Position numbers and translations under genes: made by a program. 64,000 nt of DNA from Ancylomarina salipaludis (GTDB lineage Bacteria; Bacteroidota; Bacteroidia; Bacteroidales; Marinifilaceae). How positions within the stretch are numbered: position 1 is the stretch's first letter; the number at the start of each line of letters is the position of its first letter. Shown here piece by piece: positions 1 to 64,000 of the stretch. The notes under the pieces were generated by a model, which was not told the DNA's origin, made no database searches, and saw only the letters and a program-made list of their open reading frames with translations. The stretch lies in the NCBI RefSeq assembly GCF_004122035.1, contig NZ_SAXA01000001.1:1-64000 (forward strand), given 5' to 3'.

Positions 1-237
1 TGCTAATGTGATTCTTCTGTAACCATATCTTCCCTTGTGCTTGTGGTAAATCTCTTGTATTTTCAATTTTACCTGTTCATACTTATCCACTTGTTGTAAA
101 GACTTCAAGTGATAATAAAAACTACTTTTTGCCATTGACCCCTGTTGTAATAATAGTGACAGATGGTAATGTTGCCTTAGCTCCTTTATGGCTATTGCTT
201 TCTCTTTTTGGCTTGGGCTAAGGCTTTCAACTTTTTT
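1..237 (-). mobile_element. IS3-family transposase OrfB, partial (5' part only)
   Basis: Reading the minus strand in the -1 frame relative to OrfA gives an open frame to the window edge. It ends in GRYGYRRITLA, the hallmark of the N-terminal HTH_21 region of IS3-family OrfB, just before the DDE integrase core. The core lies outside the window. OrfB in this family is normally made as an OrfAB fusion by -1 frameshifting, and an in-frame A AAA AAG slippery heptamer sits at 237-231, so I begin the feature there. An internal ATG at 135-133 would be an alternative start. Family assignment is firm; activity cannot be judged because the rest is missing. Confidence 0.8.
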
Positions 238-707
238 AGCAAAGCTAATTCAGCTTTTAAAGATTCATTCTCCAGCAAAAGTTCTTCCTCTCTTGTCTGT
301 GTTTTTTTTAATATTTTTCTAGACTTTCTGTTATTCATAGATATAGGGCGACCTCTGCCATCTTTGTACAATTCAAGAGCTCCTTTTGAAATATAGGTTT
401 GATACCAGCCTTAAACTGTACTGTGGCTTGGAATATTATATTTTAAACTTGCAGCTCGGAAAGATAGCCCACTTTGTTCAATACTGCGAATAACTTTCAG
501 CTTAAAATCTCCCGAATAAGATGCATTAGCTGACTTTGGTTTCAGACCAGATTCTCCGTACTCCTGATAATATTTGATCCATTTTTTCAGATCACTCTTA
601 TGGATACCAATAGTATCACTAACCATGGTGATGCTTTGATAATCTTGTAAAACTTTCTGAACGGCGTCTAATTTAAATGCCTTACTGTATTTGTGTTTTC
701 TACTCAT
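192..707 (-). pseudogene. IS3-family transposase OrfA, interrupted by a stop codon
   Basis: The frame starts at 707 with MSRKHKYSKAF and encodes two helix-turn-helix blocks (about residues 1-50 and 65-110), then a leucine-rich coiled segment, as in OrfA of the IS150-like IS3 group. A TAA at 413-411 breaks it at codon 99, directly after the HSTV motif. The frame continues without a shift (GWYQTYISKG onward) to a TAG at 194-192, so one nonsense change explains the break. CAA to TAA is plausible but inferred. The intact product would be about 171 residues. The element is probably inactive in this copy unless the stop is suppressed. Confidence 0.8.
231..237 (-). other. Programmed -1 frameshift site of the IS
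   Basis: On the minus strand the bases read A AAA AAG, with orfA codons CTA AAA AAG. This is the classic slippery heptamer that lets ribosomes pass from OrfA into OrfB in IS3-family elements. Slipping back one base enters the frame that ends in the OrfB HTH_21 signature. Confidence 0.75.
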
Positions 708-726
708 AAAAATACCCCCAAATAGT

Positions 727-750
727 GTCTAACTTTTTGGGGGCAGTGCA
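727..750 (-). repeat. Terminal inverted repeat of the IS3-family element
   Basis: On the minus strand the element begins TGCACTGCCCCC and runs through AAAAAGTTAGACACT, typical of IS3/IS150-like ends. The orfA ATG follows about 20 bases after the repeat. The other terminal repeat is outside the window. A second G-run further in (715-720) can pair with the C-run of the repeat (738-743). Confidence 0.75.
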
Positions 751-765
751 TTCAGGTGGCTTTTC
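751..765 (-). terminator. Half of a terminator, split by the IS
   Basis: Downstream of the transporter at 779-2218 the minus strand reads AAAAGCCACCTGAA and then meets the IS end. The terminator of the paralogous neighbour is AAAGCCACC-CGAA-GGTGGCTTT, so only the 5' arm and loop remain here. The 3' arm should lie beyond the other end of the element. Confidence 0.65.
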
Positions 766-778
766 AATTGTTATAATA

Positions 779-2218
779 TTATTTCTGGATGTTAGGTAAC
801 TCCAGACCATAACCTTTTTTGCGATCTTCGGCTTTCAATAAGAAACCAAATACAGTAGCAAGTATAGTTAATCCAACAAAAATTAACCAGGTTGATGAAT
901 AATCGAACATAGGAATATCACCAGCTTCTCTAAGAGCCTGCACTTTTGCTGAGATTTCATTTGCAGGAATGCCTTCTGCTCTGAAGTTAAGGATGGCGCT
1001 TTCGGTTTTTTCATTTACACCTGGGTTTGTTTTATCCAAAACAACACCTAGTAAAATAGGCACAAGCATTAAACCAATATTTTGAACATAGAAAATTAAT
1101 GCATAAGCCGAGCCTAACTGCTTATCAGGAATAATCTTTGGAACTGAAGGCCACATAGCCGAAGGAACCAATGAGAAAGCAATTCCCAATAGAACTACTG
1201 CAAAAATTGCAACCCATGTTGCTGTCAGCGAAGGTATATAGAATATCGTATGTACAATAACAAGCAATACAGCTCCAAGAATCATAATAGAAGCACCCTT
1301 ACCATATTTATCGTAAATAAATCCAAATAGTGGCGTTAAAAGAATCGTTCCAAATGGCAAAATCGAAGGAATATCGCCAGCAGTAGATGGATCAATACCA
1401 AACTTGTTCACCATTAAACCTGAAGAAAACTTATAGAATGGGAATACGGCAGAATAAAATAACAAACAAAGAATAGCAATATACCAAAAGCCTTTGCTTT
1501 TAATAATAACACCAAGGTCAGCAATTTTGAAAGGTTCTTCTTCTTCAGCTTCATCTTCAATTTGCTTATCCAATTTCACATCCATTAGACAATAAACAAT
1601 GAAAAGAATTAATCCGATACATAAAGCAAGCGTTCCTACCAATACGGCTGTTGGAATGCTAAATGCATCAGCTATACGAGGCGAACCGAATAAAGCAAGG
1701 AATGAACCTAAACGTGCTAAAGCCATCTCAGTTCCCATTGCAAGTGCCATTTCCCGCCCCTTAAACCATTTTACAATGATTCTGGATACAGTAATACCAG
1801 CACCTTCGGCTCCAACACAGAATATTGCAAATCCTGATGCTGAAACAAACACTCTGGAATCGATCCCTAAAATAGCAGATCCCATTTCAAAATTATGAGC
1901 AAATGCGTAATATTTAACAATAGCTCCAAGAATCATTACCAAGCCAGATCCTATGGCTGTAAATTTAATCCCCATTTTATCCAGTACAATACCAGAGAAG
2001 ATCAGCATAAATGCAAATACATTTAAGTATCCCTGGGCACCTGTAACCAGCCCCCAATCTGTTCCACTCCATCCGTATGTGCTTTGAATAAGTGTTTGAA
2101 GTGGAGAAAGCACCTCCATAAAGGTATATGCTATAAGCATAGTTACCGAAACGAGAATTAGCACAAACCAACGAGCACCTGCACTATCTCTCAAAGTTTT
2201 TTTAATAGCATCTGTCAT
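779..2218 (-). CDS. MFS transporter, MFSD1-like (copy 1)
   Basis: A 479-residue inner-membrane protein with about 12 hydrophobic segments split by a charged central loop (about residues 215-235, acidic run EDEAEEEE). The motif RIIVKWFKGREMALAMG near residue 150, the DKYGKG loop near 305 and the ALWP-like AMWPSVPKIIP segment near 355 resemble the MFSD1 branch of the major facilitator superfamily. Animal MFSD1 exports dipeptides from lysosomes; that this bacterial relative moves small peptides is inference only. The copy at 2374-3759 is a clear paralogue. Upstream, TAGGTTTG at 2300-2293 fits a -7 box. Its terminator is cut by an insertion sequence. Confidence 0.8.
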   Translation of the reverse strand: MTDAIKKTLRDSAGARWFVLILVSVTMLIAYTFMEVLSPLQTLIQSTYGWSGTDWGLVTGAQGYLNVFAFMLIFSGIVLDKMGIKFTAIGSGLVMILGAIVKYYAFAHNFEMGSAILGIDSRVFVSASGFAIFCVGAEGAGITVSRIIVKWFKGREMALAMGTEMALARLGSFLALFGSPRIADAFSIPTAVLVGTLALCIGLILFIVYCLMDVKLDKQIEDEAEEEEPFKIADLGVIIKSKGFWYIAILCLLFYSAVFPFYKFSSGLMVNKFGIDPSTAGDIPSILPFGTILLTPLFGFIYDKYGKGASIMILGAVLLVIVHTIFYIPSLTATWVAIFAVVLLGIAFSLVPSAMWPSVPKIIPDKQLGSAYALIFYVQNIGLMLVPILLGVVLDKTNPGVNEKTESAILNFRAEGIPANEISAKVQALREAGDIPMFDYSSTWLIFVGLTILATVFGFLLKAEDRKKGYGLELPNIQK

Positions 2219-2292
2219 TACAATAATTTTTGGGTTAGTATTTAGTTTTTGGGTTTTAGATTATACTAAATTAAGATTAATGCCTAAAAAAA

Positions 2293-2300
2293 CAAACCTA
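2293..2300 (-). promoter_or_regulatory. Probable -7 box of the first MFS gene
   Basis: TAGGTTTG on the minus strand matches the Bacteroidota TAnnTTTG box. It would give a leader of about 70 bases. No clean -33 TTG lies 19 bases upstream, so support is moderate. Confidence 0.4.
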
Positions 2301-2324
2301 TATTTTATCACTTACAGCTACTTA

Positions 2325-2351
2325 CAAAAAAAGCCACCCGAAGGTGGCTTT
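2325..2351 (-). terminator. Terminator of the second MFS gene
   Basis: Minus strand AAAGCCACC, loop TTCG, GGTGGCTTT followed by more Ts: a 9-bp stem with a U tract, 23 bases after the stop codon. Confidence 0.85.
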
Positions 2352-2373
2352 AAACTCTATATATTATTTGAAA

Positions 2374-3759
2374 CTATTCCTGAATATTAGGAAGGTCCAA
2401 ACCGTATCCTCTTTTCTTATCAACAACTCTCAAGAAGAAAGCTACAACAAGAGCTGCAATACCACAACCAACCATCAACATCATTGGCTCAGTATAGTTA
2501 AGAGCAGCACCTTCAGCCAATCCTTCGTTTGCCGAATCCAATACAGCTCCCAAAAGCATAGGGAATAACATCAGACCCACATTCTGGATCATAAAGATCA
2601 TTGCATAAGCTGAACCCAAACGTGATTCCGGTATAATCTTTGGTACTGAAGGCCACATAGCAGCTGGTACAAAAGAGAATGCAAAACCAAGAACAATCAT
2701 AGCAGCAAATGCAAAACCCGTATTTCCAGGTAAGAAAGCAAAAATAGTATGTGAGAAGATCAATAATAAAGATCCCAACATCATAATACTAGCTGATTTT
2801 CCTTTTTTATCCATGAAAGCACCAAAAATTGGTGTCAGAATCATCGTTCCAATAGGAAGAAGACCTACAATCATTCCTGAGAATTCTTCAGCAAAACCAT
2901 ATTTCTGAACCATTAAATCCGGAGCAAATTTCGTGAATGGGAATACAGCAGAGTAGAATAATACACAAAGAAGTGAAATCAAGATAAATCCTGGATTTTT
3001 AAATAACAAGAAGACATCCGAAGCCTTAAATTCTTCTTCAGAAGCTACAACACTCGTATCAGCAGCCACCTCAGCATCTAACCTCTTATCCATCATATTA
3101 TGAACAAAGAATGCAAGCAAACCAATAACCAAAAGAATAACACCGAATGCCAAAGGACGTGAAATAATTTTATCAGCACCTGTCATCCATGGTGAAGCAG
3201 AGAATGCGATAAGCATACCACCACGAGCACAAGCCATCTCGAGTCCCATCGCCAATGCCATTTCTTTTCCCTTAAACCATTTTACAATGATTCGAGAAAC
3301 CGTAATTCCAGCAATCTCAACACCCACTCCAAATAAAGCATATCCAATCATAGCCATCTTTAAAGAAGGCTTATAATCTGTTAAGAATGAATTAAGAAAA
3401 TCGTAGCCTAAACCACCATTATTAAACGTATCAGTCATGGCATAATAGTTGAAAAAAGCTCCAACAATCATAATTCCAACAAAGAAAGTACCTGTAAAAC
3501 GAATACCTGCTTTATCAAGGATAATACCACCAAAAATAAGCATCAAACAGAATACGTTTAATACAGAATAAGAACCAGCAAAAGTTCCATAAGATGAGTT
3601 AGACCATCCCATTTGGTCACGTAACATTCCTTGCAGAGGAGACATGATATCTGTAAAGAAATATCCTGTAAGCATCAAGAAGGAAACCGTTAATAAAACG
3701 AACCATCTTGCACTTTTGCTGTCTCGAATTGAGAGACTAGCTGCTTTTGTTATAGCCAT
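2374..3759 (-). CDS. MFS transporter, MFSD1-like (copy 2)
   Basis: A 461-residue inner-membrane protein, colinear with the 479-residue neighbour: same opening SARWFVLL, same RIIVKWFKGKEMALAMG near residue 160, same PAAMWPSVPKIIPESRLGSAYA block near 370, same ending GLDLPNIQE. About 12 membrane segments are visible with a central acidic loop. The pair arose by tandem duplication; the region before each start also shares CTAAATTAAGATT, so the promoter was copied too. Each has its own terminator. Substrate is unknown; dipeptides are a guess from the animal MFSD1 family, and a dipeptidase gene lies 3 kb away but on its own transcript. Confidence 0.8.
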   Translation of the reverse strand: MAITKAASLSIRDSKSARWFVLLTVSFLMLTGYFFTDIMSPLQGMLRDQMGWSNSSYGTFAGSYSVLNVFCLMLIFGGIILDKAGIRFTGTFFVGIMIVGAFFNYYAMTDTFNNGGLGYDFLNSFLTDYKPSLKMAMIGYALFGVGVEIAGITVSRIIVKWFKGKEMALAMGLEMACARGGMLIAFSASPWMTGADKIISRPLAFGVILLVIGLLAFFVHNMMDKRLDAEVAADTSVVASEEEFKASDVFLLFKNPGFILISLLCVLFYSAVFPFTKFAPDLMVQKYGFAEEFSGMIVGLLPIGTMILTPIFGAFMDKKGKSASIMMLGSLLLIFSHTIFAFLPGNTGFAFAAMIVLGFAFSFVPAAMWPSVPKIIPESRLGSAYAMIFMIQNVGLMLFPMLLGAVLDSANEGLAEGAALNYTEPMMLMVGCGIAALVVAFFLRVVDKKRGYGLDLPNIQE

Positions 3760-4066
3760 GTTTTTAATTTTTTATTTCGTTTAAGTTAATGTTTTAGAGC
3801 CCGCTAAATTAAGATTTATACTGAGACAAGCAAAACTGAGCCTCATGTTTTTAAATTGTGTCGCATAATCCCACATTTACTTCTGTGGACAATATACTCT
3901 CAACCTGCTCGAATCATGGCAGTTGTGAAACAACCACCAAATCTGAGGTTTGAGAAATCAATGACCTTTGAATAAGCAACAGGGACTAACCAGTATTTAA
4001 CATCAAGCTTTAAGTATCCTTCAAACTTTGTCCTTATCTTTGTTGTCTGACATATTTAGACTAAAA
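3760..4066. other. Divergent promoter region, MFS gene and pncB
   Basis: About 307 bases between divergent genes. It holds the CTAAATTAAGATT element shared with the other MFS promoter (about 3802-3814) and the pncB -7 box. I see no small gene or strong repeat. Confidence 0.6.
4035..4042 (+). promoter_or_regulatory. -7 box of pncB
   Basis: TATCTTTG is an exact TAnnTTTG box, 24 bases before the ATG at 4067. The same spacing is seen before surE and the acyl-CoA synthetase gene. It lies downstream of the TTG at 4028, which argues against that codon as a start. Confidence 0.6.
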
Positions 4067-5485
4067 ATGCAAACACTGACTCAAAACACAGGACTGTATA
4101 CCGATTTTTATGAGCTGACCATGGCTCAAGCCTACTTTTATAGTGGTAAACAAAATGAAACGAGCACATTCGATTATTTTTTCCGAACCAATCCTTATAA
4201 GGGAGGATATGTCGTTTTTGCAGGGCTACAGGATCTACTCAGTATTCTATCAAAATTCTCTTATTCAGATGAAAATTTAGCTTTTCTTAAAAAAGCAGGT
4301 TTAAAAGATGAATTCCTAAACTATTTAAAAGATTTTAGATTCAGAGGAAATATATATAGTATGAAAGAGGGAGAAATCGCTTTTCCGTACGAACCAATTA
4401 TACGTATAGAAGGCCGGATGATTGAGTGTTTGCTGGTTGAAACAATTCTTTTGAATTACCTCAATTTTCAATCTCTGATTGCGACCAAGGCTTGCCGAAT
4501 ACGTTCGGTTATAGGTGACAAAGCCTTTGCCGATTTCGGATTAAGAAGAGCTCAAGGTTTGGGTGGTATTCATGCAAGCAGAGCTGCTATTATTGGCGGT
4601 GCGAATTCAACATCAAATGTTTATGCCGCATTCAATTATGACATTCCTGTAAGTGGAACTCAAGCTCACGCATGGGTACAAAGTTTTGAAAAGGAGATTG
4701 ATGCCTTCCGCCAGTATGCTGAAATAAATCCTGATACAACAGTTTTACTGGTTGATACTTACAACACACTAAAATCAGGTATTCCCAATGCCATTCTGGT
4801 TGCCAAAGAACTTGAAAAGAAAGGACATAAGCTTGTCGGGATTAGATTGGACAGCGGCGATCTTGCCTATTTAAGTAAGAAGGGCCGCGAAATGCTTGAT
4901 GATGCTGATCTTAGCTATGTGCAGATATTTGCATCGAATCAACTCAACGAATATGTTATTAAAAGTTTGAACGAACAAGGCGCCAAAATTGATGGTTACG
5001 GAGTTGGAACCGAATTGGTAACCGGAAACGACACGGGGGCTCTTGATGGAGTTTATAAACTGGTTGAGAATAACAACACTCCCTGTCTGAAAGTTTCGGA
5101 AAATGTGGAGAAAATGACGCTTCCGGGGAGAAAAAAAGTCGTGCGATATATTGACAGGGATGGAATGTTCTTCCGGGATGGAATTCTCTTAATTGAGGAA
5201 GATCATATTGATCAGATTTACCACCCTTTTCACTCACATAAAACTACTGAACTTGATGGCTTAACTTTTGAGGTGCTGACACAAAAGGTTATGGAAAATG
5301 GAGAAATCCTAATCGAAGAACAAAGTCCAAATGAAATAAATGCCTATCTGCAAAAACGTTTTGCCCAACTTCCTGACGAACATAAACGATTCATTAGCCC
5401 GCATATCTACAAAGTTGGAGTTTCGAAGAAAGTACTCAAATTAAAAAATGAGATGCTCAAAGGCATTCACAAAAAAATGAACTAA
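4067..5485 (+). CDS. pncB: Nicotinate phosphoribosyltransferase
   Basis: Converts nicotinate and PRPP to nicotinate mononucleotide, the first step of NAD salvage (Preiss-Handler route), in the cytoplasm. From the ATG at 4067 the protein has 472 residues, a normal length. The start TGLYTDFYELTMAQAYF, the RRAQG segment near residue 165, the histidine in GTQAHAWVQSF and the phosphate-site region GYGVGTELVTGND are family signatures. The frame is open from a TTG at 4028, but that would place the start upstream of the -7 box at 4035. The next gene begins 14 bases after the stop, so the two are probably cotranscribed and share the terminator at 6629-6660. Confidence 0.93.
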   Translation: MQTLTQNTGLYTDFYELTMAQAYFYSGKQNETSTFDYFFRTNPYKGGYVVFAGLQDLLSILSKFSYSDENLAFLKKAGLKDEFLNYLKDFRFRGNIYSMKEGEIAFPYEPIIRIEGRMIECLLVETILLNYLNFQSLIATKACRIRSVIGDKAFADFGLRRAQGLGGIHASRAAIIGGANSTSNVYAAFNYDIPVSGTQAHAWVQSFEKEIDAFRQYAEINPDTTVLLVDTYNTLKSGIPNAILVAKELEKKGHKLVGIRLDSGDLAYLSKKGREMLDDADLSYVQIFASNQLNEYVIKSLNEQGAKIDGYGVGTELVTGNDTGALDGVYKLVENNNTPCLKVSENVEKMTLPGRKKVVRYIDRDGMFFRDGILLIEEDHIDQIYHPFHSHKTTELDGLTFEVLTQKVMENGEILIEEQSPNEINAYLQKRFAQLPDEHKRFISPHIYKVGVSKKVLKLKNEMLKGIHKKMN

Positions 5486-5499
5486 ACCTACAGGAATTC

Positions 5500-6606
5500 A
5501 TGGATATCAGAATACATATAAAAAAACCGACACTTTTACTCGACAAAAATAAGTGCACTCGTAATATCGAGAATATGATTGCGCGTGCACAACGTTGCAA
5601 CTTAAGCCTTCGACCTCATTTTAAAACACATCAATCGGCTGAAGTTGGGGAATGGTTTCGTGAACGTGGTGTCAACAAAATTGCGGTATCCTCACTACAA
5701 ATGGCTCAATATTTTGCAGACAACAAATGGGACGACATCACTGTTGCTATACCTGTCAATTTGAGGGAAATGGACGTCATAGACGAATTGGCTGGAAAAA
5801 TACAACTGAATATTTTAGTTGAATCAGCAGAAAGCATCCACCATCTTGAGGCTGAATTAAATAATAATGTGAATGTCTTTATCAAAATCGATACGGGCTA
5901 TCATCGCACCGGAATTGCTGCTCAGGATACCTCTGGCATTCAAAACCTGCTGAATTACATCAAAGCCTCAACCCGACTGGTATTTAAAGGATTCTTAGCA
6001 CACAGTGGTCACAACTACAAAGCCAGTGATTCTGACGAAATTCACCGCAACCACAAACAAACTGTACTCGATTTAAACGAACTAAAAGATGTTTTCCGTT
6101 CTCAGTTTCCCGACTTGGAAGTTTCACTGGGTGACACACCTGCCTGCAGCATTAGTGAAGAATTCTTTGGTATAGATGAAATTCGCCCGGGGAATTTTGC
6201 TTTCTATGATATGATGCAATTCGTTTTGGGGTCCTGCGAAGAAGACGAGATAGCTGTAGCTATGGCCTGTCCGATTATCGCTAAACATGCCGACAGAAAC
6301 GAATTAGTTATCTATGGCGGCGGTGTTCATTTCTCAAAAGAATACCTTGAAGCTGACGAAGAAGGCACCAAACTTTTTGGTTCATTGGTCAACATCAAAC
6401 CTGATGGCTGGAGTCCGATTATGAGCGGTGGTTTTCTTTCAAACCTATCTCAGGAACATGGCATTATAAAATGCAACGAAGATTTCTTTAACGAGTTTCA
6501 AGTTGGCGATCTGATTGGTATTCTACCCATTCACTCGTGCATGACAGCTAACTCAATGGGTAAGTATTTGACCCTTGAAGCTGAAACAATTGATATGACG
6601 AAGTAA
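5500..6606 (+). CDS. D-threonine aldolase / D-serine dehydratase-like PLP enzyme
   Basis: A 368-residue fold-type III PLP enzyme (alanine racemase-like barrel, then a C-terminal D-serine-dehydratase-like domain). RPHFKTH places the PLP lysine at residue 42. HSC near the C-terminus (His345, Cys347) matches the metal-binding His-x-Cys of the DSD1/D-threonine aldolase family. It probably acts on D-threonine or D-serine or a related beta-hydroxy D-amino acid; sequence alone does not separate aldolase from dehydratase. It follows pncB by 14 bases. PLP binding does not explain the pairing with NAD salvage. Confidence 0.85.
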   Translation: MDIRIHIKKPTLLLDKNKCTRNIENMIARAQRCNLSLRPHFKTHQSAEVGEWFRERGVNKIAVSSLQMAQYFADNKWDDITVAIPVNLREMDVIDELAGKIQLNILVESAESIHHLEAELNNNVNVFIKIDTGYHRTGIAAQDTSGIQNLLNYIKASTRLVFKGFLAHSGHNYKASDSDEIHRNHKQTVLDLNELKDVFRSQFPDLEVSLGDTPACSISEEFFGIDEIRPGNFAFYDMMQFVLGSCEEDEIAVAMACPIIAKHADRNELVIYGGGVHFSKEYLEADEEGTKLFGSLVNIKPDGWSPIMSGGFLSNLSQEHGIIKCNEDFFNEFQVGDLIGILPIHSCMTANSMGKYLTLEAETIDMTK

Positions 6607-6628
6607 ATCTCATCAAAACTTGATACAA

Positions 6629-6660
6629 AAAATAGCTCGACAATAATCGAGCTATTTTTA
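6629..6660 (+). terminator. Terminator of the pncB operon
   Basis: AAAATAGCTCGA, loop CAATAA, TCGAGCTATTTT: a perfect 12-bp stem with A and T flanks, 22 bases after the stop. It could also work from the other side. Confidence 0.9.
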
Positions 6661-6681
6661 TATTATCCTATTATCTAAGGA

Positions 6682-6934
6682 GTACCTTTTTTGGTTCCTC
6701 TTTGCACTTCATAAGTTCCTGAAGGATGTTTCTTAGTTAAAACAATCACTTATTTAGTTAATCGTTTAGCTTCCGAAGTGCCTCGAGGATGTCTTTTAGT
6801 TTAAACAGGATGCTCTTTAGTTCAAACAGTATCTTTTTTACATACCCTAGGTATCTTTTTTAGTGCAAACAAGCACTTCTTTAGTACCTGTAAGATGTTT
6901 TTTAGTTCAAGTAGTATCTCTTTTATATACCCCC
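6682..6934. repeat. Array of degenerate 21-base tandem repeats
   Basis: About twelve head-to-tail units, nearly all exactly 21 bases (one of 22). Best units start at 6724, 6787, 6808, 6851 and 6893 and follow GgATgTcTTTTAGTTcAAaCA. Two units (6829 and 6914) share a different ending, ACATACCC or ATATACCC. There are no spacers, and TAG in the core closes the matching reading frame, so it is neither CRISPR nor coding. It lies between two converging transcripts, outside both terminators. Confidence 0.8.
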
Positions 6935-6963
6935 TGCTTATTTAAGGCGATCAGTATGGAAAC

Positions 6964-6996
6964 AAAAATAGCCCTCTGTAAAAGAGGGCTATTTTT
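6964..6996 (-). terminator. Terminator of pepD
   Basis: AAAAATAGCCCTCT / AGAGGGCTATTTTT, a perfect 14-bp stem with a 5-base loop. It is symmetrical enough to stop transcription from either side. Confidence 0.9.
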
Positions 6997-7014
6997 ATAA
7001 TATATCACAAAAGA

Positions 7015-8478
7015 TTATTTCTTAACGGGAATGTTCTTAAGAGTTTCAACAGTGAAATCCCAGAATTTCTGAACGGTATCGATCTTCACTTTCTCATCTG
7101 GTGAGTGAGGGAAACGAATGGTTGGTCCGAAAGAAATCATATCCCAGTGTGGGTAAACAGCACCAAGTAAACCACACTCAAGACCTGCGTGAATCGCTTT
7201 GATCTCAGGAATCTTACCATATTTCTCGTTATAAACGTTTTGCATGGTTTTCAAGATTGGAGAATCCATATTTGGTTTCCATCCTGGATATTCACCTTCC
7301 AATACAACCTTCGCACCAGCCAAAGTAAATACAGAAGAAATCATTTCAGCCAAATCTTCTTTTGCAGAGTTCACCGAAGAACGCAATAAAGTCTGAATCA
7401 TGATCTTTTTATCATCGCTATAAACACGAGCAAGGTTGTTTGAAGTCTCAACCAAACCTGGCATCGCATCACTCATACGAATTACTCCATTAGGACAAGC
7501 ATAAATCGCATCAATTAATCTGTTCTGAAGTTTACCCTTCATCACATTCTTTGGTAAGTCACATGGCTCAGCAAAGAAGGTTAAATCTGGTTCAACTGCA
7601 CTTAGTTCAGCTTTAAAAATAGCTTCAAACTCCTTCAAAGAGGCTGCACAAGCGTCAACATGCTTCTCTGGTACAACAACAACAGCAAAAGACTCACGTG
7701 GAATCGCGTTACGTAATGATCCACCATCAACAGAAGCAATACGTAAACCAAAATTCTTAGCTGCATGCTTTAAGAAACGGAATAATAATTTGTTAGAATT
7801 TCCTCTACCCAAAATAATTTCCATTCCTGAATGACCACCCTTAAGACCTTTCATGTTCAATTTGAAAGCAACAGTTCCTTTAGGTGTTTCTGTCAATTTA
7901 TTTTTGAATGTGATGTTTGCATCGATACCTCCGGCACAACCTACATACAATTCACCTTCGTCCTCAGAATCCATATTCAAAAGAATATCACCATCAAGCA
8001 CACCTGGTTGCAGACCAAAAGCACCTGTCATACCTGTTTCTTCATCAGAAGTGAATAAAGCTTCAACCGGACCGTGAACCAAGTCAGTAGATTGCAAAAC
8101 AGCCATAGCTGCAGCAACACCCATACCATTATCAGCACCCAGAGTTGTTCCGTTAGCAGTCAACCATTCACCATCAACATAAGTCTCGATAGGATCTTTT
8201 TCGAAATCATGCTCTGTATCAGAATTTTTCTGAGGAACCATATCAAGGTGACCTTGCATCACAACACCCATTCTATCTTCCATTCCTGGAGTAGCAGGCT
8301 TTTTAATAATGATGTTTCCAACCGCATCTTTAATTGTTTCAAGACCTAAGTCTTCGCCAAATTTCACCATGAATGCCTGAATAGCATCTTCATGTTTAGA
8401 TGGACGAGGAATTTGAGTTAATGCATAAAAGTTCTCCCAAATTGCTTTAGGCTCTAAGCTTAAAATTTCTTTGCTCAT
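7015..8478 (-). CDS. pepD: Aminoacyl-histidine dipeptidase (M20 family)
   Basis: A cytosolic zinc dipeptidase of broad specificity that finishes peptide breakdown. At 487 residues it has the usual length. Metal-site residues are visible: His77 and Asp79 in QGHLDMVPQ, Asp116 in GADNGMG, the Glu146-Glu147 pair in SDEETGMTGAFGL, and a later Asp in NMDSEDEGE. A dimerisation lid domain fills the middle. It is monocistronic with its own terminator. Confidence 0.95.
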   Translation of the reverse strand: MSKEILSLEPKAIWENFYALTQIPRPSKHEDAIQAFMVKFGEDLGLETIKDAVGNIIIKKPATPGMEDRMGVVMQGHLDMVPQKNSDTEHDFEKDPIETYVDGEWLTANGTTLGADNGMGVAAAMAVLQSTDLVHGPVEALFTSDEETGMTGAFGLQPGVLDGDILLNMDSEDEGELYVGCAGGIDANITFKNKLTETPKGTVAFKLNMKGLKGGHSGMEIILGRGNSNKLLFRFLKHAAKNFGLRIASVDGGSLRNAIPRESFAVVVVPEKHVDACAASLKEFEAIFKAELSAVEPDLTFFAEPCDLPKNVMKGKLQNRLIDAIYACPNGVIRMSDAMPGLVETSNNLARVYSDDKKIMIQTLLRSSVNSAKEDLAEMISSVFTLAGAKVVLEGEYPGWKPNMDSPILKTMQNVYNEKYGKIPEIKAIHAGLECGLLGAVYPHWDMISFGPTIRFPHSPDEKVKIDTVQKFWDFTVETLKNIPVKK

Positions 8479-8674
8479 TATATTTGTTTTTAAGTATTTA
8501 AAATCAATTGCAAAATCAAAATAATAAGAGTGATTTCGAAAATGCAGTCCTAAAGGTAATTTTTTTTTGAGTTTAAGAAAAGAACCGAGCCAAAACCTTT
8601 GGGGAAATAACAGATTTTAACAACATAAATTATTAGATAGGATCTCAAGTCAGCAATAAGTAACAAAAACAAGA

Positions 8675-8703
8675 AAGCCGATAGAATATTATTCCATCGG
8701 CTT
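8675..8703 (-). terminator. Terminator of the acyl-CoA synthetase gene
   Basis: AAGCCGAT-GAAT pairs with ATTC-ATCGGCTT, 13 positions with one mismatch, 26 bases after the stop. The downstream T-rich tract is modest. Confidence 0.7.
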
Positions 8704-8728
8704 CGATATGCTTGTTTTAAATCTTGTA

Positions 8729-10525
8729 CTAATCCTTATACATCTTTTCGATAAGATGCTTGTACTTTTCTTGTATGACTTTTCTTTTCAATTTAAGCGT
8801 TGATGTAATTTCACCGGCTTCCATTGAAAATTCCTTTGGTAAAAGTGTAAACTTCTTAATTTTTTCGAAACGCGAAAATTCCTTTTGCATATCCTCAAAT
8901 CGTTTTTCAAAGAACTCAACAATTTGAGAATGAGTAATCAATTCCTCGATAGAATCGAAGGAAATGTTATGTTTTTTTGCATACTGTCGTAAAGGTTCAA
9001 AAGCCGGAACAGCCAAGGCTGTCACATATTTCTGACAATCCCCAATAACGGCAACTTGCTCAATAAACTGATCATTTACCAAAGTTGTTTCCAACTTTTG
9101 AGGCGCTACATATTTACCGCCAGAGGTTTTCATCAGATCTTTAATTCTATCGGTAATCGTCAAATTTCCATTCTCATCAATTCGACCTGCATCGCCTGTA
9201 CAAAACCAGCCATCTTTCATCACCTTAGCCGTTTCTTCGGGCTTTTTGTAATAGCCTCGCATCACCCCCGGGCTTTTTACAAGTATCTCGTCATTCTCTC
9301 CAATCTTAATCTCAACACCATTGAGTGTTTTACCTGTGGTATTAAAATCGATATGCGTATCACCATATAAACAAACAGTTGCCATCGTCTCAGTAAGACC
9401 ATAGCCCATTTTCACATTGATACCAACCGAATGGAAGAAAGCGATAATTTCTGATGAAAGCGGAGCGCCACCACATGGCGTAAAATTGATTCTTCCTCCA
9501 AAGATATCACGGAACTTGCTCAAGACTAATTTATCGGCAAGTTTATATTTTAGTTTCAAGCCAAAAGGAACTTTCTTTTCGAAACGCTTGTACTGATTAT
9601 TTCGTAACTCCCCTATTTTCAGCGACCAATTCAAAATTTTCTTTTTGATGCCTGAAGCATCCTTACTCTTATCCTGAATGGCTGAATATATCTTTTCATA
9701 AATACGCGGAACCGTACACATTAGAGTTGGTCTGGCCTCTTTCATTGTCGGACCAATTTGTTTTGGATCGCGATTGAAATAGATTTTATAACCTCGGTGT
9801 AAACAGAAAAACGTCCAACCACGTTCATAAACATGGCTCAATGGAAGAAAGCTTAAAGAAACCTCATCATCACCAACTGCAAGTTCCTTATCGTGAGAAC
9901 GCAGAACTGAAGTAATATTATTGTGATCAATCATAACCCCTTTAGGCTCTCCTGTAGTACCTGAAGTATAAATTAGGGTTGCTAAATCATCAAGATTAGC
10001 TGTTTCGAATCGGGCATCAAACTCTTTTCCCAAACGGGAAGCCTTACCCATTTCGATAAACTCATCCCAATACATGGTATGCTGATGATCATTTATTTTA
10101 ACCGCCTTATCAAAAACGATAACCATTTTTACTTGTGAACATTCTCCAAGCAATTCCATGGTTCTATCATATTGCTCTTGTTCACCTACAAAAATAGCCT
10201 GAACCGAAGCATCTTGTATAATATACTTTGCTTCAGCTGTCGAATTGGTTGGATAGATAGGAACCGTTACACCTCTTACACTCATGACTGCAAGGTCGGC
10301 AACAATCCATTCAGGCATGTTTTGAGAAAAAATAGCAACGCTTTCTTGTATTCCAATACCCAATTTAAGCAGAGCCTTAGATACTTGTCTGGTCTGAATT
10401 CCGAATTCACACCAACTCACATCAACCCATTCCCCACTATCCTCATTCTTATAGGACATCGCAACCTTGTCGCCAAATTTTTCAAATCTTTGGCGAAGAT
10501 GTTTGCCCCAATGTTGATAATCCAT
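8729..10525 (-). CDS. Long-chain fatty acid-CoA ligase
   Basis: A 598-residue AMP-forming enzyme that activates fatty acids to acyl-CoA for beta-oxidation or lipid synthesis, probably at the inner membrane face. The ATP loop YTSGTTGEPKG sits near residue 190, the GYGLTETMA motif near 385, and the hinge region GWFCTGDAGRIDENGNL with DRIKDLMKTSGGKYVAP near 455-485; the FACS-type C-terminal domain follows. It belongs to the FadD15-like branch common in Bacteroidota. A TAnnTTTG box lies at 10559-10552. It stands alone on its transcript. Confidence 0.92.
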   Translation of the reverse strand: MDYQHWGKHLRQRFEKFGDKVAMSYKNEDSGEWVDVSWCEFGIQTRQVSKALLKLGIGIQESVAIFSQNMPEWIVADLAVMSVRGVTVPIYPTNSTAEAKYIIQDASVQAIFVGEQEQYDRTMELLGECSQVKMVIVFDKAVKINDHQHTMYWDEFIEMGKASRLGKEFDARFETANLDDLATLIYTSGTTGEPKGVMIDHNNITSVLRSHDKELAVGDDEVSLSFLPLSHVYERGWTFFCLHRGYKIYFNRDPKQIGPTMKEARPTLMCTVPRIYEKIYSAIQDKSKDASGIKKKILNWSLKIGELRNNQYKRFEKKVPFGLKLKYKLADKLVLSKFRDIFGGRINFTPCGGAPLSSEIIAFFHSVGINVKMGYGLTETMATVCLYGDTHIDFNTTGKTLNGVEIKIGENDEILVKSPGVMRGYYKKPEETAKVMKDGWFCTGDAGRIDENGNLTITDRIKDLMKTSGGKYVAPQKLETTLVNDQFIEQVAVIGDCQKYVTALAVPAFEPLRQYAKKHNISFDSIEELITHSQIVEFFEKRFEDMQKEFSRFEKIKKFTLLPKEFSMEAGEITSTLKLKRKVIQEKYKHLIEKMYKD

Positions 10526-10551
10526 AAAACTAGTTTAGTTGTAAATCGCTG

Positions 10552-10559
10552 CAAAGATA
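10552..10559 (-). promoter_or_regulatory. -7 box of the acyl-CoA synthetase gene
   Basis: TATCTTTG on the minus strand, an exact TAnnTTTG, 26 bases upstream of the ATG. The -33 position shows only TTT. Confidence 0.55.
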
Positions 10560-10684
10560 CACATGTTTAGCCGACTTGAAAGCATTTCGGCGGAAATGCA
10601 AATCCAATATCGGTTGAAAAAAAATTAAAAACGGAGTCAACAAGCACAGAAATCCTTTTAAAACCCAATAAAATCAAGCGCTTA

Positions 10685-10724
10685 CAAAAATAGTGGTTTC
10701 AGATACTAGTCTAAAACCACTATT
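10685..10724 (-). terminator. Terminator of the FAH-family gene
   Basis: AATAGTGGTTT pairs with AAACCACTATT (11 bp, 14-base loop), followed on the minus strand by TTTTGTAAG. Confidence 0.8.
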
Positions 10725-10797
10725 ACAGCTAAATGTCTTTATTTAAGGGCGAATTCATCAAAATTTGACAAATTCAAGCTATAAAAAGGATCAGTCT

Positions 10798-11409
10798 TTA
10801 GCGAACATGAAAGTTTAGCAATTCTTCACCTTCCAACTCGCCAACCAGATGGTCTCCGATTTTTACAGGTCCAACACCTTCAGGAGTTCCCGTATAAATC
10901 AGATCACCAATTTTCAGTGTGAAATATTTCGACAGGTAACTGATCAGGTAATCAATTGAAAAAATCAAATCAGCAGTATTCCCTGTCTGTACGCGTTGTC
11001 CATTGATATCCAAACTAAAATTCAGAGCATTGATATCTTTAAACTTTGTTTTAGGTACAAATTTAGAGATGGGAGCTGCCCCATCAAAGGCTTTTGCCTT
11101 TTCCCAGGGCAAACCTTTTTTCTTGCATTCGGTCTGAATGTCACGGGCTGTAAAATCAATTCCCAAGGCCAGTTCTTCGTAATATCGATGTGCAAATTCA
11201 ATTGGAATATTCTTCCCTACCCGATTAATTTTAACCACAACTTCAACCTCATGATGGATATCCTTTGAGAAATCAGGGTAATAAAAATCGTTATTGCTCT
11301 TTAAAAGCGCTGAATCAGGCATTGAGAAAACCACTGGCTCGGTTGGCACCGGGTTATTCAATTCTTTAGCATGATCCACATAATTTCTGCCAATCGCTAA
11401 TATTTTCAT
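10798..11409 (-). CDS. Fumarylacetoacetate hydrolase-family protein
   Basis: A compact 203-residue FAH-fold enzyme. The metal-binding acids are in place: Glu54 and Glu56 in HHEVEVVVK and Asp85 in LGIDFTARD; the C-terminal TGTPEGVGPV loop is typical. Members of this short branch (YcgM/FAHD1-like) act as acylpyruvate hydrolases or oxaloacetate decarboxylases, so the exact substrate cannot be given. The exonuclease gene ends 61 bases upstream on the same strand, so the two may be cotranscribed. Confidence 0.85.
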   Translation of the reverse strand: MKILAIGRNYVDHAKELNNPVPTEPVVFSMPDSALLKSNNDFYYPDFSKDIHHEVEVVVKINRVGKNIPIEFAHRYYEELALGIDFTARDIQTECKKKGLPWEKAKAFDGAAPISKFVPKTKFKDINALNFSLDINGQRVQTGNTADLIFSIDYLISYLSKYFTLKIGDLIYTGTPEGVGPVKIGDHLVGELEGEELLNFHVR

Positions 11410-11470
11410 AGTGTCATTCGTGAAATAGTTTATTCCTTTTTTAAAATCAGAAATCCTAATTTACCGGATT

Positions 11471-12238
11471 CTACATGTTAAAGTTTCGAAGCTTAATCTC
11501 AGTCAAAACTTTCTTTGTATACAGAGGAAAATCATTATTCATAATCCAACCGTAATACCCTGGTTGTTCATTCAGAACGTCTTCAACGGCTTTGCCTTTG
11601 TTCTTCCCAAAATTAAAGGTTTCAACCCCTTTTTTATCAAAAACAATCATTCCTGCAAAATCAGCATTCTTATTCTGAGTTGAGAATTTTGAAAGGTAAT
11701 CGATATCATTCTCAAGAGTTTCATATCTATCCAATTGAGATTTCAACACCTCGTATGTTGCTATAGTATCTGCCTCAGCACCATGAGCCCCTTCAAGATC
11801 TTTACCACAATAGAACTTGTAAGCTGCTGTTAATGTGCGCTGCTCCATTTTATGAAAAATAGTCTGCACATCTACAAATTTGCGTTTTCTCATATCAATA
11901 TCGATATCAGCACGCAAAAATTCTTCTGCCAATAAGGGAATGTCAAATCGATTGGAATTATAACCTGCCAAATCACAACCTTCAATGAATTTTGCAATAA
12001 TCTTACCTATTTCTTTAAAAGTGGGCTCATCTTTTACATCCTCATCGTAAATACCATGTATGGCGCTTGCTTCCTTCGGAATTGGAACTCCCGGATTAAC
12101 ACGAAATGTTTTAGTCTCTTCATTACCGTTTGGACTAACTTTTACAATCGCAATTTCTACAATTCGATCTTTCGACACATTAATTCCGGTTGTTTCTAAA
12201 TCAAAAAAAGCAATTGGGTTTTTCAAATTCAAATTCAT
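11471..12238 (-). CDS. DnaQ-like 3'-5' exonuclease with C-terminal add-on domain
   Basis: A 255-residue protein. Residues 8-175 form a DEDDh exonuclease: Asp13 and Glu15 in FFDLETTG, Asp99 in NRFDIPLL, His152 and Asp157 in GAHGAEADT. This is the fold of the DNA polymerase III epsilon proofreading subunit, but no polymerase-binding tail is evident. Residues 195-255 (FNFGKNKGKAVEDV onward) resemble the small DUF3820 domain often found beside such exonucleases. It lies directly downstream of dnaN, separated by a terminator, which suggests a role in DNA metabolism. Confidence 0.85.
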   Translation of the reverse strand: MNLNLKNPIAFFDLETTGINVSKDRIVEIAIVKVSPNGNEETKTFRVNPGVPIPKEASAIHGIYDEDVKDEPTFKEIGKIIAKFIEGCDLAGYNSNRFDIPLLAEEFLRADIDIDMRKRKFVDVQTIFHKMEQRTLTAAYKFYCGKDLEGAHGAEADTIATYEVLKSQLDRYETLENDIDYLSKFSTQNKNADFAGMIVFDKKGVETFNFGKNKGKAVEDVLNEQPGYYGWIMNNDFPLYTKKVLTEIKLRNFNM

Positions 12239-12311
12239 ATTGACTTGTTCTTTTGGAGAAGTTATAATTAGATCTCTAAATCTTACAATATAAAGATCTC
12301 ATCTTAAATAG

Positions 12312-12350
12312 AAAAAACCTAATGAAAGCTCACTCTCATCAGGTTTTTTT
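12312..12350 (-). terminator. Terminator of dnaN
   Basis: AAAAAACCTgATGAgAG / CTTTCATtAGGTTTTTT type stem, A-rich on one side and T-rich on the other, 26 bases past the dnaN stop. Confidence 0.8.
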
Positions 12351-12375
12351 ACAAATATTATATAATCCGTTTAAA

Positions 12376-13506
12376 TTAAACGTTAATCATCATTGGCATT
12401 AACAACATTAATACATCCTCATCAGCATTTTCATTGTCGTATGGCAAGAATAAACCAGCACGTGTTGGATCAGATAAGGCAACCACCACATTCGATGATG
12501 AAATATTCTGTAGAATTTCCAACAAGAATACTGATTTGAAGCCAATTTCAAGAGCTTCTCCCTCATACTGACACATCAGTCTTTCACGAGCTGAAATAGA
12601 GAAATCAATGTCCTGAGCTGAAACAACCAATTCGTTGTTATTTAACTCAAACTTGATCAAATTACTTGCCGGGTTTGAAAATACAGAAACACGTTTCAAT
12701 GTATTATAAAGCTCAACACGATCAATAGTTAATTTAAAAGGATTGTTAGTTGGAATTACCGAACCATAACTTGGGTATTTTCCTTCAACCAAACGACAAA
12801 TCAACTTATAGTTAGAAAGTGTGAAGAATGCATTCTTATCATCAAACTCAACCAATACCGGATTTTCTTCTTTAGGAAGAATATTACGAAGCAATGAAGC
12901 TGGTTTTTTAGGAAGAATAAATGAAGATTCAACTTCTGAACGGCCATCAAGACGCTTGTAACGTACCAATTTGTGCGCATCAGAAGCAACAAAAGTCAGG
13001 TCATTATTATTCAGTTCGATAAAAATACCATTCATTACAGGACGAAGCTCATCATCAGCAGTCGCAAACAAAGTTTTGTTCACACCTTTTAATAATACTT
13101 CGCTAGCCACTGTAATATTTACAACGCTATCCTGTCCTTTTTCCGGATTTTTAGGATAGTCATCACCATTCTGTCCGGGAATGCTAAACTTACCATTCTC
13201 AGTACTCAATTTCACAGCTAAAGTCTGAGGATCAACTTCAAAAGTCAAAGGCTGCTCAGGAAACTCTTTTAAAGTATCAGTTAAAATCTTTGCTGGAAGT
13301 GCAATTACACCATCACCTTCAGAAGCATCCAATGGAATTGTTGTAATTAATGTGGTTTCCAAATCAGAAGCAGTAGCTATTAATTCACCATTCTTCAATT
13401 CAAATAAAAAGTTATCGAGAATTGGAAGTGTGTTTTTGTTGCTAATAACACGGCTAATAGCTTGAATGTGTCCTAAAATCTCAGTACTTGATACTACAAA
13501 TTTCAT
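12376..13506 (-). CDS. dnaN: DNA polymerase III beta sliding clamp
   Basis: The ring-shaped processivity factor of the replicative polymerase. It is 376 residues, the standard length, with three repeated clamp domains. The start MKFVVSSTEILGHIQAISRV, the middle VMNGIFIELNNNDLTFVASDAHKL and the end LMLLMPMMINV are typical; the C-terminal MPM segment lines the client-peptide pocket. The gene is not next to dnaA here. It follows gldG on the same strand with a gap of about 250 bases and has its own terminator. Confidence 0.96.
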   Translation of the reverse strand: MKFVVSSTEILGHIQAISRVISNKNTLPILDNFLFELKNGELIATASDLETTLITTIPLDASEGDGVIALPAKILTDTLKEFPEQPLTFEVDPQTLAVKLSTENGKFSIPGQNGDDYPKNPEKGQDSVVNITVASEVLLKGVNKTLFATADDELRPVMNGIFIELNNNDLTFVASDAHKLVRYKRLDGRSEVESSFILPKKPASLLRNILPKEENPVLVEFDDKNAFFTLSNYKLICRLVEGKYPSYGSVIPTNNPFKLTIDRVELYNTLKRVSVFSNPASNLIKFELNNNELVVSAQDIDFSISARERLMCQYEGEALEIGFKSVFLLEILQNISSSNVVVALSDPTRAGLFLPYDNENADEDVLMLLMPMMINV

Positions 13507-13755
13507 ATGTATATAATTTGTTTTTAAGTTGACTTTTGAAATAACACTTGACTAAACATCCTGTTAATCAATCAGATTTCATCTGTCAGTGTATTTAATA
13601 GTTTTCTTGCAATTTTATTTTTTGACATCACCAATATTCATAGTAATGTTAAAAATATTAAGTGGTGAATATACGAATTTTATTTATTCGAATCTGCTTT
13701 TTTCCCAAGAGTTTACTTTCAATTTCTCCTTCAGTTTTTTTTAGAAAGAAGCTGT

Positions 13756-15447
13756 TTAATTTCGATATTTTTTTCGGCGTAAGTAGTGCCAAATAATTGC
13801 AAAAACCAAAAGTAAGACCAGAGGTAAACCCAAATTCAGAATCTGATAAAAAAGACGGTTTTCTCTCAGTTTTGTTTTATCCAATAATCGAAGTTTCACT
13901 TCTCTCGATCGCAAATTCATCCACCCCTCATCATCGCATAAATAATCAATACAATTCAGAAGGAAGTTCCTGTTACCATAGGTTTTTCGGGAATACCTAT
14001 CGTATCCTAAAGCTTCCATTTGTACATTTCCACCAAGCCCTCTCACGCGATTTTTAATTATATCTCCATCAGATATAACGATCATCTTACTCTCAGGACT
14101 TTCATCTTTATAAGTTGAACGGTCGATTCCTTCCCAAATTCTGTTCTTAAAAACAGACTGAAACTTACCTTCAATCAATACCGACATCACTTTTGAACCA
14201 TCAGGAAAATCTTTGGCTTCCATTTTTTGTGCAACAATATCAAGTCGAATGGGAGTTGGAACCTTCTGAAGTCGGGTAAAATTCGAACTCGCTAATAAAA
14301 CAGTGTGTTTTAAATTGGGATTATTTCCAACCTTATCAATTGAATTTGCAAATTCAACCCGAACCATATTCAACTTTCGGGTAATAGGATGATTGGATGG
14401 TGGAGCCAAAAGTGGCGAGTAATACCAGGGAGCCGGTACATATTTTCCATTCTGTCCGGATGCAGTGGATTGAACCGGTATGAGTTGACTCTGGACATCC
14501 ATTACCAAATCAGGATTAATACGAACCCCATATTTAAACAACTGATCTTCCAGATTCAATGGCTTATAAAATGCCATAGACATGCCATTGGCAGAAATAC
14601 TGTCCATTGAGGCAGCAACTTCATCGATCAGCCACATCACCTTGCCCCCATTCATGATATACTGATCGAGAGCATATTTGGCTTTTTTACTAAACGCACT
14701 TCGAGGTTGTGCCACAATCACACAGGCAAATCGCTTGAGATCTTTTGATAATTCATAAGCAGTAGCCCGACTGACCTTATAGCGTTGTAAAAGAGATGCC
14801 GTAAAATCAGCCACTTCATATTCGCCCAGTTCTCCTTGCCCTGTAAAAAAGGCAATCTCCTTAACCTTAGTCTGATTCAATAATCTGATGGCCATTGAAA
14901 GTTCATATTCGATACTTTCAATAGAATGATTCAGGTTCTGATCTGCCGATAATCCCGACACCGATTTCAAAAGATTAACCGGGGTTTCCTTTTTCCCATC
15001 GTGAACAAAAAGCCCGGGAACAATAATCTTTTGTTTCACACTTCCATCACGAGAGGTTTCCTGAATACTGGTTGGCTTTAGACCTCTCTCTGATAGTTCG
15101 CGTAAGGATTTCTCTTTTAATTTTGGATTAAGCTGAGCATTAATATCAATAAAACTGTAAGCAATTTCAACATCTGTATAAGATTTAAATTCTTCTATCA
15201 GATCAACCGTTGCATTCTTAAGCTTATTAAAACCATGAGGCAAATCCCCATCTAAATAGATCTCAAAATAAACTGGCTTTTTTAAATCGGCCAATAGCGC
15301 TTTGGTGTTATCAGATAGCGTAAAACGTTTCTCTGAAGTTAAATCAATACGAAAATGAAAAACTTGTAAAAACTGGTACGCAAACAGAACAACTAAAACC
15401 GAAAGAAATAGTTGAAATAAATTCTTCTTTTTGCTTGATATTTGCAT
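13756..15447 (-). CDS. gldG: Gliding motility-associated ABC transporter auxiliary protein GldG
   Basis: A 563-residue protein with an N-terminal membrane anchor (about residues 10-30), a long periplasmic region and a C-terminal membrane segment (about 540-558) ending in RRKKYRN. It matches the GldG family: a DUF4350/ABC-type-uncharacterised domain with SLSADQNLNHSIESIEYEL-like central sequence. GldG works with GldF (and GldA) in an ABC complex needed for gliding in flavobacteria; in non-gliding Bacteroidota its role is less clear. gldF lies 51 bases upstream. Confidence 0.88.
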   Translation of the reverse strand: MQISSKKKNLFQLFLSVLVVLFAYQFLQVFHFRIDLTSEKRFTLSDNTKALLADLKKPVYFEIYLDGDLPHGFNKLKNATVDLIEEFKSYTDVEIAYSFIDINAQLNPKLKEKSLRELSERGLKPTSIQETSRDGSVKQKIIVPGLFVHDGKKETPVNLLKSVSGLSADQNLNHSIESIEYELSMAIRLLNQTKVKEIAFFTGQGELGEYEVADFTASLLQRYKVSRATAYELSKDLKRFACVIVAQPRSAFSKKAKYALDQYIMNGGKVMWLIDEVAASMDSISANGMSMAFYKPLNLEDQLFKYGVRINPDLVMDVQSQLIPVQSTASGQNGKYVPAPWYYSPLLAPPSNHPITRKLNMVRVEFANSIDKVGNNPNLKHTVLLASSNFTRLQKVPTPIRLDIVAQKMEAKDFPDGSKVMSVLIEGKFQSVFKNRIWEGIDRSTYKDESPESKMIVISDGDIIKNRVRGLGGNVQMEALGYDRYSRKTYGNRNFLLNCIDYLCDDEGWMNLRSREVKLRLLDKTKLRENRLFYQILNLGLPLVLLLVFAIIWHYLRRKKYRN

Positions 15448-15498
15448 GATGCTATATGATTTTATCGATCTTATTTTTTGAAAAAAGCCTGATGTAAA

Positions 15499-16230
15499 CT
15501 ACCATTTTCTACTCTGAAGCACTGTACGTGTTGCAAAAAGAAAAGTAAGCGACAAGCAAATAAAATAACTCACATCTCGTGAATCAACAACCCCTCTTGA
15601 CAAGGATCGGTAGTGCTCATTGATTCCCAAATTAATCACCTCAGTTTGTAAACTTTGAAATATCATCAGATCAGACAGGTAATCAAATCCCATATAAAAA
15701 CTAAAACACAAAACCAGCGATAAGAGAAAAGCAATAATTTGATTATCCGTTAAAGAACCGGCAAAAACAGCTAAGGAAACATAGCCTATAGCCAGAAAAA
15801 ACAGACCTAAAAAAGATCCCCAGAACGCCCCAACATCGATACTCCCAACGGGTTTTCCCAGATAGTAAACTGACAAATAATAAATTAAACAGAAAAGCAA
15901 TGAGAAAATGACCAGTAGAAGTGCTGCAAAAAATTTCGACAAAACAATCTTAAAATCAGAAATAGGACGGGTAAATAAAAGTTCAATGGTTCCTGATTTT
16001 CTTTCATCGGTAAACAAACGCATACACAAAGCCGGAATTAAAAACAGATAAATCCAGGGAGCCATATCAAAAAGGGTATCCAAATTGGCATAGCCTCCAT
16101 CCAAAACATTTGTATTACCTGGAAATACCCAGATAAACAACCCAGTAGCCAATAAGAAAATACTGATGATTAAATAACCACTTATGGAGCTAAAGAACGA
16201 TCGAAATTCCTTTAATAATAATGTGAACAT
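15499..16230 (-). CDS. gldF: Gliding motility-associated ABC transporter permease GldF
   Basis: A 243-residue ABC-2 type permease with six predicted membrane segments. The TDERKSGTIELLFTRPI motif (near residue 72) is typical of this permease class. The partner gldG follows on the same transcript. No ATPase gene (gldA) is adjacent, so it must be encoded elsewhere. Confidence 0.87.
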   Translation of the reverse strand: MFTLLLKEFRSFFSSISGYLIISIFLLATGLFIWVFPGNTNVLDGGYANLDTLFDMAPWIYLFLIPALCMRLFTDERKSGTIELLFTRPISDFKIVLSKFFAALLLVIFSLLFCLIYYLSVYYLGKPVGSIDVGAFWGSFLGLFFLAIGYVSLAVFAGSLTDNQIIAFLLSLVLCFSFYMGFDYLSDLMIFQSLQTEVINLGINEHYRSLSRGVVDSRDVSYFICLSLTFLFATRTVLQSRKW

Positions 16231-16343
16231 GTATGAATTTTTGGAGTGCGTTACAAATTTGCAAAATAAATCTGAGATTTTCTCTCCTACTTATGTTTCA
16301 ATACCCTCAAAGGATGAGCAGTAATCAGTTAACTCAAAAAAAA

Positions 16344-17480
16344 CTAAGCCTTAATGGCTTGAATATCCTCATAAATCATTTTGGCAAAACGAGCTGATGC
16401 ACCAGCCCCGCCTAAATGCACATTTAATTCTTCGTAATTGGTCAACATTTTCGAACGATACACCTCATCGTTTATAATTAAATCCAATTCTTTACTGATA
16501 TTATCCGGATTGCAATATTGTTGAATCAACTCCTTCACCACAAACTTGTCAACAACCAAATTAACCAATGAAATGTATTTGATATTCAAAAGCATTTTTC
16601 CCAATCGGTAGGCAATGCTTCCTCCGCTCATTTTATAACACACTACCTGAGGAATACGAAGCAATGCTGTTTCGAGAGTTGCCGTTCCGGAAGCAACCAA
16701 AGCTGCCTTTGACTGTTGCAATAAGTCATAGGTTTGATTGTAAACAAAACTCAAATCATTCCCTTTTGATACGGATGCGTAAAATTCCTTTGTAATTGAA
16801 GGTGCGGCAGCAATTACAAACTGATAATCGGGGAAACGAGGAATTACCTGAAGCATAACAGGTAGAATACGCTCTATTTCCTGCTTACGACTACCGGCTA
16901 AAAGAGCGATAATGGGTTTGTTGGACAATTGGTTTCGCTCGATAAAATGATCAAACGTCTCATCCTTATTTTCTCTGTTTTCAATTGCATCGAATAATGG
17001 GTTGCCGCCAAAACTCACTTCATAGTTATGCTTTTTGTAGAATTCAGTCTCAAAAGGAAATATCGTAAACATACGATCGACATAAGCCTTTATCTTCTTC
17101 ACACGAGACTCCTTCCAAGCCCAAATCTTAGGTGAAATATAATAATGAACCCGAATACCATGTTTCTTAGCAAAAGCGGCCATTCGTAAATTAAAACCCG
17201 GGTAATCAACCAGAATTAAAACATCGGGTGCAAAATTCAAAAGGTCAGTTTCACATAGTCTAAAATTGGCTCGAATGGTTTTCAGATTCTTTAGCACTGT
17301 TACAAAACCCATAAAAGCCGTTTCGCGGTAATGTTTTACCATTTCTCCCCCCTGTGCCTGCATCAAATCGCCACCCCAAAAACGAAACTGCGCCTGGGCA
17401 TCTTCATTCTTAAGTTCTTTCATTAGGTTTGAAGCGTGAAGATCACCAGAGGCTTCACCTGTTATGATATAATATTTCAT
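16344..17480 (-). CDS. lpxB: Lipid-A-disaccharide synthase
   Basis: A GT19 glycosyltransferase that joins UDP-2,3-diacylglucosamine and lipid X to make the lipid A disaccharide, at the inner leaflet of the inner membrane. It has 378 residues. GEASGDLHASNLMKEL at the start, YYISPKIWAWKE near residue 115 and LLAGSRKQEI near 195 are family motifs, as is the glycine-rich sugar-nucleotide site ALVASGTATLETAL near 260. It is the last gene of the surE cluster, 40 bases after the small membrane protein. Confidence 0.95.
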   Translation of the reverse strand: MKYYIITGEASGDLHASNLMKELKNEDAQAQFRFWGGDLMQAQGGEMVKHYRETAFMGFVTVLKNLKTIRANFRLCETDLLNFAPDVLILVDYPGFNLRMAAFAKKHGIRVHYYISPKIWAWKESRVKKIKAYVDRMFTIFPFETEFYKKHNYEVSFGGNPLFDAIENRENKDETFDHFIERNQLSNKPIIALLAGSRKQEIERILPVMLQVIPRFPDYQFVIAAAPSITKEFYASVSKGNDLSFVYNQTYDLLQQSKAALVASGTATLETALLRIPQVVCYKMSGGSIAYRLGKMLLNIKYISLVNLVVDKFVVKELIQQYCNPDNISKELDLIINDEVYRSKMLTNYEELNVHLGGAGASARFAKMIYEDIQAIKA

Positions 17481-17520
17481 AATTTAAAGAGACAAGGGTA
17501 AAAGATAAAATAAAAAAGGC

Positions 17521-17820
17521 CTACAATCCCACTCTAAAAAGCAGGACAATGAATGAATAAATAATCGTCGCTAAAAGCACACCACGAGCTGCTTTTAACC
17601 AATCCAATTTGATAAATAGAAAAAAGCAAATCACATTACCAAAATATACAGCTACCGCCATCAGCTTCGCGTAAATTTTTAATACCAAAACCCCATCAAT
17701 AAACTGAGAAAAGGTCATCTCATCGCGAAAATTCACCAAGTAGGCAATAAAAATTGATAATACGGGAACAAGTAAACCAATCAAGGTTCCAACATAGGAA
17801 TTATTAATCAAGGACTTCAT
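17521..17820 (-). CDS. Small membrane protein of the surE-lpxB cluster
   Basis: I do not recognise a named family. The 99 residues form three hydrophobic segments (about 10-30, 45-68 and 78-97) with short charged links. Its start overlaps the end of surE by 17 bases, which suggests translational coupling, and lpxB follows 40 bases later. A role near lipid A synthesis or in the membrane is possible from context only. Confidence 0.75.
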   Translation of the reverse strand: MKSLINNSYVGTLIGLLVPVLSIFIAYLVNFRDEMTFSQFIDGVLVLKIYAKLMAVAVYFGNVICFFLFIKLDWLKAARGVLLATIIYSFIVLLFRVGL

Positions 17821-18586
17821 AATCCCAATTTTTTAGATTTTCTAAAACGTGATGTGCAGTCATATCAATTTGGGTAGGCACCACAGAGGCGTAGCCATTT
17901 CTGATGGCACTTTCATCCGTATCTTCAGCATGAGGCTCCGCATTTTTAAAATGCCCTGTTAACCAATAATAGTCTCCACCAAAAGGATCGGTACGATGAT
18001 CGAATTCCTCTTTCCACATGCCATCTGCCTGACGACACACGCGAACGCCTTTGATATCACCTTTCGGAAAATTCACATTTAAACAAATACTTTTAGGCAA
18101 ACCATTTTTCACAACATTCTCGAATATCTTACGACCGTATTTCACGCATTGTGAAAAATCAACCTTACTCTCAAAACTATCCACAGAAAAACCAAGAGAT
18201 GGAATACCAGCTAAACAGCCCTCTATCGTTGCCCCCATTGTTCCCGAATACAACACACTTACAGAAGTATTAGCACCATGATTAATACCCGAAACAACAA
18301 AGTCGGGTTGACGAGGAACAATCTTATTTAAAGCCAATTTCACACAATCAACAGGTGTCCCCTTGCATGAAAACACCTTCAAATCTTCCTCATCTCTAAT
18401 CTTGCGAATACGAATTGGCACCTCAACAGTGATTGAATTTGATTTACCCGAGTTAGCACGATTGGGCGCTACAATATATATTTCACCAAAACCTTTAACC
18501 ATCTCGTAAAGAGCCTTAATGCCTCGAGCATTAACACCATCGTCGTTGGTTACAAGTATCAGAGGTTTGTTATTTGTATCAGTCAT
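17804..18586 (-). CDS. surE: 5'/3'-nucleotidase SurE
   Basis: A metal-dependent phosphatase that removes phosphate from nucleoside monophosphates and short polyphosphates during stress and stationary phase. It has 260 residues. The metal site is clear: Asp15-Asp16 in LVTNDDG, Ser46 in RANSGKS, and the Asn of SGINHGANTSVSVLYSGTMG near residue 100. It is first in the surE, membrane protein, lpxB transcript, with a -7 box at 18617-18610. Confidence 0.95.
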   Translation of the reverse strand: MTDTNNKPLILVTNDDGVNARGIKALYEMVKGFGEIYIVAPNRANSGKSNSITVEVPIRIRKIRDEEDLKVFSCKGTPVDCVKLALNKIVPRQPDFVVSGINHGANTSVSVLYSGTMGATIEGCLAGIPSLGFSVDSFESKVDFSQCVKYGRKIFENVVKNGLPKSICLNVNFPKGDIKGVRVCRQADGMWKEEFDHRTDPFGGDYYWLTGHFKNAEPHAEDTDESAIRNGYASVVPTQIDMTAHHVLENLKNWDYEVLD

Positions 18587-18609
18587 TTCGATCTATTTTG
18601 TAAGACAGA

Positions 18610-18617
18610 CAAAGATA
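18610..18617 (-). promoter_or_regulatory. -7 box of surE
   Basis: TATCTTTG on the minus strand, 23 bases before the ATG. The pheT promoter lies back to back with it, about 50 bases away. Confidence 0.5.
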
Positions 18618-18663
18618 TCGAATTATGCTTGAACAGAGAAGAAATGCATATTAAAAATTCTGC

Positions 18664-18693
18664 TTGTTGTTTGCCTTAAAATTCCTACTTTTG
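18664..18693 (+). promoter_or_regulatory. Promoter of pheT
   Basis: TTG at 18664, a 19-base spacer, then TACTTTTG at 18686-18693: a near-ideal Bacteroidota promoter. The predicted leader is about 100 bases. It contains AAAGAC and GTCTTT (18738-18760), which could form a short hairpin, but I see no clear attenuator. Confidence 0.65.
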
Positions 18694-18801
18694 TAAGCTT
18701 GAAAATAGATGATTACTAAGCTTCTCTTGCTCTACAAAGACAGGCTAACTTAGTCTTTATTTTCCCAATCAATGAAATTATCAGTATAAAACCCTCATAT
18801 A

Positions 18802-21252
18802 ATGAAGATATCGTACAAATGGCTGAAGGACTACATAGATGTAGATTTGACGCTTGCTGAAATGGATGACATTTTAACTCAAATTGGTCTTGAAGTTGGT
18901 GGTATTGAAAATATCCAATCAATTAAAGGCGGCCTTGAAGGTCTAGTAATTGGAGAAGTAAAAACCTGTGTACCACACCCTGGTTCTGATCATTTGAGTA
19001 TCACAACTGTTGATGTTAACTCGGGAGAGTTGCTACCGATCGTATGTGGTGCTTCAAACGTAGCTGCCGGACAAAAAGTGGTTGTAGCCACAGTGGGAAC
19101 CGTTCTATACGATGGCAACGAGAGTTTTGTGATTAAGAAATCAAAACTAAGAGGCGAGCCTTCAATGGGTATGATTTGTGCCGAAGATGAAATCGGTTTA
19201 GGCCAAGGTCACGATGGTATTATGGTATTACCGGAAGATGCTGTTGTAGGAACACCTGCCAAAGAATACTTCAATATTGAGGACGATACTTGCATTGAAA
19301 TTGACTTGACTCCTAACCGTATTGACGGTGCAGGACATATTGGTGTAGCTCGCGACTTGGCAGCTTACCTAAAACAACAAAAAGATATCGATTACAAAAT
19401 TCCATCAGTAGAGGATTTTAAAATTGATAACACAAATACACCAATCGAAATAATCGTTGAAAACGAAAAGGCATGCCCTCGTTATTCAGGTGTTTGTATC
19501 AGTGGTGTTCAGATTGCTGAATCACCAGAATGGTTGCAAAACCGTTTGAAAGCTATCGGCTTGAAACCAATCAACAACGTTGTGGATATCACCAACTATG
19601 TGTTGTTCGAAACGGCTCAACCATTGCATGCTTTTGACTATGCAAAAGTTAAAGGTGGTAAAGTGATTGTAAAAACCTTACCTGCTGAAACCAAGTTTAC
19701 AACTTTGGACGAAGTAGAACGCGAATTGCACGAAAATGACCTAATGATTTGCAACGCAGAAGTACCAATGTGTATTGCAGGTGTATTTGGTGGCATGGAT
19801 TCGGGTGTAAGCGCAAGCACAACTGATATTTTCCTTGAATCGGCCTATTTCGATTCAGTATATGTTCGTAAAACAGCGCGTCGTCAAGGTTTAAATACCG
19901 ATGCCTCTTTCCGTTTCGAGCGTGGAACAGATCCTAACAACACCATTTATGCTTTAAAAAGAGCAGCTTTATTAATTAAAGAAATTGCTGGTGGAACCAT
20001 TTCATCAGATCTTATCGATATTTATCCAAACCCTATTGAGGACTTTAAAGTTGAAGCTAGTATTTCAAGAATTGAAGGTTTGATTGGAAAGAAAATCGGA
20101 AAAGAAACTATCATCAATATTCTTGAAGCTTTAGAAATTAAAGTTGACAAAGTTGATGGCGATCAAATGAGCCTATTGGTACCTCCTTACCGTGTTGATG
20201 TAACACGTGAGGCTGATATCGTTGAAGAAGTATTACGTATTTATGGTTTCAATAATGTCGAAACACCTAATAAGGTTAATGCTTCATTAAGTTTTGCTCC
20301 AAAACCTGACGAGCACAAACTTAAAAATATGCTTGCTGATATGCTTAGCTATGGCGGTTTCAACGAGATTATGAATAACTCTCTTTCGAAGGCCAGCTAT
20401 TACGAAGGTTTGGAAAGCATTCAGGAAAATCACACAGTACGTATTAAGAATCCTTTAAGTTCTGATCTTAATGCCATGCGTCAAAGTTTACTGTTTGGTG
20501 GTTTAGAGGCTATTGCTTACAACATCAACCGTAAAAATGCAGATCTTAAGTTGTACGAGTTTGGTAAGTCATACCATCATATCGTAAACGAGGAGAATGA
20601 GAATCCGGTGAACAATTACTTTGAGAACCAGCACTTAGCACTATTTATGTGTGGTGCTAAAAACTCGACAAACTGGAACCTTAAAGAAGAACCAACAACT
20701 TTCTTCCACCTAAAAGCTTACACTGAAAATATTCTGAAACGATTAGGTTTCAATATTGAAAAACTAAGAATCAGCGAAACGGATAGCGATATTTTTACTG
20801 AGGGTTTAACTTACGGATCTAAGAAAAAGGTATTGGTTGAAATGGGTATGGTTAGTGGTAAATTACTAAAAAACTTTGGTATTGACACACCTGTTTATTA
20901 TGCCGACTTCAAATGGGAGACTCTATTGGCTGAAGCAACAAAAAATAAGGTGAACTACGAACCAATAGCTAAATACCCGGCTGTTAAGCGTGATTTGGCC
21001 TTATTGATTGACAAAAGCGTTAGCTTTGCCGAAATCAAAACCATTGCTTTCAACTGTGAGAAAAACTTATTAAAATCAGTTTCTCTATTCGATATTTACG
21101 AAGGAGAGCAATTGGGTGCTGATAAAAAATCATATGCTGTAAGTTTCATTATCCAGGATACTGAAAAAACACTAACTGACAAGCAGATTGATAAAATCAT
21201 GCAAAAGCTGATCAAGAGCTACGAAAAACAATTGAACGCTCAGTTGAGATAA
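18802..21252 (+). CDS. pheT: Phenylalanyl-tRNA synthetase beta subunit
   Basis: The beta chain of the alpha2beta2 enzyme that charges tRNA-Phe; it edits mischarged tyrosine and binds the tRNA. It has 816 residues, the usual bacterial length. Domains in order: EMAP-type tRNA-binding domain (about 40-150), the B3/B4 editing domain (about 215-385, with GVFGGMDSGVS), B5 (about 405-480), the catalytic-like core, and the FDX-ACB domain (about 720-815). The alpha gene pheS is not in the window. It runs alone with its own promoter and terminator. Confidence 0.96.
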   Translation: MKISYKWLKDYIDVDLTLAEMDDILTQIGLEVGGIENIQSIKGGLEGLVIGEVKTCVPHPGSDHLSITTVDVNSGELLPIVCGASNVAAGQKVVVATVGTVLYDGNESFVIKKSKLRGEPSMGMICAEDEIGLGQGHDGIMVLPEDAVVGTPAKEYFNIEDDTCIEIDLTPNRIDGAGHIGVARDLAAYLKQQKDIDYKIPSVEDFKIDNTNTPIEIIVENEKACPRYSGVCISGVQIAESPEWLQNRLKAIGLKPINNVVDITNYVLFETAQPLHAFDYAKVKGGKVIVKTLPAETKFTTLDEVERELHENDLMICNAEVPMCIAGVFGGMDSGVSASTTDIFLESAYFDSVYVRKTARRQGLNTDASFRFERGTDPNNTIYALKRAALLIKEIAGGTISSDLIDIYPNPIEDFKVEASISRIEGLIGKKIGKETIINILEALEIKVDKVDGDQMSLLVPPYRVDVTREADIVEEVLRIYGFNNVETPNKVNASLSFAPKPDEHKLKNMLADMLSYGGFNEIMNNSLSKASYYEGLESIQENHTVRIKNPLSSDLNAMRQSLLFGGLEAIAYNINRKNADLKLYEFGKSYHHIVNEENENPVNNYFENQHLALFMCGAKNSTNWNLKEEPTTFFHLKAYTENILKRLGFNIEKLRISETDSDIFTEGLTYGSKKKVLVEMGMVSGKLLKNFGIDTPVYYADFKWETLLAEATKNKVNYEPIAKYPAVKRDLALLIDKSVSFAEIKTIAFNCEKNLLKSVSLFDIYEGEQLGADKKSYAVSFIIQDTEKTLTDKQIDKIMQKLIKSYEKQLNAQLR

Positions 21253-21283
21253 AAAATTTTGCTTTTATAAGCAAGATGATATT

Positions 21284-21322
21284 AAAAATGGCTTATCGAT
21301 ATAAATCGATGAGCCATTTTTT
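21284..21322 (+). terminator. Terminator of pheT
   Basis: AAAAATGGCT-ATCGAT / ATCGAT-AGCCATTTTT with loop ATAA and one wobble pair, followed by TTG. Confidence 0.85.
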
Positions 21323-21468
21323 GTTTACTATATCTTTCTAACTAATAAATAAGCCTTAATATAATAATAACTTAATCCTAACTAAACATTCTACAAGAAT
21401 CAGTACAAAAAAACAGATGCAACACTTTGAATAATTAAACGTCCTTAACGAAAACAATAAATATGATT

Positions 21469-22323
21469 ATGAAAAAAATATTGATTCTATTAAGTGGCGT
21501 GATACTTGCCAATGCTTTATTCGCACAAGGTACCAAAACACCTCCCCAAACACAGATTATGACATTAGGTGTTTTCCATTTAGCCTACCACAACCTTGAT
21601 GTACAAAAAACCAAGAAAAAAGACCAGATATCAGTTCTGGAAGAACCCTACCAGTCTGAAATAATTGCTATTTGCAATGCCATTGAAACCTTTAAACCGA
21701 CCATAATTGCAATTGAAAGAACGCCTAATGAACAAGGAGTAATCGATTCGCTGTTCTCATTATACAAGTCAGATCAATTCAAATTAAAAAAAGATGAAAT
21801 CTTTCAGTTAGCTTTCCGGATGGGAAAAAAATTGAACCTTCCTAAAATTCACTGTGTTAATGATTGGGGCAAACATTATAACGATATGGAAACGTTATTT
21901 AAAGATAGTATCCGTGCTGCCAATTTTGAAAGTTATTACTTTCAGTCACCTGATTCCATCTATATGGAAAAGAAAACATCAAAACAAGTATCAAATATAA
22001 TTGACGAATTCATCCAATTAAATAATCCAAAAAAAATTAAGGAAAGTCTTTCGGTGTATTTATTGAATCCCTTTAAGTACGAAGAGAAAGCTGGAGATTT
22101 TGCAGGCGTCGATTTTGAAACCGGAAGGTGGTTTAACCGTAATCTGAGAATATTCAGAAACCTTCAACGGGTTGCACAGAAACCTGAAGAAAGAATTCTA
22201 TTGATCATTGGTAGCGGTCACCTAAATCTGCTGAATATGTTCCTTGATGTTTCAAAGGAATTTGATCTGGTTTCACCACTTCCCTATCTCGAAAATGCAA
22301 AAATGAAGACCTATACAAAATAG
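21469..22323 (+). CDS. DUF5694 domain protein with signal peptide
   Basis: Residues 1-19 form a signal peptide (KKILILLSGVILANALFA, cut before QGT), so the mature protein is periplasmic or surface-bound. The rest matches the DUF5694 type: MTLGVFHL near the start, IIAIERTPNEQG, and a late IIGSGHLNLLNMFL block. This fold is distantly related to the TraB/PrgY group with conserved His and Glu, but no activity is established. The ATG at 21463 is also possible; the second ATG gives a standard signal sequence. Its terminator is shared with the Gre-like gene. Confidence 0.75.
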   Translation: MKKILILLSGVILANALFAQGTKTPPQTQIMTLGVFHLAYHNLDVQKTKKKDQISVLEEPYQSEIIAICNAIETFKPTIIAIERTPNEQGVIDSLFSLYKSDQFKLKKDEIFQLAFRMGKKLNLPKIHCVNDWGKHYNDMETLFKDSIRAANFESYYFQSPDSIYMEKKTSKQVSNIIDEFIQLNNPKKIKESLSVYLLNPFKYEEKAGDFAGVDFETGRWFNRNLRIFRNLQRVAQKPEERILLIIGSGHLNLLNMFLDVSKEFDLVSPLPYLENAKMKTYTK

Positions 22324-22358
22324 AATTGCAATAAGAAATCATAAATGACTAATTAAAA

Positions 22359-22387
22359 TGCCCCTATTCTTGTGGAGAATAGGGGCA
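22359..22387. terminator. Bidirectional terminator
   Basis: TGCCCCTATTCT, loop TGTGG, AGAATAGGGGCA: a perfect 12-bp stem between converging genes (DUF5694 on plus, Gre-like on minus). Confidence 0.85.
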
Positions 22388-22418
22388 CATTTATTTTTCA
22401 CATTAATGTTTTAACAAA

Positions 22419-22880
22419 CTACACAATCTCTTTTATTTTAAATATCCTTCCCTGAAACTGCACCTCATCCCCAATAAGTTTATCCTTTAATAAACCACCA
22501 ATAGGAGATGCCAAAGAGATCGCATAACAAACCTGATTGCCAATTTGTATTTTCCCAATACCAATTGAGATGAAATACGTTCCTTGATCTGTCACAACAA
22601 GACTGCCAAAAGACACCTTATTGAATTCTTCTGAGCTATCTATACGAGCCAACTCTTTTCGATGCTTAAGCGTTTGGTTCAGCAGTACTTCATTCTTCTC
22701 AATTTCGATTTGCATCATCTCACGCCCGGTCTCGTACTTATCGCCCGCACTGCTCTTAGTATCGCTATTTCTTGATTCCTTTGCTGAAGCAATAGCTGAC
22801 TGAATCACTTCAATTTTTCGATCAAGCTCTGCTAATATTTTATTGTATACCAAGCCCTTTTGCTCCTTTACTGTATCCAT
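22419..22880 (-). CDS. GreA/GreB-like transcription elongation factor
   Basis: A 153-residue protein. Residues 1-75 are helical and charged (KETGREMMQIEIEKN-type region, coiled coil); residues 85-153 are the GreA/GreB C-terminal FKBP-like domain, with AISLASPIGGLLKDKLIGDEV matching its SPLGxALLGK pattern. Full GreA rescues backtracked RNA polymerase by its acidic coiled-coil tip; here the N-terminal part is atypical, so it may bind polymerase without cleaving. Many Bacteroidota carry this short relative in addition to GreA. Confidence 0.8.
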   Translation of the reverse strand: MDTVKEQKGLVYNKILAELDRKIEVIQSAIASAKESRNSDTKSSAGDKYETGREMMQIEIEKNEVLLNQTLKHRKELARIDSSEEFNKVSFGSLVVTDQGTYFISIGIGKIQIGNQVCYAISLASPIGGLLKDKLIGDEVQFQGRIFKIKEIV

Positions 22881-23026
22881 TATTTTTACTTTTTACTCAA
22901 GCTTAAAATTAGAATTTTCACGATTATATTCTATAACCGAAGATAAGCTTTATATAAATTAGCTTTGGTAAAAAGCTATAAAAAAGACGCATCCTATCCG
23001 TTTTTTAAAATAAATCCTTACCTTCG

Positions 23027-23044
23027 TTTCGTATTTTTACGAAA
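23027..23044 (+). promoter_or_regulatory. Probable ArsR operator
   Basis: TTTCGTA-TTTT-TACGAAA is a perfect 7-bp inverted repeat 10 bases before the arsR ATG, and a third half-site TGCGAAA follows at 23045. It lies just after a -7-like TACCTTCG (23019-23026), the position expected for autorepression. Confidence 0.6.
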
Positions 23045-23054
23045 TGCGAAACAT

Positions 23055-23378
23055 ATGACAGAAAACGAATTTTATTCCGATCAGGAAAAACAACTGGCAC
23101 GTTTTGCCAAAGCACTCTCTCACCCGGTGAGAGTCTATATCTGTAAACTCTTATCAAATCAATCCTGTTGCTACAGTGGTGATTTAGCTGAAGAAGTGCC
23201 CATTGCCCGCTCTACCCTTTCACAACATCTGAAAGAGTTAAAAGCATCGGGCTTGATACAAGGCGAGATTATGCCACCTAAAATTAAATATTGCCTCAAT
23301 AAAGAGAATTGGGCAAAAGCAAACGAGGTGTTTACAAACCTTTTTAATGCTGAAAAAGAAATAAATTCAAGTAAATAA
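23055..23378 (+). CDS. arsR: ArsR-family transcriptional regulator
   Basis: A 107-residue winged-helix repressor. The recognition region is VPIARSTLSQHLKELKASGLI (about residues 52-72). A Cys-Cys pair sits just before it (SNQSCCYSGDL, about 37-38), a plausible metalloid-binding site, though not the ELCVCDL motif of enterobacterial ArsR. The frame is open from a TTG at 22965, but a -7-like box lies there and the ATG at 23055 gives the normal length. It leads the thiol/arsenic-type operon and probably represses it until a metalloid or thiol reagent binds. Confidence 0.85.
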   Translation: MTENEFYSDQEKQLARFAKALSHPVRVYICKLLSNQSCCYSGDLAEEVPIARSTLSQHLKELKASGLIQGEIMPPKIKYCLNKENWAKANEVFTNLFNAEKEINSSK

Positions 23379-23428
23379 AAAACATTAAAGAATGCTTCAG
23401 CATCCTTTTAAAACTAAAACCTTATAAT

Positions 23429-23665
23429 ATGGAAATTAAAGTATTAGGACCCGGTTGCAAAAAATGCAACACCCTGCACCAAGCAACTCAAAAGGCAATT
23501 GAAGAATTAAATATCGAAGCAAACATTACCAAAGTTGATGATATGATGAAAATTCTGGCCTATGGCGTCATGTCGACACCTGCACTTGTCGTGAACGAAA
23601 AGGTATTATTCAGTGGAAAAGTACCCCCTGTATCCGAAATCAAAGAACTTATTAAATCACTATAA
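23429..23665 (+). CDS. Mini-thioredoxin (redox-active disulfide protein 2 type)
   Basis: A 78-residue thioredoxin fold of the TM0996/MTH895 family. The active site is GPGCKKC (Cys10, Cys13) and MSTPALVVN near residue 50 provides the cis-proline. Such proteins often sit beside ArsR, ArsP-like permeases and CcdA-like membrane proteins. It is likely a cytoplasmic electron carrier for the next genes. It begins 50 bases after arsR. Confidence 0.88.
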   Translation: MEIKVLGPGCKKCNTLHQATQKAIEELNIEANITKVDDMMKILAYGVMSTPALVVNEKVLFSGKVPPVSEIKELIKSL

Positions 23666-23683
23666 CCCAATAAACAAATTATA

Positions 23684-24160
23684 ATGAAAAACTATTTAAG
23701 CATAACTCTTCTGACTCTTGGACTTAGCTTAGGAGCTTGCCAGTCGAACACAAAAAAAGCAACAGATAAAACAGCAGAAAAAGAAGCAACAGCATGCGTA
23801 TCTGACTGCTCGAATTGTAGTTCAAAATCTTGTGAAACAACACTTGCTGAGAATAAAATTGAAGGTGCCGGCATTTACTATTTTCATGGTGACAGAAAAT
23901 GCAAAACCTGTAAAGTTGTTGGTGCCAAAGCCAAAGAACTTGCTGAAAAATTAAATGTAAAATTCTTCGACGTAAATATTGACCAAGAAGAAAACAAAAA
24001 TCTGGCTGAAGAATTTCAGGCAACAGGTTCAAGCCTATATGTAAAACATGCAAAATCCGGTAAAATTGAGGATCTAACCAACTTTGCATTCCGAAATGCA
24101 ATCAACAATCCTGAAGCTTACCTTGAAAAGTTAGAGTCAACGCTTAAGTCAGAGAGCTAG
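23684..24160 (+). CDS. arsF: ArsF-like thioredoxin-fold lipoprotein
   Basis: A 158-residue protein. The signal sequence ends in the lipobox LGAC (Cys19), so it is membrane-anchored outside the cytoplasm. A linker holds four cysteines (Cys38, 42, 45, 50) spaced like a metal or redox cluster. Residues 60-155 form a thioredoxin-like domain with GDRKCKTCK (Cys73, Cys76). It resembles proteins called nitrophenyl compound nitroreductase subunit ArsF family; that name is inherited and says little about chemistry. It may pass electrons with the ArsG-like membrane protein. Confidence 0.8.
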   Translation: MKNYLSITLLTLGLSLGACQSNTKKATDKTAEKEATACVSDCSNCSSKSCETTLAENKIEGAGIYYFHGDRKCKTCKVVGAKAKELAEKLNVKFFDVNIDQEENKNLAEEFQATGSSLYVKHAKSGKIEDLTNFAFRNAINNPEAYLEKLESTLKSES

Positions 24161-24182
24161 ATTCCTGATCAAACCCATATTC

Positions 24183-24208
24183 AGTTACATTTCTTCGGAA
24201 ATGTAACT
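24183..24208 (+). repeat. Hairpin with UUCG tetraloop
   Basis: AGTTACATTTC-TTCG-GAAATGTAACT: a perfect 11-bp stem closed by the extra-stable C(UUCG)G loop, 22 bases after the ArsF-like stop. No U-tract follows, so it may protect or process the mRNA rather than end it. Confidence 0.8.
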
Positions 24209-24230
24209 AAGAAATTAACCTCTTCATTAC

Positions 24231-24283
24231 GACTTAATCTTCCATTCTCAAAGTTTTTAATTATAAGAATGGAAGATTAAGTC
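24231..24283. repeat. Perfect 18-base inverted repeat
   Basis: GACTTAATCTTCCATTCT (24231-24248) and its exact complement at 24266-24283, around a 17-base AT-rich loop. It lies between the ArsF-like and ArsG-like genes, 26 bases before the next ATG. It could be an mRNA stem controlling the second half of the operon or a remnant of a small mobile repeat. Confidence 0.85.
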
Positions 24284-24309
24284 ATCACTCAGTAAGAAAA
24301 CCATTACAA

Positions 24310-25014
24310 ATGGAATATCTTGATCAACTTTTATCCCAAAGCAACTTGCCCATCCTATCGGCATTCCTTCTCGGTTTGATGACGGCAATAAGCCCCTGCC
24401 CTCTGGCAACAAATATTACGGCAACAGCCTATATCAGCAAAGATTTAGGTGATAAGAAAAAAATATTTTTGAGTGGACTCGTCTATACTTTAGGGCGTGC
24501 TATCAGCTACACCATTTTGGGTGTTATTCTTTATTTCGGTGCAAGCAAATTTAATGTTTCATCATTTTTTCACACTTATGGAGAACGCTTGTTAGGCCCC
24601 GTTCTGATTCTTGTTGGCATATTTATGCTCGACATAATTTCTTTTAATTTTCCCGGAGTTGGCAGTTTAACCGAAAAAATTAATGGGGAGAAGATTAAAG
24701 GGAGTTACTGGGGAGCCCTGTTACTGGGAATTATTTTTGCATTAGCATTCTGTCCCTACAGTGGTATTCTCTATTTCGGCATGCTCATCCCTATTAGTAT
24801 TTCTCAGGCTGATGGTTTATATCTGCCATTTGTGTATGCCATAGCAACCGGACTACCTGTTATTATTATCGCTTACCTGCTTGCCTTTACTTTATCTGGC
24901 GTTGGTAATTTTTACAATAGGGTTAAAAGCTTCGAGTTTTGGTTTAGAAAAGTGGCTGCGGTCACCTTCATTTTAGCCGGTCTGTATTTTTCTTATATCT
25001 TTTTTATTGCCTAA
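24310..25014 (+). CDS. ArsG-like membrane protein (CcdA/DsbD type)
   Basis: A 234-residue inner-membrane protein with six segments. The two Cys-Pro pairs, SPCPLATN near residue 28 and AFCPYSGI near residue 139, match the redox-active cysteines in the DsbD/CcdA transmembrane family. NCBI-type names call this branch aromatic aminobenzylarsenical efflux permease ArsG. Moving electrons across the membrane to the lipoprotein is at least as likely as transport. It starts a second cluster after the two hairpins and is 14 bases from the next gene. Confidence 0.8.
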   Translation: MEYLDQLLSQSNLPILSAFLLGLMTAISPCPLATNITATAYISKDLGDKKKIFLSGLVYTLGRAISYTILGVILYFGASKFNVSSFFHTYGERLLGPVLILVGIFMLDIISFNFPGVGSLTEKINGEKIKGSYWGALLLGIIFALAFCPYSGILYFGMLIPISISQADGLYLPFVYAIATGLPVIIIAYLLAFTLSGVGNFYNRVKSFEFWFRKVAAVTFILAGLYFSYIFFIA

Positions 25015-25028
25015 GCTGTCCCTGTATC

Positions 25029-26063
25029 ATGATTAAATCAATACAAATCACAAATAAAAAGCAATTGCTTTGGGTACTTCTTCTATTACCCGTTTGGTAT
25101 CTGCTTTATGTCAACTTACAAAATATTGCCGATTATCTAATCGATACCGTTTTTCAGATACCGAAAAGCCATCTGGGTGAAACCTTGCGTTTCTTTATTT
25201 TCGAAGTTCCTAAAGTTCTTTTACTACTCGTCCTCATCATTTTTGGTGTCGGCATCATCCGAAGCTACTTTTCGCCTGAGAAAACCAAACAGGCTTTAGC
25301 GGGAAAGTCGACTTTTATGGGCAACATTTTAGCCGCATTTTTAGGCGTTCTAACGCCATTTTGTTCTTGTTCGGCCATTCCCCTATTTTTAGGTTTTGTT
25401 GAGGCTGGTGTACCTCTGGGGGTCACTTTCAGCTTTCTGATTGCTGCTCCTATGGTAAACGAAATAGCCCTGATCATGTTGGTTGGCCTTTTCGGATGGG
25501 AAACAGCCATTATTTATACTTTAACCGGCTTATTAATTGCCATCATTGCTGGTTGGATCATAGGAATTCTTAAACTTGAAAAATACATTCAGGATTGGGT
25601 TTTTGAAGTGAAAACCGGGCAAACAGGAATCGACGAAACCAAAATTCGTTTTTCGGATCGAATCAAATTGGGTTTTGAAACCGTCAAAGAAATTGTTGGC
25701 AAAATTTGGCTTTATATTGTCATTGGTGTGGCAATTGGAGCTGCAGCACATGGCTATGTTCCGGAAGATTTCATGGCGAGGCTAATGGGAAAATCGGCTT
25801 GGTACTCAGTTCCTCTATCTATTCTAATTGGAATCCCGATGTACTCGAATGCAGCCGGAATTATCCCCATTGTGAGTGTTCTGATCGAAAAGGGGGCTTC
25901 GCTAGGGACAGCTTTAGCCTTTATGATGTCGGTGATTGGGCTCTCCTTACCCGAAATCATTATTCTGAAAAAAGTTTTAAAGATGCCTTTAATCCTTATC
26001 TTTATTGGTGTAGTAGCAACCGGTATTTTGGCCGTTGGCTTCATTTTTAATATCATCTATTAA
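25029..26063 (+). CDS. ArsP-like permease (DUF318 family)
   Basis: A 344-residue membrane protein with about eight to ten segments. LTPFCSCSAIPLFLGFVEAG near residue 115 carries the conserved Cys-Ser-Cys motif of the family, followed by APMVNEIAL. Relatives (ArsP) export trivalent organoarsenicals; other members of the family have no proven substrate. The second half repeats the first (IPMYSNAAGIIP), as expected from internal duplication. Confidence 0.85.
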   Translation: MIKSIQITNKKQLLWVLLLLPVWYLLYVNLQNIADYLIDTVFQIPKSHLGETLRFFIFEVPKVLLLLVLIIFGVGIIRSYFSPEKTKQALAGKSTFMGNILAAFLGVLTPFCSCSAIPLFLGFVEAGVPLGVTFSFLIAAPMVNEIALIMLVGLFGWETAIIYTLTGLLIAIIAGWIIGILKLEKYIQDWVFEVKTGQTGIDETKIRFSDRIKLGFETVKEIVGKIWLYIVIGVAIGAAAHGYVPEDFMARLMGKSAWYSVPLSILIGIPMYSNAAGIIPIVSVLIEKGASLGTALAFMMSVIGLSLPEIIILKKVLKMPLILIFIGVVATGILAVGFIFNIIY

Positions 26064-26084
26064 ATCGATTTTCAACTCAATCTG

Positions 26085-26495
26085 ATGACAGAATCTCAAT
26101 CATCACATCCGATCGTTCTGTTCGATGGAGTTTGCAATTTGTGCAATACTTCAGTCAGATTTTTATTGGCTTATAACAAAAAAGCGAATCTTCTTTTTTG
26201 TCCATTGCAATCAGCTAAAGCCGATAAATTAATTCGTGACTTAAATTGGAAAGGAGAAAAACTGGATAGTCTCATTTTTATTGAAGAAAGGCAAGTCTAC
26301 ACCAAAAGCGAAGCCGTGTTCGAAATATCAAAACACTTGATCTATCCCTGGAAAGCAATCTACCATTTCAGGCATTTGCCCAAAAGATTTTGCAATTGGG
26401 TATACGATAAAATTGCTAAAAACCGATATGCCTGGTTTGGAAAAAAAACGTCCTGTATGATACCAAAATCAGATTGGAAAAATCGTTTCTTATAA
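26085..26495 (+). CDS. Thiol-disulfide oxidoreductase of the DCC family
   Basis: A 136-residue protein of the DUF393 family. It opens with VLFDGVCNLCN, where the Asp and the Cys-x-x-Cys give the family its name. It probably performs thiol exchange in the cytoplasm. It is the last gene of the arsenic-type operon, 21 bases after the permease, and ends at a shared terminator. Confidence 0.85.
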   Translation: MTESQSSHPIVLFDGVCNLCNTSVRFLLAYNKKANLLFCPLQSAKADKLIRDLNWKGEKLDSLIFIEERQVYTKSEAVFEISKHLIYPWKAIYHFRHLPKRFCNWVYDKIAKNRYAWFGKKTSCMIPKSDWKNRFL

Positions 26496-26499
26496 ATAC

Positions 26500-26531
26500 A
26501 AAACCCGAAAGCCTGCTGACTTTCGGGTTTT
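26500..26531. terminator. Bidirectional terminator
   Basis: AAAACCCGAAAG, loop CCTGCTGA, CTTTCGGGTTTT: a perfect 12-bp stem between the DCC gene (plus) and pfkA (minus). Confidence 0.9.
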
Positions 26532-26558
26532 ATGTATTTAGTTGTAAGTTTTTTCGGT

Positions 26559-27653
26559 TTAATCACCAAAACAAATACCAACTCCTTTGGCTGTTTTTAC
26601 CAAATTAGAGTTAGGATTTACTAAGTTTTGCTTACCAATTGCTTCTGGCAGTGGTACAGCAACAACTTCAGGATGATGATAAGCCACCATATGTCCAAAT
26701 TTCTTTTCAAGTACCATTTCGAAAGCTTTGACCCCAAACTGAGTGGCTAAAACTCTGTCATAGGCTGTAGGAATACCGCCACGTTGCAAGTGACCTAGAA
26801 CAGTTGTTCTGATATCAGCTTCAACACCAGCCTCCTTTAATTCATATAGCAAACGATCAGCAGCACCACTTAGTTTCAAGTTTGGATTTCCCACTTCAAC
26901 ACTTTGTTCAGCTAAAGCTTCTCCTCCAATAGGCATAGCACCCTCGGCAATTACAATAATTCCAAAACCTTTTCCTTTTAGGAAACGTGTATCCAGTTTT
27001 TCCTTCACTTTCTGAATGTCATAAGGAATTTCAGGAATCAAGCAAGCCTCTGCACCACCTGCAATAGCAGCAGATAAAGCAATCCATCCCGCATCACGTC
27101 CCATTGCTTCCAAAATGAAAATACGGTTGTGAGATGCTGCTGTGGTTTTCAACTTGTCAACAGCCTCAGTACAAACCTGAACAGCAGTTTGGTAACCAAA
27201 GGTGAAATCGGTTGCCATCAAGTCGTTATCAATTGTTTTTGGTACCCCAATAATGTTTAAACCTTTTTCATAAAGAGCCTGAGAGATCTTCTGCGAACCA
27301 TCTCCACCAATACTAATGACAGCGTCAACACCTAAATATTGCAATTTGCGAATCATCTCATCTGAACGATCAGCTGATCCCCATGTACCATCAGAATTTT
27401 TTACCGGCCAAGCAAAAGGCCCTCCTTTGGTTGTTGTACCAATGATCGTTCCTCCCTGATAATGTATCCCTTTTACAGCTGCATCATCTAATATTTTTAT
27501 TTCAGTAGGTTCTTTCAATATTCCATCAAAAGACTGAATACTACCAATTACTTCCCAATCTTTTTCTTGTGCTGCACGTTTAACTACTGCACGAATTACC
27601 GCATTCAATCCTGGGCAATCGCCACCCCCTGTTGCAACTAATACTCTTTTCAT
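26559..27653 (-). CDS. pfkA: 6-phosphofructokinase (mixed-type, group III-like)
   Basis: Phosphorylates fructose 6-phosphate in glycolysis. It has 364 residues from the ATG at 27653 (the open frame also includes a TTG two codons earlier). The phosphate loop is IGGDGS, with Gly where pyrophosphate enzymes have Asp, so ATP is the likely donor. The substrate motif is PKTIDND, with Lys where ATP enzymes of the E. coli type have Gly. This combination is known in the PFK_mixed group, so the donor should not be assumed. Catalytic Asp residues of TIDND are present. Confidence 0.9.
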   Translation of the reverse strand: MKRVLVATGGGDCPGLNAVIRAVVKRAAQEKDWEVIGSIQSFDGILKEPTEIKILDDAAVKGIHYQGGTIIGTTTKGGPFAWPVKNSDGTWGSADRSDEMIRKLQYLGVDAVISIGGDGSQKISQALYEKGLNIIGVPKTIDNDLMATDFTFGYQTAVQVCTEAVDKLKTTAASHNRIFILEAMGRDAGWIALSAAIAGGAEACLIPEIPYDIQKVKEKLDTRFLKGKGFGIIVIAEGAMPIGGEALAEQSVEVGNPNLKLSGAADRLLYELKEAGVEADIRTTVLGHLQRGGIPTAYDRVLATQFGVKAFEMVLEKKFGHMVAYHHPEVVAVPLPEAIGKQNLVNPNSNLVKTAKGVGICFGD

Positions 27654-27983
27654 ATTCAAAGTTTAAGTTTTGAATTGTCGAATTAAAAACCAATCATTCA
27701 TTCTTATTATCAAGAAATCGAATTGTTGATTATAAAATTCATCCAATTACTTTTAAATTATATGGCTTGGCTAGCTGATGCTAATTTAGAAATATTTTCT
27801 TAATACAAAAGAAACAATTTCACTATCAAGGCTTTGCAATCGTTTTCGTTTCTGATATTTTAATTAAATTTAAACTTTAAATTACATTAAATATAACTGA
27901 GTTTAAAAGTGTTATTTGTTTCATCTATCAATTTCATTATTTTTTTTTAATAATTTCTGATCAAAAATTATTTAGTCTATAAT
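27654..27983. other. AT-rich divergent spacer
   Basis: About 330 bases between pfkA and the macrodomain gene. It must hold both promoters, but I see no exact TAnnTTTG box. TAAACTTTG at 27669-27661 is near the pfkA start with one extra base in the box. No small gene or repeat is evident. Confidence 0.6.
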
Positions 27984-28493
27984 ATGATTATCAAACTGCA
28001 CAAAGGCGATATTACAAAAATGAGCGTTGATACCATTGTAAACGCTGCCAATTCAAGCTTATTGGGTGGTGGTGGTGTTGATGGAGCCATACATCGGGCT
28101 GCCGGCCCGGAACTTCTTGTGGAATGTCGAAAATTAAATGGTTGCCCAACCGGAAAGGCCAAAATTACCAATGCTTACAACTTAGCTTGCAAGCATGTGA
28201 TTCATACTGTAGGTCCAATTTGGAAAGGCGGAAACAGCAATGAAGCCAATCTATTGAAATCCTGTTATAAGAATTCGTTGAAACTAGCCGAAGCGTACAA
28301 ATTGGAAAGTATTGTCTTTCCGAACATTAGTACAGGAGTATACGGCTATCCGAAAGAAGAGGCTGCAAAAATTGCCATTGAGACTGTCATGACGAAAAGT
28401 TTAAAACTGAAACATCTGAAAGAAATTACCTTTTGTGTTTTCGACGACACAAACTACGAAATTTATCAGAAACTGCTTAAGGATATTATCTAA
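27984..28493 (+). CDS. Macrodomain protein (O-acetyl-ADP-ribose deacetylase type)
   Basis: A 169-residue single macrodomain. The ADP-ribose pocket is visible: [30 protein letters not shown] (given here in part as IVNAAN and [10 protein letters not shown]) and the later [10 protein letters not shown] phosphate loop. It resembles E. coli YmdB, which removes acetyl from O-acetyl-ADP-ribose and regulates RNase III. It is monocistronic. Confidence 0.9.
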
Positions 28494-28513
28494 TGGCTGT
28501 ATGCAAAAAATAA

Positions 28514-28549
28514 AAAAGGCTGTTGAAACTTAAATCTCAACAGCCTTTT
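28514..28549. terminator. Bidirectional terminator
   Basis: AAAAGGCTGTTGA, loop AACTTAAATC, TCAACAGCCTTTT between the macrodomain gene and the porin. Confidence 0.9.
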
Positions 28550-28570
28550 CTTAAAAAAATTTATTCTTTA

Positions 28571-29767
28571 TTAGAAAGCAAACTGCAAGCGTGTTTGAAT
28601 CATATTAAAGTTTTCCTCTCCATTCAATGCATAAGCATCCAAATCAACATTGGTAAAATTGAACCTCATCAGAATATTGTGATTTACATACCAAGTGCAT
28701 CCCAGAGTGATATCTTTTTGCTTTCCACCCAAAATACCCGCATCAGAATCATTCAAATCTGTTTCATTGTAACGGGTTAATAATTCGACAGAACCAGGTC
28801 CGGGTTTAGTCAAACGAGCTGATTTCATTGTGTACTTGTAATCGCCACCTTTGATCAACCATCCAAACTGAGCGTACCACCCCTTTGAATGATAATCCTC
28901 AAAGCCTTTATTGCGATTTACCTTAGCATCAACAAATTCGCCTTGTACTGAAATAGGCCCTGAAGCAGCAATCATTTCAAAATTCAATTTCACCTGATTT
29001 TCTGCACCAATCACATTAGCGTCTATAAACCGACGACGTTCGATATGTGTGGCTGCCCGAGATCGATAACGAATTGATTTCATGACACTTTCCCCATCGC
29101 TATTAAAAGCCGGATCAGCAGTTCTGTAAATACCTGAAACACCAAAATGCAGTAAATTTCCATTTGAATTGATTGGAGCATATGCCAAGCGTGAATTCAA
29201 ACTAAAGCCCTCGTCTCCCGCTGCTTTATTATTCGTATCACTACCAAATAAACCAATTGTGTAGAAATATTTCTGTCCCCAAAGCTCGTATGCAACACCC
29301 AGGTTACGTCCCGGACGGAATGCTTCTACTGTACTGGAAGCATGCATAAACCTGGTTGTTTTTGAACTCTCTGTCTGCTCAATTCCAAAAGGCTCTAAAA
29401 AATGTCCGGCACGAACCAAACTGTTCTTGTCAATATTATATTGAAGAAAAACATCCTTCAAAGCAACAGCGCCATCGGCAAATCCAACATTGATTTTTGC
29501 ATCCCATTTTTTCCATAGGGTCGCTTTCATCAAAAGGCGAACATCTCTAAATTCACTCCCGCTGCCAAGATCGGTTTTATCATCGAAGTAGGCTGCAGCA
29601 TCCATATATACACGTCCGCCAAAACCAAACTTAAAGTTACCATCTTCACTCGCGAAAGAAATGGAACCTTTATTGACTTTTGTAGCCAATTCTATTTTAT
29701 TCTGGCTCATTCCCCCCAAGGTGCTAAATATTAGAAACAGACCTAAAACTAATTTTGTTTTTTTCAT
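28571..29767 (-). CDS. OprP/OprO-type outer-membrane porin (A)
   Basis: A 398-residue beta-barrel protein. The signal peptide is KKTKLVLGLFLIFSTLGGMS, cut before QNK. FGGRVYMDAAAYFDD, the FLEPFGIEQ motif and a closing aromatic residue (QLQFAF) are typical of the phosphate-selective porin O/P family. It is a relative of the porin at 31611-32963. I chose the ATG at 29767; a GTG two codons earlier is possible. The substrate is unknown; anionic solutes are known for the family. Confidence 0.85.
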   Translation of the reverse strand: MKKTKLVLGLFLIFSTLGGMSQNKIELATKVNKGSISFASEDGNFKFGFGGRVYMDAAAYFDDKTDLGSGSEFRDVRLLMKATLWKKWDAKINVGFADGAVALKDVFLQYNIDKNSLVRAGHFLEPFGIEQTESSKTTRFMHASSTVEAFRPGRNLGVAYELWGQKYFYTIGLFGSDTNNKAAGDEGFSLNSRLAYAPINSNGNLLHFGVSGIYRTADPAFNSDGESVMKSIRYRSRAATHIERRRFIDANVIGAENQVKLNFEMIAASGPISVQGEFVDAKVNRNKGFEDYHSKGWYAQFGWLIKGGDYKYTMKSARLTKPGPGSVELLTRYNETDLNDSDAGILGGKQKDITLGCTWYVNHNILMRFNFTNVDLDAYALNGEENFNMIQTRLQFAF

Positions 29768-29840
29768 GAACACGAATTATTAAAAAAATGGTAATTACTC
29801 AATTCTGCAAAATTAGCAAGGCCTACACTCCTAAACAAAT

Positions 29841-29864
29841 AAAGCTGCCCAAATGAGCAGCTTT
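29841..29864 (-). terminator. Hairpin after the middle porin gene
   Basis: AAAGCTGC, loop CCAAATGA, GCAGCTTT: an 8-bp stem 23 bases after the stop, with a weak U-tract. Confidence 0.65.
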
Positions 29865-29886
29865 AAATCCTGAGTTATTTCGATAA

Positions 29887-30921
29887 TTAAAACTTGAATT
29901 CGAAGTTGACAAACAACAACGACTTGTCTTCGATACTTGTATCTTTATGCATAAACCCCTGATAATTCAATGCCATTTTTACACCTTTTGCAGGAGCATA
30001 CTGAACACCAGTAGTAATCGCACTTCCATTTTTAGAAAGGTTCCACTTTTCAGTCTCACCATCCAATTTATTTGAATTCAGATAGTCATAGCGTCCAAAA
30101 ACTTCCACTTTCTTATTCACAATATAAGTTGAATATACAGATAAACCATCTAAATCATGATTGTCAGCAGCTTTAGAATACTTACTTCCATTAATCAGTT
30201 TGTTGTATTCTGCACCCATTTTAAAATGATCACAGAATTTGTAACCAACAAATGCAGCTAAAGCTGAAACAGTAACATCCTTCTCATTGCCACCATTATC
30301 AACAACAGTTGTGGTATTGGCATCCGCATAAAATTTTGCAATCAAACCTTTGTTTTTGAATACAAGATCGGCTCCAATCTTTTGTTTTCCATCTTCGTCC
30401 TGGATTTTCTTATAGCCCTCACCATTAATCACAAATGCATTGGCATATAACTTATCAGTGATTTTAATGTTAGCCTTAATTCCCAAATCAGCACTGCTAC
30501 CAAATCCATATTGGTCGTTAAATGATTTCATGATATAACGGTATCCCCAAAAACTTTCCTGGTCGCTGAATTGTTCCAAACCAATCATACCTAAAGACAG
30601 TTTAACAACCGGAGACATTTTCCAGTCCAACTGAGCTTTTTTAAGATAAGCCGTATAATCGCTACCGCCTTCATTTTGTCCAACATCAAAAGTCACACTG
30701 GCTGTAAAATCTTTACTAATGTGATACTTATAGCCAAAATAAGCTCTTTGAATTTCAAAACTGCTTTCCTTTTTAGTCCCATTAGTCATATCGTAATGGT
30801 AATTGAAAAACACTTTTCCTGATGCTTTTCCTGATGGCTTAAATTCTGCTTTTTCTTGTGCAGTCGTACTTAGGGCTGCAGTCAATATCAGTAAACCTGA
30901 TAATAGATTCTTTAATTTCAT
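29887..30921 (-). CDS. Outer-membrane porin (B)
   Basis: A 344-residue beta-barrel. The signal peptide ends LSTTAQ near residue 22. Alternating polar and hydrophobic strands continue to a C-terminal LLFVNFEFKF with the terminal Phe needed for outer-membrane insertion. FEIQRAYFGYKYHISKDF near residue 58 is typical of OprO/P-like or DUF3078-like porins. It differs from porins A and C in sequence. Its promoter lies in the 306-base gap before it, which also holds the terminator of a small gene. Confidence 0.8.
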   Translation of the reverse strand: MKLKNLLSGLLILTAALSTTAQEKAEFKPSGKASGKVFFNYHYDMTNGTKKESSFEIQRAYFGYKYHISKDFTASVTFDVGQNEGGSDYTAYLKKAQLDWKMSPVVKLSLGMIGLEQFSDQESFWGYRYIMKSFNDQYGFGSSADLGIKANIKITDKLYANAFVINGEGYKKIQDEDGKQKIGADLVFKNKGLIAKFYADANTTTVVDNGGNEKDVTVSALAAFVGYKFCDHFKMGAEYNKLINGSKYSKAADNHDLDGLSVYSTYIVNKKVEVFGRYDYLNSNKLDGETEKWNLSKNGSAITTGVQYAPAKGVKMALNYQGFMHKDTSIEDKSLLFVNFEFKF

Positions 30922-31227
30922 TGTGGTTGTTTTAATTTAGTAGTACTCGAAATCAAATTAAAAAACATTGTTTTGATTTCAGAAGCAAAAATAATATCTC
31001 AACATATACCTAATGCACCCATAAGGTTAACTTTAGGTTAAAAGAATGTTTCTTTAAAAAATAAAATATCTTTCTTAAGCTACTACTCCCTATAAAAAAA
31101 GAGCGTATCAATCATTGTTGACACACCCTTTCATCACAAGTCTTTTAAAAGGATTTTCTCTATTCAGATAAAAAATCACCTCTACATTATGCCACAATTT
31201 TTTAAACTCCTATTCCAATAGGGGCCC
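30922..31227. other. Spacer before porin B
   Basis: About 306 bases. It holds the terminator of the 48-residue gene and presumably the porin B promoter. GGTTAAC-like words occur at 31025 and again at 31524, with no clear meaning. Confidence 0.55.
31094..31129 (-). terminator. Terminator of the 48-residue protein gene
   Basis: Minus strand GGGTGTGTCAA pairs with TTGATACGCTC (11 pairs, three of them G-U), loop CAATGA, then seven Ts. It lies 100 bases after the small gene and closes its transcript. Confidence 0.75.
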
Positions 31228-31232
31228 CTATT
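31217..31232. repeat. 16-base perfect palindrome
   Basis: AATAGGGGCCCCTATT, unusually GC-rich for this spacer. It overlaps the stop codon of the 48-residue gene. It could be a protein-binding site. Confidence 0.6.
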
Positions 31233-31374
31233 TCCTGCAAGCTATGTTATTTAGATCTGAAGGTTCAGTGTCGTTGTTCTCATTCAATTCTTTATCAATT
31301 AATTCGGAAAATAATTTATAAAAACGATCCATCGTAGTATTAAATTCAAATGTAAAATCTTTTGATTGCTCCAT
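31228..31374 (-). CDS. 48-residue mini-protein, paralogue of the one at 37331
   Basis: The product begins MEQSKDFTFEFNTTMDRFYK and continues LFSELIDKEL, then a polar tail. It shares DFTFEFN-TMDRFYK-FS with the 49-residue protein encoded before glpD1: 22 of the first 30 positions agree, and the DNA differs mostly at synonymous sites, which supports real coding. It has no signal or membrane segment. It has its own terminator, and the terminator of the glpD1 operon lies upstream, so it is a separate unit. I do not know the family. Confidence 0.75.
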   Translation of the reverse strand: MEQSKDFTFEFNTTMDRFYKLFSELIDKELNENNDTEPSDLNNIACRK

Positions 31375-31533
31375 GATTGATACTTTTAAAATAGTTCACA
31401 CTCAGTTAGAAAAAACAATTTATTAGTCAAATCTGCATCTTAATTTTCTACAAGTAAACTTAATAGAGACACTTGTCCCAATCGTTTCTATTGAGTTAAC
31501 TTTTTCTTAAAAAAGTATTAAACGGTTAACTAC

Positions 31534-31570
31534 AAAAAAAGAGCGAGTCAAAATGAATTGACCCACTCTT
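31534..31570 (-). terminator. Terminator of the glpD1-glpT-glpQ-porin operon
   Basis: Minus strand AGAGTGGGTCAA / TTGACTCGCTCT (12 pairs with two G-U), followed by seven Ts, 41 bases after the porin stop. Confidence 0.85.
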
Positions 31571-31610
31571 AAAAAATTACATGTCGAAGTGTAATAATTT
31601 ATGATTCAGA

Positions 31611-32963
31611 TTAGAAATTAACCTGTACTCTGGCTTTAATCATACCAACTTTCTCATCCAATGGATAAACTTGGTTCTGAACATCCATGTAGCTGTAGTT
31701 TAAACGAAACATCACATTATCGTTTAGATAGTAGTTAACAGCAGCACTAATCGTCTCTGCCTTACCACCTTGGATACTCATATTTCCAGCTCCACCTAAA
31801 GCTGCTCCTAAATCAGCAGGACCGTAAGCTCCGTTGAAATAAGTTCCATCAATATCATTCAAATCTGTGTTATCGTAACGTAAAAGGAATTCATAAGAAC
31901 CAGCCTTTGGACGATTGATATAAGCAGTTGAAGAGTTATATGAATAGTTGTCACCCAAAAGGAACCCAGCTGTAACATAGAAAGCTTCTGTTTCAATATC
32001 ACGCATCTCACCATACCATCCTGGATAATCACCTGGAGCAACTGGCCATGCATATCCTCCACCTGCAGTATGAGTCCAATAAGGGTTATCTTTCATCAAT
32101 CTTGAAACGTAGTCATCGTCACGAGTCACTTTCGTTTTAGTATACTCTGCTTGCAACATAACAGGACCGCTAAGAACCATAGATTGGAAGTTATAACGCA
32201 TATCTGTTCTTGCTCCTTTAATATCAGCATTTAAAAATTTATGCTCTGGACCAGCTGCTAATGAAACTTCACGATTATAATCGTCATCATTTAATGACTC
32301 GTTAAAACCATTCGCTTCCGGAATACGATAGGTAAATGAACCTCCTAATTGGAAAAGCACATTGTCGTTTACGATTGGAGTATAAACCAATTTTGTAGTC
32401 GTAGAGAAACCCTGATCACCCTTATTGTGATTATCTACAGAACCTGCAAAAAGACCTGTTGATCCGTAGAACTTATCGGTATAATAAGTGTATCCCAAAC
32501 CGATGCTACGACCAATTCCCATAGCTTGTGTGGTATTGGAAGCACCAATAAAACGAAGGTTTTTGCTTGAAGCTGATGCCTCGATACCAAATGGTTCGAA
32601 GAAGTTACCAACAGTGAAAATACTGTTTTTGGCTTGATTGTATCTTAAGAATGCATCCTTAATTTTCACTTCATTATTACCAAAGCTCACATTCACTTTA
32701 GCACTCCATTGGCCCCACTTTACTGTAGTTCCCAAGCGAATATCCTTTATGGAAGCATCTGAACTTAAATCAGTCGCATCATCGAAATAATGAACACCAT
32801 CCATATAAATTCTACCATTAAGGCTTACCTGATAATCCTTATCAGCAGAGGTTAATACGATACCTCCTTTTTTTGACTCAGCAGTCAATTGTTTTTCCTG
32901 AGCTACTGCACTTGCCGCTACCATTCCTAAAGCTAGTGTAGCGATATATATTTTTCTTAACAT
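31611..32963 (-). CDS. OprP/OprO-type outer-membrane porin (C), glycerophosphate operon
   Basis: A 450-residue beta-barrel with a signal peptide ending AVAQ near residue 21. LNGRIYMDGVHYFDD, FFEPFGIEAS and the ending MIKARVQVNF match porin A and the phosphate-selective porin O/P family. It is last in the operon after glpQ (26-base gap). In this setting it probably admits glycerophosphodiesters or glycerol-3-phosphate through the outer membrane (inference). Confidence 0.87.
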   Translation of the reverse strand: MLRKIYIATLALGMVAASAVAQEKQLTAESKKGGIVLTSADKDYQVSLNGRIYMDGVHYFDDATDLSSDASIKDIRLGTTVKWGQWSAKVNVSFGNNEVKIKDAFLRYNQAKNSIFTVGNFFEPFGIEASASSKNLRFIGASNTTQAMGIGRSIGLGYTYYTDKFYGSTGLFAGSVDNHNKGDQGFSTTTKLVYTPIVNDNVLFQLGGSFTYRIPEANGFNESLNDDDYNREVSLAAGPEHKFLNADIKGARTDMRYNFQSMVLSGPVMLQAEYTKTKVTRDDDYVSRLMKDNPYWTHTAGGGYAWPVAPGDYPGWYGEMRDIETEAFYVTAGFLLGDNYSYNSSTAYINRPKAGSYEFLLRYDNTDLNDIDGTYFNGAYGPADLGAALGGAGNMSIQGGKAETISAAVNYYLNDNVMFRLNYSYMDVQNQVYPLDEKVGMIKARVQVNF

Positions 32964-32989
32964 ATCTTTATCGTTTATAGATTTAACAA

Positions 32990-34312
32990 TTAGTAACCTA
33001 AGTCATTCATCACTTCCTGAGCAGTACCCACAACTTCACGGTTCTGATACTTCATTGACAAATCTGTCAAATTAGTAAAACCACCATCGATAAACATATT
33101 AGGGTTTACATCATATCCAAAATCTCCACTAATTACACGAGCAGGATTGTCAAAACGAGAGACTCCAGCATAAAAATAATCTCCATTGTATTTTCTCAAC
33201 TGATCTTCAGTATCAAAAGAATAAGCATGAACAAGCATACCAGCACGGTGATACATTTCACACATCCAAGGTTCAGTTAATTCAGGATACCCATTAGGTT
33301 TTCCGGCAATAGAAGGGCCTGCAATATGACAATTATATTCTACTGAGAAATTAATGAATTCAGCCAATGATTCAATTGAATTGGATGGGCGAACGTAAGC
33401 AGCACTCTCATCTTCCCAAAGCAACATACACTTAGGTACTCCAGGTAATTCTTTCTCCAATTTCACAACAGACTCACGAGAGAAAGTTTGTAAAATAAAA
33501 CGACCATTGGTATTGCCAACAGCAACTTTACCCGGAGTCGTTGCAATTGTTTTAGGAGAATCTGTAATATTCCAACCCGCATCAGTTAAAAAGGCTGCTA
33601 AGTCAGCTTCCATTCCACTAAATAAATAAGGCTCTTTAGTTTCAGCATAAACACCTGGACGGTTACCATTATCGTCATTATCAACAACAAAAACAAACTC
33701 TCCCGTTGAAGAATCTTCTAAAACCAGAGTTTCAGTTCCATCAGCTTTTTTGTAGTAAGGCTTGCCTTCCGAATTTCTCTTCACTTTCATACCTTCGGCA
33801 ATCAACAACACATCTTTTAGTGTACAGATCTGTAAGCCAACGAATGAGGCACGAGCATTTTCAGGTTTATCAATATTAAACCATGAACCTGCATCTAACT
33901 GACGTAATTGTTTCAATGTAAAAACACTTACAGGATAATCTTCTTTTCCTGGGAAAATACTTTCGATATTAGATGTACGACGAAGATTTCCATCATGTAA
34001 AGCTAGTAATACACCATCTTTTGTTCTCTGAAGATCGATCTCCAAATAGTCAGCACCCATATTACGAGCCCAACGGAAAGCTGCTTCTGTTTCCTCAGGG
34101 GCCCAGAATGTTGAACCACGGTGAGCAATCACAGCGTCAGGTTTCACATAGTCGCGAACAATTTTAGCCTCTGCACTAAGTTCGTTTAAAGGATAAGTTT
34201 TGTATAAGTTGTAAGGATTATAATCAGGGGTGTCATCTTCACATCCTGCAAATCCAATGCTAGTCAGGATTAGAGCACCTGCTAACAAATTTCTCACATT
34301 TAGACTTTTCAT
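32990..34312 (-). CDS. glpQ: Glycerophosphodiester phosphodiesterase, lipoprotein
   Basis: Hydrolyses glycerophosphodiesters to glycerol-3-phosphate and an alcohol. It has 440 residues. The lipobox IGFAGC puts Cys24 as the lipid anchor, so it acts outside the cytoplasm. Catalytic features: AHRGSTFWAPEET near residue 63, EIDLQRTKDG near 95 (metal-binding Glu and Asp) and LLALHDGNLRRT with the second catalytic His. About 60 residues around 175-240 (including VFVVDNDDNGN) look like an insertion compared with short GDPDs. It lies between glpT and porin C in one operon. Confidence 0.93.
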   Translation of the reverse strand: MKSLNVRNLLAGALILTSIGFAGCEDDTPDYNPYNLYKTYPLNELSAEAKIVRDYVKPDAVIAHRGSTFWAPEETEAAFRWARNMGADYLEIDLQRTKDGVLLALHDGNLRRTSNIESIFPGKEDYPVSVFTLKQLRQLDAGSWFNIDKPENARASFVGLQICTLKDVLLIAEGMKVKRNSEGKPYYKKADGTETLVLEDSSTGEFVFVVDNDDNGNRPGVYAETKEPYLFSGMEADLAAFLTDAGWNITDSPKTIATTPGKVAVGNTNGRFILQTFSRESVVKLEKELPGVPKCMLLWEDESAAYVRPSNSIESLAEFINFSVEYNCHIAGPSIAGKPNGYPELTEPWMCEMYHRAGMLVHAYSFDTEDQLRKYNGDYFYAGVSRFDNPARVISGDFGYDVNPNMFIDGGFTNLTDLSMKYQNREVVGTAQEVMNDLGY

Positions 34313-34388
34313 GTGTTTTAAAATTTATGGTTAGTAATTATTAATTTTTATTATTTGTTTTTTAATTAAGATTGAATCTCTCAATAAA

Positions 34389-35726
34389 TTAATGATGAAG
34401 ACCATTATGACCATTTTTCTCCTGAATCCAGGAAATACCAATCAGGATAATGGACGCAATACAGGCACCCAAAAGAACAATAAATCCACCGTTCCAACCC
34501 CAGGTATCAACAACAGCTCCCATAGCAATATTGGCAAACAAGGCACCTCCCAAGTATCCAAACAGACCTGTTAATCCGGCAGCTGTACCTGCTGCCTTTT
34601 TAGGAACCAAATCCAAAGCATGTACACCAATCAACATCACAGGACCGTAGATTAGGAATCCAATACAAATTAGAGCTATCGAATTCATTACTATCGACTG
34701 ACTGAACCAATACATGATAACAGAAACAAAAACCAATATCATATAAATGATACTCACAGGAGCTCGTTTCCCTTTAAACACTTTATCACTTAGGTATCCA
34801 CATAATATGGTTCCGGGTATACCCGCCCACTCGTATGCAAAATAGGCCCAACCTGTTTCTTTAATCGAAAAGCCTTTGGCTTCTTCAAGATATAAAGGAG
34901 CCCAGTCGAGTACACCATATCGCACCAAGTAAACAAATGCATTTGCAAAGGCTATCGACCATAGCAATCTATTCTTAAGAATATATTTCATGAAGATTTC
35001 TTTAGCAGTCATCTCCTCTTCATATTTTTCAGAATAATTATCAGGATAGTCGTTTTTAAACTTCTCAATATTTGGTAATCCACAAGATTGTGGTGTATCA
35101 CGAATTAATAACCAGGCTATAAATGCAACACCAAGCGCAACAAAACCCGGGAAATATAATTTCGATTGCCAGTCAGCAAAAATAGCAACACCTAAAATAG
35201 CCAGAGGACCTATAATACCCCCACCAACATTGTGAGCCACATTCCAAATCGACATCTTCGTTCCACGCTCGCGAATAGAAAACCAATGGACCATTACACG
35301 ACCACAAGGAGGCCATCCCATTCCCTGAAACCATCCATTAAGTAAAAGCAATACAAACATGATTGCAATCGATGACGTAGCAACCGGAAGTAAACCCATT
35401 GCAATCATAGTGATTGCCGAAAGAACCAAACCAAAAGTCAGAAATCGTCTCGCATTACTACGGTCAGACACATTGCCCATGATAAACTTACTTAAACCAT
35501 AAGCTACCGAAACACCTGATAATGCAAATCCCAACTCAGTTTTGGTATAGCCTAATTCAACTAAATCCGGCATTGCCAGTGAAAACACCTTTCTGACAAG
35601 ATAATAACCTGCGTATCCCAAAAAGATACCTAGGAAAACCTGTAAACGCAATCGTTTGTACGTCGGGTCAATTTTATTTTCCGGCAGTAATTCTTTATGT
35701 GCCGCCGGTTTTAGAAAACCAATCAT
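34389..35726 (-). CDS. glpT: Glycerol-3-phosphate transporter
   Basis: A 445-residue MFS antiporter of the organophosphate:phosphate family in the inner membrane; it exchanges glycerol-3-phosphate for phosphate. Twelve membrane segments are visible. [20 protein letters not shown] with the YLVRK arginine near residue 45 and the [13 protein letters not shown] loop near 90 are typical of GlpT/UhpT. It follows glpD1 by 24 bases, and glpQ follows after 76 bases. The glycerol-3-phosphate route fits its neighbours better than hexose phosphate. Confidence 0.92.
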
Positions 35727-35750
35727 ATTATAAGATTTTGGGTGAGTATT

Positions 35751-37319
35751 TTAGTTTAAAACGTAGTTCGCTGCCAAACTTGTATATTTGTTAATTTGTT
35801 TTTCAATCCAATCTTCATCCTTCCCAAGTTCAATAGCCATTATTGTAGCCACCTCAGGTGCGATTCTGACACTCTCTCGGGCATCAAGTAAAAGTGCACG
35901 GGTTCTTCGTGATAAAACGTCCTCCAGTGAACGTGCCATTTCATTTCGGACAGCCCAAACCACTTGCGCTTTTATAATTCCAAGTTCCTGGCTTAGACAA
36001 AGTCCCATATCTTTATTTGATTTAGCTAAAGAAAGTATTTTCTCAGCATCTGAACCATAGAAATAAAGAGGATCCTTTAAATCGACATTTTGTTTCCAAC
36101 CATGAAGTGGCAATTTACGAGTAATTGATTTCTTTAAGACAAAACCTGCTACTTTTGAAGCTGTATCAACAGTTTCCTCAGCCATCTGTCTGTATGTTGT
36201 CCATTTTCCACCCGTTATAGTAACAAGTCCGGAATCAGATATGTAAATTTTATGCCCTCGGGAAATTTCTTTTGTTTTCTTCCCTTCTCCGGTTGGAGCT
36301 GCCAAAGGTCTTAATCCTGCAAATACTGATTTTACATCTGAACGCTTAGGCATTTTAGTTAAAAAACGGCCTGCTGTTTCAAGAATAAAGTCAATCTCTT
36401 CATCAAGGGCTTTGGGTTCCAACTCTGCCTTTTCTTTCTGAATATCGGTTGTTCCCACAACCACTTTATTGTGCCAAGGTACTGCAAATAAAACACGACC
36501 ATCATCCGTTTTAGGAATCATTATCGCGTAATCATTTGGAACAAATTCTTTATCTAAAACAAGATGTACCCCCTGACTAACACAAACAATATCTCTGGAT
36601 TTTGGTGCATCCATCTTGATGATATCATCAACAAATACACCTGTTGCATTTACGACAACCTTTGCATTAATTTCAAATTTTTCTTCAGTTTCCTGATCAA
36701 TAACTGTAACTCCCGAAATATTACCATTGGTCTTGTTTAACCCAACAACTTTCATATAGTTGATAGCTGTGCCACCATTTTCAACAAAAGTCTGACATAA
36801 GTTAATCCCATAACGTGCATCATCGAATTGTCCATCATGATATACAACGCCGCCTCTTAACTTTTCTTTAATCAGAGTTGGGATATGTTTTAAGGTCTTT
36901 TTTCTGGAATAAGGTAAAGAACGTCCCAAACCTAATCTTCCGGCCATCAGATCATAAACCGTTAATCCTATAGTATAATATGGCTTCACCCACCATTTGT
37001 AACTGGGAATGATGAACGATTGATCTTTAACCAGGTGAGGCGCATTCTGTTTCATCAACCCTCTTTCTCTAAGTGCTTCAAGTACAAGAGAAATATTACC
37101 CTGTGCTAAATATCGAACCCCTCCATGAACCAACTTTGTACTTCTACTGGAAGTTCCCTTCGTAAAATCATCTTGCTCCAGCAACAAGGTTTTCAGTCCT
37201 CTGGTAGCTGCCTCAACAGCTGCACCTAAACCAGAAGCTCCACCTCCAACTATCACAACATCCCATTTTTCAGACATGTTTTTCAAGTTCAAGATCATCT
37301 TTTCACGTACCATTACCAT
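35751..37319 (-). CDS. glpD: FAD-dependent glycerol-3-phosphate dehydrogenase (copy 1)
   Basis: Oxidises glycerol-3-phosphate to DHAP and passes electrons to quinone at the membrane. It has 522 residues. The FAD-binding loop VVIVGGGASGLGAAVEA starts near residue 20, TSSRSTKLVHGGVRYL near 58 holds the substrate-site His and Arg region, and GGKWTTYRQMAEE near 370 is the second FAD motif; a C-terminal helical domain follows. About 80% of residues agree with the second copy at 39570-41138. Both begin MVMVREKMI, which supports this start. A 49-residue gene ends 11 bases upstream. Confidence 0.95.
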   Translation of the reverse strand: MVMVREKMILNLKNMSEKWDVVIVGGGASGLGAAVEAATRGLKTLLLEQDDFTKGTSSRSTKLVHGGVRYLAQGNISLVLEALRERGLMKQNAPHLVKDQSFIIPSYKWWVKPYYTIGLTVYDLMAGRLGLGRSLPYSRKKTLKHIPTLIKEKLRGGVVYHDGQFDDARYGINLCQTFVENGGTAINYMKVVGLNKTNGNISGVTVIDQETEEKFEINAKVVVNATGVFVDDIIKMDAPKSRDIVCVSQGVHLVLDKEFVPNDYAIMIPKTDDGRVLFAVPWHNKVVVGTTDIQKEKAELEPKALDEEIDFILETAGRFLTKMPKRSDVKSVFAGLRPLAAPTGEGKKTKEISRGHKIYISDSGLVTITGGKWTTYRQMAEETVDTASKVAGFVLKKSITRKLPLHGWKQNVDLKDPLYFYGSDAEKILSLAKSNKDMGLCLSQELGIIKAQVVWAVRNEMARSLEDVLSRRTRALLLDARESVRIAPEVATIMAIELGKDEDWIEKQINKYTSLAANYVLN

Positions 37320-37330
37320 TTTATTCTTCT

Positions 37331-37480
37331 TTATTGCTTATTACTTACTTGCTTGTTCGAATTTTTAAACGTTGCACCATCTTTTCCGTTTAGTTCCCGT
37401 TCTAATAAATCCGAGAAGTACTTATAAAAACGATCCATGGTAGCATTAAATTCAAATGTAAAATCATTTTGCTGTTCCAT
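37331..37480 (-). CDS. 49-residue mini-protein leading the glpD1 operon
   Basis: The product begins MEQQNDFTFEFNATMDRFYK, then YFSDLLEREL and a polar, lysine- and asparagine-rich tail. It is the paralogue of the protein at 31228-31374. Its stop lies 11 bases before glpD1, and it is inserted between the duplicated glpD promoter region and glpD1; glpD2 has the same promoter region but no such gene. The core is probably one amphipathic helix. A regulatory or adaptor role in glycerol-3-phosphate use is inference. I do not know the family. Confidence 0.75.
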   Translation of the reverse strand: MEQQNDFTFEFNATMDRFYKYFSDLLERELNGKDGATFKNSNKQVSNKQ

Positions 37481-37514
37481 GTTTAAAATATTTTAAGAAT
37501 ACATTTTATAATCA

Positions 37515-37640
37515 GATACATTGTTATGCTATGCATGAAGAGAAAAAATAAATAAGCCAGGCTTATTTAATGTCTTATTACTCTCGTGGTGACAAACTTA
37601 AAAAAAATACATAGCTATGCAAAGTATATTTTAATTTTAA
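37515..37640 (-). promoter_or_regulatory. Promoter region of the glpD1 operon, duplicated at glpD2
   Basis: Two blocks are shared with 41241-41355: one around 37515-37568 (ATACATTGT..GCTATG) and one around 37594-37631 (ACATAGcTATgCAAaGTAT). The second contains the palindrome CATAGCTATG at 37610-37619, directly beside a -7-like TATACTTTG on the minus strand. Spacing between blocks is nearly equal in both copies (about 85 and 83 bases). Confidence 0.6.
37549..37569. repeat. Palindrome with 10-base arms in the glpD1 promoter
   Basis: TAAATAAGCC, one central A, GGCTTATTTA: a perfect inverted repeat. The aligned region before glpD2 has lost it, so if it is an operator it is specific to this copy. 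Confidence 0.65.
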
Positions 37641-37766
37641 ATATTATTTAGATACAATCTCAATAATAAAACAAAAATCATTAATAATCAATTACATTTT
37701 CAAGACACAAACTCAATACTTAGTCCAATAAAAAGAACTGTTATCAGCTTCCAGATCTAAAAAAGA

Positions 37767-39266
37767 TTAATTTTTCTTCTCCCAATTCTTTGAACGATCC
37801 AAAGCTTTATCCCATCCTTCGATTAATAGCTGAGTTTCATCTTTGGACATTTGGGACTCAAACTTTCTGTCCATTCCCCACTGATGTTGAATATCTCCAA
37901 CTCCATTCCAAAATCCAACAGCCAAACCTGCCAGATAAGCTGCACCCAAAGCGGTTGTTTCTGATATTTTAGGTCGAGATACAGGAACGTTAAGGATATC
38001 AGCCTGAAACTGCATCAATAAATTATTAGTCGCAGCACCTCCGTCTACACGGAGTTCATTTATTTTAATATCTGCATCAGCCTCCATCGCTTTTAAAACA
38101 TCTCTAACTTGAAACGCAATACCTTCGAGAGCTGCTCTGGCAATATGTGCCGCCGTAGATCCTCTTGTCAAACCAACAATTGTTCCTCGTGCATACTGAT
38201 CCCAATGTGGTGCTCCCAATCCTGTTAATGCCGGCACCATAAATACACCACCATTATCATCTACCGTTTTTGCCAGCACTTCAACCTCGGAGGATGTTTT
38301 GATAATACCTAAACCATCACGTAACCATTGAACAATGGCACCTCCCATAAAAATACTACCCTCCAATGCATAAGTCGTTTCGCCATTAATTTGCCAGGCA
38401 ATAGTTGTCAGCAAATTGTTCTTCGATTTTACTGGTCGGTTACCCGTATTGCATAACATGAAACATCCTGTGCCGTAAGTATTCTTAACCAAACCAGGCT
38501 TTAAACACATTTGGCCAAAGCTTGCCGCTTGTTGATCTCCTGCTAAACCCGAAATAGGCACTGCATGCGCAAAAAGCGTACTAACTGTGTGCCCATATAC
38601 TTCAGAAGATGATTTAACCTCAGGCAGCATATTCACAGGGATATTCAAAAGTTCCAACATCTCAGTATCCCATTCCAATGTTTTGATATTATATAAGAGA
38701 GTTCTACTCGCATTCGTTACATCCGTCACATGAACCTTCCCCTGCGTTAAGTTCCAAATGAGCCAGGAATCAATCGTTCCAAAGGCCAATTTTCCCGCGT
38801 CTGCTTTTTCACGTGCACCTTCAACATTGTCTAAAATCCACTTTACTTTCGTTCCGGAAAAATAAGAATCGATTATTAAACCTGTCTTATCCTGAATCAT
38901 ATCAGCATAACCATCCTTTTTTAGTTGATCGCAATATTTAGCAGTACGTCTGTCTTGCCAAACAATCGCATTATAAATGGGCTGACTTGTTTCCCGATCC
39001 CAAACGACTGTCGTCTCTCTTTGATTCGTAATCCCAATTCCGGCTAAACTCAAGCCGTTGACTCCAGCACGAACGATTGCTTCGGCAGCCACACCTGCCT
39101 GAGTTGACCAAATCTCTATAGCGTCATGTTCGACCCAACCCGGCTGAGGAAAAATCTGAGTCAATTCCTTTTGTGCAGAACTTACAATTTCTCCTTTCTT
39201 ATTAAAAACAATTGCTCTTGAACTGGTTGTTCCCTGATCCAGAGATAAAATAAACTTCTCGTTCAT
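37767..39266 (-). CDS. glpK: Glycerol kinase (copy 1)
   Basis: Converts glycerol and ATP to glycerol-3-phosphate; FGGY-family kinase of 499 residues. All key motifs are intact: DQGTTSSR (residues 10-17, phosphate binding), NQRETT with the substrate Arg-Glu near 82, the Asp of GDQQAA near 243, NTYGTGCF near 263, and VDGGAATNN near 410 for the adenosine site. It lies between the two glpD copies. I see no clear terminator after it. Confidence 0.95.
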
Positions 39267-39569
39267 ATTCGTTTGGTATTTAAGAGATGCCTTTGTAAAC
39301 AGTAATGAATTAAGGTATATTTATCCGTCTAAAATAAAAACCCTAATGATGAAAACGTTTGCGAACAAATCAAAAAAAAACTGCCTGTTATTTGACAACG
39401 CAGCTCTAAGATAATAAACAAAAGTATATCTTCTCTGAATGTTTAAGATGAGTACATGTTACCAGGCACTCATCTTAAGAAATCAATCATATCAGCTTTA
39501 TATTTGTGAATACAAAACAAATGACTTCGTTTAACACCTTGTATTCACAAATCAAAAAGCTTTTTCATT
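39267..39569. other. Spacer between glpK1 and glpD2, with two inverted repeats
   Basis: Holds TTAAGATGAGT / ACTCATCTTAA (39443-39453 and 39468-39478) and TTTGTGAATACAA / TTGTATTCACAAA (39503-39515 and 39539-39551). Neither is followed by a U-tract. They may be weak terminators for glpD2 or binding sites for glpK1. No small gene is seen. Confidence 0.65.
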
Positions 39570-41138
39570 TTAGTTTAAAATGTATCTTAAAGCCAGGCTT
39601 CTATATTTCTCAACTTGATCAGCTTCCCATTTAGAATCAAATCCTAATTCCTTAGCTAAAAGTTGGGCAACATCCGGTGCAATTCGAGCACTCTCTCTGG
39701 CATCCAATAATAAGGCTCGGGTTCTTCGTGATAAAACATCTTCAACTGAACGTGCCATTTCATGACGAGCAGCCCAAACAACCTGTGCTTTTATTATCCC
39801 CAAGTCCTTACTCAAAAACTTACCTAAATCCTTATCTTCCTTCGATAACGCAAGTATCTTATCAGAATCAGATCCATAAAAATACAAAGGATCAGACAGG
39901 TCAACATTCTTTTTCCAGCCATGAATTGGCATATTACGGGTAACAGACTTTTTAATTGGATAAGAAGACACTTTTGATGCAGCATCAACAACTTCTTCAG
40001 CCATCTGACGATAAGTTGTCCATTTACCTCCGGTAATGGTTATCAAACCAGCATCCGAGGTATAAATTTTATGTCCTCGGGAAATCTCTTTGGTCTTTTT
40101 TCCCTCACCCGTTGGCGCTGCCAAAGGACGTAATCCGGCAAATACCGATTTTACATCAGAACGTTTAGGCTCTTTTGCTAAGAATCGTCCAGCTGTTTCT
40201 AAAATAAAATCGATCTCTTCTTCCAATGCTCTGGGTTCTAATTCTGCTCCTTCTTTTTGAACATCAGTAGTCCCCACCACCACCTTATTGTGCCAAGGCA
40301 CAGCAAATAAGACACGTCCATCATCCGTTTTAGGAATCATGATGGCATAATCATTGGGAACAAATTCTTTATCCAAAACAAGGTGAACGCCCTGACTCAC
40401 ACAAACAATATCTCTTGACTTAGGCGCATCCATTTTAATAATATCATCAACAAAAACTCCTGTAGCATTAATAACCACTTTCGCTTTAATATCGATACGA
40501 TTTCCAGTTTCACCATCAATGGCAGCAACACCAGAAATTTTTCCATTCGCCTTATTCAAACCAACCACTTTCATATAGTTGATTGCAGTTCCTCCATTCT
40601 CGACAAAAGTTTGGCAAAGGTTAATTCCATAACGTGAATCATCGAACTGTCCATCGTGATACACAACGCCACCTCTTAAATTCTTTTGCTTTAATGTTGG
40701 TATATATTTGAGTGTTCTTTTTCTTGAGTATGGCAACGAACGACCTAAGCCTAAACGGCCTGCCATAAAATCATAAACAGTTAAACCTAAAGTATAATAA
40801 GGTTTGACCCACCATTTATAACTAGGAATTATAAAAGACTGATCTTTAACCAGGTGAGGTGCATTTTGTTTCATTAAGCCTCTTTCACGCAATGCTTCGA
40901 GAACCAAGGAAATATTTCCCTGTGCTAAATACCTAACACCACCATGAACCAGCTTTGTGCTTCTGCTTGATGTACCTTTGGTAAAATCGTCTTGTTCAAG
41001 CAATAAAGTTTTCATTCCACGTGTTACAGCCTCAAGTGCAGCTCCCAGCCCCGACGCTCCTCCTCCAACAATAACAACATCCCATTCCTGGTTTGTCTTT
41101 TGTATTTCAGAAATCATTTTTTCACGTACCATTACCAT
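39570..41138 (-). CDS. glpD: FAD-dependent glycerol-3-phosphate dehydrogenase (copy 2)
   Basis: A 522-residue paralogue of the enzyme at 35751-37319, same length and motifs (VVIVGGGASGLGAALEA, TSSRSTKLVHGGVRYL, GGKWTTYRQMAEE), so it should have the same reaction. Differences gather near the N-terminus, around residue 215 and in the last 120 residues. An unusually strong ribosome binding site (AGGGAGG, 9 bases before the ATG) fixes the start and is rare in this phylum. It shares its promoter region with glpD1 but lacks the mini-protein gene. Confidence 0.94.
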   Translation of the reverse strand: MVMVREKMISEIQKTNQEWDVVIVGGGASGLGAALEAVTRGMKTLLLEQDDFTKGTSSRSTKLVHGGVRYLAQGNISLVLEALRERGLMKQNAPHLVKDQSFIIPSYKWWVKPYYTLGLTVYDFMAGRLGLGRSLPYSRKRTLKYIPTLKQKNLRGGVVYHDGQFDDSRYGINLCQTFVENGGTAINYMKVVGLNKANGKISGVAAIDGETGNRIDIKAKVVINATGVFVDDIIKMDAPKSRDIVCVSQGVHLVLDKEFVPNDYAIMIPKTDDGRVLFAVPWHNKVVVGTTDVQKEGAELEPRALEEEIDFILETAGRFLAKEPKRSDVKSVFAGLRPLAAPTGEGKKTKEISRGHKIYTSDAGLITITGGKWTTYRQMAEEVVDAASKVSSYPIKKSVTRNMPIHGWKKNVDLSDPLYFYGSDSDKILALSKEDKDLGKFLSKDLGIIKAQVVWAARHEMARSVEDVLSRRTRALLLDARESARIAPDVAQLLAKELGFDSKWEADQVEKYRSLALRYILN

Positions 41139-41147
41139 TCTTTTGTT

Positions 41148-41154
41148 CCTCCCT
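41148..41154 (-). promoter_or_regulatory. Strong ribosome binding site of glpD2
   Basis: AGGGAGG on the minus strand, 9 bases before the ATG at 41138. Most genes here lack such a site, including glpD1. Confidence 0.7.
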
Positions 41155-41240
41155 AGTTATTGAGTTAGTATCAAATATCTTTTAATCCTGATTAGATCAT
41201 TTTTCAAATCTTCAATCACCATCTCATGATTATCACATTA

Positions 41241-41355
41241 CCACATACATTGTATTGCTATGTATAAACACAAAATATATAAGCATATTTAAACGCTCTT
41301 TTTAAAATTGCTTTCAATACAAACCTAAAAATAAATACATAGTTATACAAGGTAT
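41241..41355 (-). promoter_or_regulatory. Promoter region of glpD2, duplicate of the glpD1 one
   Basis: ATACATTGTATTGCTATG (41246-41263) and ATACATAGTTATACAAGGT (41335-41353) align with two blocks before glpD1. The shared words CATAGC/CTATG occur in each block and look like operator half-sites. Confidence 0.55.
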
Positions 41356-41436
41356 GTTGTCATATCAGAGTAATTTAGAATTAATCTACGTAATGAGCCC
41401 ACATTTATTAAATCTTAAATCCAATTTCATTTAACT

Positions 41437-41473
41437 AAAAAAGGGGTGATAATTTATAAATTATCACCCCTTT
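41437..41473 (-). terminator. Terminator of padR-glpK2
   Basis: AAAGGGGTGATAATTT and its exact complement almost without a gap (arms 16 bases), then T-rich sequence on the minus strand. Strong hairpin 20 bases after the stop. Confidence 0.9.
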
Positions 41474-41492
41474 CCAATATCAATAATTGTAT

Positions 41493-42989
41493 TTAATCGT
41501 CTGAATCTAACCATTGTCCGGTTCTACCAATAGCTCTTTTCCAATATTTTAAAGTTTTGTCAACTTTATCATTTTCCATTTTTGCGTCATACACTTCTGT
41601 AATTTCCCAATGCGCCTTAATCTCCTCGATATCTTGCCAAAAACCAACGGCTAAACCTGCTAAATAGGCAGAACCAAGAGCGGTAATTTCTTTCACATTA
41701 GGACGAACAACCGGGATACCAAGAATATCAGATTGGAATTGCATAATGGTTTTATTCAGAACCGTACCCCCTGCCCGAAGCTGAGTCAATGCATTTCCGG
41801 AATCACGTTCCATCGCTTTTAAAACATCACGAGAGCGGAAAGCAATCGATTCAAGTGCTGCACGAGCAATATGTCCGGGAGTGGTTCCCATATTGAGTCC
41901 CCAAAATGTTCCTCTGGCGTATTGATCCCAATAAGGAGCACCTAAACCCGTAAAAGCAGGCACGATATAAACACCCCCATTATCCTTCTCCGAAAGAGCT
42001 AATTCTTCTATTTCCTCAATAGAATGAATCAGGTTCATCTGATCGCGTAACCACTGTATTACGGCTCCACCAATAAAAACACTTCCCTCTAGCGCATAAG
42101 TAACTTTATCACCTATTTGCCAGGCAATTGTCGTGATTAAATTATTATTCGAAGTTACAATTTGGTCACCCGTATTCATCAATATAAAACAACCCGTATT
42201 GTATGTGTTTTTCACCATGCCCTTCTCAAAGCACATCTGGGCAAACAAAGCCGCTTGTTGATCACCACAAATACCTGCAATAGGAATCTCTACTCCAAAT
42301 AATGACTTTGAAGTCATGCCATACACTTCACTCGAAGTACGTACCTCAGGTAAAATATTTTCGGGTATATCTAAAAGTTCTAATAATTCCTTATCCCATT
42401 CCAATGATTTGATATTATAAATCATTGTACGACTGGCATTCGAAACATCAGTTACATGACAAGCCCCTTTAGTCAATTTCCAAATTAGCCAGGAATCTAC
42501 AGTTCCAAATGCTAAGTTTCCCTCTTCAGCTTTTTGTCTTGCCCCTGGAATATTATCCAATAACCACTTAATTTTAGTACCCGAAAAATAAGCATCTAAA
42601 ATCAGACCTGTTTTATCTTTGATAGTTTGTGCGTAGCCTTTCTCTTTCAACTCATCGCAATACTGCGAAGTTCTTCTATCCTGCCAAACAATAGCATTAC
42701 CAATCGGCTTCCCCGTTTCCTTGTCCCAAAGTATAGTTGTCTCGCGCTGATTTGTGATACCGATTGCTTTGATATCTTCAGCCTTAAGGCCTGCTTTTTG
42801 GATTGCCTCTTCGGCAACCGAAGCCTGAGAGTACCATATTTCATTGGCATCCTGTTCAATCCAACTTAAACGCGGAGAAAACTGTTCAAATTCCTTTTGT
42901 GCAATTGAGATAATTTTGCCTGAATTATCAAAAATAATGGCTCTGGATATAGATGTTCCCTGATCTAAGGATAAGATATATTTTTGCAT
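41493..42989 (-). CDS. Glycerol kinase-like protein (diverged copy 2)
   Basis: A 498-residue FGGY kinase, clearly a paralogue of GlpK at 37767-39266. Glycerol-site residues remain (NQRETT, Tyr of DAYFSGTK, Asp of GDQQAA). The nucleotide site has changed at four places: DQGTTSS became DQGTSIS, NTYGTG became NTYNTG, DGGA became AGGT (LRAGGTV), and the NN after it became NK. It may be a weaker kinase, use another nucleotide, or act as a glycerol sensor. It is cotranscribed with a PadR regulator 26 bases upstream. Confidence 0.85.
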
Positions 42990-43015
42990 AGCTGTCGATA
43001 TATTAAATGTTTATT

Positions 43016-43375
43016 TCAGAGAATCTGTTTTTTAAGAATTTTTTCTACTGAAGAGTTGAGAGAACCAACATATTCATTCATAGTACCTAAAATGGCTAAT
43101 CCATCTTCGGTAAGCTTGTAGTATTTACGAGGAATACCGGATTCCTGCTCGGCCCATTCTGAAGTCACCAGCCCTTCTTTTTTTAATCTATTCAAAAGAG
43201 GATAAATCGTTCCTTCAGCAATTTCAAGTGAAGTAAATTGGTTCATATCACTAATGAGTTCGTAGCCATAACATGGACGTGAACGCAATAGCAAAATGAT
43301 AATATATTCTAGCAATCCCTTTTTGTATTGGGATTTCCATTTGGCAATAAAATATTCGTTGTTTTCTGATTCCAT
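43016..43375 (-). CDS. PadR-family transcriptional regulator
   Basis: A 119-residue winged-helix regulator. LLRSRPCYGYELISDM, then EGTIYPLLNRLKKEGLV (about residues 55-71, recognition helix and wing) and RKYYKLTEDG are PadR signatures. A short C-terminal helix would form the dimer. It shares a transcript with the glycerol kinase-like gene, so it is a candidate regulator of the glycerol genes as well as of itself. Confidence 0.88.
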   Translation of the reverse strand: MESENNEYFIAKWKSQYKKGLLEYIIILLLRSRPCYGYELISDMNQFTSLEIAEGTIYPLLNRLKKEGLVTSEWAEQESGIPRKYYKLTEDGLAILGTMNEYVGSLNSSVEKILKKQIL

Positions 43376-43393
43376 AGTACCAAAAGATTGTTC

Positions 43394-43419
43394 ATCTCGA
43401 TATTGAGATATCTATAGAT
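43394..43419. promoter_or_regulatory. Probable PadR operator
   Basis: Two adjoining palindromes: ATCTC-GATATT-GAGAT (43394-43409) and ATCTATAGAT (43410-43419). They lie right where transcription of padR should begin, as expected for autorepression. Confidence 0.55.
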
Positions 43420-43420
43420 G

Positions 43421-43450
43421 CAAAGGCTATCTGCTACAAATAAGAGCAAA
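43421..43450 (-). promoter_or_regulatory. Promoter of padR-glpK2
   Basis: On the minus strand TTTG (43450-43447), a 17-base spacer, then TAGCCTTTG (43429-43421). The -7 box has one extra base compared with TAnnTTTG. The leader is about 40 bases. Confidence 0.5.
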
Positions 43451-43654
43451 TAGAACGGTGCTGTCTAATTTAATTTGATCAAAACGACCACTCATTTACA
43501 AATATATTATAATAAATTAAACAACATTTAAAGAAAGCTAATCTTTTAAAGAGAGAATTGAGATTGCTTCATCACTTTCGATTTTATCCCACTGATTTAA
43601 GTCTTTCAATCATCACTTTGTTTATTTATTAGTTTGAGATATCCTGATATAACA

Positions 43655-43679
43655 AGGGAGCCACAATCTGCAGCTCCCT
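43655..43679 (-). terminator. Terminator of the acyl-CoA dehydrogenase operon
   Basis: AGGGAGC, 11-base loop, GCTCCCT, 24 bases after the stop; only a short T stretch follows. Confidence 0.7.
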
Positions 43680-43703
43680 CTATATTCAAAGAATTAATTA
43701 GGC

Positions 43704-45419
43704 TTATTTTTTAAAAATTCCCAAATCCTTCAGTTCAGAACTCATGATATAGTCAAGATGAGCAGCACACTTGGCTTTACCCATCTTAACAAATGCCTCA
43801 CATGAAGCTTGATACTTATCATTACGAGTTGTATCCATTAACATTAGGTAACCCATGATAATGTATCCGGCCATTTCAACCAAACGACGTGCATGGAAAT
43901 CCAGGAAGTCGTTATGATCTGCAGTCGCATTAATCTCATTAACTTTAGCAACAGCTTTCTCATATCGCTCAGTCATTCCTTTAAGCGTTGTTCTGATGTA
44001 CTCCAATTGTGGATTTAACTCAGACTCTTCGTAGAATTTGATTTGAGCAAGATATTGACCAGTTGTTACACCACGTACTGCGGCCACAACTTGCAACTGA
44101 GTTGTTCCTTCGTAAATATTTGTAATACGTGCATCACGAACCAAACGCTCAATTGGGTAATCTTTCATATAACCCGAACCTGCGTGAATTTGTAATGAAT
44201 CGTACGCAATCTCGTTACAAAACTCAGAAGCAAACAATTTCAATAGTGGTGTAAATACATCAGCTAAACGCTGGTATTTTTTCATATCGTCTCTCTCGTC
44301 TTTATCCAAAGAGCGATCCTGAGAAATATGGTAATAAGCTTTGTAAACATCAACCATACGAGATGTTTCATACAATACAGAACGAGAAGCGTTAAGCTTA
44401 GCTTCCATATTTGTCAACATTTCGTAAACAGCCGGGAATTCGATAATTGCTTTACCGAACTGACGACGCTCTTTGGCATAAGCCAAACCTTCACGATAAG
44501 CCGCTTCAGCAATACCTACAGATTGAGCACCTACACCTAAACGTGCACCATTCATCAACGACATTACATATTTGATAAGTCCCATTTTACGAGAACCTAC
44601 CAATTCAGCTGGCGCATTGGTAAATACCAACTCACAAGTCGGAGATCCGATAATACCCATTTTGTGCTCGATACGACGTACCTTAACAGCCATGTGCTTT
44701 TTATCGTAGATAAACATAGACAAACCACGGCCATCATTGGTTCCTTCCTCAGAACGAGCAAGTACAAGTGAAACATCACCATCACCATTGGTAATAAAAC
44801 GTTTCACACCGTTTAGATACCACTGATCTTCGTCAGCATTATAAGTTGCTTTCAACTGCACAGCCTGCAAATCAGAACCTGCATCCGGCTCAGTTAAATC
44901 CATTGCTGCTGTTGCACCTTTGGCGAAACGTGGCAAATAGTTTTCTTTTTGTTCCTTAGATGCAAATTCATGAATGGTTTCAGCACAGTCCTGAAGCCCC
45001 CAAATATTAGCAAAACCTGCATCGGCACGAGACACCAATTCAGCTGCCATCACGTAAGGTACAATTGGGAAATTCAAACCATCGTACTCACGTGGAAGAC
45101 TCATCCCGATCAAACCCGCTTTGGTTAAAGCATCGTGATTTTCCTGAGTTCCTCTTGCGTAAATAACACGATCATTCACAACCTGAGGACCTTCCTGATC
45201 AACACTTTCAGCATTAGGTCCGATAATATCGCCACAAATCTCACCTACAATTTCCAAGGTACGATCGTAGCTATCCATAGCATCCTCAAAATCAAGAGGT
45301 GCATAGTCGTATTTATCTTTATCTCCGAAGCCACGCTCTTTAAGCGCAACAATTTTTTTCATTAACGGGTGTTCCAGGTGGAACTTCATGTCCTCGTTAT
45401 CTGTATAGAAATTAGCCAT
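43704..45419 (-). CDS. Acyl-CoA dehydrogenase
   Basis: Introduces the alpha-beta double bond in acyl-CoA and hands electrons to ETF. From the ATG at 45419 it has 571 residues (the frame extends to a TTG at 45467, but MANFYTDNEDMKFHLEH is the usual start). AMDLTEPDAGSDLQAVQL near residue 145 is the FAD-side signature; YEGTTQLQVVAAVRG near 430 is the C-terminal signature, with IYE probably carrying the catalytic Glu. An extra C-terminal helical region of about 130 residues is present, as in long-type enzymes. etfA lies 85 bases upstream. Chain-length preference is unknown. Confidence 0.93.
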   Translation of the reverse strand: MANFYTDNEDMKFHLEHPLMKKIVALKERGFGDKDKYDYAPLDFEDAMDSYDRTLEIVGEICGDIIGPNAESVDQEGPQVVNDRVIYARGTQENHDALTKAGLIGMSLPREYDGLNFPIVPYVMAAELVSRADAGFANIWGLQDCAETIHEFASKEQKENYLPRFAKGATAAMDLTEPDAGSDLQAVQLKATYNADEDQWYLNGVKRFITNGDGDVSLVLARSEEGTNDGRGLSMFIYDKKHMAVKVRRIEHKMGIIGSPTCELVFTNAPAELVGSRKMGLIKYVMSLMNGARLGVGAQSVGIAEAAYREGLAYAKERRQFGKAIIEFPAVYEMLTNMEAKLNASRSVLYETSRMVDVYKAYYHISQDRSLDKDERDDMKKYQRLADVFTPLLKLFASEFCNEIAYDSLQIHAGSGYMKDYPIERLVRDARITNIYEGTTQLQVVAAVRGVTTGQYLAQIKFYEESELNPQLEYIRTTLKGMTERYEKAVAKVNEINATADHNDFLDFHARRLVEMAGYIIMGYLMLMDTTRNDKYQASCEAFVKMGKAKCAAHLDYIMSSELKDLGIFKK

Positions 45420-45504
45420 TTCTTTAGATGTATTTTGTAGTAAGCGATAAATAATCGATGAAATCAATTATCAGTTTCAACCTACTCGAGTTTGAACTAA
45501 ATTA

Positions 45505-46524
45505 TTACTTGGTATTCTCTTTGTACTTCTTGATCATTTTAGGTATCACATCAGCAATGTCACCTGTAATCACATAGTCAGCAAAGTTGTTAATTGGTGC
45601 ATTTTTATCGGTATTGATAGCAATCACCATTGAAGATTCTTCCATACCAGCTGTATGCTGAATTTGACCCGAAATACCACAAGCAATATAAAGCTTAGGA
45701 CGTACAGTAACACCAGTTTGACCGATTTGACGCTCGTGAGAAGCGTAACCAGCATCCACAGCTGCACGTGAAGCTCCTACTTCACCACCAATTACATGAG
45801 CCAGTTCGGCTAGTTTTTCGAAATTCTCTTTTGAACCCACACCGTAACCACCAGCAACAATAATACCTGCATTTTTGATGTTTACTTTGGATTTCTCCAT
45901 ATGACGTTCAATCACTTTTACCACAAAATCTTCAGAATTCAAGTATTTTTCTACCTCGATATTCTTCACTTTTCCTTTGTAAGCTTCAGAACGAATTTCT
46001 TTTTTCATCACCCCTTCACGAACTGTAGCCATTTGCGGACGACAATCCGGATTGATAATAGTCGCAACAATATTTCCTCCAAATGCCGGACGAATTTGGT
46101 ACAATAGATCTTTATACTCTTTATTATTCTTTTTGTCTTCGTGATCGCCAATAACCAAACTGGTACAATCAGCAGTAAGACCTGAATGAAGTGCAGAAGA
46201 AACACGAGGTCCCAAATCACGACCAATGCTGGTAGCACCCATCAAAGCAATTTGAGGTTTTTCTTCCTGGAATAATTTTACAATTATTGAAGTATGAGGT
46301 AAAGTTGTGTATGGGTAAAGACGTTTATCGTCAGCCATCCATACAGTATCAACTCCAAAAGGAATAATTTGTTTCTCAACACCTTTTAGATCTGCACCAA
46401 TAACGACAGCTTCCAGATCACATTTTAAATCATCAGCTAACGATCTACCTTTGGTTAAAAGTTCAAGACTTACATCAGCAATCTTTCCCTCTTCTATTTC
46501 GCAATATACAAATACGTTGTTCAC
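45505..46524 (-). CDS. etfA: Electron transfer flavoprotein alpha subunit
   Basis: A 339-residue subunit of the ETF heterodimer, which moves electrons from acyl-CoA dehydrogenase to the quinone pool. The C-terminal FAD domain is clear: GGEVGASRAAVDAGY, RQIGQTGVTVRPKLYIACGISG, QHTAGMEESSMVIAINTD. It lies 50 bases after etfB and before the dehydrogenase, forming one operon. Confidence 0.95.
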   Translation of the reverse strand: MNNVFVYCEIEEGKIADVSLELLTKGRSLADDLKCDLEAVVIGADLKGVEKQIIPFGVDTVWMADDKRLYPYTTLPHTSIIVKLFQEEKPQIALMGATSIGRDLGPRVSSALHSGLTADCTSLVIGDHEDKKNNKEYKDLLYQIRPAFGGNIVATIINPDCRPQMATVREGVMKKEIRSEAYKGKVKNIEVEKYLNSEDFVVKVIERHMEKSKVNIKNAGIIVAGGYGVGSKENFEKLAELAHVIGGEVGASRAAVDAGYASHERQIGQTGVTVRPKLYIACGISGQIQHTAGMEESSMVIAINTDKNAPINNFADYVITGDIADVIPKMIKKYKENTK

Positions 46525-46574
46525 GGTTCTTAATTTTAAAATTCTACATTGAGATGACTGGTAAAACCAATCGA

Positions 46575-47450
46575 TTAACCAATTGTATGGTTAGCAATTA
46601 ATTCTTTCATTAGCTCATCCATATCTGCATCTGTAGGCTCAAGTACTTTAGCTTCTTTAGCCTGGAATACAACATTTTCGATGGCTTTCACCTTTGTTGG
46701 AGAACCGGATAATCCTAACTCCTCAGCCTTGGTTTCAATATCATTAACACTCCACTCACCAATATTTAAATAAGGGCGATTGTTGTGTAATGCGATATAA
46801 TCTTCATCAGCATTTTGCATTTCTGAAACCGCTCTTGCATGCTTGTATTTCATTACAAACTTTGCATTTCGAGGGCGGCAATCAGGAGCCGACGCATTTA
46901 CAGTTACAACCATTGGCATTGTCCCTTCAACAGTTTCAACACCACGCTCTAAACGACGCTTCACAATAATTTTACCTTTTTCGGCAGAAACGATATCTTC
47001 AGCATAAGTAATCTGTGGGAAAGCTAATTTTTCAGCTACCTGAGGTCCCACCTGAGCTGTATCACCATCAATTGCCTGACGGCCAGCGATAATAATATCG
47101 ATATTTCCCATTTTCTTTAAAGCCTGAGAGATGGCATACGAAGTTGCCAAAGTATCAGAACCAGCAAAAGCACGGTCAGACAAAAGGAAACCATTATCAG
47201 CTCCACGGTATAAACCTTCACGGATAATTTCAGCTGCTCGACCTGGCCCCATGGTTAAAAGTGTAATTTCAGTTCCAGGGTATTTATCTTTCAAACGTAA
47301 AGCTTGTTCAAGTGCATTCAAATCTTCAGGGTTGAAGATTGCAGGCAAAACAGCTCTATTCACAGTTCCATCAGCTTTCATAGCATCTTTCCCAACATTA
47401 CGAGTATCGGGAACCTGCTTAGCAAGAACAACAATTTTTAATCCTTTCAT
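46575..47450 (-). CDS. etfB: Electron transfer flavoprotein beta subunit
   Basis: A 291-residue ETF beta subunit, somewhat longer than the 260 residues common elsewhere. VVLAKQVPDT at the start, DLNALEQALRLKDKY near 45 and GRQAIDGDTAQVGPQVAE near 120 are family motifs; the latter binds the AMP or second FAD. It is the first gene of the etfB-etfA-dehydrogenase operon and has a strong promoter with a long leader. Confidence 0.94.
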   Translation of the reverse strand: MKGLKIVVLAKQVPDTRNVGKDAMKADGTVNRAVLPAIFNPEDLNALEQALRLKDKYPGTEITLLTMGPGRAAEIIREGLYRGADNGFLLSDRAFAGSDTLATSYAISQALKKMGNIDIIIAGRQAIDGDTAQVGPQVAEKLAFPQITYAEDIVSAEKGKIIVKRRLERGVETVEGTMPMVVTVNASAPDCRPRNAKFVMKYKHARAVSEMQNADEDYIALHNNRPYLNIGEWSVNDIETKAEELGLSGSPTKVKAIENVVFQAKEAKVLEPTDADMDELMKELIANHTIG

Positions 47451-47808
47451 TGTTATATGTTTTATCAGTTTATAATCGAATTCTTCATACTTTATCTCAG
47501 TTTCATTGTTTATGAAAACGAAACCATCAGTCTCTTCGATTACAATTTGTTATTATTTGGTTTCAAGCTATCATTGAGCCTAAAATCAGGCTTAGCAAAT
47601 ATATGGAATACACTACTTAAAACAAATTTATATAAGCACTTGAAAGAGTGTAACAAAAATGCTTCTTAACATTTAAAATTCAAAAGATTAGATAAAGTCA
47701 ATAATAATAAATCAACCAGCTTTTAATTAATATAAATCAGATGATAAGCTCCCCTATTAGAATCTTTGGTAAAAATTTTAATTTAAGCTGTTTCTCCATT
47801 TATTATTA
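47451..47808. other. Divergent promoter region, etfB and cstA-like gene
   Basis: About 358 bases. The left half is the roughly 139-base leader of etfB, starting with a small hairpin (AGCCTgattttAGGCT, 47576-47592). The right half should hold the promoter of the CstA-like gene, with no exact box seen. No small gene is evident. Confidence 0.6.
47596..47626 (-). promoter_or_regulatory. Promoter of etfB-etfA-acyl-CoA dehydrogenase
   Basis: On the minus strand TTTG (47626-47623), exactly 19 bases, then TATATTTG (47603-47596). This is a perfect Bacteroidota consensus promoter. Confidence 0.75.
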
Positions 47809-47853
47809 ATGGTAACTTTAATACCTATTAATAAACCACAAGTAAAACATCAA

Positions 47854-49314
47854 ATGATTACATTTTTAATCGCAATACTTGCTCTTATTTCAGGGTATTT
47901 TATCTACGGAAAATTTATAGAACGCTTTTTTGGAGCGGATGACAAAATTAAAACACCAGCCATCAGACTTAAGGATGATGTTGACTTTATAGTGATGCCA
48001 ACATGGAAAATGTTCACCATACAATTCCTCAACATTGCTGGTTTAGGTCCAATTTTTGGTGCAATATTGGGTGCTTTATACGGTCCGGTAGCTTATATAT
48101 GGATTGTATTGGGCTGTATATTTATGGGTGCCACGCATGATTATTTTTCCGGTATGCTCTCTATACGAAATGATGGATCGAGTTTCCCTGAAATTGTTGG
48201 TAAATATCTGGGAACAGGCTTTCAAAATTTCCTCAGAATCTTCACTATTCTCTTACTCATTCTTGTAGGTGTTGCCTTTGTAACAGGGCCGGCAGGTCTT
48301 CTTAAGGATTTAACAGATGGTGGCTTCTACTTTTGGCTTTATGGCATTTTTGCTTACTACCTGATTGCGACACTTCTCCCTATCAACAAAATAATTGGTA
48401 AAATCTATCCGCTATTTGGGGCAGCCCTCTTAATTATGGCTATAATGATTGCGGGTGCCATGATCCTCAAATCGTTTGATGGGAGTCTTCATATGACTGA
48501 GATAAGCTTCTCTCAATTTAAAAATTTTCATTCAAATCCTGAGGAAAATATTTTATACCCTATGATGTTCATCGTTATTTCCTGTGGTGCCATTTCGGGT
48601 TTTCATTCAACTCAATCGCCCATGATGGCCCGTTGCATGAAAAAAGAAAGTTATGGACGCCCTGTATTTTATGGTGCCATGATAGCAGAAGGTATCGTGA
48701 CACTTATTTGGGCAACTGCAGCAATTAATTTCTTTGGTGACACGCATGCTCTGAACAGCGCAATCACTTCGGGGCATAACCCGGCTTGGGTCGTAAACGA
48801 AATATGCAATTCATGGCTTGGAAAAGTAGGCGCAATTTTCGCTATTATTGGTGTCATTGCCTGTCCGATTACAACAGGCGATACGGCTTTTCGAAGTGCT
48901 CGTTTAACAATAGCTGATATGCTACGCCTAAAACAAGGCTCAATAAAAAGCCGGCTTCTAATCAGTCTTCCCCTATTTGCAATAGGTTTTTTATTGTCTC
49001 AATTAGAATTTTCAACAATATGGAAATATTTAGGTCTGGCCAATCAAATTCTTTCAATGATTATGCTTTGGACCGGAGCAATGTATTTGGCTAAAAATGA
49101 AAAAACGCATTATATATTAAGTCTACCCGCAAGCTTTATGACTGCTATTTGTTTCACTTACCTTTTGGTTGCACCTATAAAAAATGGAGGCCTAAATATT
49201 AGTACCTCTTTGGGAATTAGCTTAGGAATAGTAATAGCAATTATTGCTTTTAGTTTATTCAAATTTAAGATCAGGAAAAAACTTAAAACTCAAGAAATCA
49301 AGATTAACTCATAA
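47854..49314 (+). CDS. CstA-family carbon starvation protein (peptide/pyruvate transporter)
   Basis: An inner-membrane protein with about 13 to 15 membrane segments. FLNIAGLGPIFGAILGALYGP and MGATHDYFSGMLSIRNDG near residues 45-110 are CstA signatures, as is FHSTQSPMMARCMKKE near 255. From the ATG at 47854 it has 486 residues; an upstream ATG at 47809 would add 15 polar residues. It is much shorter than E. coli CstA (about 700) and lacks the long C-terminal part, like many Bacteroidota members. CstA relatives take up pyruvate or peptides. Confidence 0.88.
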   Translation: MITFLIAILALISGYFIYGKFIERFFGADDKIKTPAIRLKDDVDFIVMPTWKMFTIQFLNIAGLGPIFGAILGALYGPVAYIWIVLGCIFMGATHDYFSGMLSIRNDGSSFPEIVGKYLGTGFQNFLRIFTILLLILVGVAFVTGPAGLLKDLTDGGFYFWLYGIFAYYLIATLLPINKIIGKIYPLFGAALLIMAIMIAGAMILKSFDGSLHMTEISFSQFKNFHSNPEENILYPMMFIVISCGAISGFHSTQSPMMARCMKKESYGRPVFYGAMIAEGIVTLIWATAAINFFGDTHALNSAITSGHNPAWVVNEICNSWLGKVGAIFAIIGVIACPITTGDTAFRSARLTIADMLRLKQGSIKSRLLISLPLFAIGFLLSQLEFSTIWKYLGLANQILSMIMLWTGAMYLAKNEKTHYILSLPASFMTAICFTYLLVAPIKNGGLNISTSLGISLGIVIAIIAFSLFKFKIRKKLKTQEIKINS

Positions 49315-49326
49315 TAACAACATCAA

Positions 49327-49359
49327 AAAAAGCGGAGTCTCCACACGAGCTCCGCTTTT
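49327..49359. terminator. Bidirectional terminator
   Basis: AAAAGCGGAG, 12-base loop, CTCCGCTTTT between the CstA-like gene and the DUF3467 gene. Confidence 0.88.
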
Positions 49360-49377
49360 CTTTTAAAACTATATTTT

Positions 49378-49704
49378 CTAGGCTTGTCCTGTTGGACCAA
49401 AGCCCATCGGAATGATAGGACCTTGAGGTCCTTGACCGCCATCAACATTCTTAATAGGTCCGTTAACAGATTCAAATTTACTGATATTATCCTGTAGAGC
49501 CAGCATTAAACGCTTAGCATGCTCTGGTGTTAAAATCACTCTTGATTTTACATCAGCTTTAGGTACACCTGGCATAATACGAATAAAGTCTACCACAAAT
49601 TCAGAACTAGAGTGTGTAATAACAGCTAAATTGGAATAAGTTCCCTGAGCCACTTCTTCGCTAAGCTGAATATCGATTTGATTGTTTTTTTTATTATCTT
49701 CCAT
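49378..49704 (-). CDS. DUF3467 domain protein
   Basis: A 108-residue cytoplasmic protein. QIDIQLSEEVAQGTYSNLAV, the EFVVDFIRIMPG strand and VILTPEHAKRLMLALQDNI match DUF3467; the C-terminal tail is rich in Gly and Pro (GGQGPQGPIIPMGFGP). It has no known function. In Bacteroidota it is commonly found right after rpoC, as here, though a terminator separates them. Confidence 0.85.
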   Translation of the reverse strand: MEDNKKNNQIDIQLSEEVAQGTYSNLAVITHSSSEFVVDFIRIMPGVPKADVKSRVILTPEHAKRLMLALQDNISKFESVNGPIKNVDGGQGPQGPIIPMGFGPTGQA

Positions 49705-49801
49705 TAGTAATATTTTTAGTTCTGTATCAGAAGTTTATTTTCCTGTTTAGTCGTTAAATTGAATTTAGCTAAAATAAGAAATTATATTCGGATTGAGACA
49801 T

Positions 49802-49835
49802 AAAAAAGGCTGTTTCAATAAATGAAACAGCCTTT
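49802..49835 (-). terminator. Terminator of the rpoBC operon
   Basis: AAAGGCTGTTTCA, loop ATAAA, TGAAACAGCCTTT: a perfect 13-bp stem 20 bases after rpoC. Confidence 0.92.
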
Positions 49836-49854
49836 ATATTTATTAAGAATTTGC

Positions 49855-52800
49855 TTATTCGTCTTTAGACGTGTTAGCAAGAAGCTTTTCGTAATCTTCT
49901 TTAGCACCAACTACAATGTCTTTGTAGTCGCGAAGACCAGTACCAGCAGGAATCAAGTGACCGCAAATAACGTTCTCTTTCAATCCTTCAAGGTGATCAA
50001 CCTTACCACGAATTGCAGCCTCATTCAATACTTTAGTTGTCTCCTGGAAAGAAGCAGCCGAAATAAATGATCGAGTTTGAAGTGATGCTCGAGTAATACC
50101 TTGCAGAATCTGAGTAGAAGTAGCCGCAATAACATCACGAGCAACAACCAATTTCATATCCTTACGCTTCAATACAGAATTCACATCACGCAACTGTCTT
50201 GCAGTTACAATCTGACCTGATACCAACTCATTAGAATCCCCTGCATCAACTACGACTTTCTTACCGAAAATCTCATCATTCTCAAGCATAAACGCCTGCT
50301 TGTCAACAATTTGTTTTTCAAGGAAAGTTGTATCTCCCGGATCAGCAATAACAACCTTACGCATCATCTGACGAACGATAATTTCAAAGTGCTTATCGTT
50401 AATCTTCACACCCTGCATACGGTATACATCCTGTACTTCGTTCACGATATATTCCTGAACTTTAGTTGGACCTTTAATCGCAAGAATATCAGCAGGAGTT
50501 GTAGCTCCATCAGAAAGTGGTGTACCAGCTCTAATGTAGTCGTTCTCTTGAACAAGCATCTGCTTAGACAATGGAACTAAATACTTCATTTCCTGACCAG
50601 TTCGTGATGTTACAATAACTTCACGATTACCACGTTTGATCTTACCAAAAGTAATCTCTCCATCGATCTCAGACACAACTGCAGGATTAGATGGGTTACG
50701 AGCCTCAAATAGCTCAGTAACACGAGGAAGACCCCCGGTGATATCACCCGTTTTACCAACGTTTCTAGGAATTTTTACAACTGACTGACCGATAGTAATC
50801 ATATCACCTTCACTTACCGAAACGTGAGCGCCTACTGGTAAGTTGTAAGACTTAAGAATTTCACCATTAGAACCTAAGATTCTAACACTTGCATTCTTCG
50901 CCTTATCCTTAGATTCAATAATTACTTTCTCAGCAAAACCTGTCGCCTCATCAGACTCCTCAGTGAAAGTAATACCTTCAATCAAATTGTCAAATGAAAT
51001 CTTACCAGAGAATTCTGAGATAATCATCGCATTATATGGATCCCACTCACAAACCAAATGCCCTTTAGCAACATCATCTCCATCCTTAATATACAGTTTA
51101 GAACCATAAGGGATTGTATGAGTTGATACAGCAATATTTGTGTTTTTATCGATAATACGTAATTCAGCCAAACGACCAATTACAACATCGTATTTTTTAC
51201 CATCCTGAGTCGTATGCTCAACAGTTCTTAATTCATCAAACTCAGCGAAACCATCGTATTTAGAAATAACCGAGTTTTCTGCTGAAACGTTACCCGCGGT
51301 ACCCCCTACGTGGAAAGTACGAAGTGTTAACTGTGTACCTGGCTCACCGATTGACTGTGCAGCAATAACTCCGACAGCTTCACCTTTTTGAACTAGTTCA
51401 CCACTTGCAAGGTTACGTCCGTAACATTTAGCACAAACTCCTTGACGAGCTTCACAAGTTAATACCGAACGAATCTCAACCGTTTCAATTGGAGAAGCTT
51501 CAATAGCATCAGCAATTTCTTCAGTGATTTCCATACCTGAAGCAACCAAAAGTTTTCCAGTTAATGGATGATAGATATCATGAACAGTTGTACGTCCTAA
51601 TATTCTTTCGTATAATGAAGCAACAACATCTTCTTGATTCTTAATCGCAGAAGCAGAAAGACCTCTTAAAGTACCACAATCTGACTCATGGATAATAACG
51701 TCTTGTGCAACATCAACCAAACGACGGGTTAAGTAACCCGCATCAGCCGTTTTAAGGGCCGTATCCGCAAGACCTTTACGCGCACCGTGAGTCGAAATAA
51801 AGTACTCAAGTACAGAAAGACCTTCCATAAAGTTCGAAAGAATTGGATTCTCAATAATCTGACCACCTTTAGCTCCAGATTTCTGAGGCTTGGCCATCAG
51901 ACCACGCATACCACCTAACTGACGAATCTGCTCTCGCGATCCACGAGCACCAGAGTCAAGCATCATGTATACAGAGTTGAAACCTTGATTATCGTTTTCT
52001 AACTGTGTCATCAATGTTTGAGTCAAATTAGCATTTACATGCGTCCAAATATCAATAATTTGATTGTAACGCTCGTTGTTAGTAATGAAACCCATATTAT
52101 AGTTATTCAAAACTTCTTCAACTTGCGCATATCCATCAGCTACCAATCCATCTTTTTCAGCAGGAACAATAACATCAGAAAGGTTAAAGGACAAACCACC
52201 TTCGAATGCCTTACGGTAACCTAAGTTTTTAATATCATCAAGGAACTTAGCAGTAGCGAAAACACCACACTTCTTATATACGTATCCAATGATATCGCGA
52301 AGCGCTCTCTTAGTAATCAACTGATTTAAGAAACCTGCTTTTTCAGGAGTGCACTCATTTACAATGATACGACCAATAGTTGTCTCAATAATAGTATCAA
52401 CTAATTCGTCATTCTCATTTAAATCTTTCACTTTCACTTTAATAATCGCGTGAAGATCAACTGCTTTTTCGTTAAAAGCAATCATAGCCTCTTCAGCTGA
52501 ATAGAAAGTGATTCCTTCTCCCTTACAACCTTTTCTTGACTTAGTAATGTAATATAAACCAAGTACCATATCCTGAGAAGGAACAGTAATTGGAGTACCA
52601 TTCGCCGGATTCAAAATATTGTGAGAACACAACATTAACATTTGAGCCTCAAGAACAGCTTCATTACCTAAAGGCAAGTGAACCGCCATCTGGTCACCAT
52701 CAAAGTCGGCATTGAAACCGGTACATGCAAGAGGGTGTAGACGAATCGCTTTTCCTTCAATCAATTTTGGTTGGAAAGACTGAATACCCAAACGGTGAAG

Positions 52801-54120
52801 AGTTGGGGCACGGTTAAGCAGCACTGGATGTCCTTTCAATACATTCTCAAGAATATCCCAAACCACTGGATCTTTACGATCAACGATTTTCTTTGCTGAT
52901 TTTACAGTCTTAACAATTCCACGCTCGATAAGCTTACGAATAACGAAAGGCTTATAAAGTTCAGCAGCCATATCCTTAGGAATACCACACTCGTGCATTT
53001 CCAAATCCGGACCTACAACAATTACCGAACGAGCTGAATAGTCAACACGCTTACCCAAGAGATTCTGACGGAAACGACCTTGCTTACCTTTCAATGAATC
53101 AGAAAGAGATTTCAAAGGACGGTTATTTTCTGTCTTAACCGCATTAGATTTACGTGAGTTATCAAATAGTGAATCAACAGCCTCCTGAAGCATACGTTTT
53201 TCGTTACGTAGGATTACTTCCGGCGCTTTGATTTCAATTAGTCTTTTAAGACGGTTGTTACGGATAATTACACGACGATATAGGTCATTCAAATCCGATG
53301 TTGCAAAACGTCCACCATCCAATGGTACCAAAGGACGTAATTCCGGTGGAATTACAGGAACAACTTTTACAACCATCCATTCCGGATTGTTCACTTCTTT
53401 AGAATCACGGAAAGCACCAACAACCTGAAGACGCTTCAAAGCTTCGTTTTTACGTTGCTGTGAAGTTTCAGTGCTAGCCTTATGGCGTAATTCATATGAC
53501 AATGCATCAAGATCTAAACGAGATAGCAAACTGCAAAGTGCCTCAGCACCCATTTTAGCAATAAACTTATTTGGATCTTCATCATCAAGCAATTGATTTT
53601 CCATTGGAAGTTCATCCAGAATATCCAGATATTCTTCTTCGGTTAGGAAATCAAGATAATTGATACCATCAGCAGCTTTTACACCCGGATTAATTACGAC
53701 ATAACGCTCGTAATAAATGATCGTATCTAATTTTTTGGTTGGTAAACCTAAAAGGTAACCAATTTTATTTGGCAACGATTTAAAATACCAAATATGCGCT
53801 ACAGGCACAACCAACTGGATGTGTCCCATACGCTCACGGCGTACTTTTTTCTCGGTTACCTCAACACCACATCGGTCACAAACAATACCACGGTAACGGA
53901 TACGCTTGTATTTTCCACAGTGACACTCATAATCCTTTACAGGACCGAAAATTCTTTCACAGAATAATCCGTCGCGCTCAGGTTTATAAGTACGATAGTT
54001 GATGGTTTCAGGCTTTAAAACTTCACCACTCGATCTTTCTAAAATCTCTTCAGGAGAAGCAAGACTGATAGAGATTTTTGTAAAATTACTCTTTACTTTG
54101 TTATCTCTTCTGAATGCCAT
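49855..54120 (-). CDS. rpoC: RNA polymerase beta' subunit
   Basis: The 1421-residue beta' subunit. The catalytic magnesium loop [12 protein letters not shown] lies near residue 460. The N-terminal zinc site uses [19 protein letters not shown] near residue 66, and the second zinc site is [11 protein letters not shown] near 890. The trigger-loop region ([14 protein letters not shown]) follows. It is last in the ribosomal protein and polymerase operon, 81 bases after rpoB. Confidence 0.98.
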
Positions 54121-54201
54121 ATATTGAAAATTAGGATATTAACAAATTGATTCAAGAAAAGTGAATGTCGGTAAAACCAACACTCACTTTCTATATAAGG
54201 C

Positions 54202-57200
54202 TTATACTAATTTAACGCTCAAGCCAAGACCTCTAAGTTCGTGTAGCAACACATTTAGAGATTCAGGGATACCAGGAGCTGGCATAGGTTCACCTTTGAC
54301 GATAGCTTCATAAGCTTTCGCTCTACCCATTACATCATCCGACTTAATTGTCAGGATTTCTTGTAGAATATGAGCAGCACCAAAGGCCTCAAGAGCCCAT
54401 ACCTCCATCTCTCCAAAACGCTGACCACCAAACTGAGCTTTACCACCAAGTGGTTGCTGAGTAATCAAAGAATATGGACCGATAGAACGCGCGTGCATCT
54501 TATCATCAACCATGTGGCCAAGTTTCAGCATGTAGATAACACCAACCGTTGCAGGTTGATCAAATCTTACACCAGTACCTCCATCATGAAGGTAAGCTTT
54601 ACCGAAAGCAGGAACACCGGCTTTGTCAGTATATGCGGTAATTTCGTCAAGAGTTGCTCCATCAAAAATTGGGGTAGCAAACTTCAAACCTAACTCAATA
54701 CCAGCCCATCCTAACACAGTTTCAAATACCTGTCCAAGGTTCATACGAGATGGTACACCAAGTGGATTCAAGCAAATATCGACAGTTGTACCATCCTCAA
54801 GGAATGGCATATCTTCCTGACGAACAACACGAGAAACAATACCCTTATTACCGTGACGACCCGCCATCTTATCACCAATCTGTAGTTTACGTTTCTTAGC
54901 AACATAAACCTTAGCCATCTGGATGATACCTACTGGCATTTCGTCCCCTATTGTAACGTTGTATTTCTTACGTTTACTTGCACTATCAAGTTCCTTATAC
55001 TTGATAATATAGTTGTGTAATAAGGTCTTAATGGTGTCATTTTTATCTTTATCAGTTGTCCACTTGTTAGGGTCAACTTGCAGATAATTAATCTCCATTA
55101 ATAATTTCTGAGTAAACTTAACACCCTTAGGAATCAAATCAACACTTAAATAATCCTTAACACCTTGTGACGTTTTGCCATTACAAATCGTAAACAATTT
55201 ATCAACAAGAACGTTGTTTAGATTTGCAACTGTTTTTTCAAACTCTTCGTCAAGTTTTTGCAACAATGGCTTATCGCTTTGTTTCGACTTACGATCGCGT
55301 ACAGCACGAGAGAATAATTTCTTCTCAATCACAACACCACGAAGTGAAGGTGAAGCTTTAAGAGACGCATCTTTAACGTCACCGGCTTTATCACCAAAGA
55401 TTGCACGAAGCAATTTTTCTTCAGGAGAAGGATCTGATTCACCTTTAGGAGTAATCTTACCAATAAGGATATCACCAGGCTCAACATTCGCACCGATACG
55501 AATCAAACCATTTTCATCAAGATTACGAGTTGCTTCTTCACTTACGTTAGGAATATCAGAAGTCAATTCTTCCATTCCTCGTTTTGTATCGCGTACTTCA
55601 AGCGTGTATTCATCAACGTGAATTGACGTAAATACATCATCCTTAACAATACGCTCAGAAATTACAATCGCATCCTCGTAGTTGTAACCTTTCCAAGGCA
55701 TAAATGCCACCTTAAGGTTACGTCCAAGTGCTAACTCACCAGTTTGGGTACCATAACCATCAGTTAGGATTTGCCCTGCAACAACCTTGTCTCCTTTAGC
55801 GACAATAGGCTTAAGGTCAATTGTTGTTCCCTGGTTTGTTTTCTGATATTTAGGTAAATTGTAAGTAACCACATTTGATTCAAAACTCACAAATGCTTCT
55901 TCTTCGCTTCTTTCGTAAGCGATTACAATTTTAGTTGCATCAACAAATTCAACAACACCATTTCTTTGAGCTACAATCTGAGTACGAGAGTCCTTAGCAA
56001 CATGTGCTTCAAGACCTGTACCAACAACAGGAGACTCAGGTTTGATAACAGGAACAGCCTGACGCATCATATTCGATCCCATCAAAGCACGGTTGGCATC
56101 ATCATGCTCAAGGAACGGAATCAAAGAAGCCGCAATTGAAGCAATCTGGTTAGGCGCAACGTCCATCAAGTCAAGGTTCTCAATTTCTTCGAAAGGGAAG
56201 TCACCATCTTTACGTGATTTTGCTTTAGCATTAACAAATGTACCATCAGGATTTAATGGTGCATTCGCTTGAGCAATAATCAATCCTTCTTCCTCCTCTG
56301 CAGATAAATAAGCAACCCCTTCGTTACTTAAATCAACCTTTCCTTCTTTTACCTTACGATATGGTGTTTCAATAAACCCAAGATCATTAATCTTAGCGAA
56401 AACACACAATGAAGAGATCAAACCAATATTCGGTCCCTCTGGTGTTTCAATAGGACATAAACGACCATAGTGAGTATAGTGAACATCTCGAACCTCGAAA
56501 CCTGCTCTCTCACGAGACAGACCACCTGGTCCAAGAGCTGACATTCTTCTCTTATGAGTTACCTCAGCAAGTGGATTCGTTTGATCCATAAACTGAGACA
56601 AAGCATTCGTTCCAAAGAATGAGTTAATAACTGAAGATAAAGTCTTCGAGTTAATCAAATCAATAGGAGTAAACACCTCATTGTCACGAACATTCATTCG
56701 TTCACGAATCGTACGTGCCATACGAGCTAAACCAACTCCAAACTGACTATATAATTGTTCCCCTACAGTACGAACACGACGGTTACTCAAGTGGTCAATA
56801 TCATCCACATCAGTACGCGCATTTAACAACTTGATAAGGTACTTGATAATCTCAATAATATCTTCCTTAGTTAATACTTTAACATCGCTGTCAGTATTAA
56901 GACCAAGTTTCTTGTTGATTCTATAACGACCCACATCACCTAAATCGTAACGCTTGTCAGAAAAGAACAACTTGTCAATTACGTCGCGGGCTGTAGCCTC
57001 ATCAGGTGGCTCAGAGTTTCTTAATTGACGATAGATATGAAGAACGGCTTCTTTTTCAGAGTTACAAGGGTCTTTCTGCAAAGTATTATAAATAATTGCA
57101 TAATCAGCAAGATTTTGCTGTTCCTTGTGCAATAAGATAGTCTTAGCCCCTGATTCAAGAATTTCGTCTATGTGTTCTGGTTCAACTACTGTTTCTCGAT

Positions 57201-58014
57201 CGATGATCACCTCATTACGCTCGATAGAAACAACCTCTCCTGTATCTTCATCTACGAAGTCTTCAATCCAAGATTTAAGAACACGAGCGGCAAGTTTACG
57301 ACCGACAACTTTTTTAAGTCCGGTTTTTGAAACTTTAATTTCATCAGCAAGATCAAAGATCTCTAGAATTTCTTTATCGCTTTCGAAACCAATCGATCTT
57401 AAAAGAGTGGTAACTGGAAGCTTTTTCTTACGGTCGATATAAGCATACATGACATTATTGATGTCAGTAGCAAACTCGATCCATGATCCTTTGAAAGGAA
57501 TAATACGTGCGGAATATAACTTAGTTCCGTTGGTATGTAAACTTTGTCCGAAGAATACACCAGGAGAACGGTGAAGTTGAGATACAACAACACGCTCTGC
57601 ACCATTGATAACGAAAGTACCCTTTTCTGTCATATAAGGTACAGTACCAAGATATACATCCTGAATTACTGTATCAAAATCCTCATGTTCAGGATCGGTA
57701 CAATATAGCTTTAGTTTAGCCTTAAGGGGCACACTGTAACTAAGGCCTCGTTCAATACACTCTTCGATGGAGTAACGTGGTGGATCAACAAAATAGTCAA
57801 GAAATTCCAACACAAAATTATTACGTGTATCCGTAATTGGAAAATTCTCACTAAATACCTTAAATAATCCTTCGCTCTTTCTTTTTTCAGAAATTGTTTC
57901 CAACTGAAAAAAGTCTTGAAAAGATTTTAATTGTACTTCCAAAAAGTCAGGATATAAAAACTGATCTTTATTTGAAGCAAAACTAATTCTTTGACTAATA
58001 GTATTTGAAGACAT
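54202..58014 (-). CDS. rpoB: RNA polymerase beta subunit
   Basis: The 1270-residue beta subunit. The rifampicin region near residues 475-540 reads [30 protein letters not shown] (seen here as [12 protein letters not shown] and [10 protein letters not shown]), the rifampicin-sensitive pattern with Asp, His and Ser in place. [19 protein letters not shown] near the C-terminus contacts beta'. A hairpin precedes it after rplL. Confidence 0.98.
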
Positions 58015-58061
58015 TTACTTAAAATTAATTGAACCTAAACAATAATAAACAACAAAAAGGC

Positions 58062-58089
58062 TTAGAGTTCCAAATGAATGAAACTCTAA
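58062..58089 (-). other. Hairpin between rplL and rpoB
   Basis: TTAGAGTT, 12-base loop, AACTCTAA. There is no long U-tract. It may lower expression of rpoBC relative to rplJL or be an RNase site, as in other bacteria. Confidence 0.55.
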
Positions 58090-58123
58090 ACCATAATAAC
58101 CTTATTTAAAGGCCTTAGCGCTT

Positions 58124-58495
58124 CTATTTAAGTTCAACTTCAGCTCCAGCTTCTTCTAATTGTGCTTTTAATGCTTCAGCTTCTTCTTTAGAAACTTTCT
58201 CTTTCAATGGAGCTGGTGCAGCGTCAACTGCCGCTTTAGCTTCCTTAAGTCCAAGACCAGTTAATTCCTTAACTAATTTTACGATAGCAAGTTTTGCACC
58301 ACCTGCAGCCTTAAGAATAACGTCGAATTCAGTTTGCTCAGCAGCACCACCTTCAGCACCACCAGCAGCTGGACCTGCAACTACAGTAGCAGCTGGTTCA
58401 ATTCCGTACTCATCCTTTAAGATTTGAGCTAATTCACTTACTTCCTTAACAGTCAAATTAACTAATTCTTCTGCAAACTTATTTAAATCTGCCAT
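58124..58495 (-). CDS. rplL: 50S ribosomal protein L7/L12
   Basis: A 123-residue stalk protein present in several copies per ribosome; it recruits translation GTPases. The N-terminal dimer helix, an Ala/Gly-rich hinge ([18 protein letters not shown]) and the C-terminal domain with [20 protein letters not shown] are all clear. Confidence 0.97.
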
Positions 58496-58532
58496 TTTTC
58501 GTTATTTTTTAAATTTAAATACTCTAAATATA

Positions 58533-59051
58533 TTACTCTTCTTCTGATTTTGCCTCAACAGCGTCAGATTCTTCACCCTTACCATTTTCTAAAGCAGAAA
58601 CAACTTTCTGAATTGGTGATTGCAATGCTGCAATAATATCACCAATTAATTCTTCTTTAGACTTAATAGCGACAAGAGTGTCTAACTCACCTGCTCCAAC
58701 ATAAATAGCACCTTCTACGTAGGCACCTTTTAGAGCTGGTAAATCTTTGCCTTTACTGAATTCTTTGATAAGCTTAGCAGGAGCATTTCCTACCTCTGTT
58801 AGTATAAGAGATGTTGCTCCCTTAAGTACTTCAGTCAAATCGCTGCACTCTACTTCTGCATTTTGCAATGCAGCACGAAGTAAAGTATTCTTCACAACAA
58901 TCATTTTGATCTGCTTCTCAAAACAAGCTCTACGCATAGCAGAGGTTGCTTCCGCGTTCATTCCTGAAGTGTCAGCTAGATAAAAGTGATTTGATGCGTT
59001 GATTTGTTCTGTCAAGCTATCAATAATCTGAATTTTGTCTTCCTTTTTCAT
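58533..59051 (-). CDS. rplJ: 50S ribosomal protein L10
   Basis: Base of the ribosomal stalk, binding L7/L12 dimers through its C-terminal helix. It has 172 residues from the ATG at 59051; the open frame reaches a TTG three codons earlier. The last 15 residues are acidic (GEESDAVEAKSEEE). Only about 33 bases separate it from rplA, so there is no room for a long L10 leader. Confidence 0.96.
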   Translation of the reverse strand: MKKEDKIQIIDSLTEQINASNHFYLADTSGMNAEATSAMRRACFEKQIKMIVVKNTLLRAALQNAEVECSDLTEVLKGATSLILTEVGNAPAKLIKEFSKGKDLPALKGAYVEGAIYVGAGELDTLVAIKSKEELIGDIIAALQSPIQKVVSALENGKGEESDAVEAKSEEE

Positions 59052-59084
59052 GATTACCAAGGTCTCGATTAAAAATTAATTTGA

Positions 59085-59780
59085 TTAGTCAAGAATTGAT
59101 TTTGGGTCAACTTGGATCCCAATACTCATTGTACTTGACAGGTATACACTCTTAATGTAAGTCCCTTTTGCTGCAGATGGCTTCAATTTGTTGATAACAC
59201 CAACGAATTCTTTAGCATTACCTTTGATTTTATCTACTTCAAAAGATACCTTACCAACTGAAGAGTGAATAATACCATATTTATCGACCTTGAAATCTAT
59301 TTTCCCAGCCTTAACTTCATTTACAGCTTTAGCGATGTCCATAGTTACAGTACCGCTCTTAGGATTTGGCATTAAACCACGTGGTCCTAATACACGTCCT
59401 AGTGCACCTACTTTAGCCATAACAGTTGGCATAGTAATGATAACATCAATATCAGTCCAACCACCTTTGATCTTGGCAATATAATCGTCAAGTCCAACAT
59501 AGTCAGCACCTGCAGCTTTAGCTTCTTCTTCCTTATCAGGAGTACAAAGTACTAAAACACGAACGTTCTTACCAGTACCGTGAGGTAGAGTCACCACACC
59601 ACGAACCATTTGATTCGCTTTTCTAGGGTCAACTCCTAAGCGGACATCCATATCCACTGAAGCGTCAAATTTAGTAGTGGTAATCTCCTTAACCAATGCT
59701 GCGGCTTCGTCGATAGTGTAGATCTTATCTGCTTCGACTTTTTCTAAAGCTAACTTTTTATTTTTTGTTAGTTTACCCAT
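59085..59780 (-). CDS. rplA: 50S ribosomal protein L1
   Basis: A 231-residue protein of the mobile L1 stalk; it also commonly represses its own operon in bacteria. [19 protein letters not shown] near residue 130 is the family signature. Confidence 0.97.
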
Positions 59781-59800
59781 TTTAAATGCAGTATTAAAAA

Positions 59801-60244
59801 TTATTGATTAAGCGGACTATCACCAGTAATAGTGACACCCATACTTCTTGCTGTTCCAGCGACCATACTCATGGCGCTTTCTACTTCAAAAGCATTCAAA
59901 TCTTTCATCTTTCCTTCTGCGATTGCTCTTACTTGTTCCCAAGTAATAGAACCAACCTTTACACGGTTAGGTTCAGCAGAACCTGATTTCAATTTTGCAG
60001 CTTCCAAAACCTGAACAGCAACAGGAGGAGTTTTTGTAATAAATTCAAAAGAGCTATCTTTATAAACTGTAATTACAACTGGAACAACTTTTCCAGCCAT
60101 ATCTTGAGTTCTAGCATTGAATTGCTTACAGAAATCCATGATATTTACTCCTTTAGCACCTAATGCCGGTCCTACTGGAGGTGAAGGATTTGCAGCACCA
60201 CCTTTGATCTGCAACTTTATTAATCCTGCTACTTCTTTAGCCAT
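59801..60244 (-). CDS. rplK: 50S ribosomal protein L11
   Basis: A 147-residue protein of the GTPase-associated centre. [22 protein letters not shown] near residues 18-38 and TGTARSMGV near the C-terminus are characteristic. It is 24 bases from nusG. Confidence 0.97.
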
Positions 60245-60268
60245 AGTTTTACTTTTCTAAAGGTTTTT

Positions 60269-60817
60269 TTATTCTTTTTCTACTTGCATGAAACTTAATT
60301 CAAGAGGTGTTTTACGTCCGAAGATTTTCACCATTACTTTTAGCTTTCTCTTCTCTGCATTAACCTCTTCTATCACACCCGTAAAACCATTAAATGGTCC
60401 ATCAGTCACATTTACCGACTCGCCAACAAAATAAGGAACACTAATTTCCTCATCTTTATTAGTAAGTTCGTCGACCTTACCCAAAATACGATTCACTTCT
60501 GATTGTCGCAATGGAGACGGGTCGCCGCCTTTAGTATCCCCCAGGAAGCCAATCACATTCGTAACACTACGAAGGATGTGAGGAATTTCGCCTGTTAATG
60601 CTGCTTCGATTAAAACATAGCCAGGTAAGAAAATTCTTTCCTTGCTAATCTTTTTCCCGTTGCGCACCACAAACACTTTCTCGGTTGGAATGAGAACCTG
60701 TGATACGTAATCCTGAAGTCCAAGATTAGAAATTTCACTTAAGATATACTCCTGGACCTTCTTTTCTTTTCCTCCTACAGCCCGCAGAACATACCATTTT
60801 TTTTCAATTTCAGCCAT
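60269..60817 (-). CDS. nusG: Transcription termination/antitermination factor NusG
   Basis: A 182-residue protein with an N-terminal NGN domain ([20 protein letters not shown]) and a C-terminal KOW domain ([17 protein letters not shown]). It couples RNA polymerase to ribosomes or Rho. Confidence 0.96.
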
Positions 60818-60833
60818 CTTAAATTCTCAGTGA

Positions 60834-61025
60834 TTAGTAAAACATACTATATATAGTGTCCATCAAATTTTTGAAACCCAAATCCATAACAAAAATTGCA
60901 GTTGCAATAATTACAGAGGCTACCATTACAACGATAGCACTGCTTTGAAGTTCAGATCTTGATGGCCAAGATACTTTCTGAGTAAGTTCTATATAAACTT
61001 CTTTAATATAATTAACTAATTTCAT
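60834..61025 (-). CDS. secE: Preprotein translocase subunit SecE
   Basis: A 63-residue single-pass SecYEG subunit. LTQKVSWPSRSELQSSA is the conserved amphipathic segment; one membrane helix follows (about residues 29-50). nusG begins 16 bases after the stop. Confidence 0.94.
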   Translation of the reverse strand: MKLVNYIKEVYIELTQKVSWPSRSELQSSAIVVMVASVIIATAIFVMDLGFKNLMDTIYSMFY

Positions 61026-61064
61026 GTGCTTACAATTAAAGTTTTATTAATTCACATGGAAGTT

Positions 61065-61098
61065 GTCTCACAGTCTAAATAAATCCAGTTTGTGAGAC
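61065..61098 (-). other. Hairpin between tRNA-Trp and secE
   Basis: GTCTCACA, 18-base loop, TGTGAGAC. It may be a processing site that frees the tRNA from the secE mRNA. Confidence 0.5.
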
Positions 61099-61126
61099 TT
61101 ATTTCATAAGACAAAATATCCTTTTG

Positions 61127-61199
61127 CACGGGTGGAGAGACTCGAACTCCCGACACCTGGTTTTGGAGACCAGTGCTCTACCAACTGAGCTACACCCGT
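61127..61199 (-). tRNA. tRNA-Trp (anticodon CCA)
   Basis: A 73-base cloverleaf with acceptor stem ACGGGTG/CACCCGT, TTCGAGT in the T-loop, and anticodon loop CTCCAAA. CCA is not encoded. It sits between tuf and secE. Confidence 0.97.
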
Positions 61200-61208
61200 A
61201 AGAGAAAG

Positions 61209-61237
61209 AAGATTGATCCGTTTTCCGGATCAATCTT
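61209..61237 (-). terminator. Terminator-like hairpin after tuf
   Basis: AAGATTGATCCG, 5-base loop, CGGATCAATCTT, followed by CTTTCTCTTA rather than a pure U-run. It ends only 10 bases before tRNA-Trp, so it probably acts as a partial terminator or processing site. Confidence 0.7.
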
Positions 61238-61247
61238 TATATGGTAA

Positions 61248-62435
61248 TTACTCAATAATTTCAGTAATCTGACCAGCACCTACAGTTCTACCACCTTCAC
61301 GGATAGCGAAACGAAGACCTAAATCACAAGCAACTGGAGTAATAAGTTCAACGTTAATAGTAACGTTATCACCTGGCATTACCATTTCAGTTCCTTCTGG
61401 AAGAGTAATCTCACCTGTTACATCAAGAGTTCTGATATAGAACTGAGGACGGTATTTGTTATGGAATGGAGTATGACGTCCACCTTCTTCTTTCTTCAAT
61501 ACATAAACCTCAGCTTTAATCTTAGTATGAGGTTTGATAGTATTTGGGTGACAGATAACCATACCACGCTTAATAGACGTTTTATCGATACCTCTCAACA
61601 AAAGACCAACATTATCACCAGCTTGACCTTCGTCCAAAATCTTACGGAACATCTCAACACCAGTACATACAGTCTTCATACCTTCAGCACCAAGACCAAT
61701 GATTTGCAATTCTTCACCAGTTTTAACAATACCAGTTTCGATACGACCTGTAGCAACAGTACCACGACCAGTAATAGAGAATACATCCTCGATTGGCATC
61801 AAGAAAGCCTTATCTACATCACGTGGAGGAAGTGGAATCCAAGTATCAACAGCATCCATCAATTCCATGATTTTTTCTTCCCACTCTGGCTCACCGTTAA
61901 GTCCACCAAGTGCAGAACCAGCGATGATAGGAGTATTGTCACCGTCGAACTCGTAGAAATCCAACAATTCACGAACTTCCATCTCTACTAACTCAAGCAT
62001 CTCTTCATCGTCAACCATGTCAACTTTGTTCAAGAATACAACGATTCTAGGCACATTTACCTGACGAGCCAAAAGGATGTGCTCGCGAGTCTGTGGCATA
62101 GGACCATCAGTAGCAGCACAAACAAGGATCGCACCGTCCATCTGAGCAGCACCAGTAACCATGTTCTTTACGTAGTCAGCGTGACCTGGACAGTCAACGT
62201 GAGCATAGTGACGGCTTTCAGTTGAATACTCTACGTGAGCAGTGTTAATAGTGATACCTCTTTCTTTTTCTTCAGGTGCATTATCGATAGAATCGAAAGA
62301 TTTAATTTCACAAAATCCTTTTTTTGCCAATACAGTTGTAATAGCAGCAGTCAAGGTAGTTTTACCGTGGTCAACGTGACCGATAGTACCAATATTTACG
62401 TGTGGTTTTGACCTATCAAAATGTTCTTTAGCCAT
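61248..62435 (-). CDS. tuf: Elongation factor Tu
   Basis: The GTPase that brings aminoacyl-tRNA to the ribosome; 395 residues. G1 [10 protein letters not shown]3 DCPGHADYV and G4 NKVDM are intact, and domains 2 and 3 follow. tRNA-Thr lies 58 bases upstream, so it is probably on the same transcript as four tRNAs. Confidence 0.98.
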
Positions 62436-62493
62436 AACTCGAAAAGTTAATTAATGATTAGACAACAATTAAAACAATATTTTATATTTTATG

Positions 62494-62565
62494 AGCCATT
62501 GATGAGATTTGAACTCATGACCTCTTCCTTACCAAGGAAACGCTCTACCCCTGAGCTACAACGGC
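62494..62565 (-). tRNA. tRNA-Thr (anticodon GGT)
   Basis: A 72-base cloverleaf, acceptor GCCGTTG/CAATGGC, anticodon loop TTGGTAA. Last of four tRNAs before tuf. Confidence 0.96.
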
Positions 62566-62575
62566 AAAACTTTTG

Positions 62576-62648
62576 AGCGGGAAACGAGACTCAAACTCGC
62601 GACCCTCAGCTTGGAAGGCTGATGCTCTATCAACTGAGCTATTCCCGC
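62576..62648 (-). tRNA. tRNA-Gly (anticodon TCC)
   Basis: A 73-base cloverleaf, acceptor GCGGGAA/TTCCCGC, anticodon loop CTTCCAA. Confidence 0.96.
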
Positions 62649-62693
62649 AATTCACAATCTGTAAAATAAAATACAACTGTGAAAATTTTACTG

Positions 62694-62775
62694 TGGGGAG
62701 AGCAGGATTCGAACCTACGAAGACGAAGTCAGCGGAGTTACAGTCCGCCCCAGTTGGCCACTTTGGTATCTCCCC
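62694..62775 (-). tRNA. tRNA-Tyr (anticodon GTA)
   Basis: An 82-base class II tRNA with a long variable arm, acceptor GGGGAGA/TCTCCCC, anticodon loop CTGTAAC. Confidence 0.96.
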
Positions 62776-62794
62776 AGTAATAATCAATTCAAAG

Positions 62795-62868
62795 AGCCAG
62801 TAGAGGGATTCGAACCCACGACCTGCTGATTACAAATCAGCTGCTCTGACCAACTGAGCTACACTGGC
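62795..62868 (-). tRNA. tRNA-Thr (anticodon TGT)
   Basis: A 74-base cloverleaf, acceptor GCCAGTG with TACTGGC (one G-U), anticodon loop TTTGTAA. First tRNA of the transcript that continues into tuf. Confidence 0.96.
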
Positions 62869-62874
62869 AATTAA

Positions 62875-62919
62875 CAGACCATTCGCATTAGGACATACAT
62901 TTCCCTCACAAATGGTCTG
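62875..62919 (-). other. Stem-loop at the 5' end of the tRNA-tuf transcript
   Basis: Minus strand CAGACCATTTG and CGAATGGTCTG pair over 11 positions (one G-U) around a 23-base loop. It begins right after the -7 box, at or near the predicted transcription start, and ends 6 bases before tRNA-Thr. Confidence 0.7.
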
Positions 62920-62952
62920 CAAATGTAAAAACATTTTACCTATATAACAAAA
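62920..62952 (-). promoter_or_regulatory. Promoter of the tRNA-tuf operon
   Basis: Minus strand TTTTG (62952-62948), 20 bases, then TACATTTG (62927-62920). It fits the Bacteroidota consensus well, as expected for a strong stable-RNA promoter. Confidence 0.75.
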
Positions 62953-62972
62953 CTATCAAATAATTTTTCCAA

Positions 62973-63272
62973 TTATTTTCCACGAAGTTTTTCTTTACGC
63001 TTAGTGATCTGGCGTTTTAATGCATCTGCCGCTAAATCAACTGCTTCTTCGAATGTTTTGCTTTGCTTTTGTGCAAATATATCACCTCCCGGGATATTAA
63101 ATTTTATCTCTACTTCTTTATTTTCTACAACCGATGGTTTTTCAGCTCTTAAAAAGACCTCTACGCTTGTTACATCGTCATCAAGCTTAAGTAATTTATT
63201 CACTCGATTATTCACGAAATCTTCTAGCTTAACATCAGCATTAAAACCGACTGCCTGAATGTTTACTTTCAT
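62973..63272 (-). CDS. hpf: Ribosome hibernation-promoting factor
   Basis: A 99-residue short-type HPF/RaiA protein that binds the 30S decoding region in resting cells. MKVNIQAVGFNADVKLEDFV, then VEVFLRAEKPSV and EAVDLAADALKRQITKRKEKL match the family. The start follows a clear GGAGG site (63284-63280, 7 bases before the ATG). It lies 16 bases after xerC. Confidence 0.92.
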   Translation of the reverse strand: MKVNIQAVGFNADVKLEDFVNNRVNKLLKLDDDVTSVEVFLRAEKPSVVENKEVEIKFNIPGGDIFAQKQSKTFEEAVDLAADALKRQITKRKEKLRGK

Positions 63273-63279
63273 ACTCTAT

Positions 63280-63284
63280 CCTCC
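63280..63284 (-). promoter_or_regulatory. Clear ribosome binding site of hpf
   Basis: GGAGG on the minus strand, 7 bases before the ATG, inside the short xerC-hpf gap. Confidence 0.6.
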
Positions 63285-63288
63285 AATT

Positions 63289-64000
63289 TTAAGCTCTGGG
63301 GTGAGCCTGTTTATAAATATCGTTTAACCTCTCAAAGCTTGTGTGAGTGTATATCTGAGTTGCAGACAAATTAGAATGTCCCAACAACTCTTTTATAGCA
63401 TTCAATTCAGCTCCATTATTAAGTAAATGTGTTGCAAACGTGTGCCGCAACACGTGAGGACTCTTTTTAGAAAGGGTTGTAATCTTAGACAAATGTTTTG
63501 TCACAATTCTATACAACAACTTTTCGTAAGCAGGTTTTGCTTGATTTGTCAAAATCAAAAAACCATCCTCATTAGAACAAAGCATCAACCTTTGCTCCAG
63601 ATACTCATCAAGAAGTGTTTCGAGATTATTACTAACAGGAATAATTCTCTCCCTATTTCTTTTACCTAAAACCCGAACGACTGAGGCTGAACGATCAAAA
63701 CCGGACACTTTCAAGTTCATCAATTCAGATAAACGCATGCCAGTATGATAAAACATTTCTATTACCAGTCTGTCTCGAATCCCTTCAAAACCTTCTCCAA
63801 AATCTACTTCTTGCAATAGTCGCATACTGTCTTCGGCAATAAAATTCGGAAGCTTCTTCCCTTGCCTCGGACCAACAACCTTATCCATGGGATTGTGTTG
63901 TATTAACGATTCTCGCAATAAATATTTAAAAAAGGATTTCAAAGAAGATAATTTCCTATTTACAGTTCGGGCTGAGCAGCCGTCATTCATTAAAAAAACG
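63289..64000 (-). CDS. xerC: Tyrosine recombinase XerC, N-terminus outside the window
   Basis: A site-specific recombinase that resolves chromosome dimers with XerD at dif. The visible part covers the end of the SAM-like core-binding domain (TVNRKLSSLKSFFKYLL) and the whole catalytic domain: Arg of GMRLSELM, Lys of VLGKRNRER, His-x-x-Arg of HVLRHTFATHLL, His of ELLGHSNL and the nucleophile Tyr of IYTHTS. The frame stays open beyond the ATG at 63990 to the edge, so about 60-70 residues are missing. XerC versus XerD is judged from linkage to hpf and tuf, common in Bacteroidota. Confidence 0.88.
   Translation of the reverse strand, partial: VFLMNDGCSARTVNRKLSSLKSFFKYLLRESLIQHNPMDKVVGPRQGKKLPNFIAEDSMRLLQEVDFGEGFEGIRDRLVIEMFYHTGMRLSELMNLKVSGFDRSASVVRVLGKRNRERIIPVSNNLETLLDEYLEQRLMLCSNEDGFLILTNQAKPAYEKLLYRIVTKHLSKITTLSKKSPHVLRHTFATHLLNNGAELNAIKELLGHSNLSATQIYTHTSFERLNDIYKQAHPRA

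Follow-up and report, generated by a model that had tools for sequence, protein, structure and literature searches.

Small proteins that are co-expressed with a metabolic response and modulate a transporter or an enzyme are known from enterobacteria, SgrT being one of them. We analysed a stretch of 64,000 nt from Ancylomarina salipaludis (contig NZ_SAXA01000001.1, positions 1 to 64,000; hereafter the window), in which two small paralogous ORFs, miniA and miniB, lie in the glp (glycerol-3-phosphate) region. They resemble SgrT in size (about 40-50 aa) and in having no membrane-spanning helix, and co-expression with the response is proposed for them; they differ in that the mini ORF heads an operon mRNA and not a regulatory RNA, and a sequence relation is not claimed. 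Like a leader peptide or uORF, the mini is the first short ORF past the promoter and lies near the next start codon; unlike one, it has 48 codons and protein ends that are conserved in other genera, no terminator is listed between it and glpD, and it has a stand-alone paralogue with a synonymous bias. The locus resembles PadR-regulated units in that a small regulator gene is linked to it and palindromic operator-like sites lie at the glp promoter; it differs in that we infer the binding of this operator by the PadR of the window. The mini proteins are a new small-protein family of an already known kind. Genome annotation easily overlooks proteins of fewer than 50 residues, and here the family comes with a clear handle: its glp units are a defined set, their promoter carries two operator-like copies, and a candidate regulator is encoded next door. 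The orphan miniB with its synonymous bias separates protein function from leader function, and the family lends itself well to testing whether, in Bacteroidota, short ORFs in leader position give rise to working proteins.

Two Paralogous Small ORFs in the glp Region

All features of the window described here are on the minus strand. miniA (37331..37480), a 49-aa ORF characterized by its orthologues, dN and position, heads a glpD1-glpT-glpQ-porin unit, and its 48-aa paralogue miniB (31228..31374) stands alone, flanked by two terminators and two porin genes. Both ORFs exist where the original prediction, which named no strand, had placed them; plus-strand frame 1 contains stops in either stretch. 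Short ORFs are common in themselves (83 ORFs of at least 40 aa overlap positions 25000-45000), and what goes beyond chance for the mini ORFs is their paralogy, the conservation of their frame in relatives, and their position. As predicted, the two proteins have DFTFEFN-TMDRFYK-FS in common and differ in their tails, with 52% identity overall and conservation in the first 31 codons. Their DNA differences had also been described as falling largely at third positions: this holds for the first 31 codons (22 differences, 5/3/14 at codon positions 1/2/3) but not past codon 31 (10/9/14 over 54 nt), so that the third-position bias is confined to the conserved part.

The unit behind miniA comprises an FAD-dependent glycerol-3-phosphate dehydrogenase (35751..37319; PF01266, PF16901), putatively glpD1, an MFS transporter (34389..35726; PF07690), putatively a glpT, a glpQ-like glycerophosphodiester phosphodiesterase (32990..34312; PF03009) and, as the last gene, a Porin_O_P porin (31611..32963; PF07396). 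The stop of miniA ends at 37331 and the ATG of glpD1 lies at 37319, leaving a gap of 11 nt, and these coordinates confirm miniA as the first gene of the unit, 11 bases before glpD1. Domain matches identify glpK1 of the glycerol kinase type (FGGY; 37767..39266), the glpD paralogue glpD2 (39570..41138), the paralogous FGGY glycerol kinase glpK2 (41493..42989), and a PadR-family regulator (43016..43375; PF03551). A 21-aa ORF before glpD2 (41157..41222) was considered as a possible mini relic and rejected, sequence support being absent (333/1000 shuffles score equally well).

Upstream of miniB, the terminator scan placed a hairpin with a T run (31539..31570, -18.4 kcal/mol) after the porin; downstream, a second hairpin followed by a T run (about 31097..31132) folds at -17.4 kcal/mol and is absent from the scan. 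With a porin on either side, this agrees with the prediction of a separate unit between terminators, adjoining a porin gene. The two terminators are 73% similar to each other, and in the related genome G001 miniB, there shortened to 40 aa, is preceded by degenerate glpD, glpT, glpQ and porin pieces. Lying between two similar terminators, miniB is probably what survived when a tandem duplication collapsed.

Frame Conservation and Selection

Among the five genomes of the genus, the window's own included, the frame of miniA is kept in four and that of miniB in three. Between the two closest species, G000 and G002, miniA shows seven synonymous and no non-synonymous changes (binomial P 4.7e-06, dN/dS 0) and miniB eight and two, respectively (P 2.7e-05, dN/dS 0.04); assuming 30% synonymous changes, the bias has P 2.2e-04 (miniA) and 1.6e-03 (miniB). 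Against G002, neither ORF contains a gap column, and non-coding sequence has up to 35 (upstream of miniA) and 56 (downstream of miniB). Relative to G002, 10 of the 147 miniB sites are changed, no less than in the far upstream stretch (9/129), which contains the porin terminator. In the g13 (Labilibaculum-type) copies, dN/dS is 0-0.23 in the 20 pairs with changes (21 pairs among seven genomes, G068 excluded).

Wider comparisons in the genus gave two synonymous and three non-synonymous changes for miniA of G004 and G001 (P 0.17), and dN/dS values of 0.34 and 0.36 for miniA of G000 against G004 and G001 (0.53 and 0.70 in the first 30 codons); for miniB of G000 against G001 dN/dS is 0.39, and in the tail of the G001 copy dN exceeds dS. 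A mini copy of G008 has TAA at codon 2 and internal starts only, as does a record of Marinifilum sp. D714, and two of five second copies (in G008 and G073) contain stops. There are, at the level of sequence comparison, signs of purifying selection on miniA and miniB between the two closest species, and they become less clear in more distant pairs within the genus. With a synonymous bias that is clear for G000/G002 and for the g13 pairs, the mini ORFs look like real small proteins. The predicted selection on protein was thereby borne out for G000 against G002, homologues with a conserved frame were found in related genomes, and neither an absence of homologues nor, between G000 and G002, a dN/dS near 1 was seen.

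Distribution of the Family

The glpD genes of Marinifilum, Labilibaculum and relatives are preceded by a 47-48-aa ORF whose N-terminal helix is weakly similar to that of the window's minis. In 19/19 checkable genomes the distance from the end of the A copy to glpD is 7-33 nt, the same position being kept in other genera; a second copy heads glpT-glpQ-porin in some of the Marinifilum/Labilibaculum group, and the further copies opened (4/4) precede glpT by 61-62 nt. In the Marinifilum/Labilibaculum type, F17, F18 and SIW..WE.EL are invariant in 10/10 rows; the C-terminus with SIW..WE.EL is conserved in other genera, unlike that of the window, and within the window's genus the tails diverge. Matching mini sequences in named records point to Marinifilum for genus g5 and to Labilibaculum for g13.

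An hhalign comparison of the two sequence types gave E 1.1e-4 over 13 columns (probability 55.8%), and their observed mean score was reached in 0/2000 column permutations. Similarity across genera is thus beyond chance, in 13 columns only, and the A copies also share position, promoter and operators, a combination that miniB lacks. At E 0.01 the window's minis escaped profile A4 when this was used alone, and the case for homology across genera is therefore weak in sequence and relies on position; profiles A3 and A5 include the window's own sequences, and their E-values for these are therefore not independent evidence. As a query against the genome contigs, the window pair found no relative and the Marinifilum/Labilibaculum type 15 named loci. 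The mini family was found only in part of one bacterial family (Marinifilum, Labilibaculum and relatives).

Among 393 genomes of the order, A4 matched three, the window's own not among them, and A5 six (its own and five others); among 395 genomes of the phylum, A5 matched three (its own and two others). Matches outside the family had E 0.0026-0.0089. Seven distant loci were examined (L113, L118, L119, L116 and L117 among these matches, and L103 and L006 found by further searches), leaving aside L114, L120, L122, and L104 and L105, which are weak matches in G003 and G079; a glp gene was found near none of the seven. Six of them face a longer ORF, the seventh (L117) is an intergenic frame of 27 aa, and they were treated as chance.

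Promoter, Operator-Like Sites and a Linked PadR Regulator

Upstream of miniA lies a promoter-like site of the Bacteroidota type, TTG...TAAGTTTG (37593..37622), the consensus being TTTG / TAnnTTTG as given in PMC6847099 and PMC7366714. It overlaps a pattern match, the operator-like copy O1 (ACTTTGCATAGCTATGT; 37609..37625), within the promoter; a second match, O2 (GCATAGCATAACAATGT; 37518..37534), lies in the leader and starts 54 nt before miniA. The glpD2 gene is preceded by a promoter of the miniA type (by sequence; 41320..41350) and by its own operator-like copies O1 (41337..41353) and O2 (41247..41263), both found by pattern, and a recognisable mini was not found there. For miniB, neither an operator upstream nor a glp gene behind it was found. 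The mini ORFs of glp units thus stand behind a Bacteroidota-type promoter with two palindromic operator-like copies, and in the leaders read the mini is the first ORF behind the promoter. The family is tied to the glp regulatory region, with its promoter, double operator and linked PadR gene, given that some Marinifilum have a copy in front of glpT-glpQ-porin as well. Genome-wide, the operator pattern is not enriched, matches with at most one mismatch being below the reversed-pattern control in 12/12 genomes; a sigma-70 scan gave 39 sites, fewer than the shuffle mean of 50, and was set aside.

The mini ORF and a close homologue of the linked PadR regulator occur in the same 20 of the 56 family genomes, and this regulator is a candidate reader of the operator-like sites. 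A narrow keyword search of the literature for PadR with glycerol kinase or small proteins found nothing relevant.

Possible Functions of the Mini Proteins

What stood of the original prediction were the paralogy, the selection at the protein level and the layout of the units, and not its regulator or adaptor role in glycerophosphate use. We nevertheless regard it as moderately probable that the small proteins of the mini family act in trans within the glp regulon. Once the regulon is turned on, for which release of the linked PadR-type regulator is the probable trigger, the small protein would be produced together with GlpD or GlpT, and the helical mini would bind, in trans, a partner common to the glp units, perhaps giving feedback to, or acting as an adaptor for, either the regulator or the membrane-associated GlpD/GlpT machinery. 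miniB would have lost its operator and operon through the collapsed duplication and still be kept as a protein; trans action is suggested because it keeps its synonymous bias without a glp gene behind it or an operator before it. That the minis are dedicated feedback partners (anti-repressor or co-repressor) of the linked PadR, miniB being an operator-free, separately expressed version, seems unlikely to us. The first product of an operator-controlled glp unit would then bind the regulator and thereby set the switch, and such a small-protein feedback loop would serve glycerol-3-phosphate use in Bacteroidota. This is supported by the mini following the operator and not one enzyme, as it stands before glpD in part of the units and before glpT elsewhere, and by its occurrence in the same 20 genomes as that PadR; both associations are also expected from simple linkage.

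Action in trans has to be weighed against a role in cis, in which translation of the mini would open or feed the glpD (or glpT) start by coupling and the peptide would be idle or nearly so. The mini is first behind the promoter and 7-33 nt from glpD, its C-terminal tails diverge within the window's genus, and the codon-2 stop in G008 and the stops in second copies show that loss of the peptide is possible; however, both ends of the protein are conserved in the Marinifilum/Labilibaculum type, the low dN/dS against G002 is kept by miniB, which is followed by a terminator and by no glp gene, and the 61-62 nt to glpT are long for coupling. We consider this cis role possible, if rather doubtful. 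The same stop-bearing copies, together with the position of miniB between similar terminators, the degenerate glp pieces and 40-aa miniB of G001, and the dN/dS of 0.34-0.39 in wider pairs of the genus, would also fit relics, duplicated along with a glp promoter-leader segment and now functionless and decaying, but the synonymous bias of miniA and miniB against G002, the low dN/dS among g13 copies and the constant position before glpD make such hitchhiking improbable. PMC7366714 discusses such leader sORFs in connection with long 5' UTRs of Bacteroides, and the mRNA leader here does contain a short ORF, on which stalling of the ribosome could control a terminator before glpD; yet the gap between miniA and glpD1 is 11 nt, the scan lists no terminator-like site in it, Rfam gave no match in 30900-41500, and a run of regulatory codons is not visible, so that we give attenuation hardly any credence.

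Known Families and Predicted Structure

Searches of Pfam, NCBIfam and PHROGs returned weak matches only, with E 0.023 at best and no score close to a curated cut-off, and a PDB sequence search nothing better than E 0.8. A helix is predicted for residues 2-32, with block pLDDT values of 94 and 89 for residues 11-30; the two structure models have mean pLDDT values of 73.2 and 72.4, that is, middling confidence, and A6, the alignment behind the first, is gapped in the N-terminal part. A small hydrophobic type I toxin or membrane small protein was considered and rejected, as the most amphipathic 18-residue stretch averages a hydrophobicity of -0.23 (miniA) and -0.06 (miniB). For the helices of Marinifilum and Labilibaculum, amphipathicity is not clear (194/2000 and 110/2000 shuffles), and the hydrophobic moment of the window's helices is reached by 4/2000 (miniA) and 3/2000 (miniB) shuffles.

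Two small ORFs in the glycerol-3-phosphate region

Two paralogous small ORFs, miniA (37331-37480, 49 aa) and miniB (31228-31374, 48 aa), are located on the minus strand; they are 52% identical and have the stretch MEQ..DFTFEFN.TMDRFYK.FS in common. The original observation that their DNA differences fall largely at third positions held for codons 1-31 (22 differences, 5/3/14 on codon positions 1/2/3) but not for the tails, where the 54 nt carry 10/9/14 differences and the bias is absent. As had been described, miniA lies 11 nt before glpD1, and miniB lies between two hairpins: the porin's terminator on the 5' side (-18.4 kcal/mol) and, on the 3' side, a hairpin absent from the terminator scan listing (-17.4 kcal/mol), the two being 73% alike. 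The unit downstream of miniA comprises, by Pfam, an FAD-dependent glycerol-3-phosphate dehydrogenase type, an MFS transporter, a glycerophosphodiester phosphodiesterase and a Porin_O_P porin. Both glpK and glpD are present twice at 35751-42989 (glpK2, glpD2, glpK1, glpD1 in transcription order).

Conservation and selection within the genus

The expected homologues with a kept frame are present in the genus (five genomes, own genome counted): miniA in four and miniB in three. G003 has neither, and is also without a glpD match at 1e-60 and a PadR match at 1e-20. Between the own genome (G000) and its closest relative compared (G002), both ORFs show signs of selection on the protein: miniA has 7 synonymous and 0 non-synonymous differences (binomial P 4.7e-06), miniB 8 and 2 (P 2.7e-05; dN/dS 0.04), and assuming 30% of changes synonymous, P is 2.2e-04 and 1.6e-03, respectively. 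Neither ORF has a gap column in these alignments, versus as many as 35 in the non-coding sequence around miniA (upstream) and 56 in that around miniB (downstream); by plain mismatches, miniB (10/147) is not more conserved than a stretch far upstream (9/129). This control and the wider genus pairs give a less clear signal of selection: dN/dS of miniA of the own genome is 0.34 against G004 and 0.36 against G001 (0.53 and 0.70 in the first 30 codons), that of miniB 0.39 against G001 (0.20 in the first 30 codons, with dN > dS in the tail), and miniA of G004 and G001 differs by few changes (2 synonymous, 3 non-synonymous, P 0.17). GTG is the start codon of miniA in G001, where miniB is cut down to 40 aa.

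A wider family before glpD and glpT

Reading the upstream regions of relatives revealed a 47-48-aa ORF at the same place before glpD in nine further genomes, among them G008 with a stop at codon 2. The ORF follows the pattern MED.RFD....NRLY.FFLDIL...GSIWE.WEKEL, and when named genomes were scanned this type turned up at 15 loci, in Marinifilum, Labilibaculum and one Marinifilaceae MAG. Among 56 genomes of the family, 20 contain a mini with an E-value of at most 1e-14; three more matches (E 0.02-0.1, one examined) were taken as chance. In all 19 copies that could be checked, 7-33 nt separate the end of the mini from the glpD start as placed by alignment; the twentieth (G068) is located at a contig end. 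Five genomes outside the window's genus have a second copy, and the four examined lie 61-62 nt before glpT, intact in G022, G032 and G012 and broken in G008. The two sequence types are weakly similar: compared by hhalign, they gave E 1.1e-4 (probability 55.8%, 13 columns; 0/2000 permutations reach the observed score), but the Marinifilum/Labilibaculum profile alone did not recover the window's copies at E 0.01.

A glpD match at 1e-60 occurs in 29 of 58 relatives. All 13 with glpD identity of at least 71% have a mini upstream. For the other 16 (best identity at most 62%), scanning upstream for short ORFs in 13 showed no mini, and profile or protein searches in the 16 gave weak matches or none. 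In G013 and G024, which have a second glpD, the first gene was the one read.

Promoter, operator-like sites and a linked PadR gene

We read 18 leaders (15 before glpD, 3 before glpT), and all have a promoter-like site of Bacteroidota type, TTG...TAnnTTTG (consensus as given in PMC6847099 and PMC7366714). An operator-like copy (at most 3 mismatches) overlaps it in 17 (exception G016), and a second, close to ACATAG-N5-CTATGT, starts 47-61 nt upstream of the mini start codon in all 18. In the window, the leaders of glpD1 and glpD2 alike carry this promoter-like site with a pair of operator-like copies, as does that of glpD2 in G002; glpD2 has no recognisable mini in either genome. The three miniB leaders (230 nt) showed neither motif. 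Genome-wide in 12 genomes, the site-derived pattern has 11 exact matches in the 10 mini-bearing genomes (though none in G012, one of the 10), every one at one of these glp leaders, and none in the two genomes without a mini; as the pattern was built from these same sites, the only informative point is that exact matches are lacking elsewhere. When one mismatch was tolerated, totals were below the reversed-pattern control in 12/12 genomes, which indicates no general enrichment, and as many loose matches as in the window occurred in 12/100 shuffles.

A PadR-type regulator gene (43016-43375), linked to the glp cluster here and in other genera, is a candidate glp regulator. Its counterparts in the genus, present in three other genomes, are 97-99% identical, and a close homologue (E 2e-55 or better) occurs in 20/56 genomes, the same ones as the mini; seven others have weaker matches (E 8e-33 to 5e-21). 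Such co-occurrence is also expected from linkage in one gene cluster and does not imply interaction.

Predicted structure

For the window type, AlphaFold predicted one helix (2-32), whose residues 11-30 have block confidences of 94 and 89, and a tail of low confidence (mean of the whole model 73.2), and for the Labilibaculum type, less confidently, a helix 8-29 with a short C-terminal helix 40-47 (mean of the whole model 72.4). The helix is strongly amphipathic in the window's minis (4/2000 shuffles for miniA, 3/2000 for miniB), not clearly so in the Marinifilum and Labilibaculum ones (194/2000 and 110/2000). Known-family searches gave weak scores and nothing beyond.

Probable origin and possible function

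MiniB is most readily explained as what remains of a tandem copy that collapsed, because it follows a porin between similar terminators in G000 and G002 (in G001 the second was not seen by eye), G001 retains degenerate remnants of glpD, glpT, glpQ and the porin gene after its intact unit and ahead of miniB (14782-17069 of the G001 locus), and Marinifilum sp. D737 has the order mini-glpT-glpQ-porin, then mini-glpD-glpK.

We somewhat favour the view that the minis are small trans-acting proteins, which would be made together with the glp genes and bind a partner common to glp units, perhaps the regulator, GlpD or GlpT. Position, selection in the closest pairs and the layout of promoter and operator-like sites are seen in the sequences, whereas translation, a working operator, the partner and the effect are inferred. 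This is preferred over a leader function mainly because miniB keeps its low dN/dS between G000 and G002 with no glp gene behind it, the next gene being a porin ~250-320 nt further. The strongest evidence against a trans-acting protein is a stop at codon 2 of the mini before glpD in G008 and Marinifilum sp. D714, together with the second copies of G008 and G073 (C5:129506-129640), which are broken; in G008 the first copy stays open past its stop at codon 2, and starting at an internal ATG could still yield 41 residues. A cis-acting leader ORF translationally coupled to glpD or glpT thus keeps some weight, though we think it rather unlikely, and hitchhiking relics decaying without function are less probable still; our preference stays modest because the wider pairs and the miniB upstream control speak less clearly for selection.

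Titles and abstract beginnings on small proteins with glpD in Bacteroidetes, glycerol-3-phosphate in Marinifilaceae, sORFs and ribosome profiling in Bacteroides thetaiotaomicron, glpD leader peptides, PadR combinations, and Ancylomarina with Labilibaculum described no such protein; we regard the minis as a new family of a kind already known. Elsewhere in the window, two adjoining, seemingly related transporter-like genes (779-3759) lie beside a short ORF (411-707) named transposase-like by eye.
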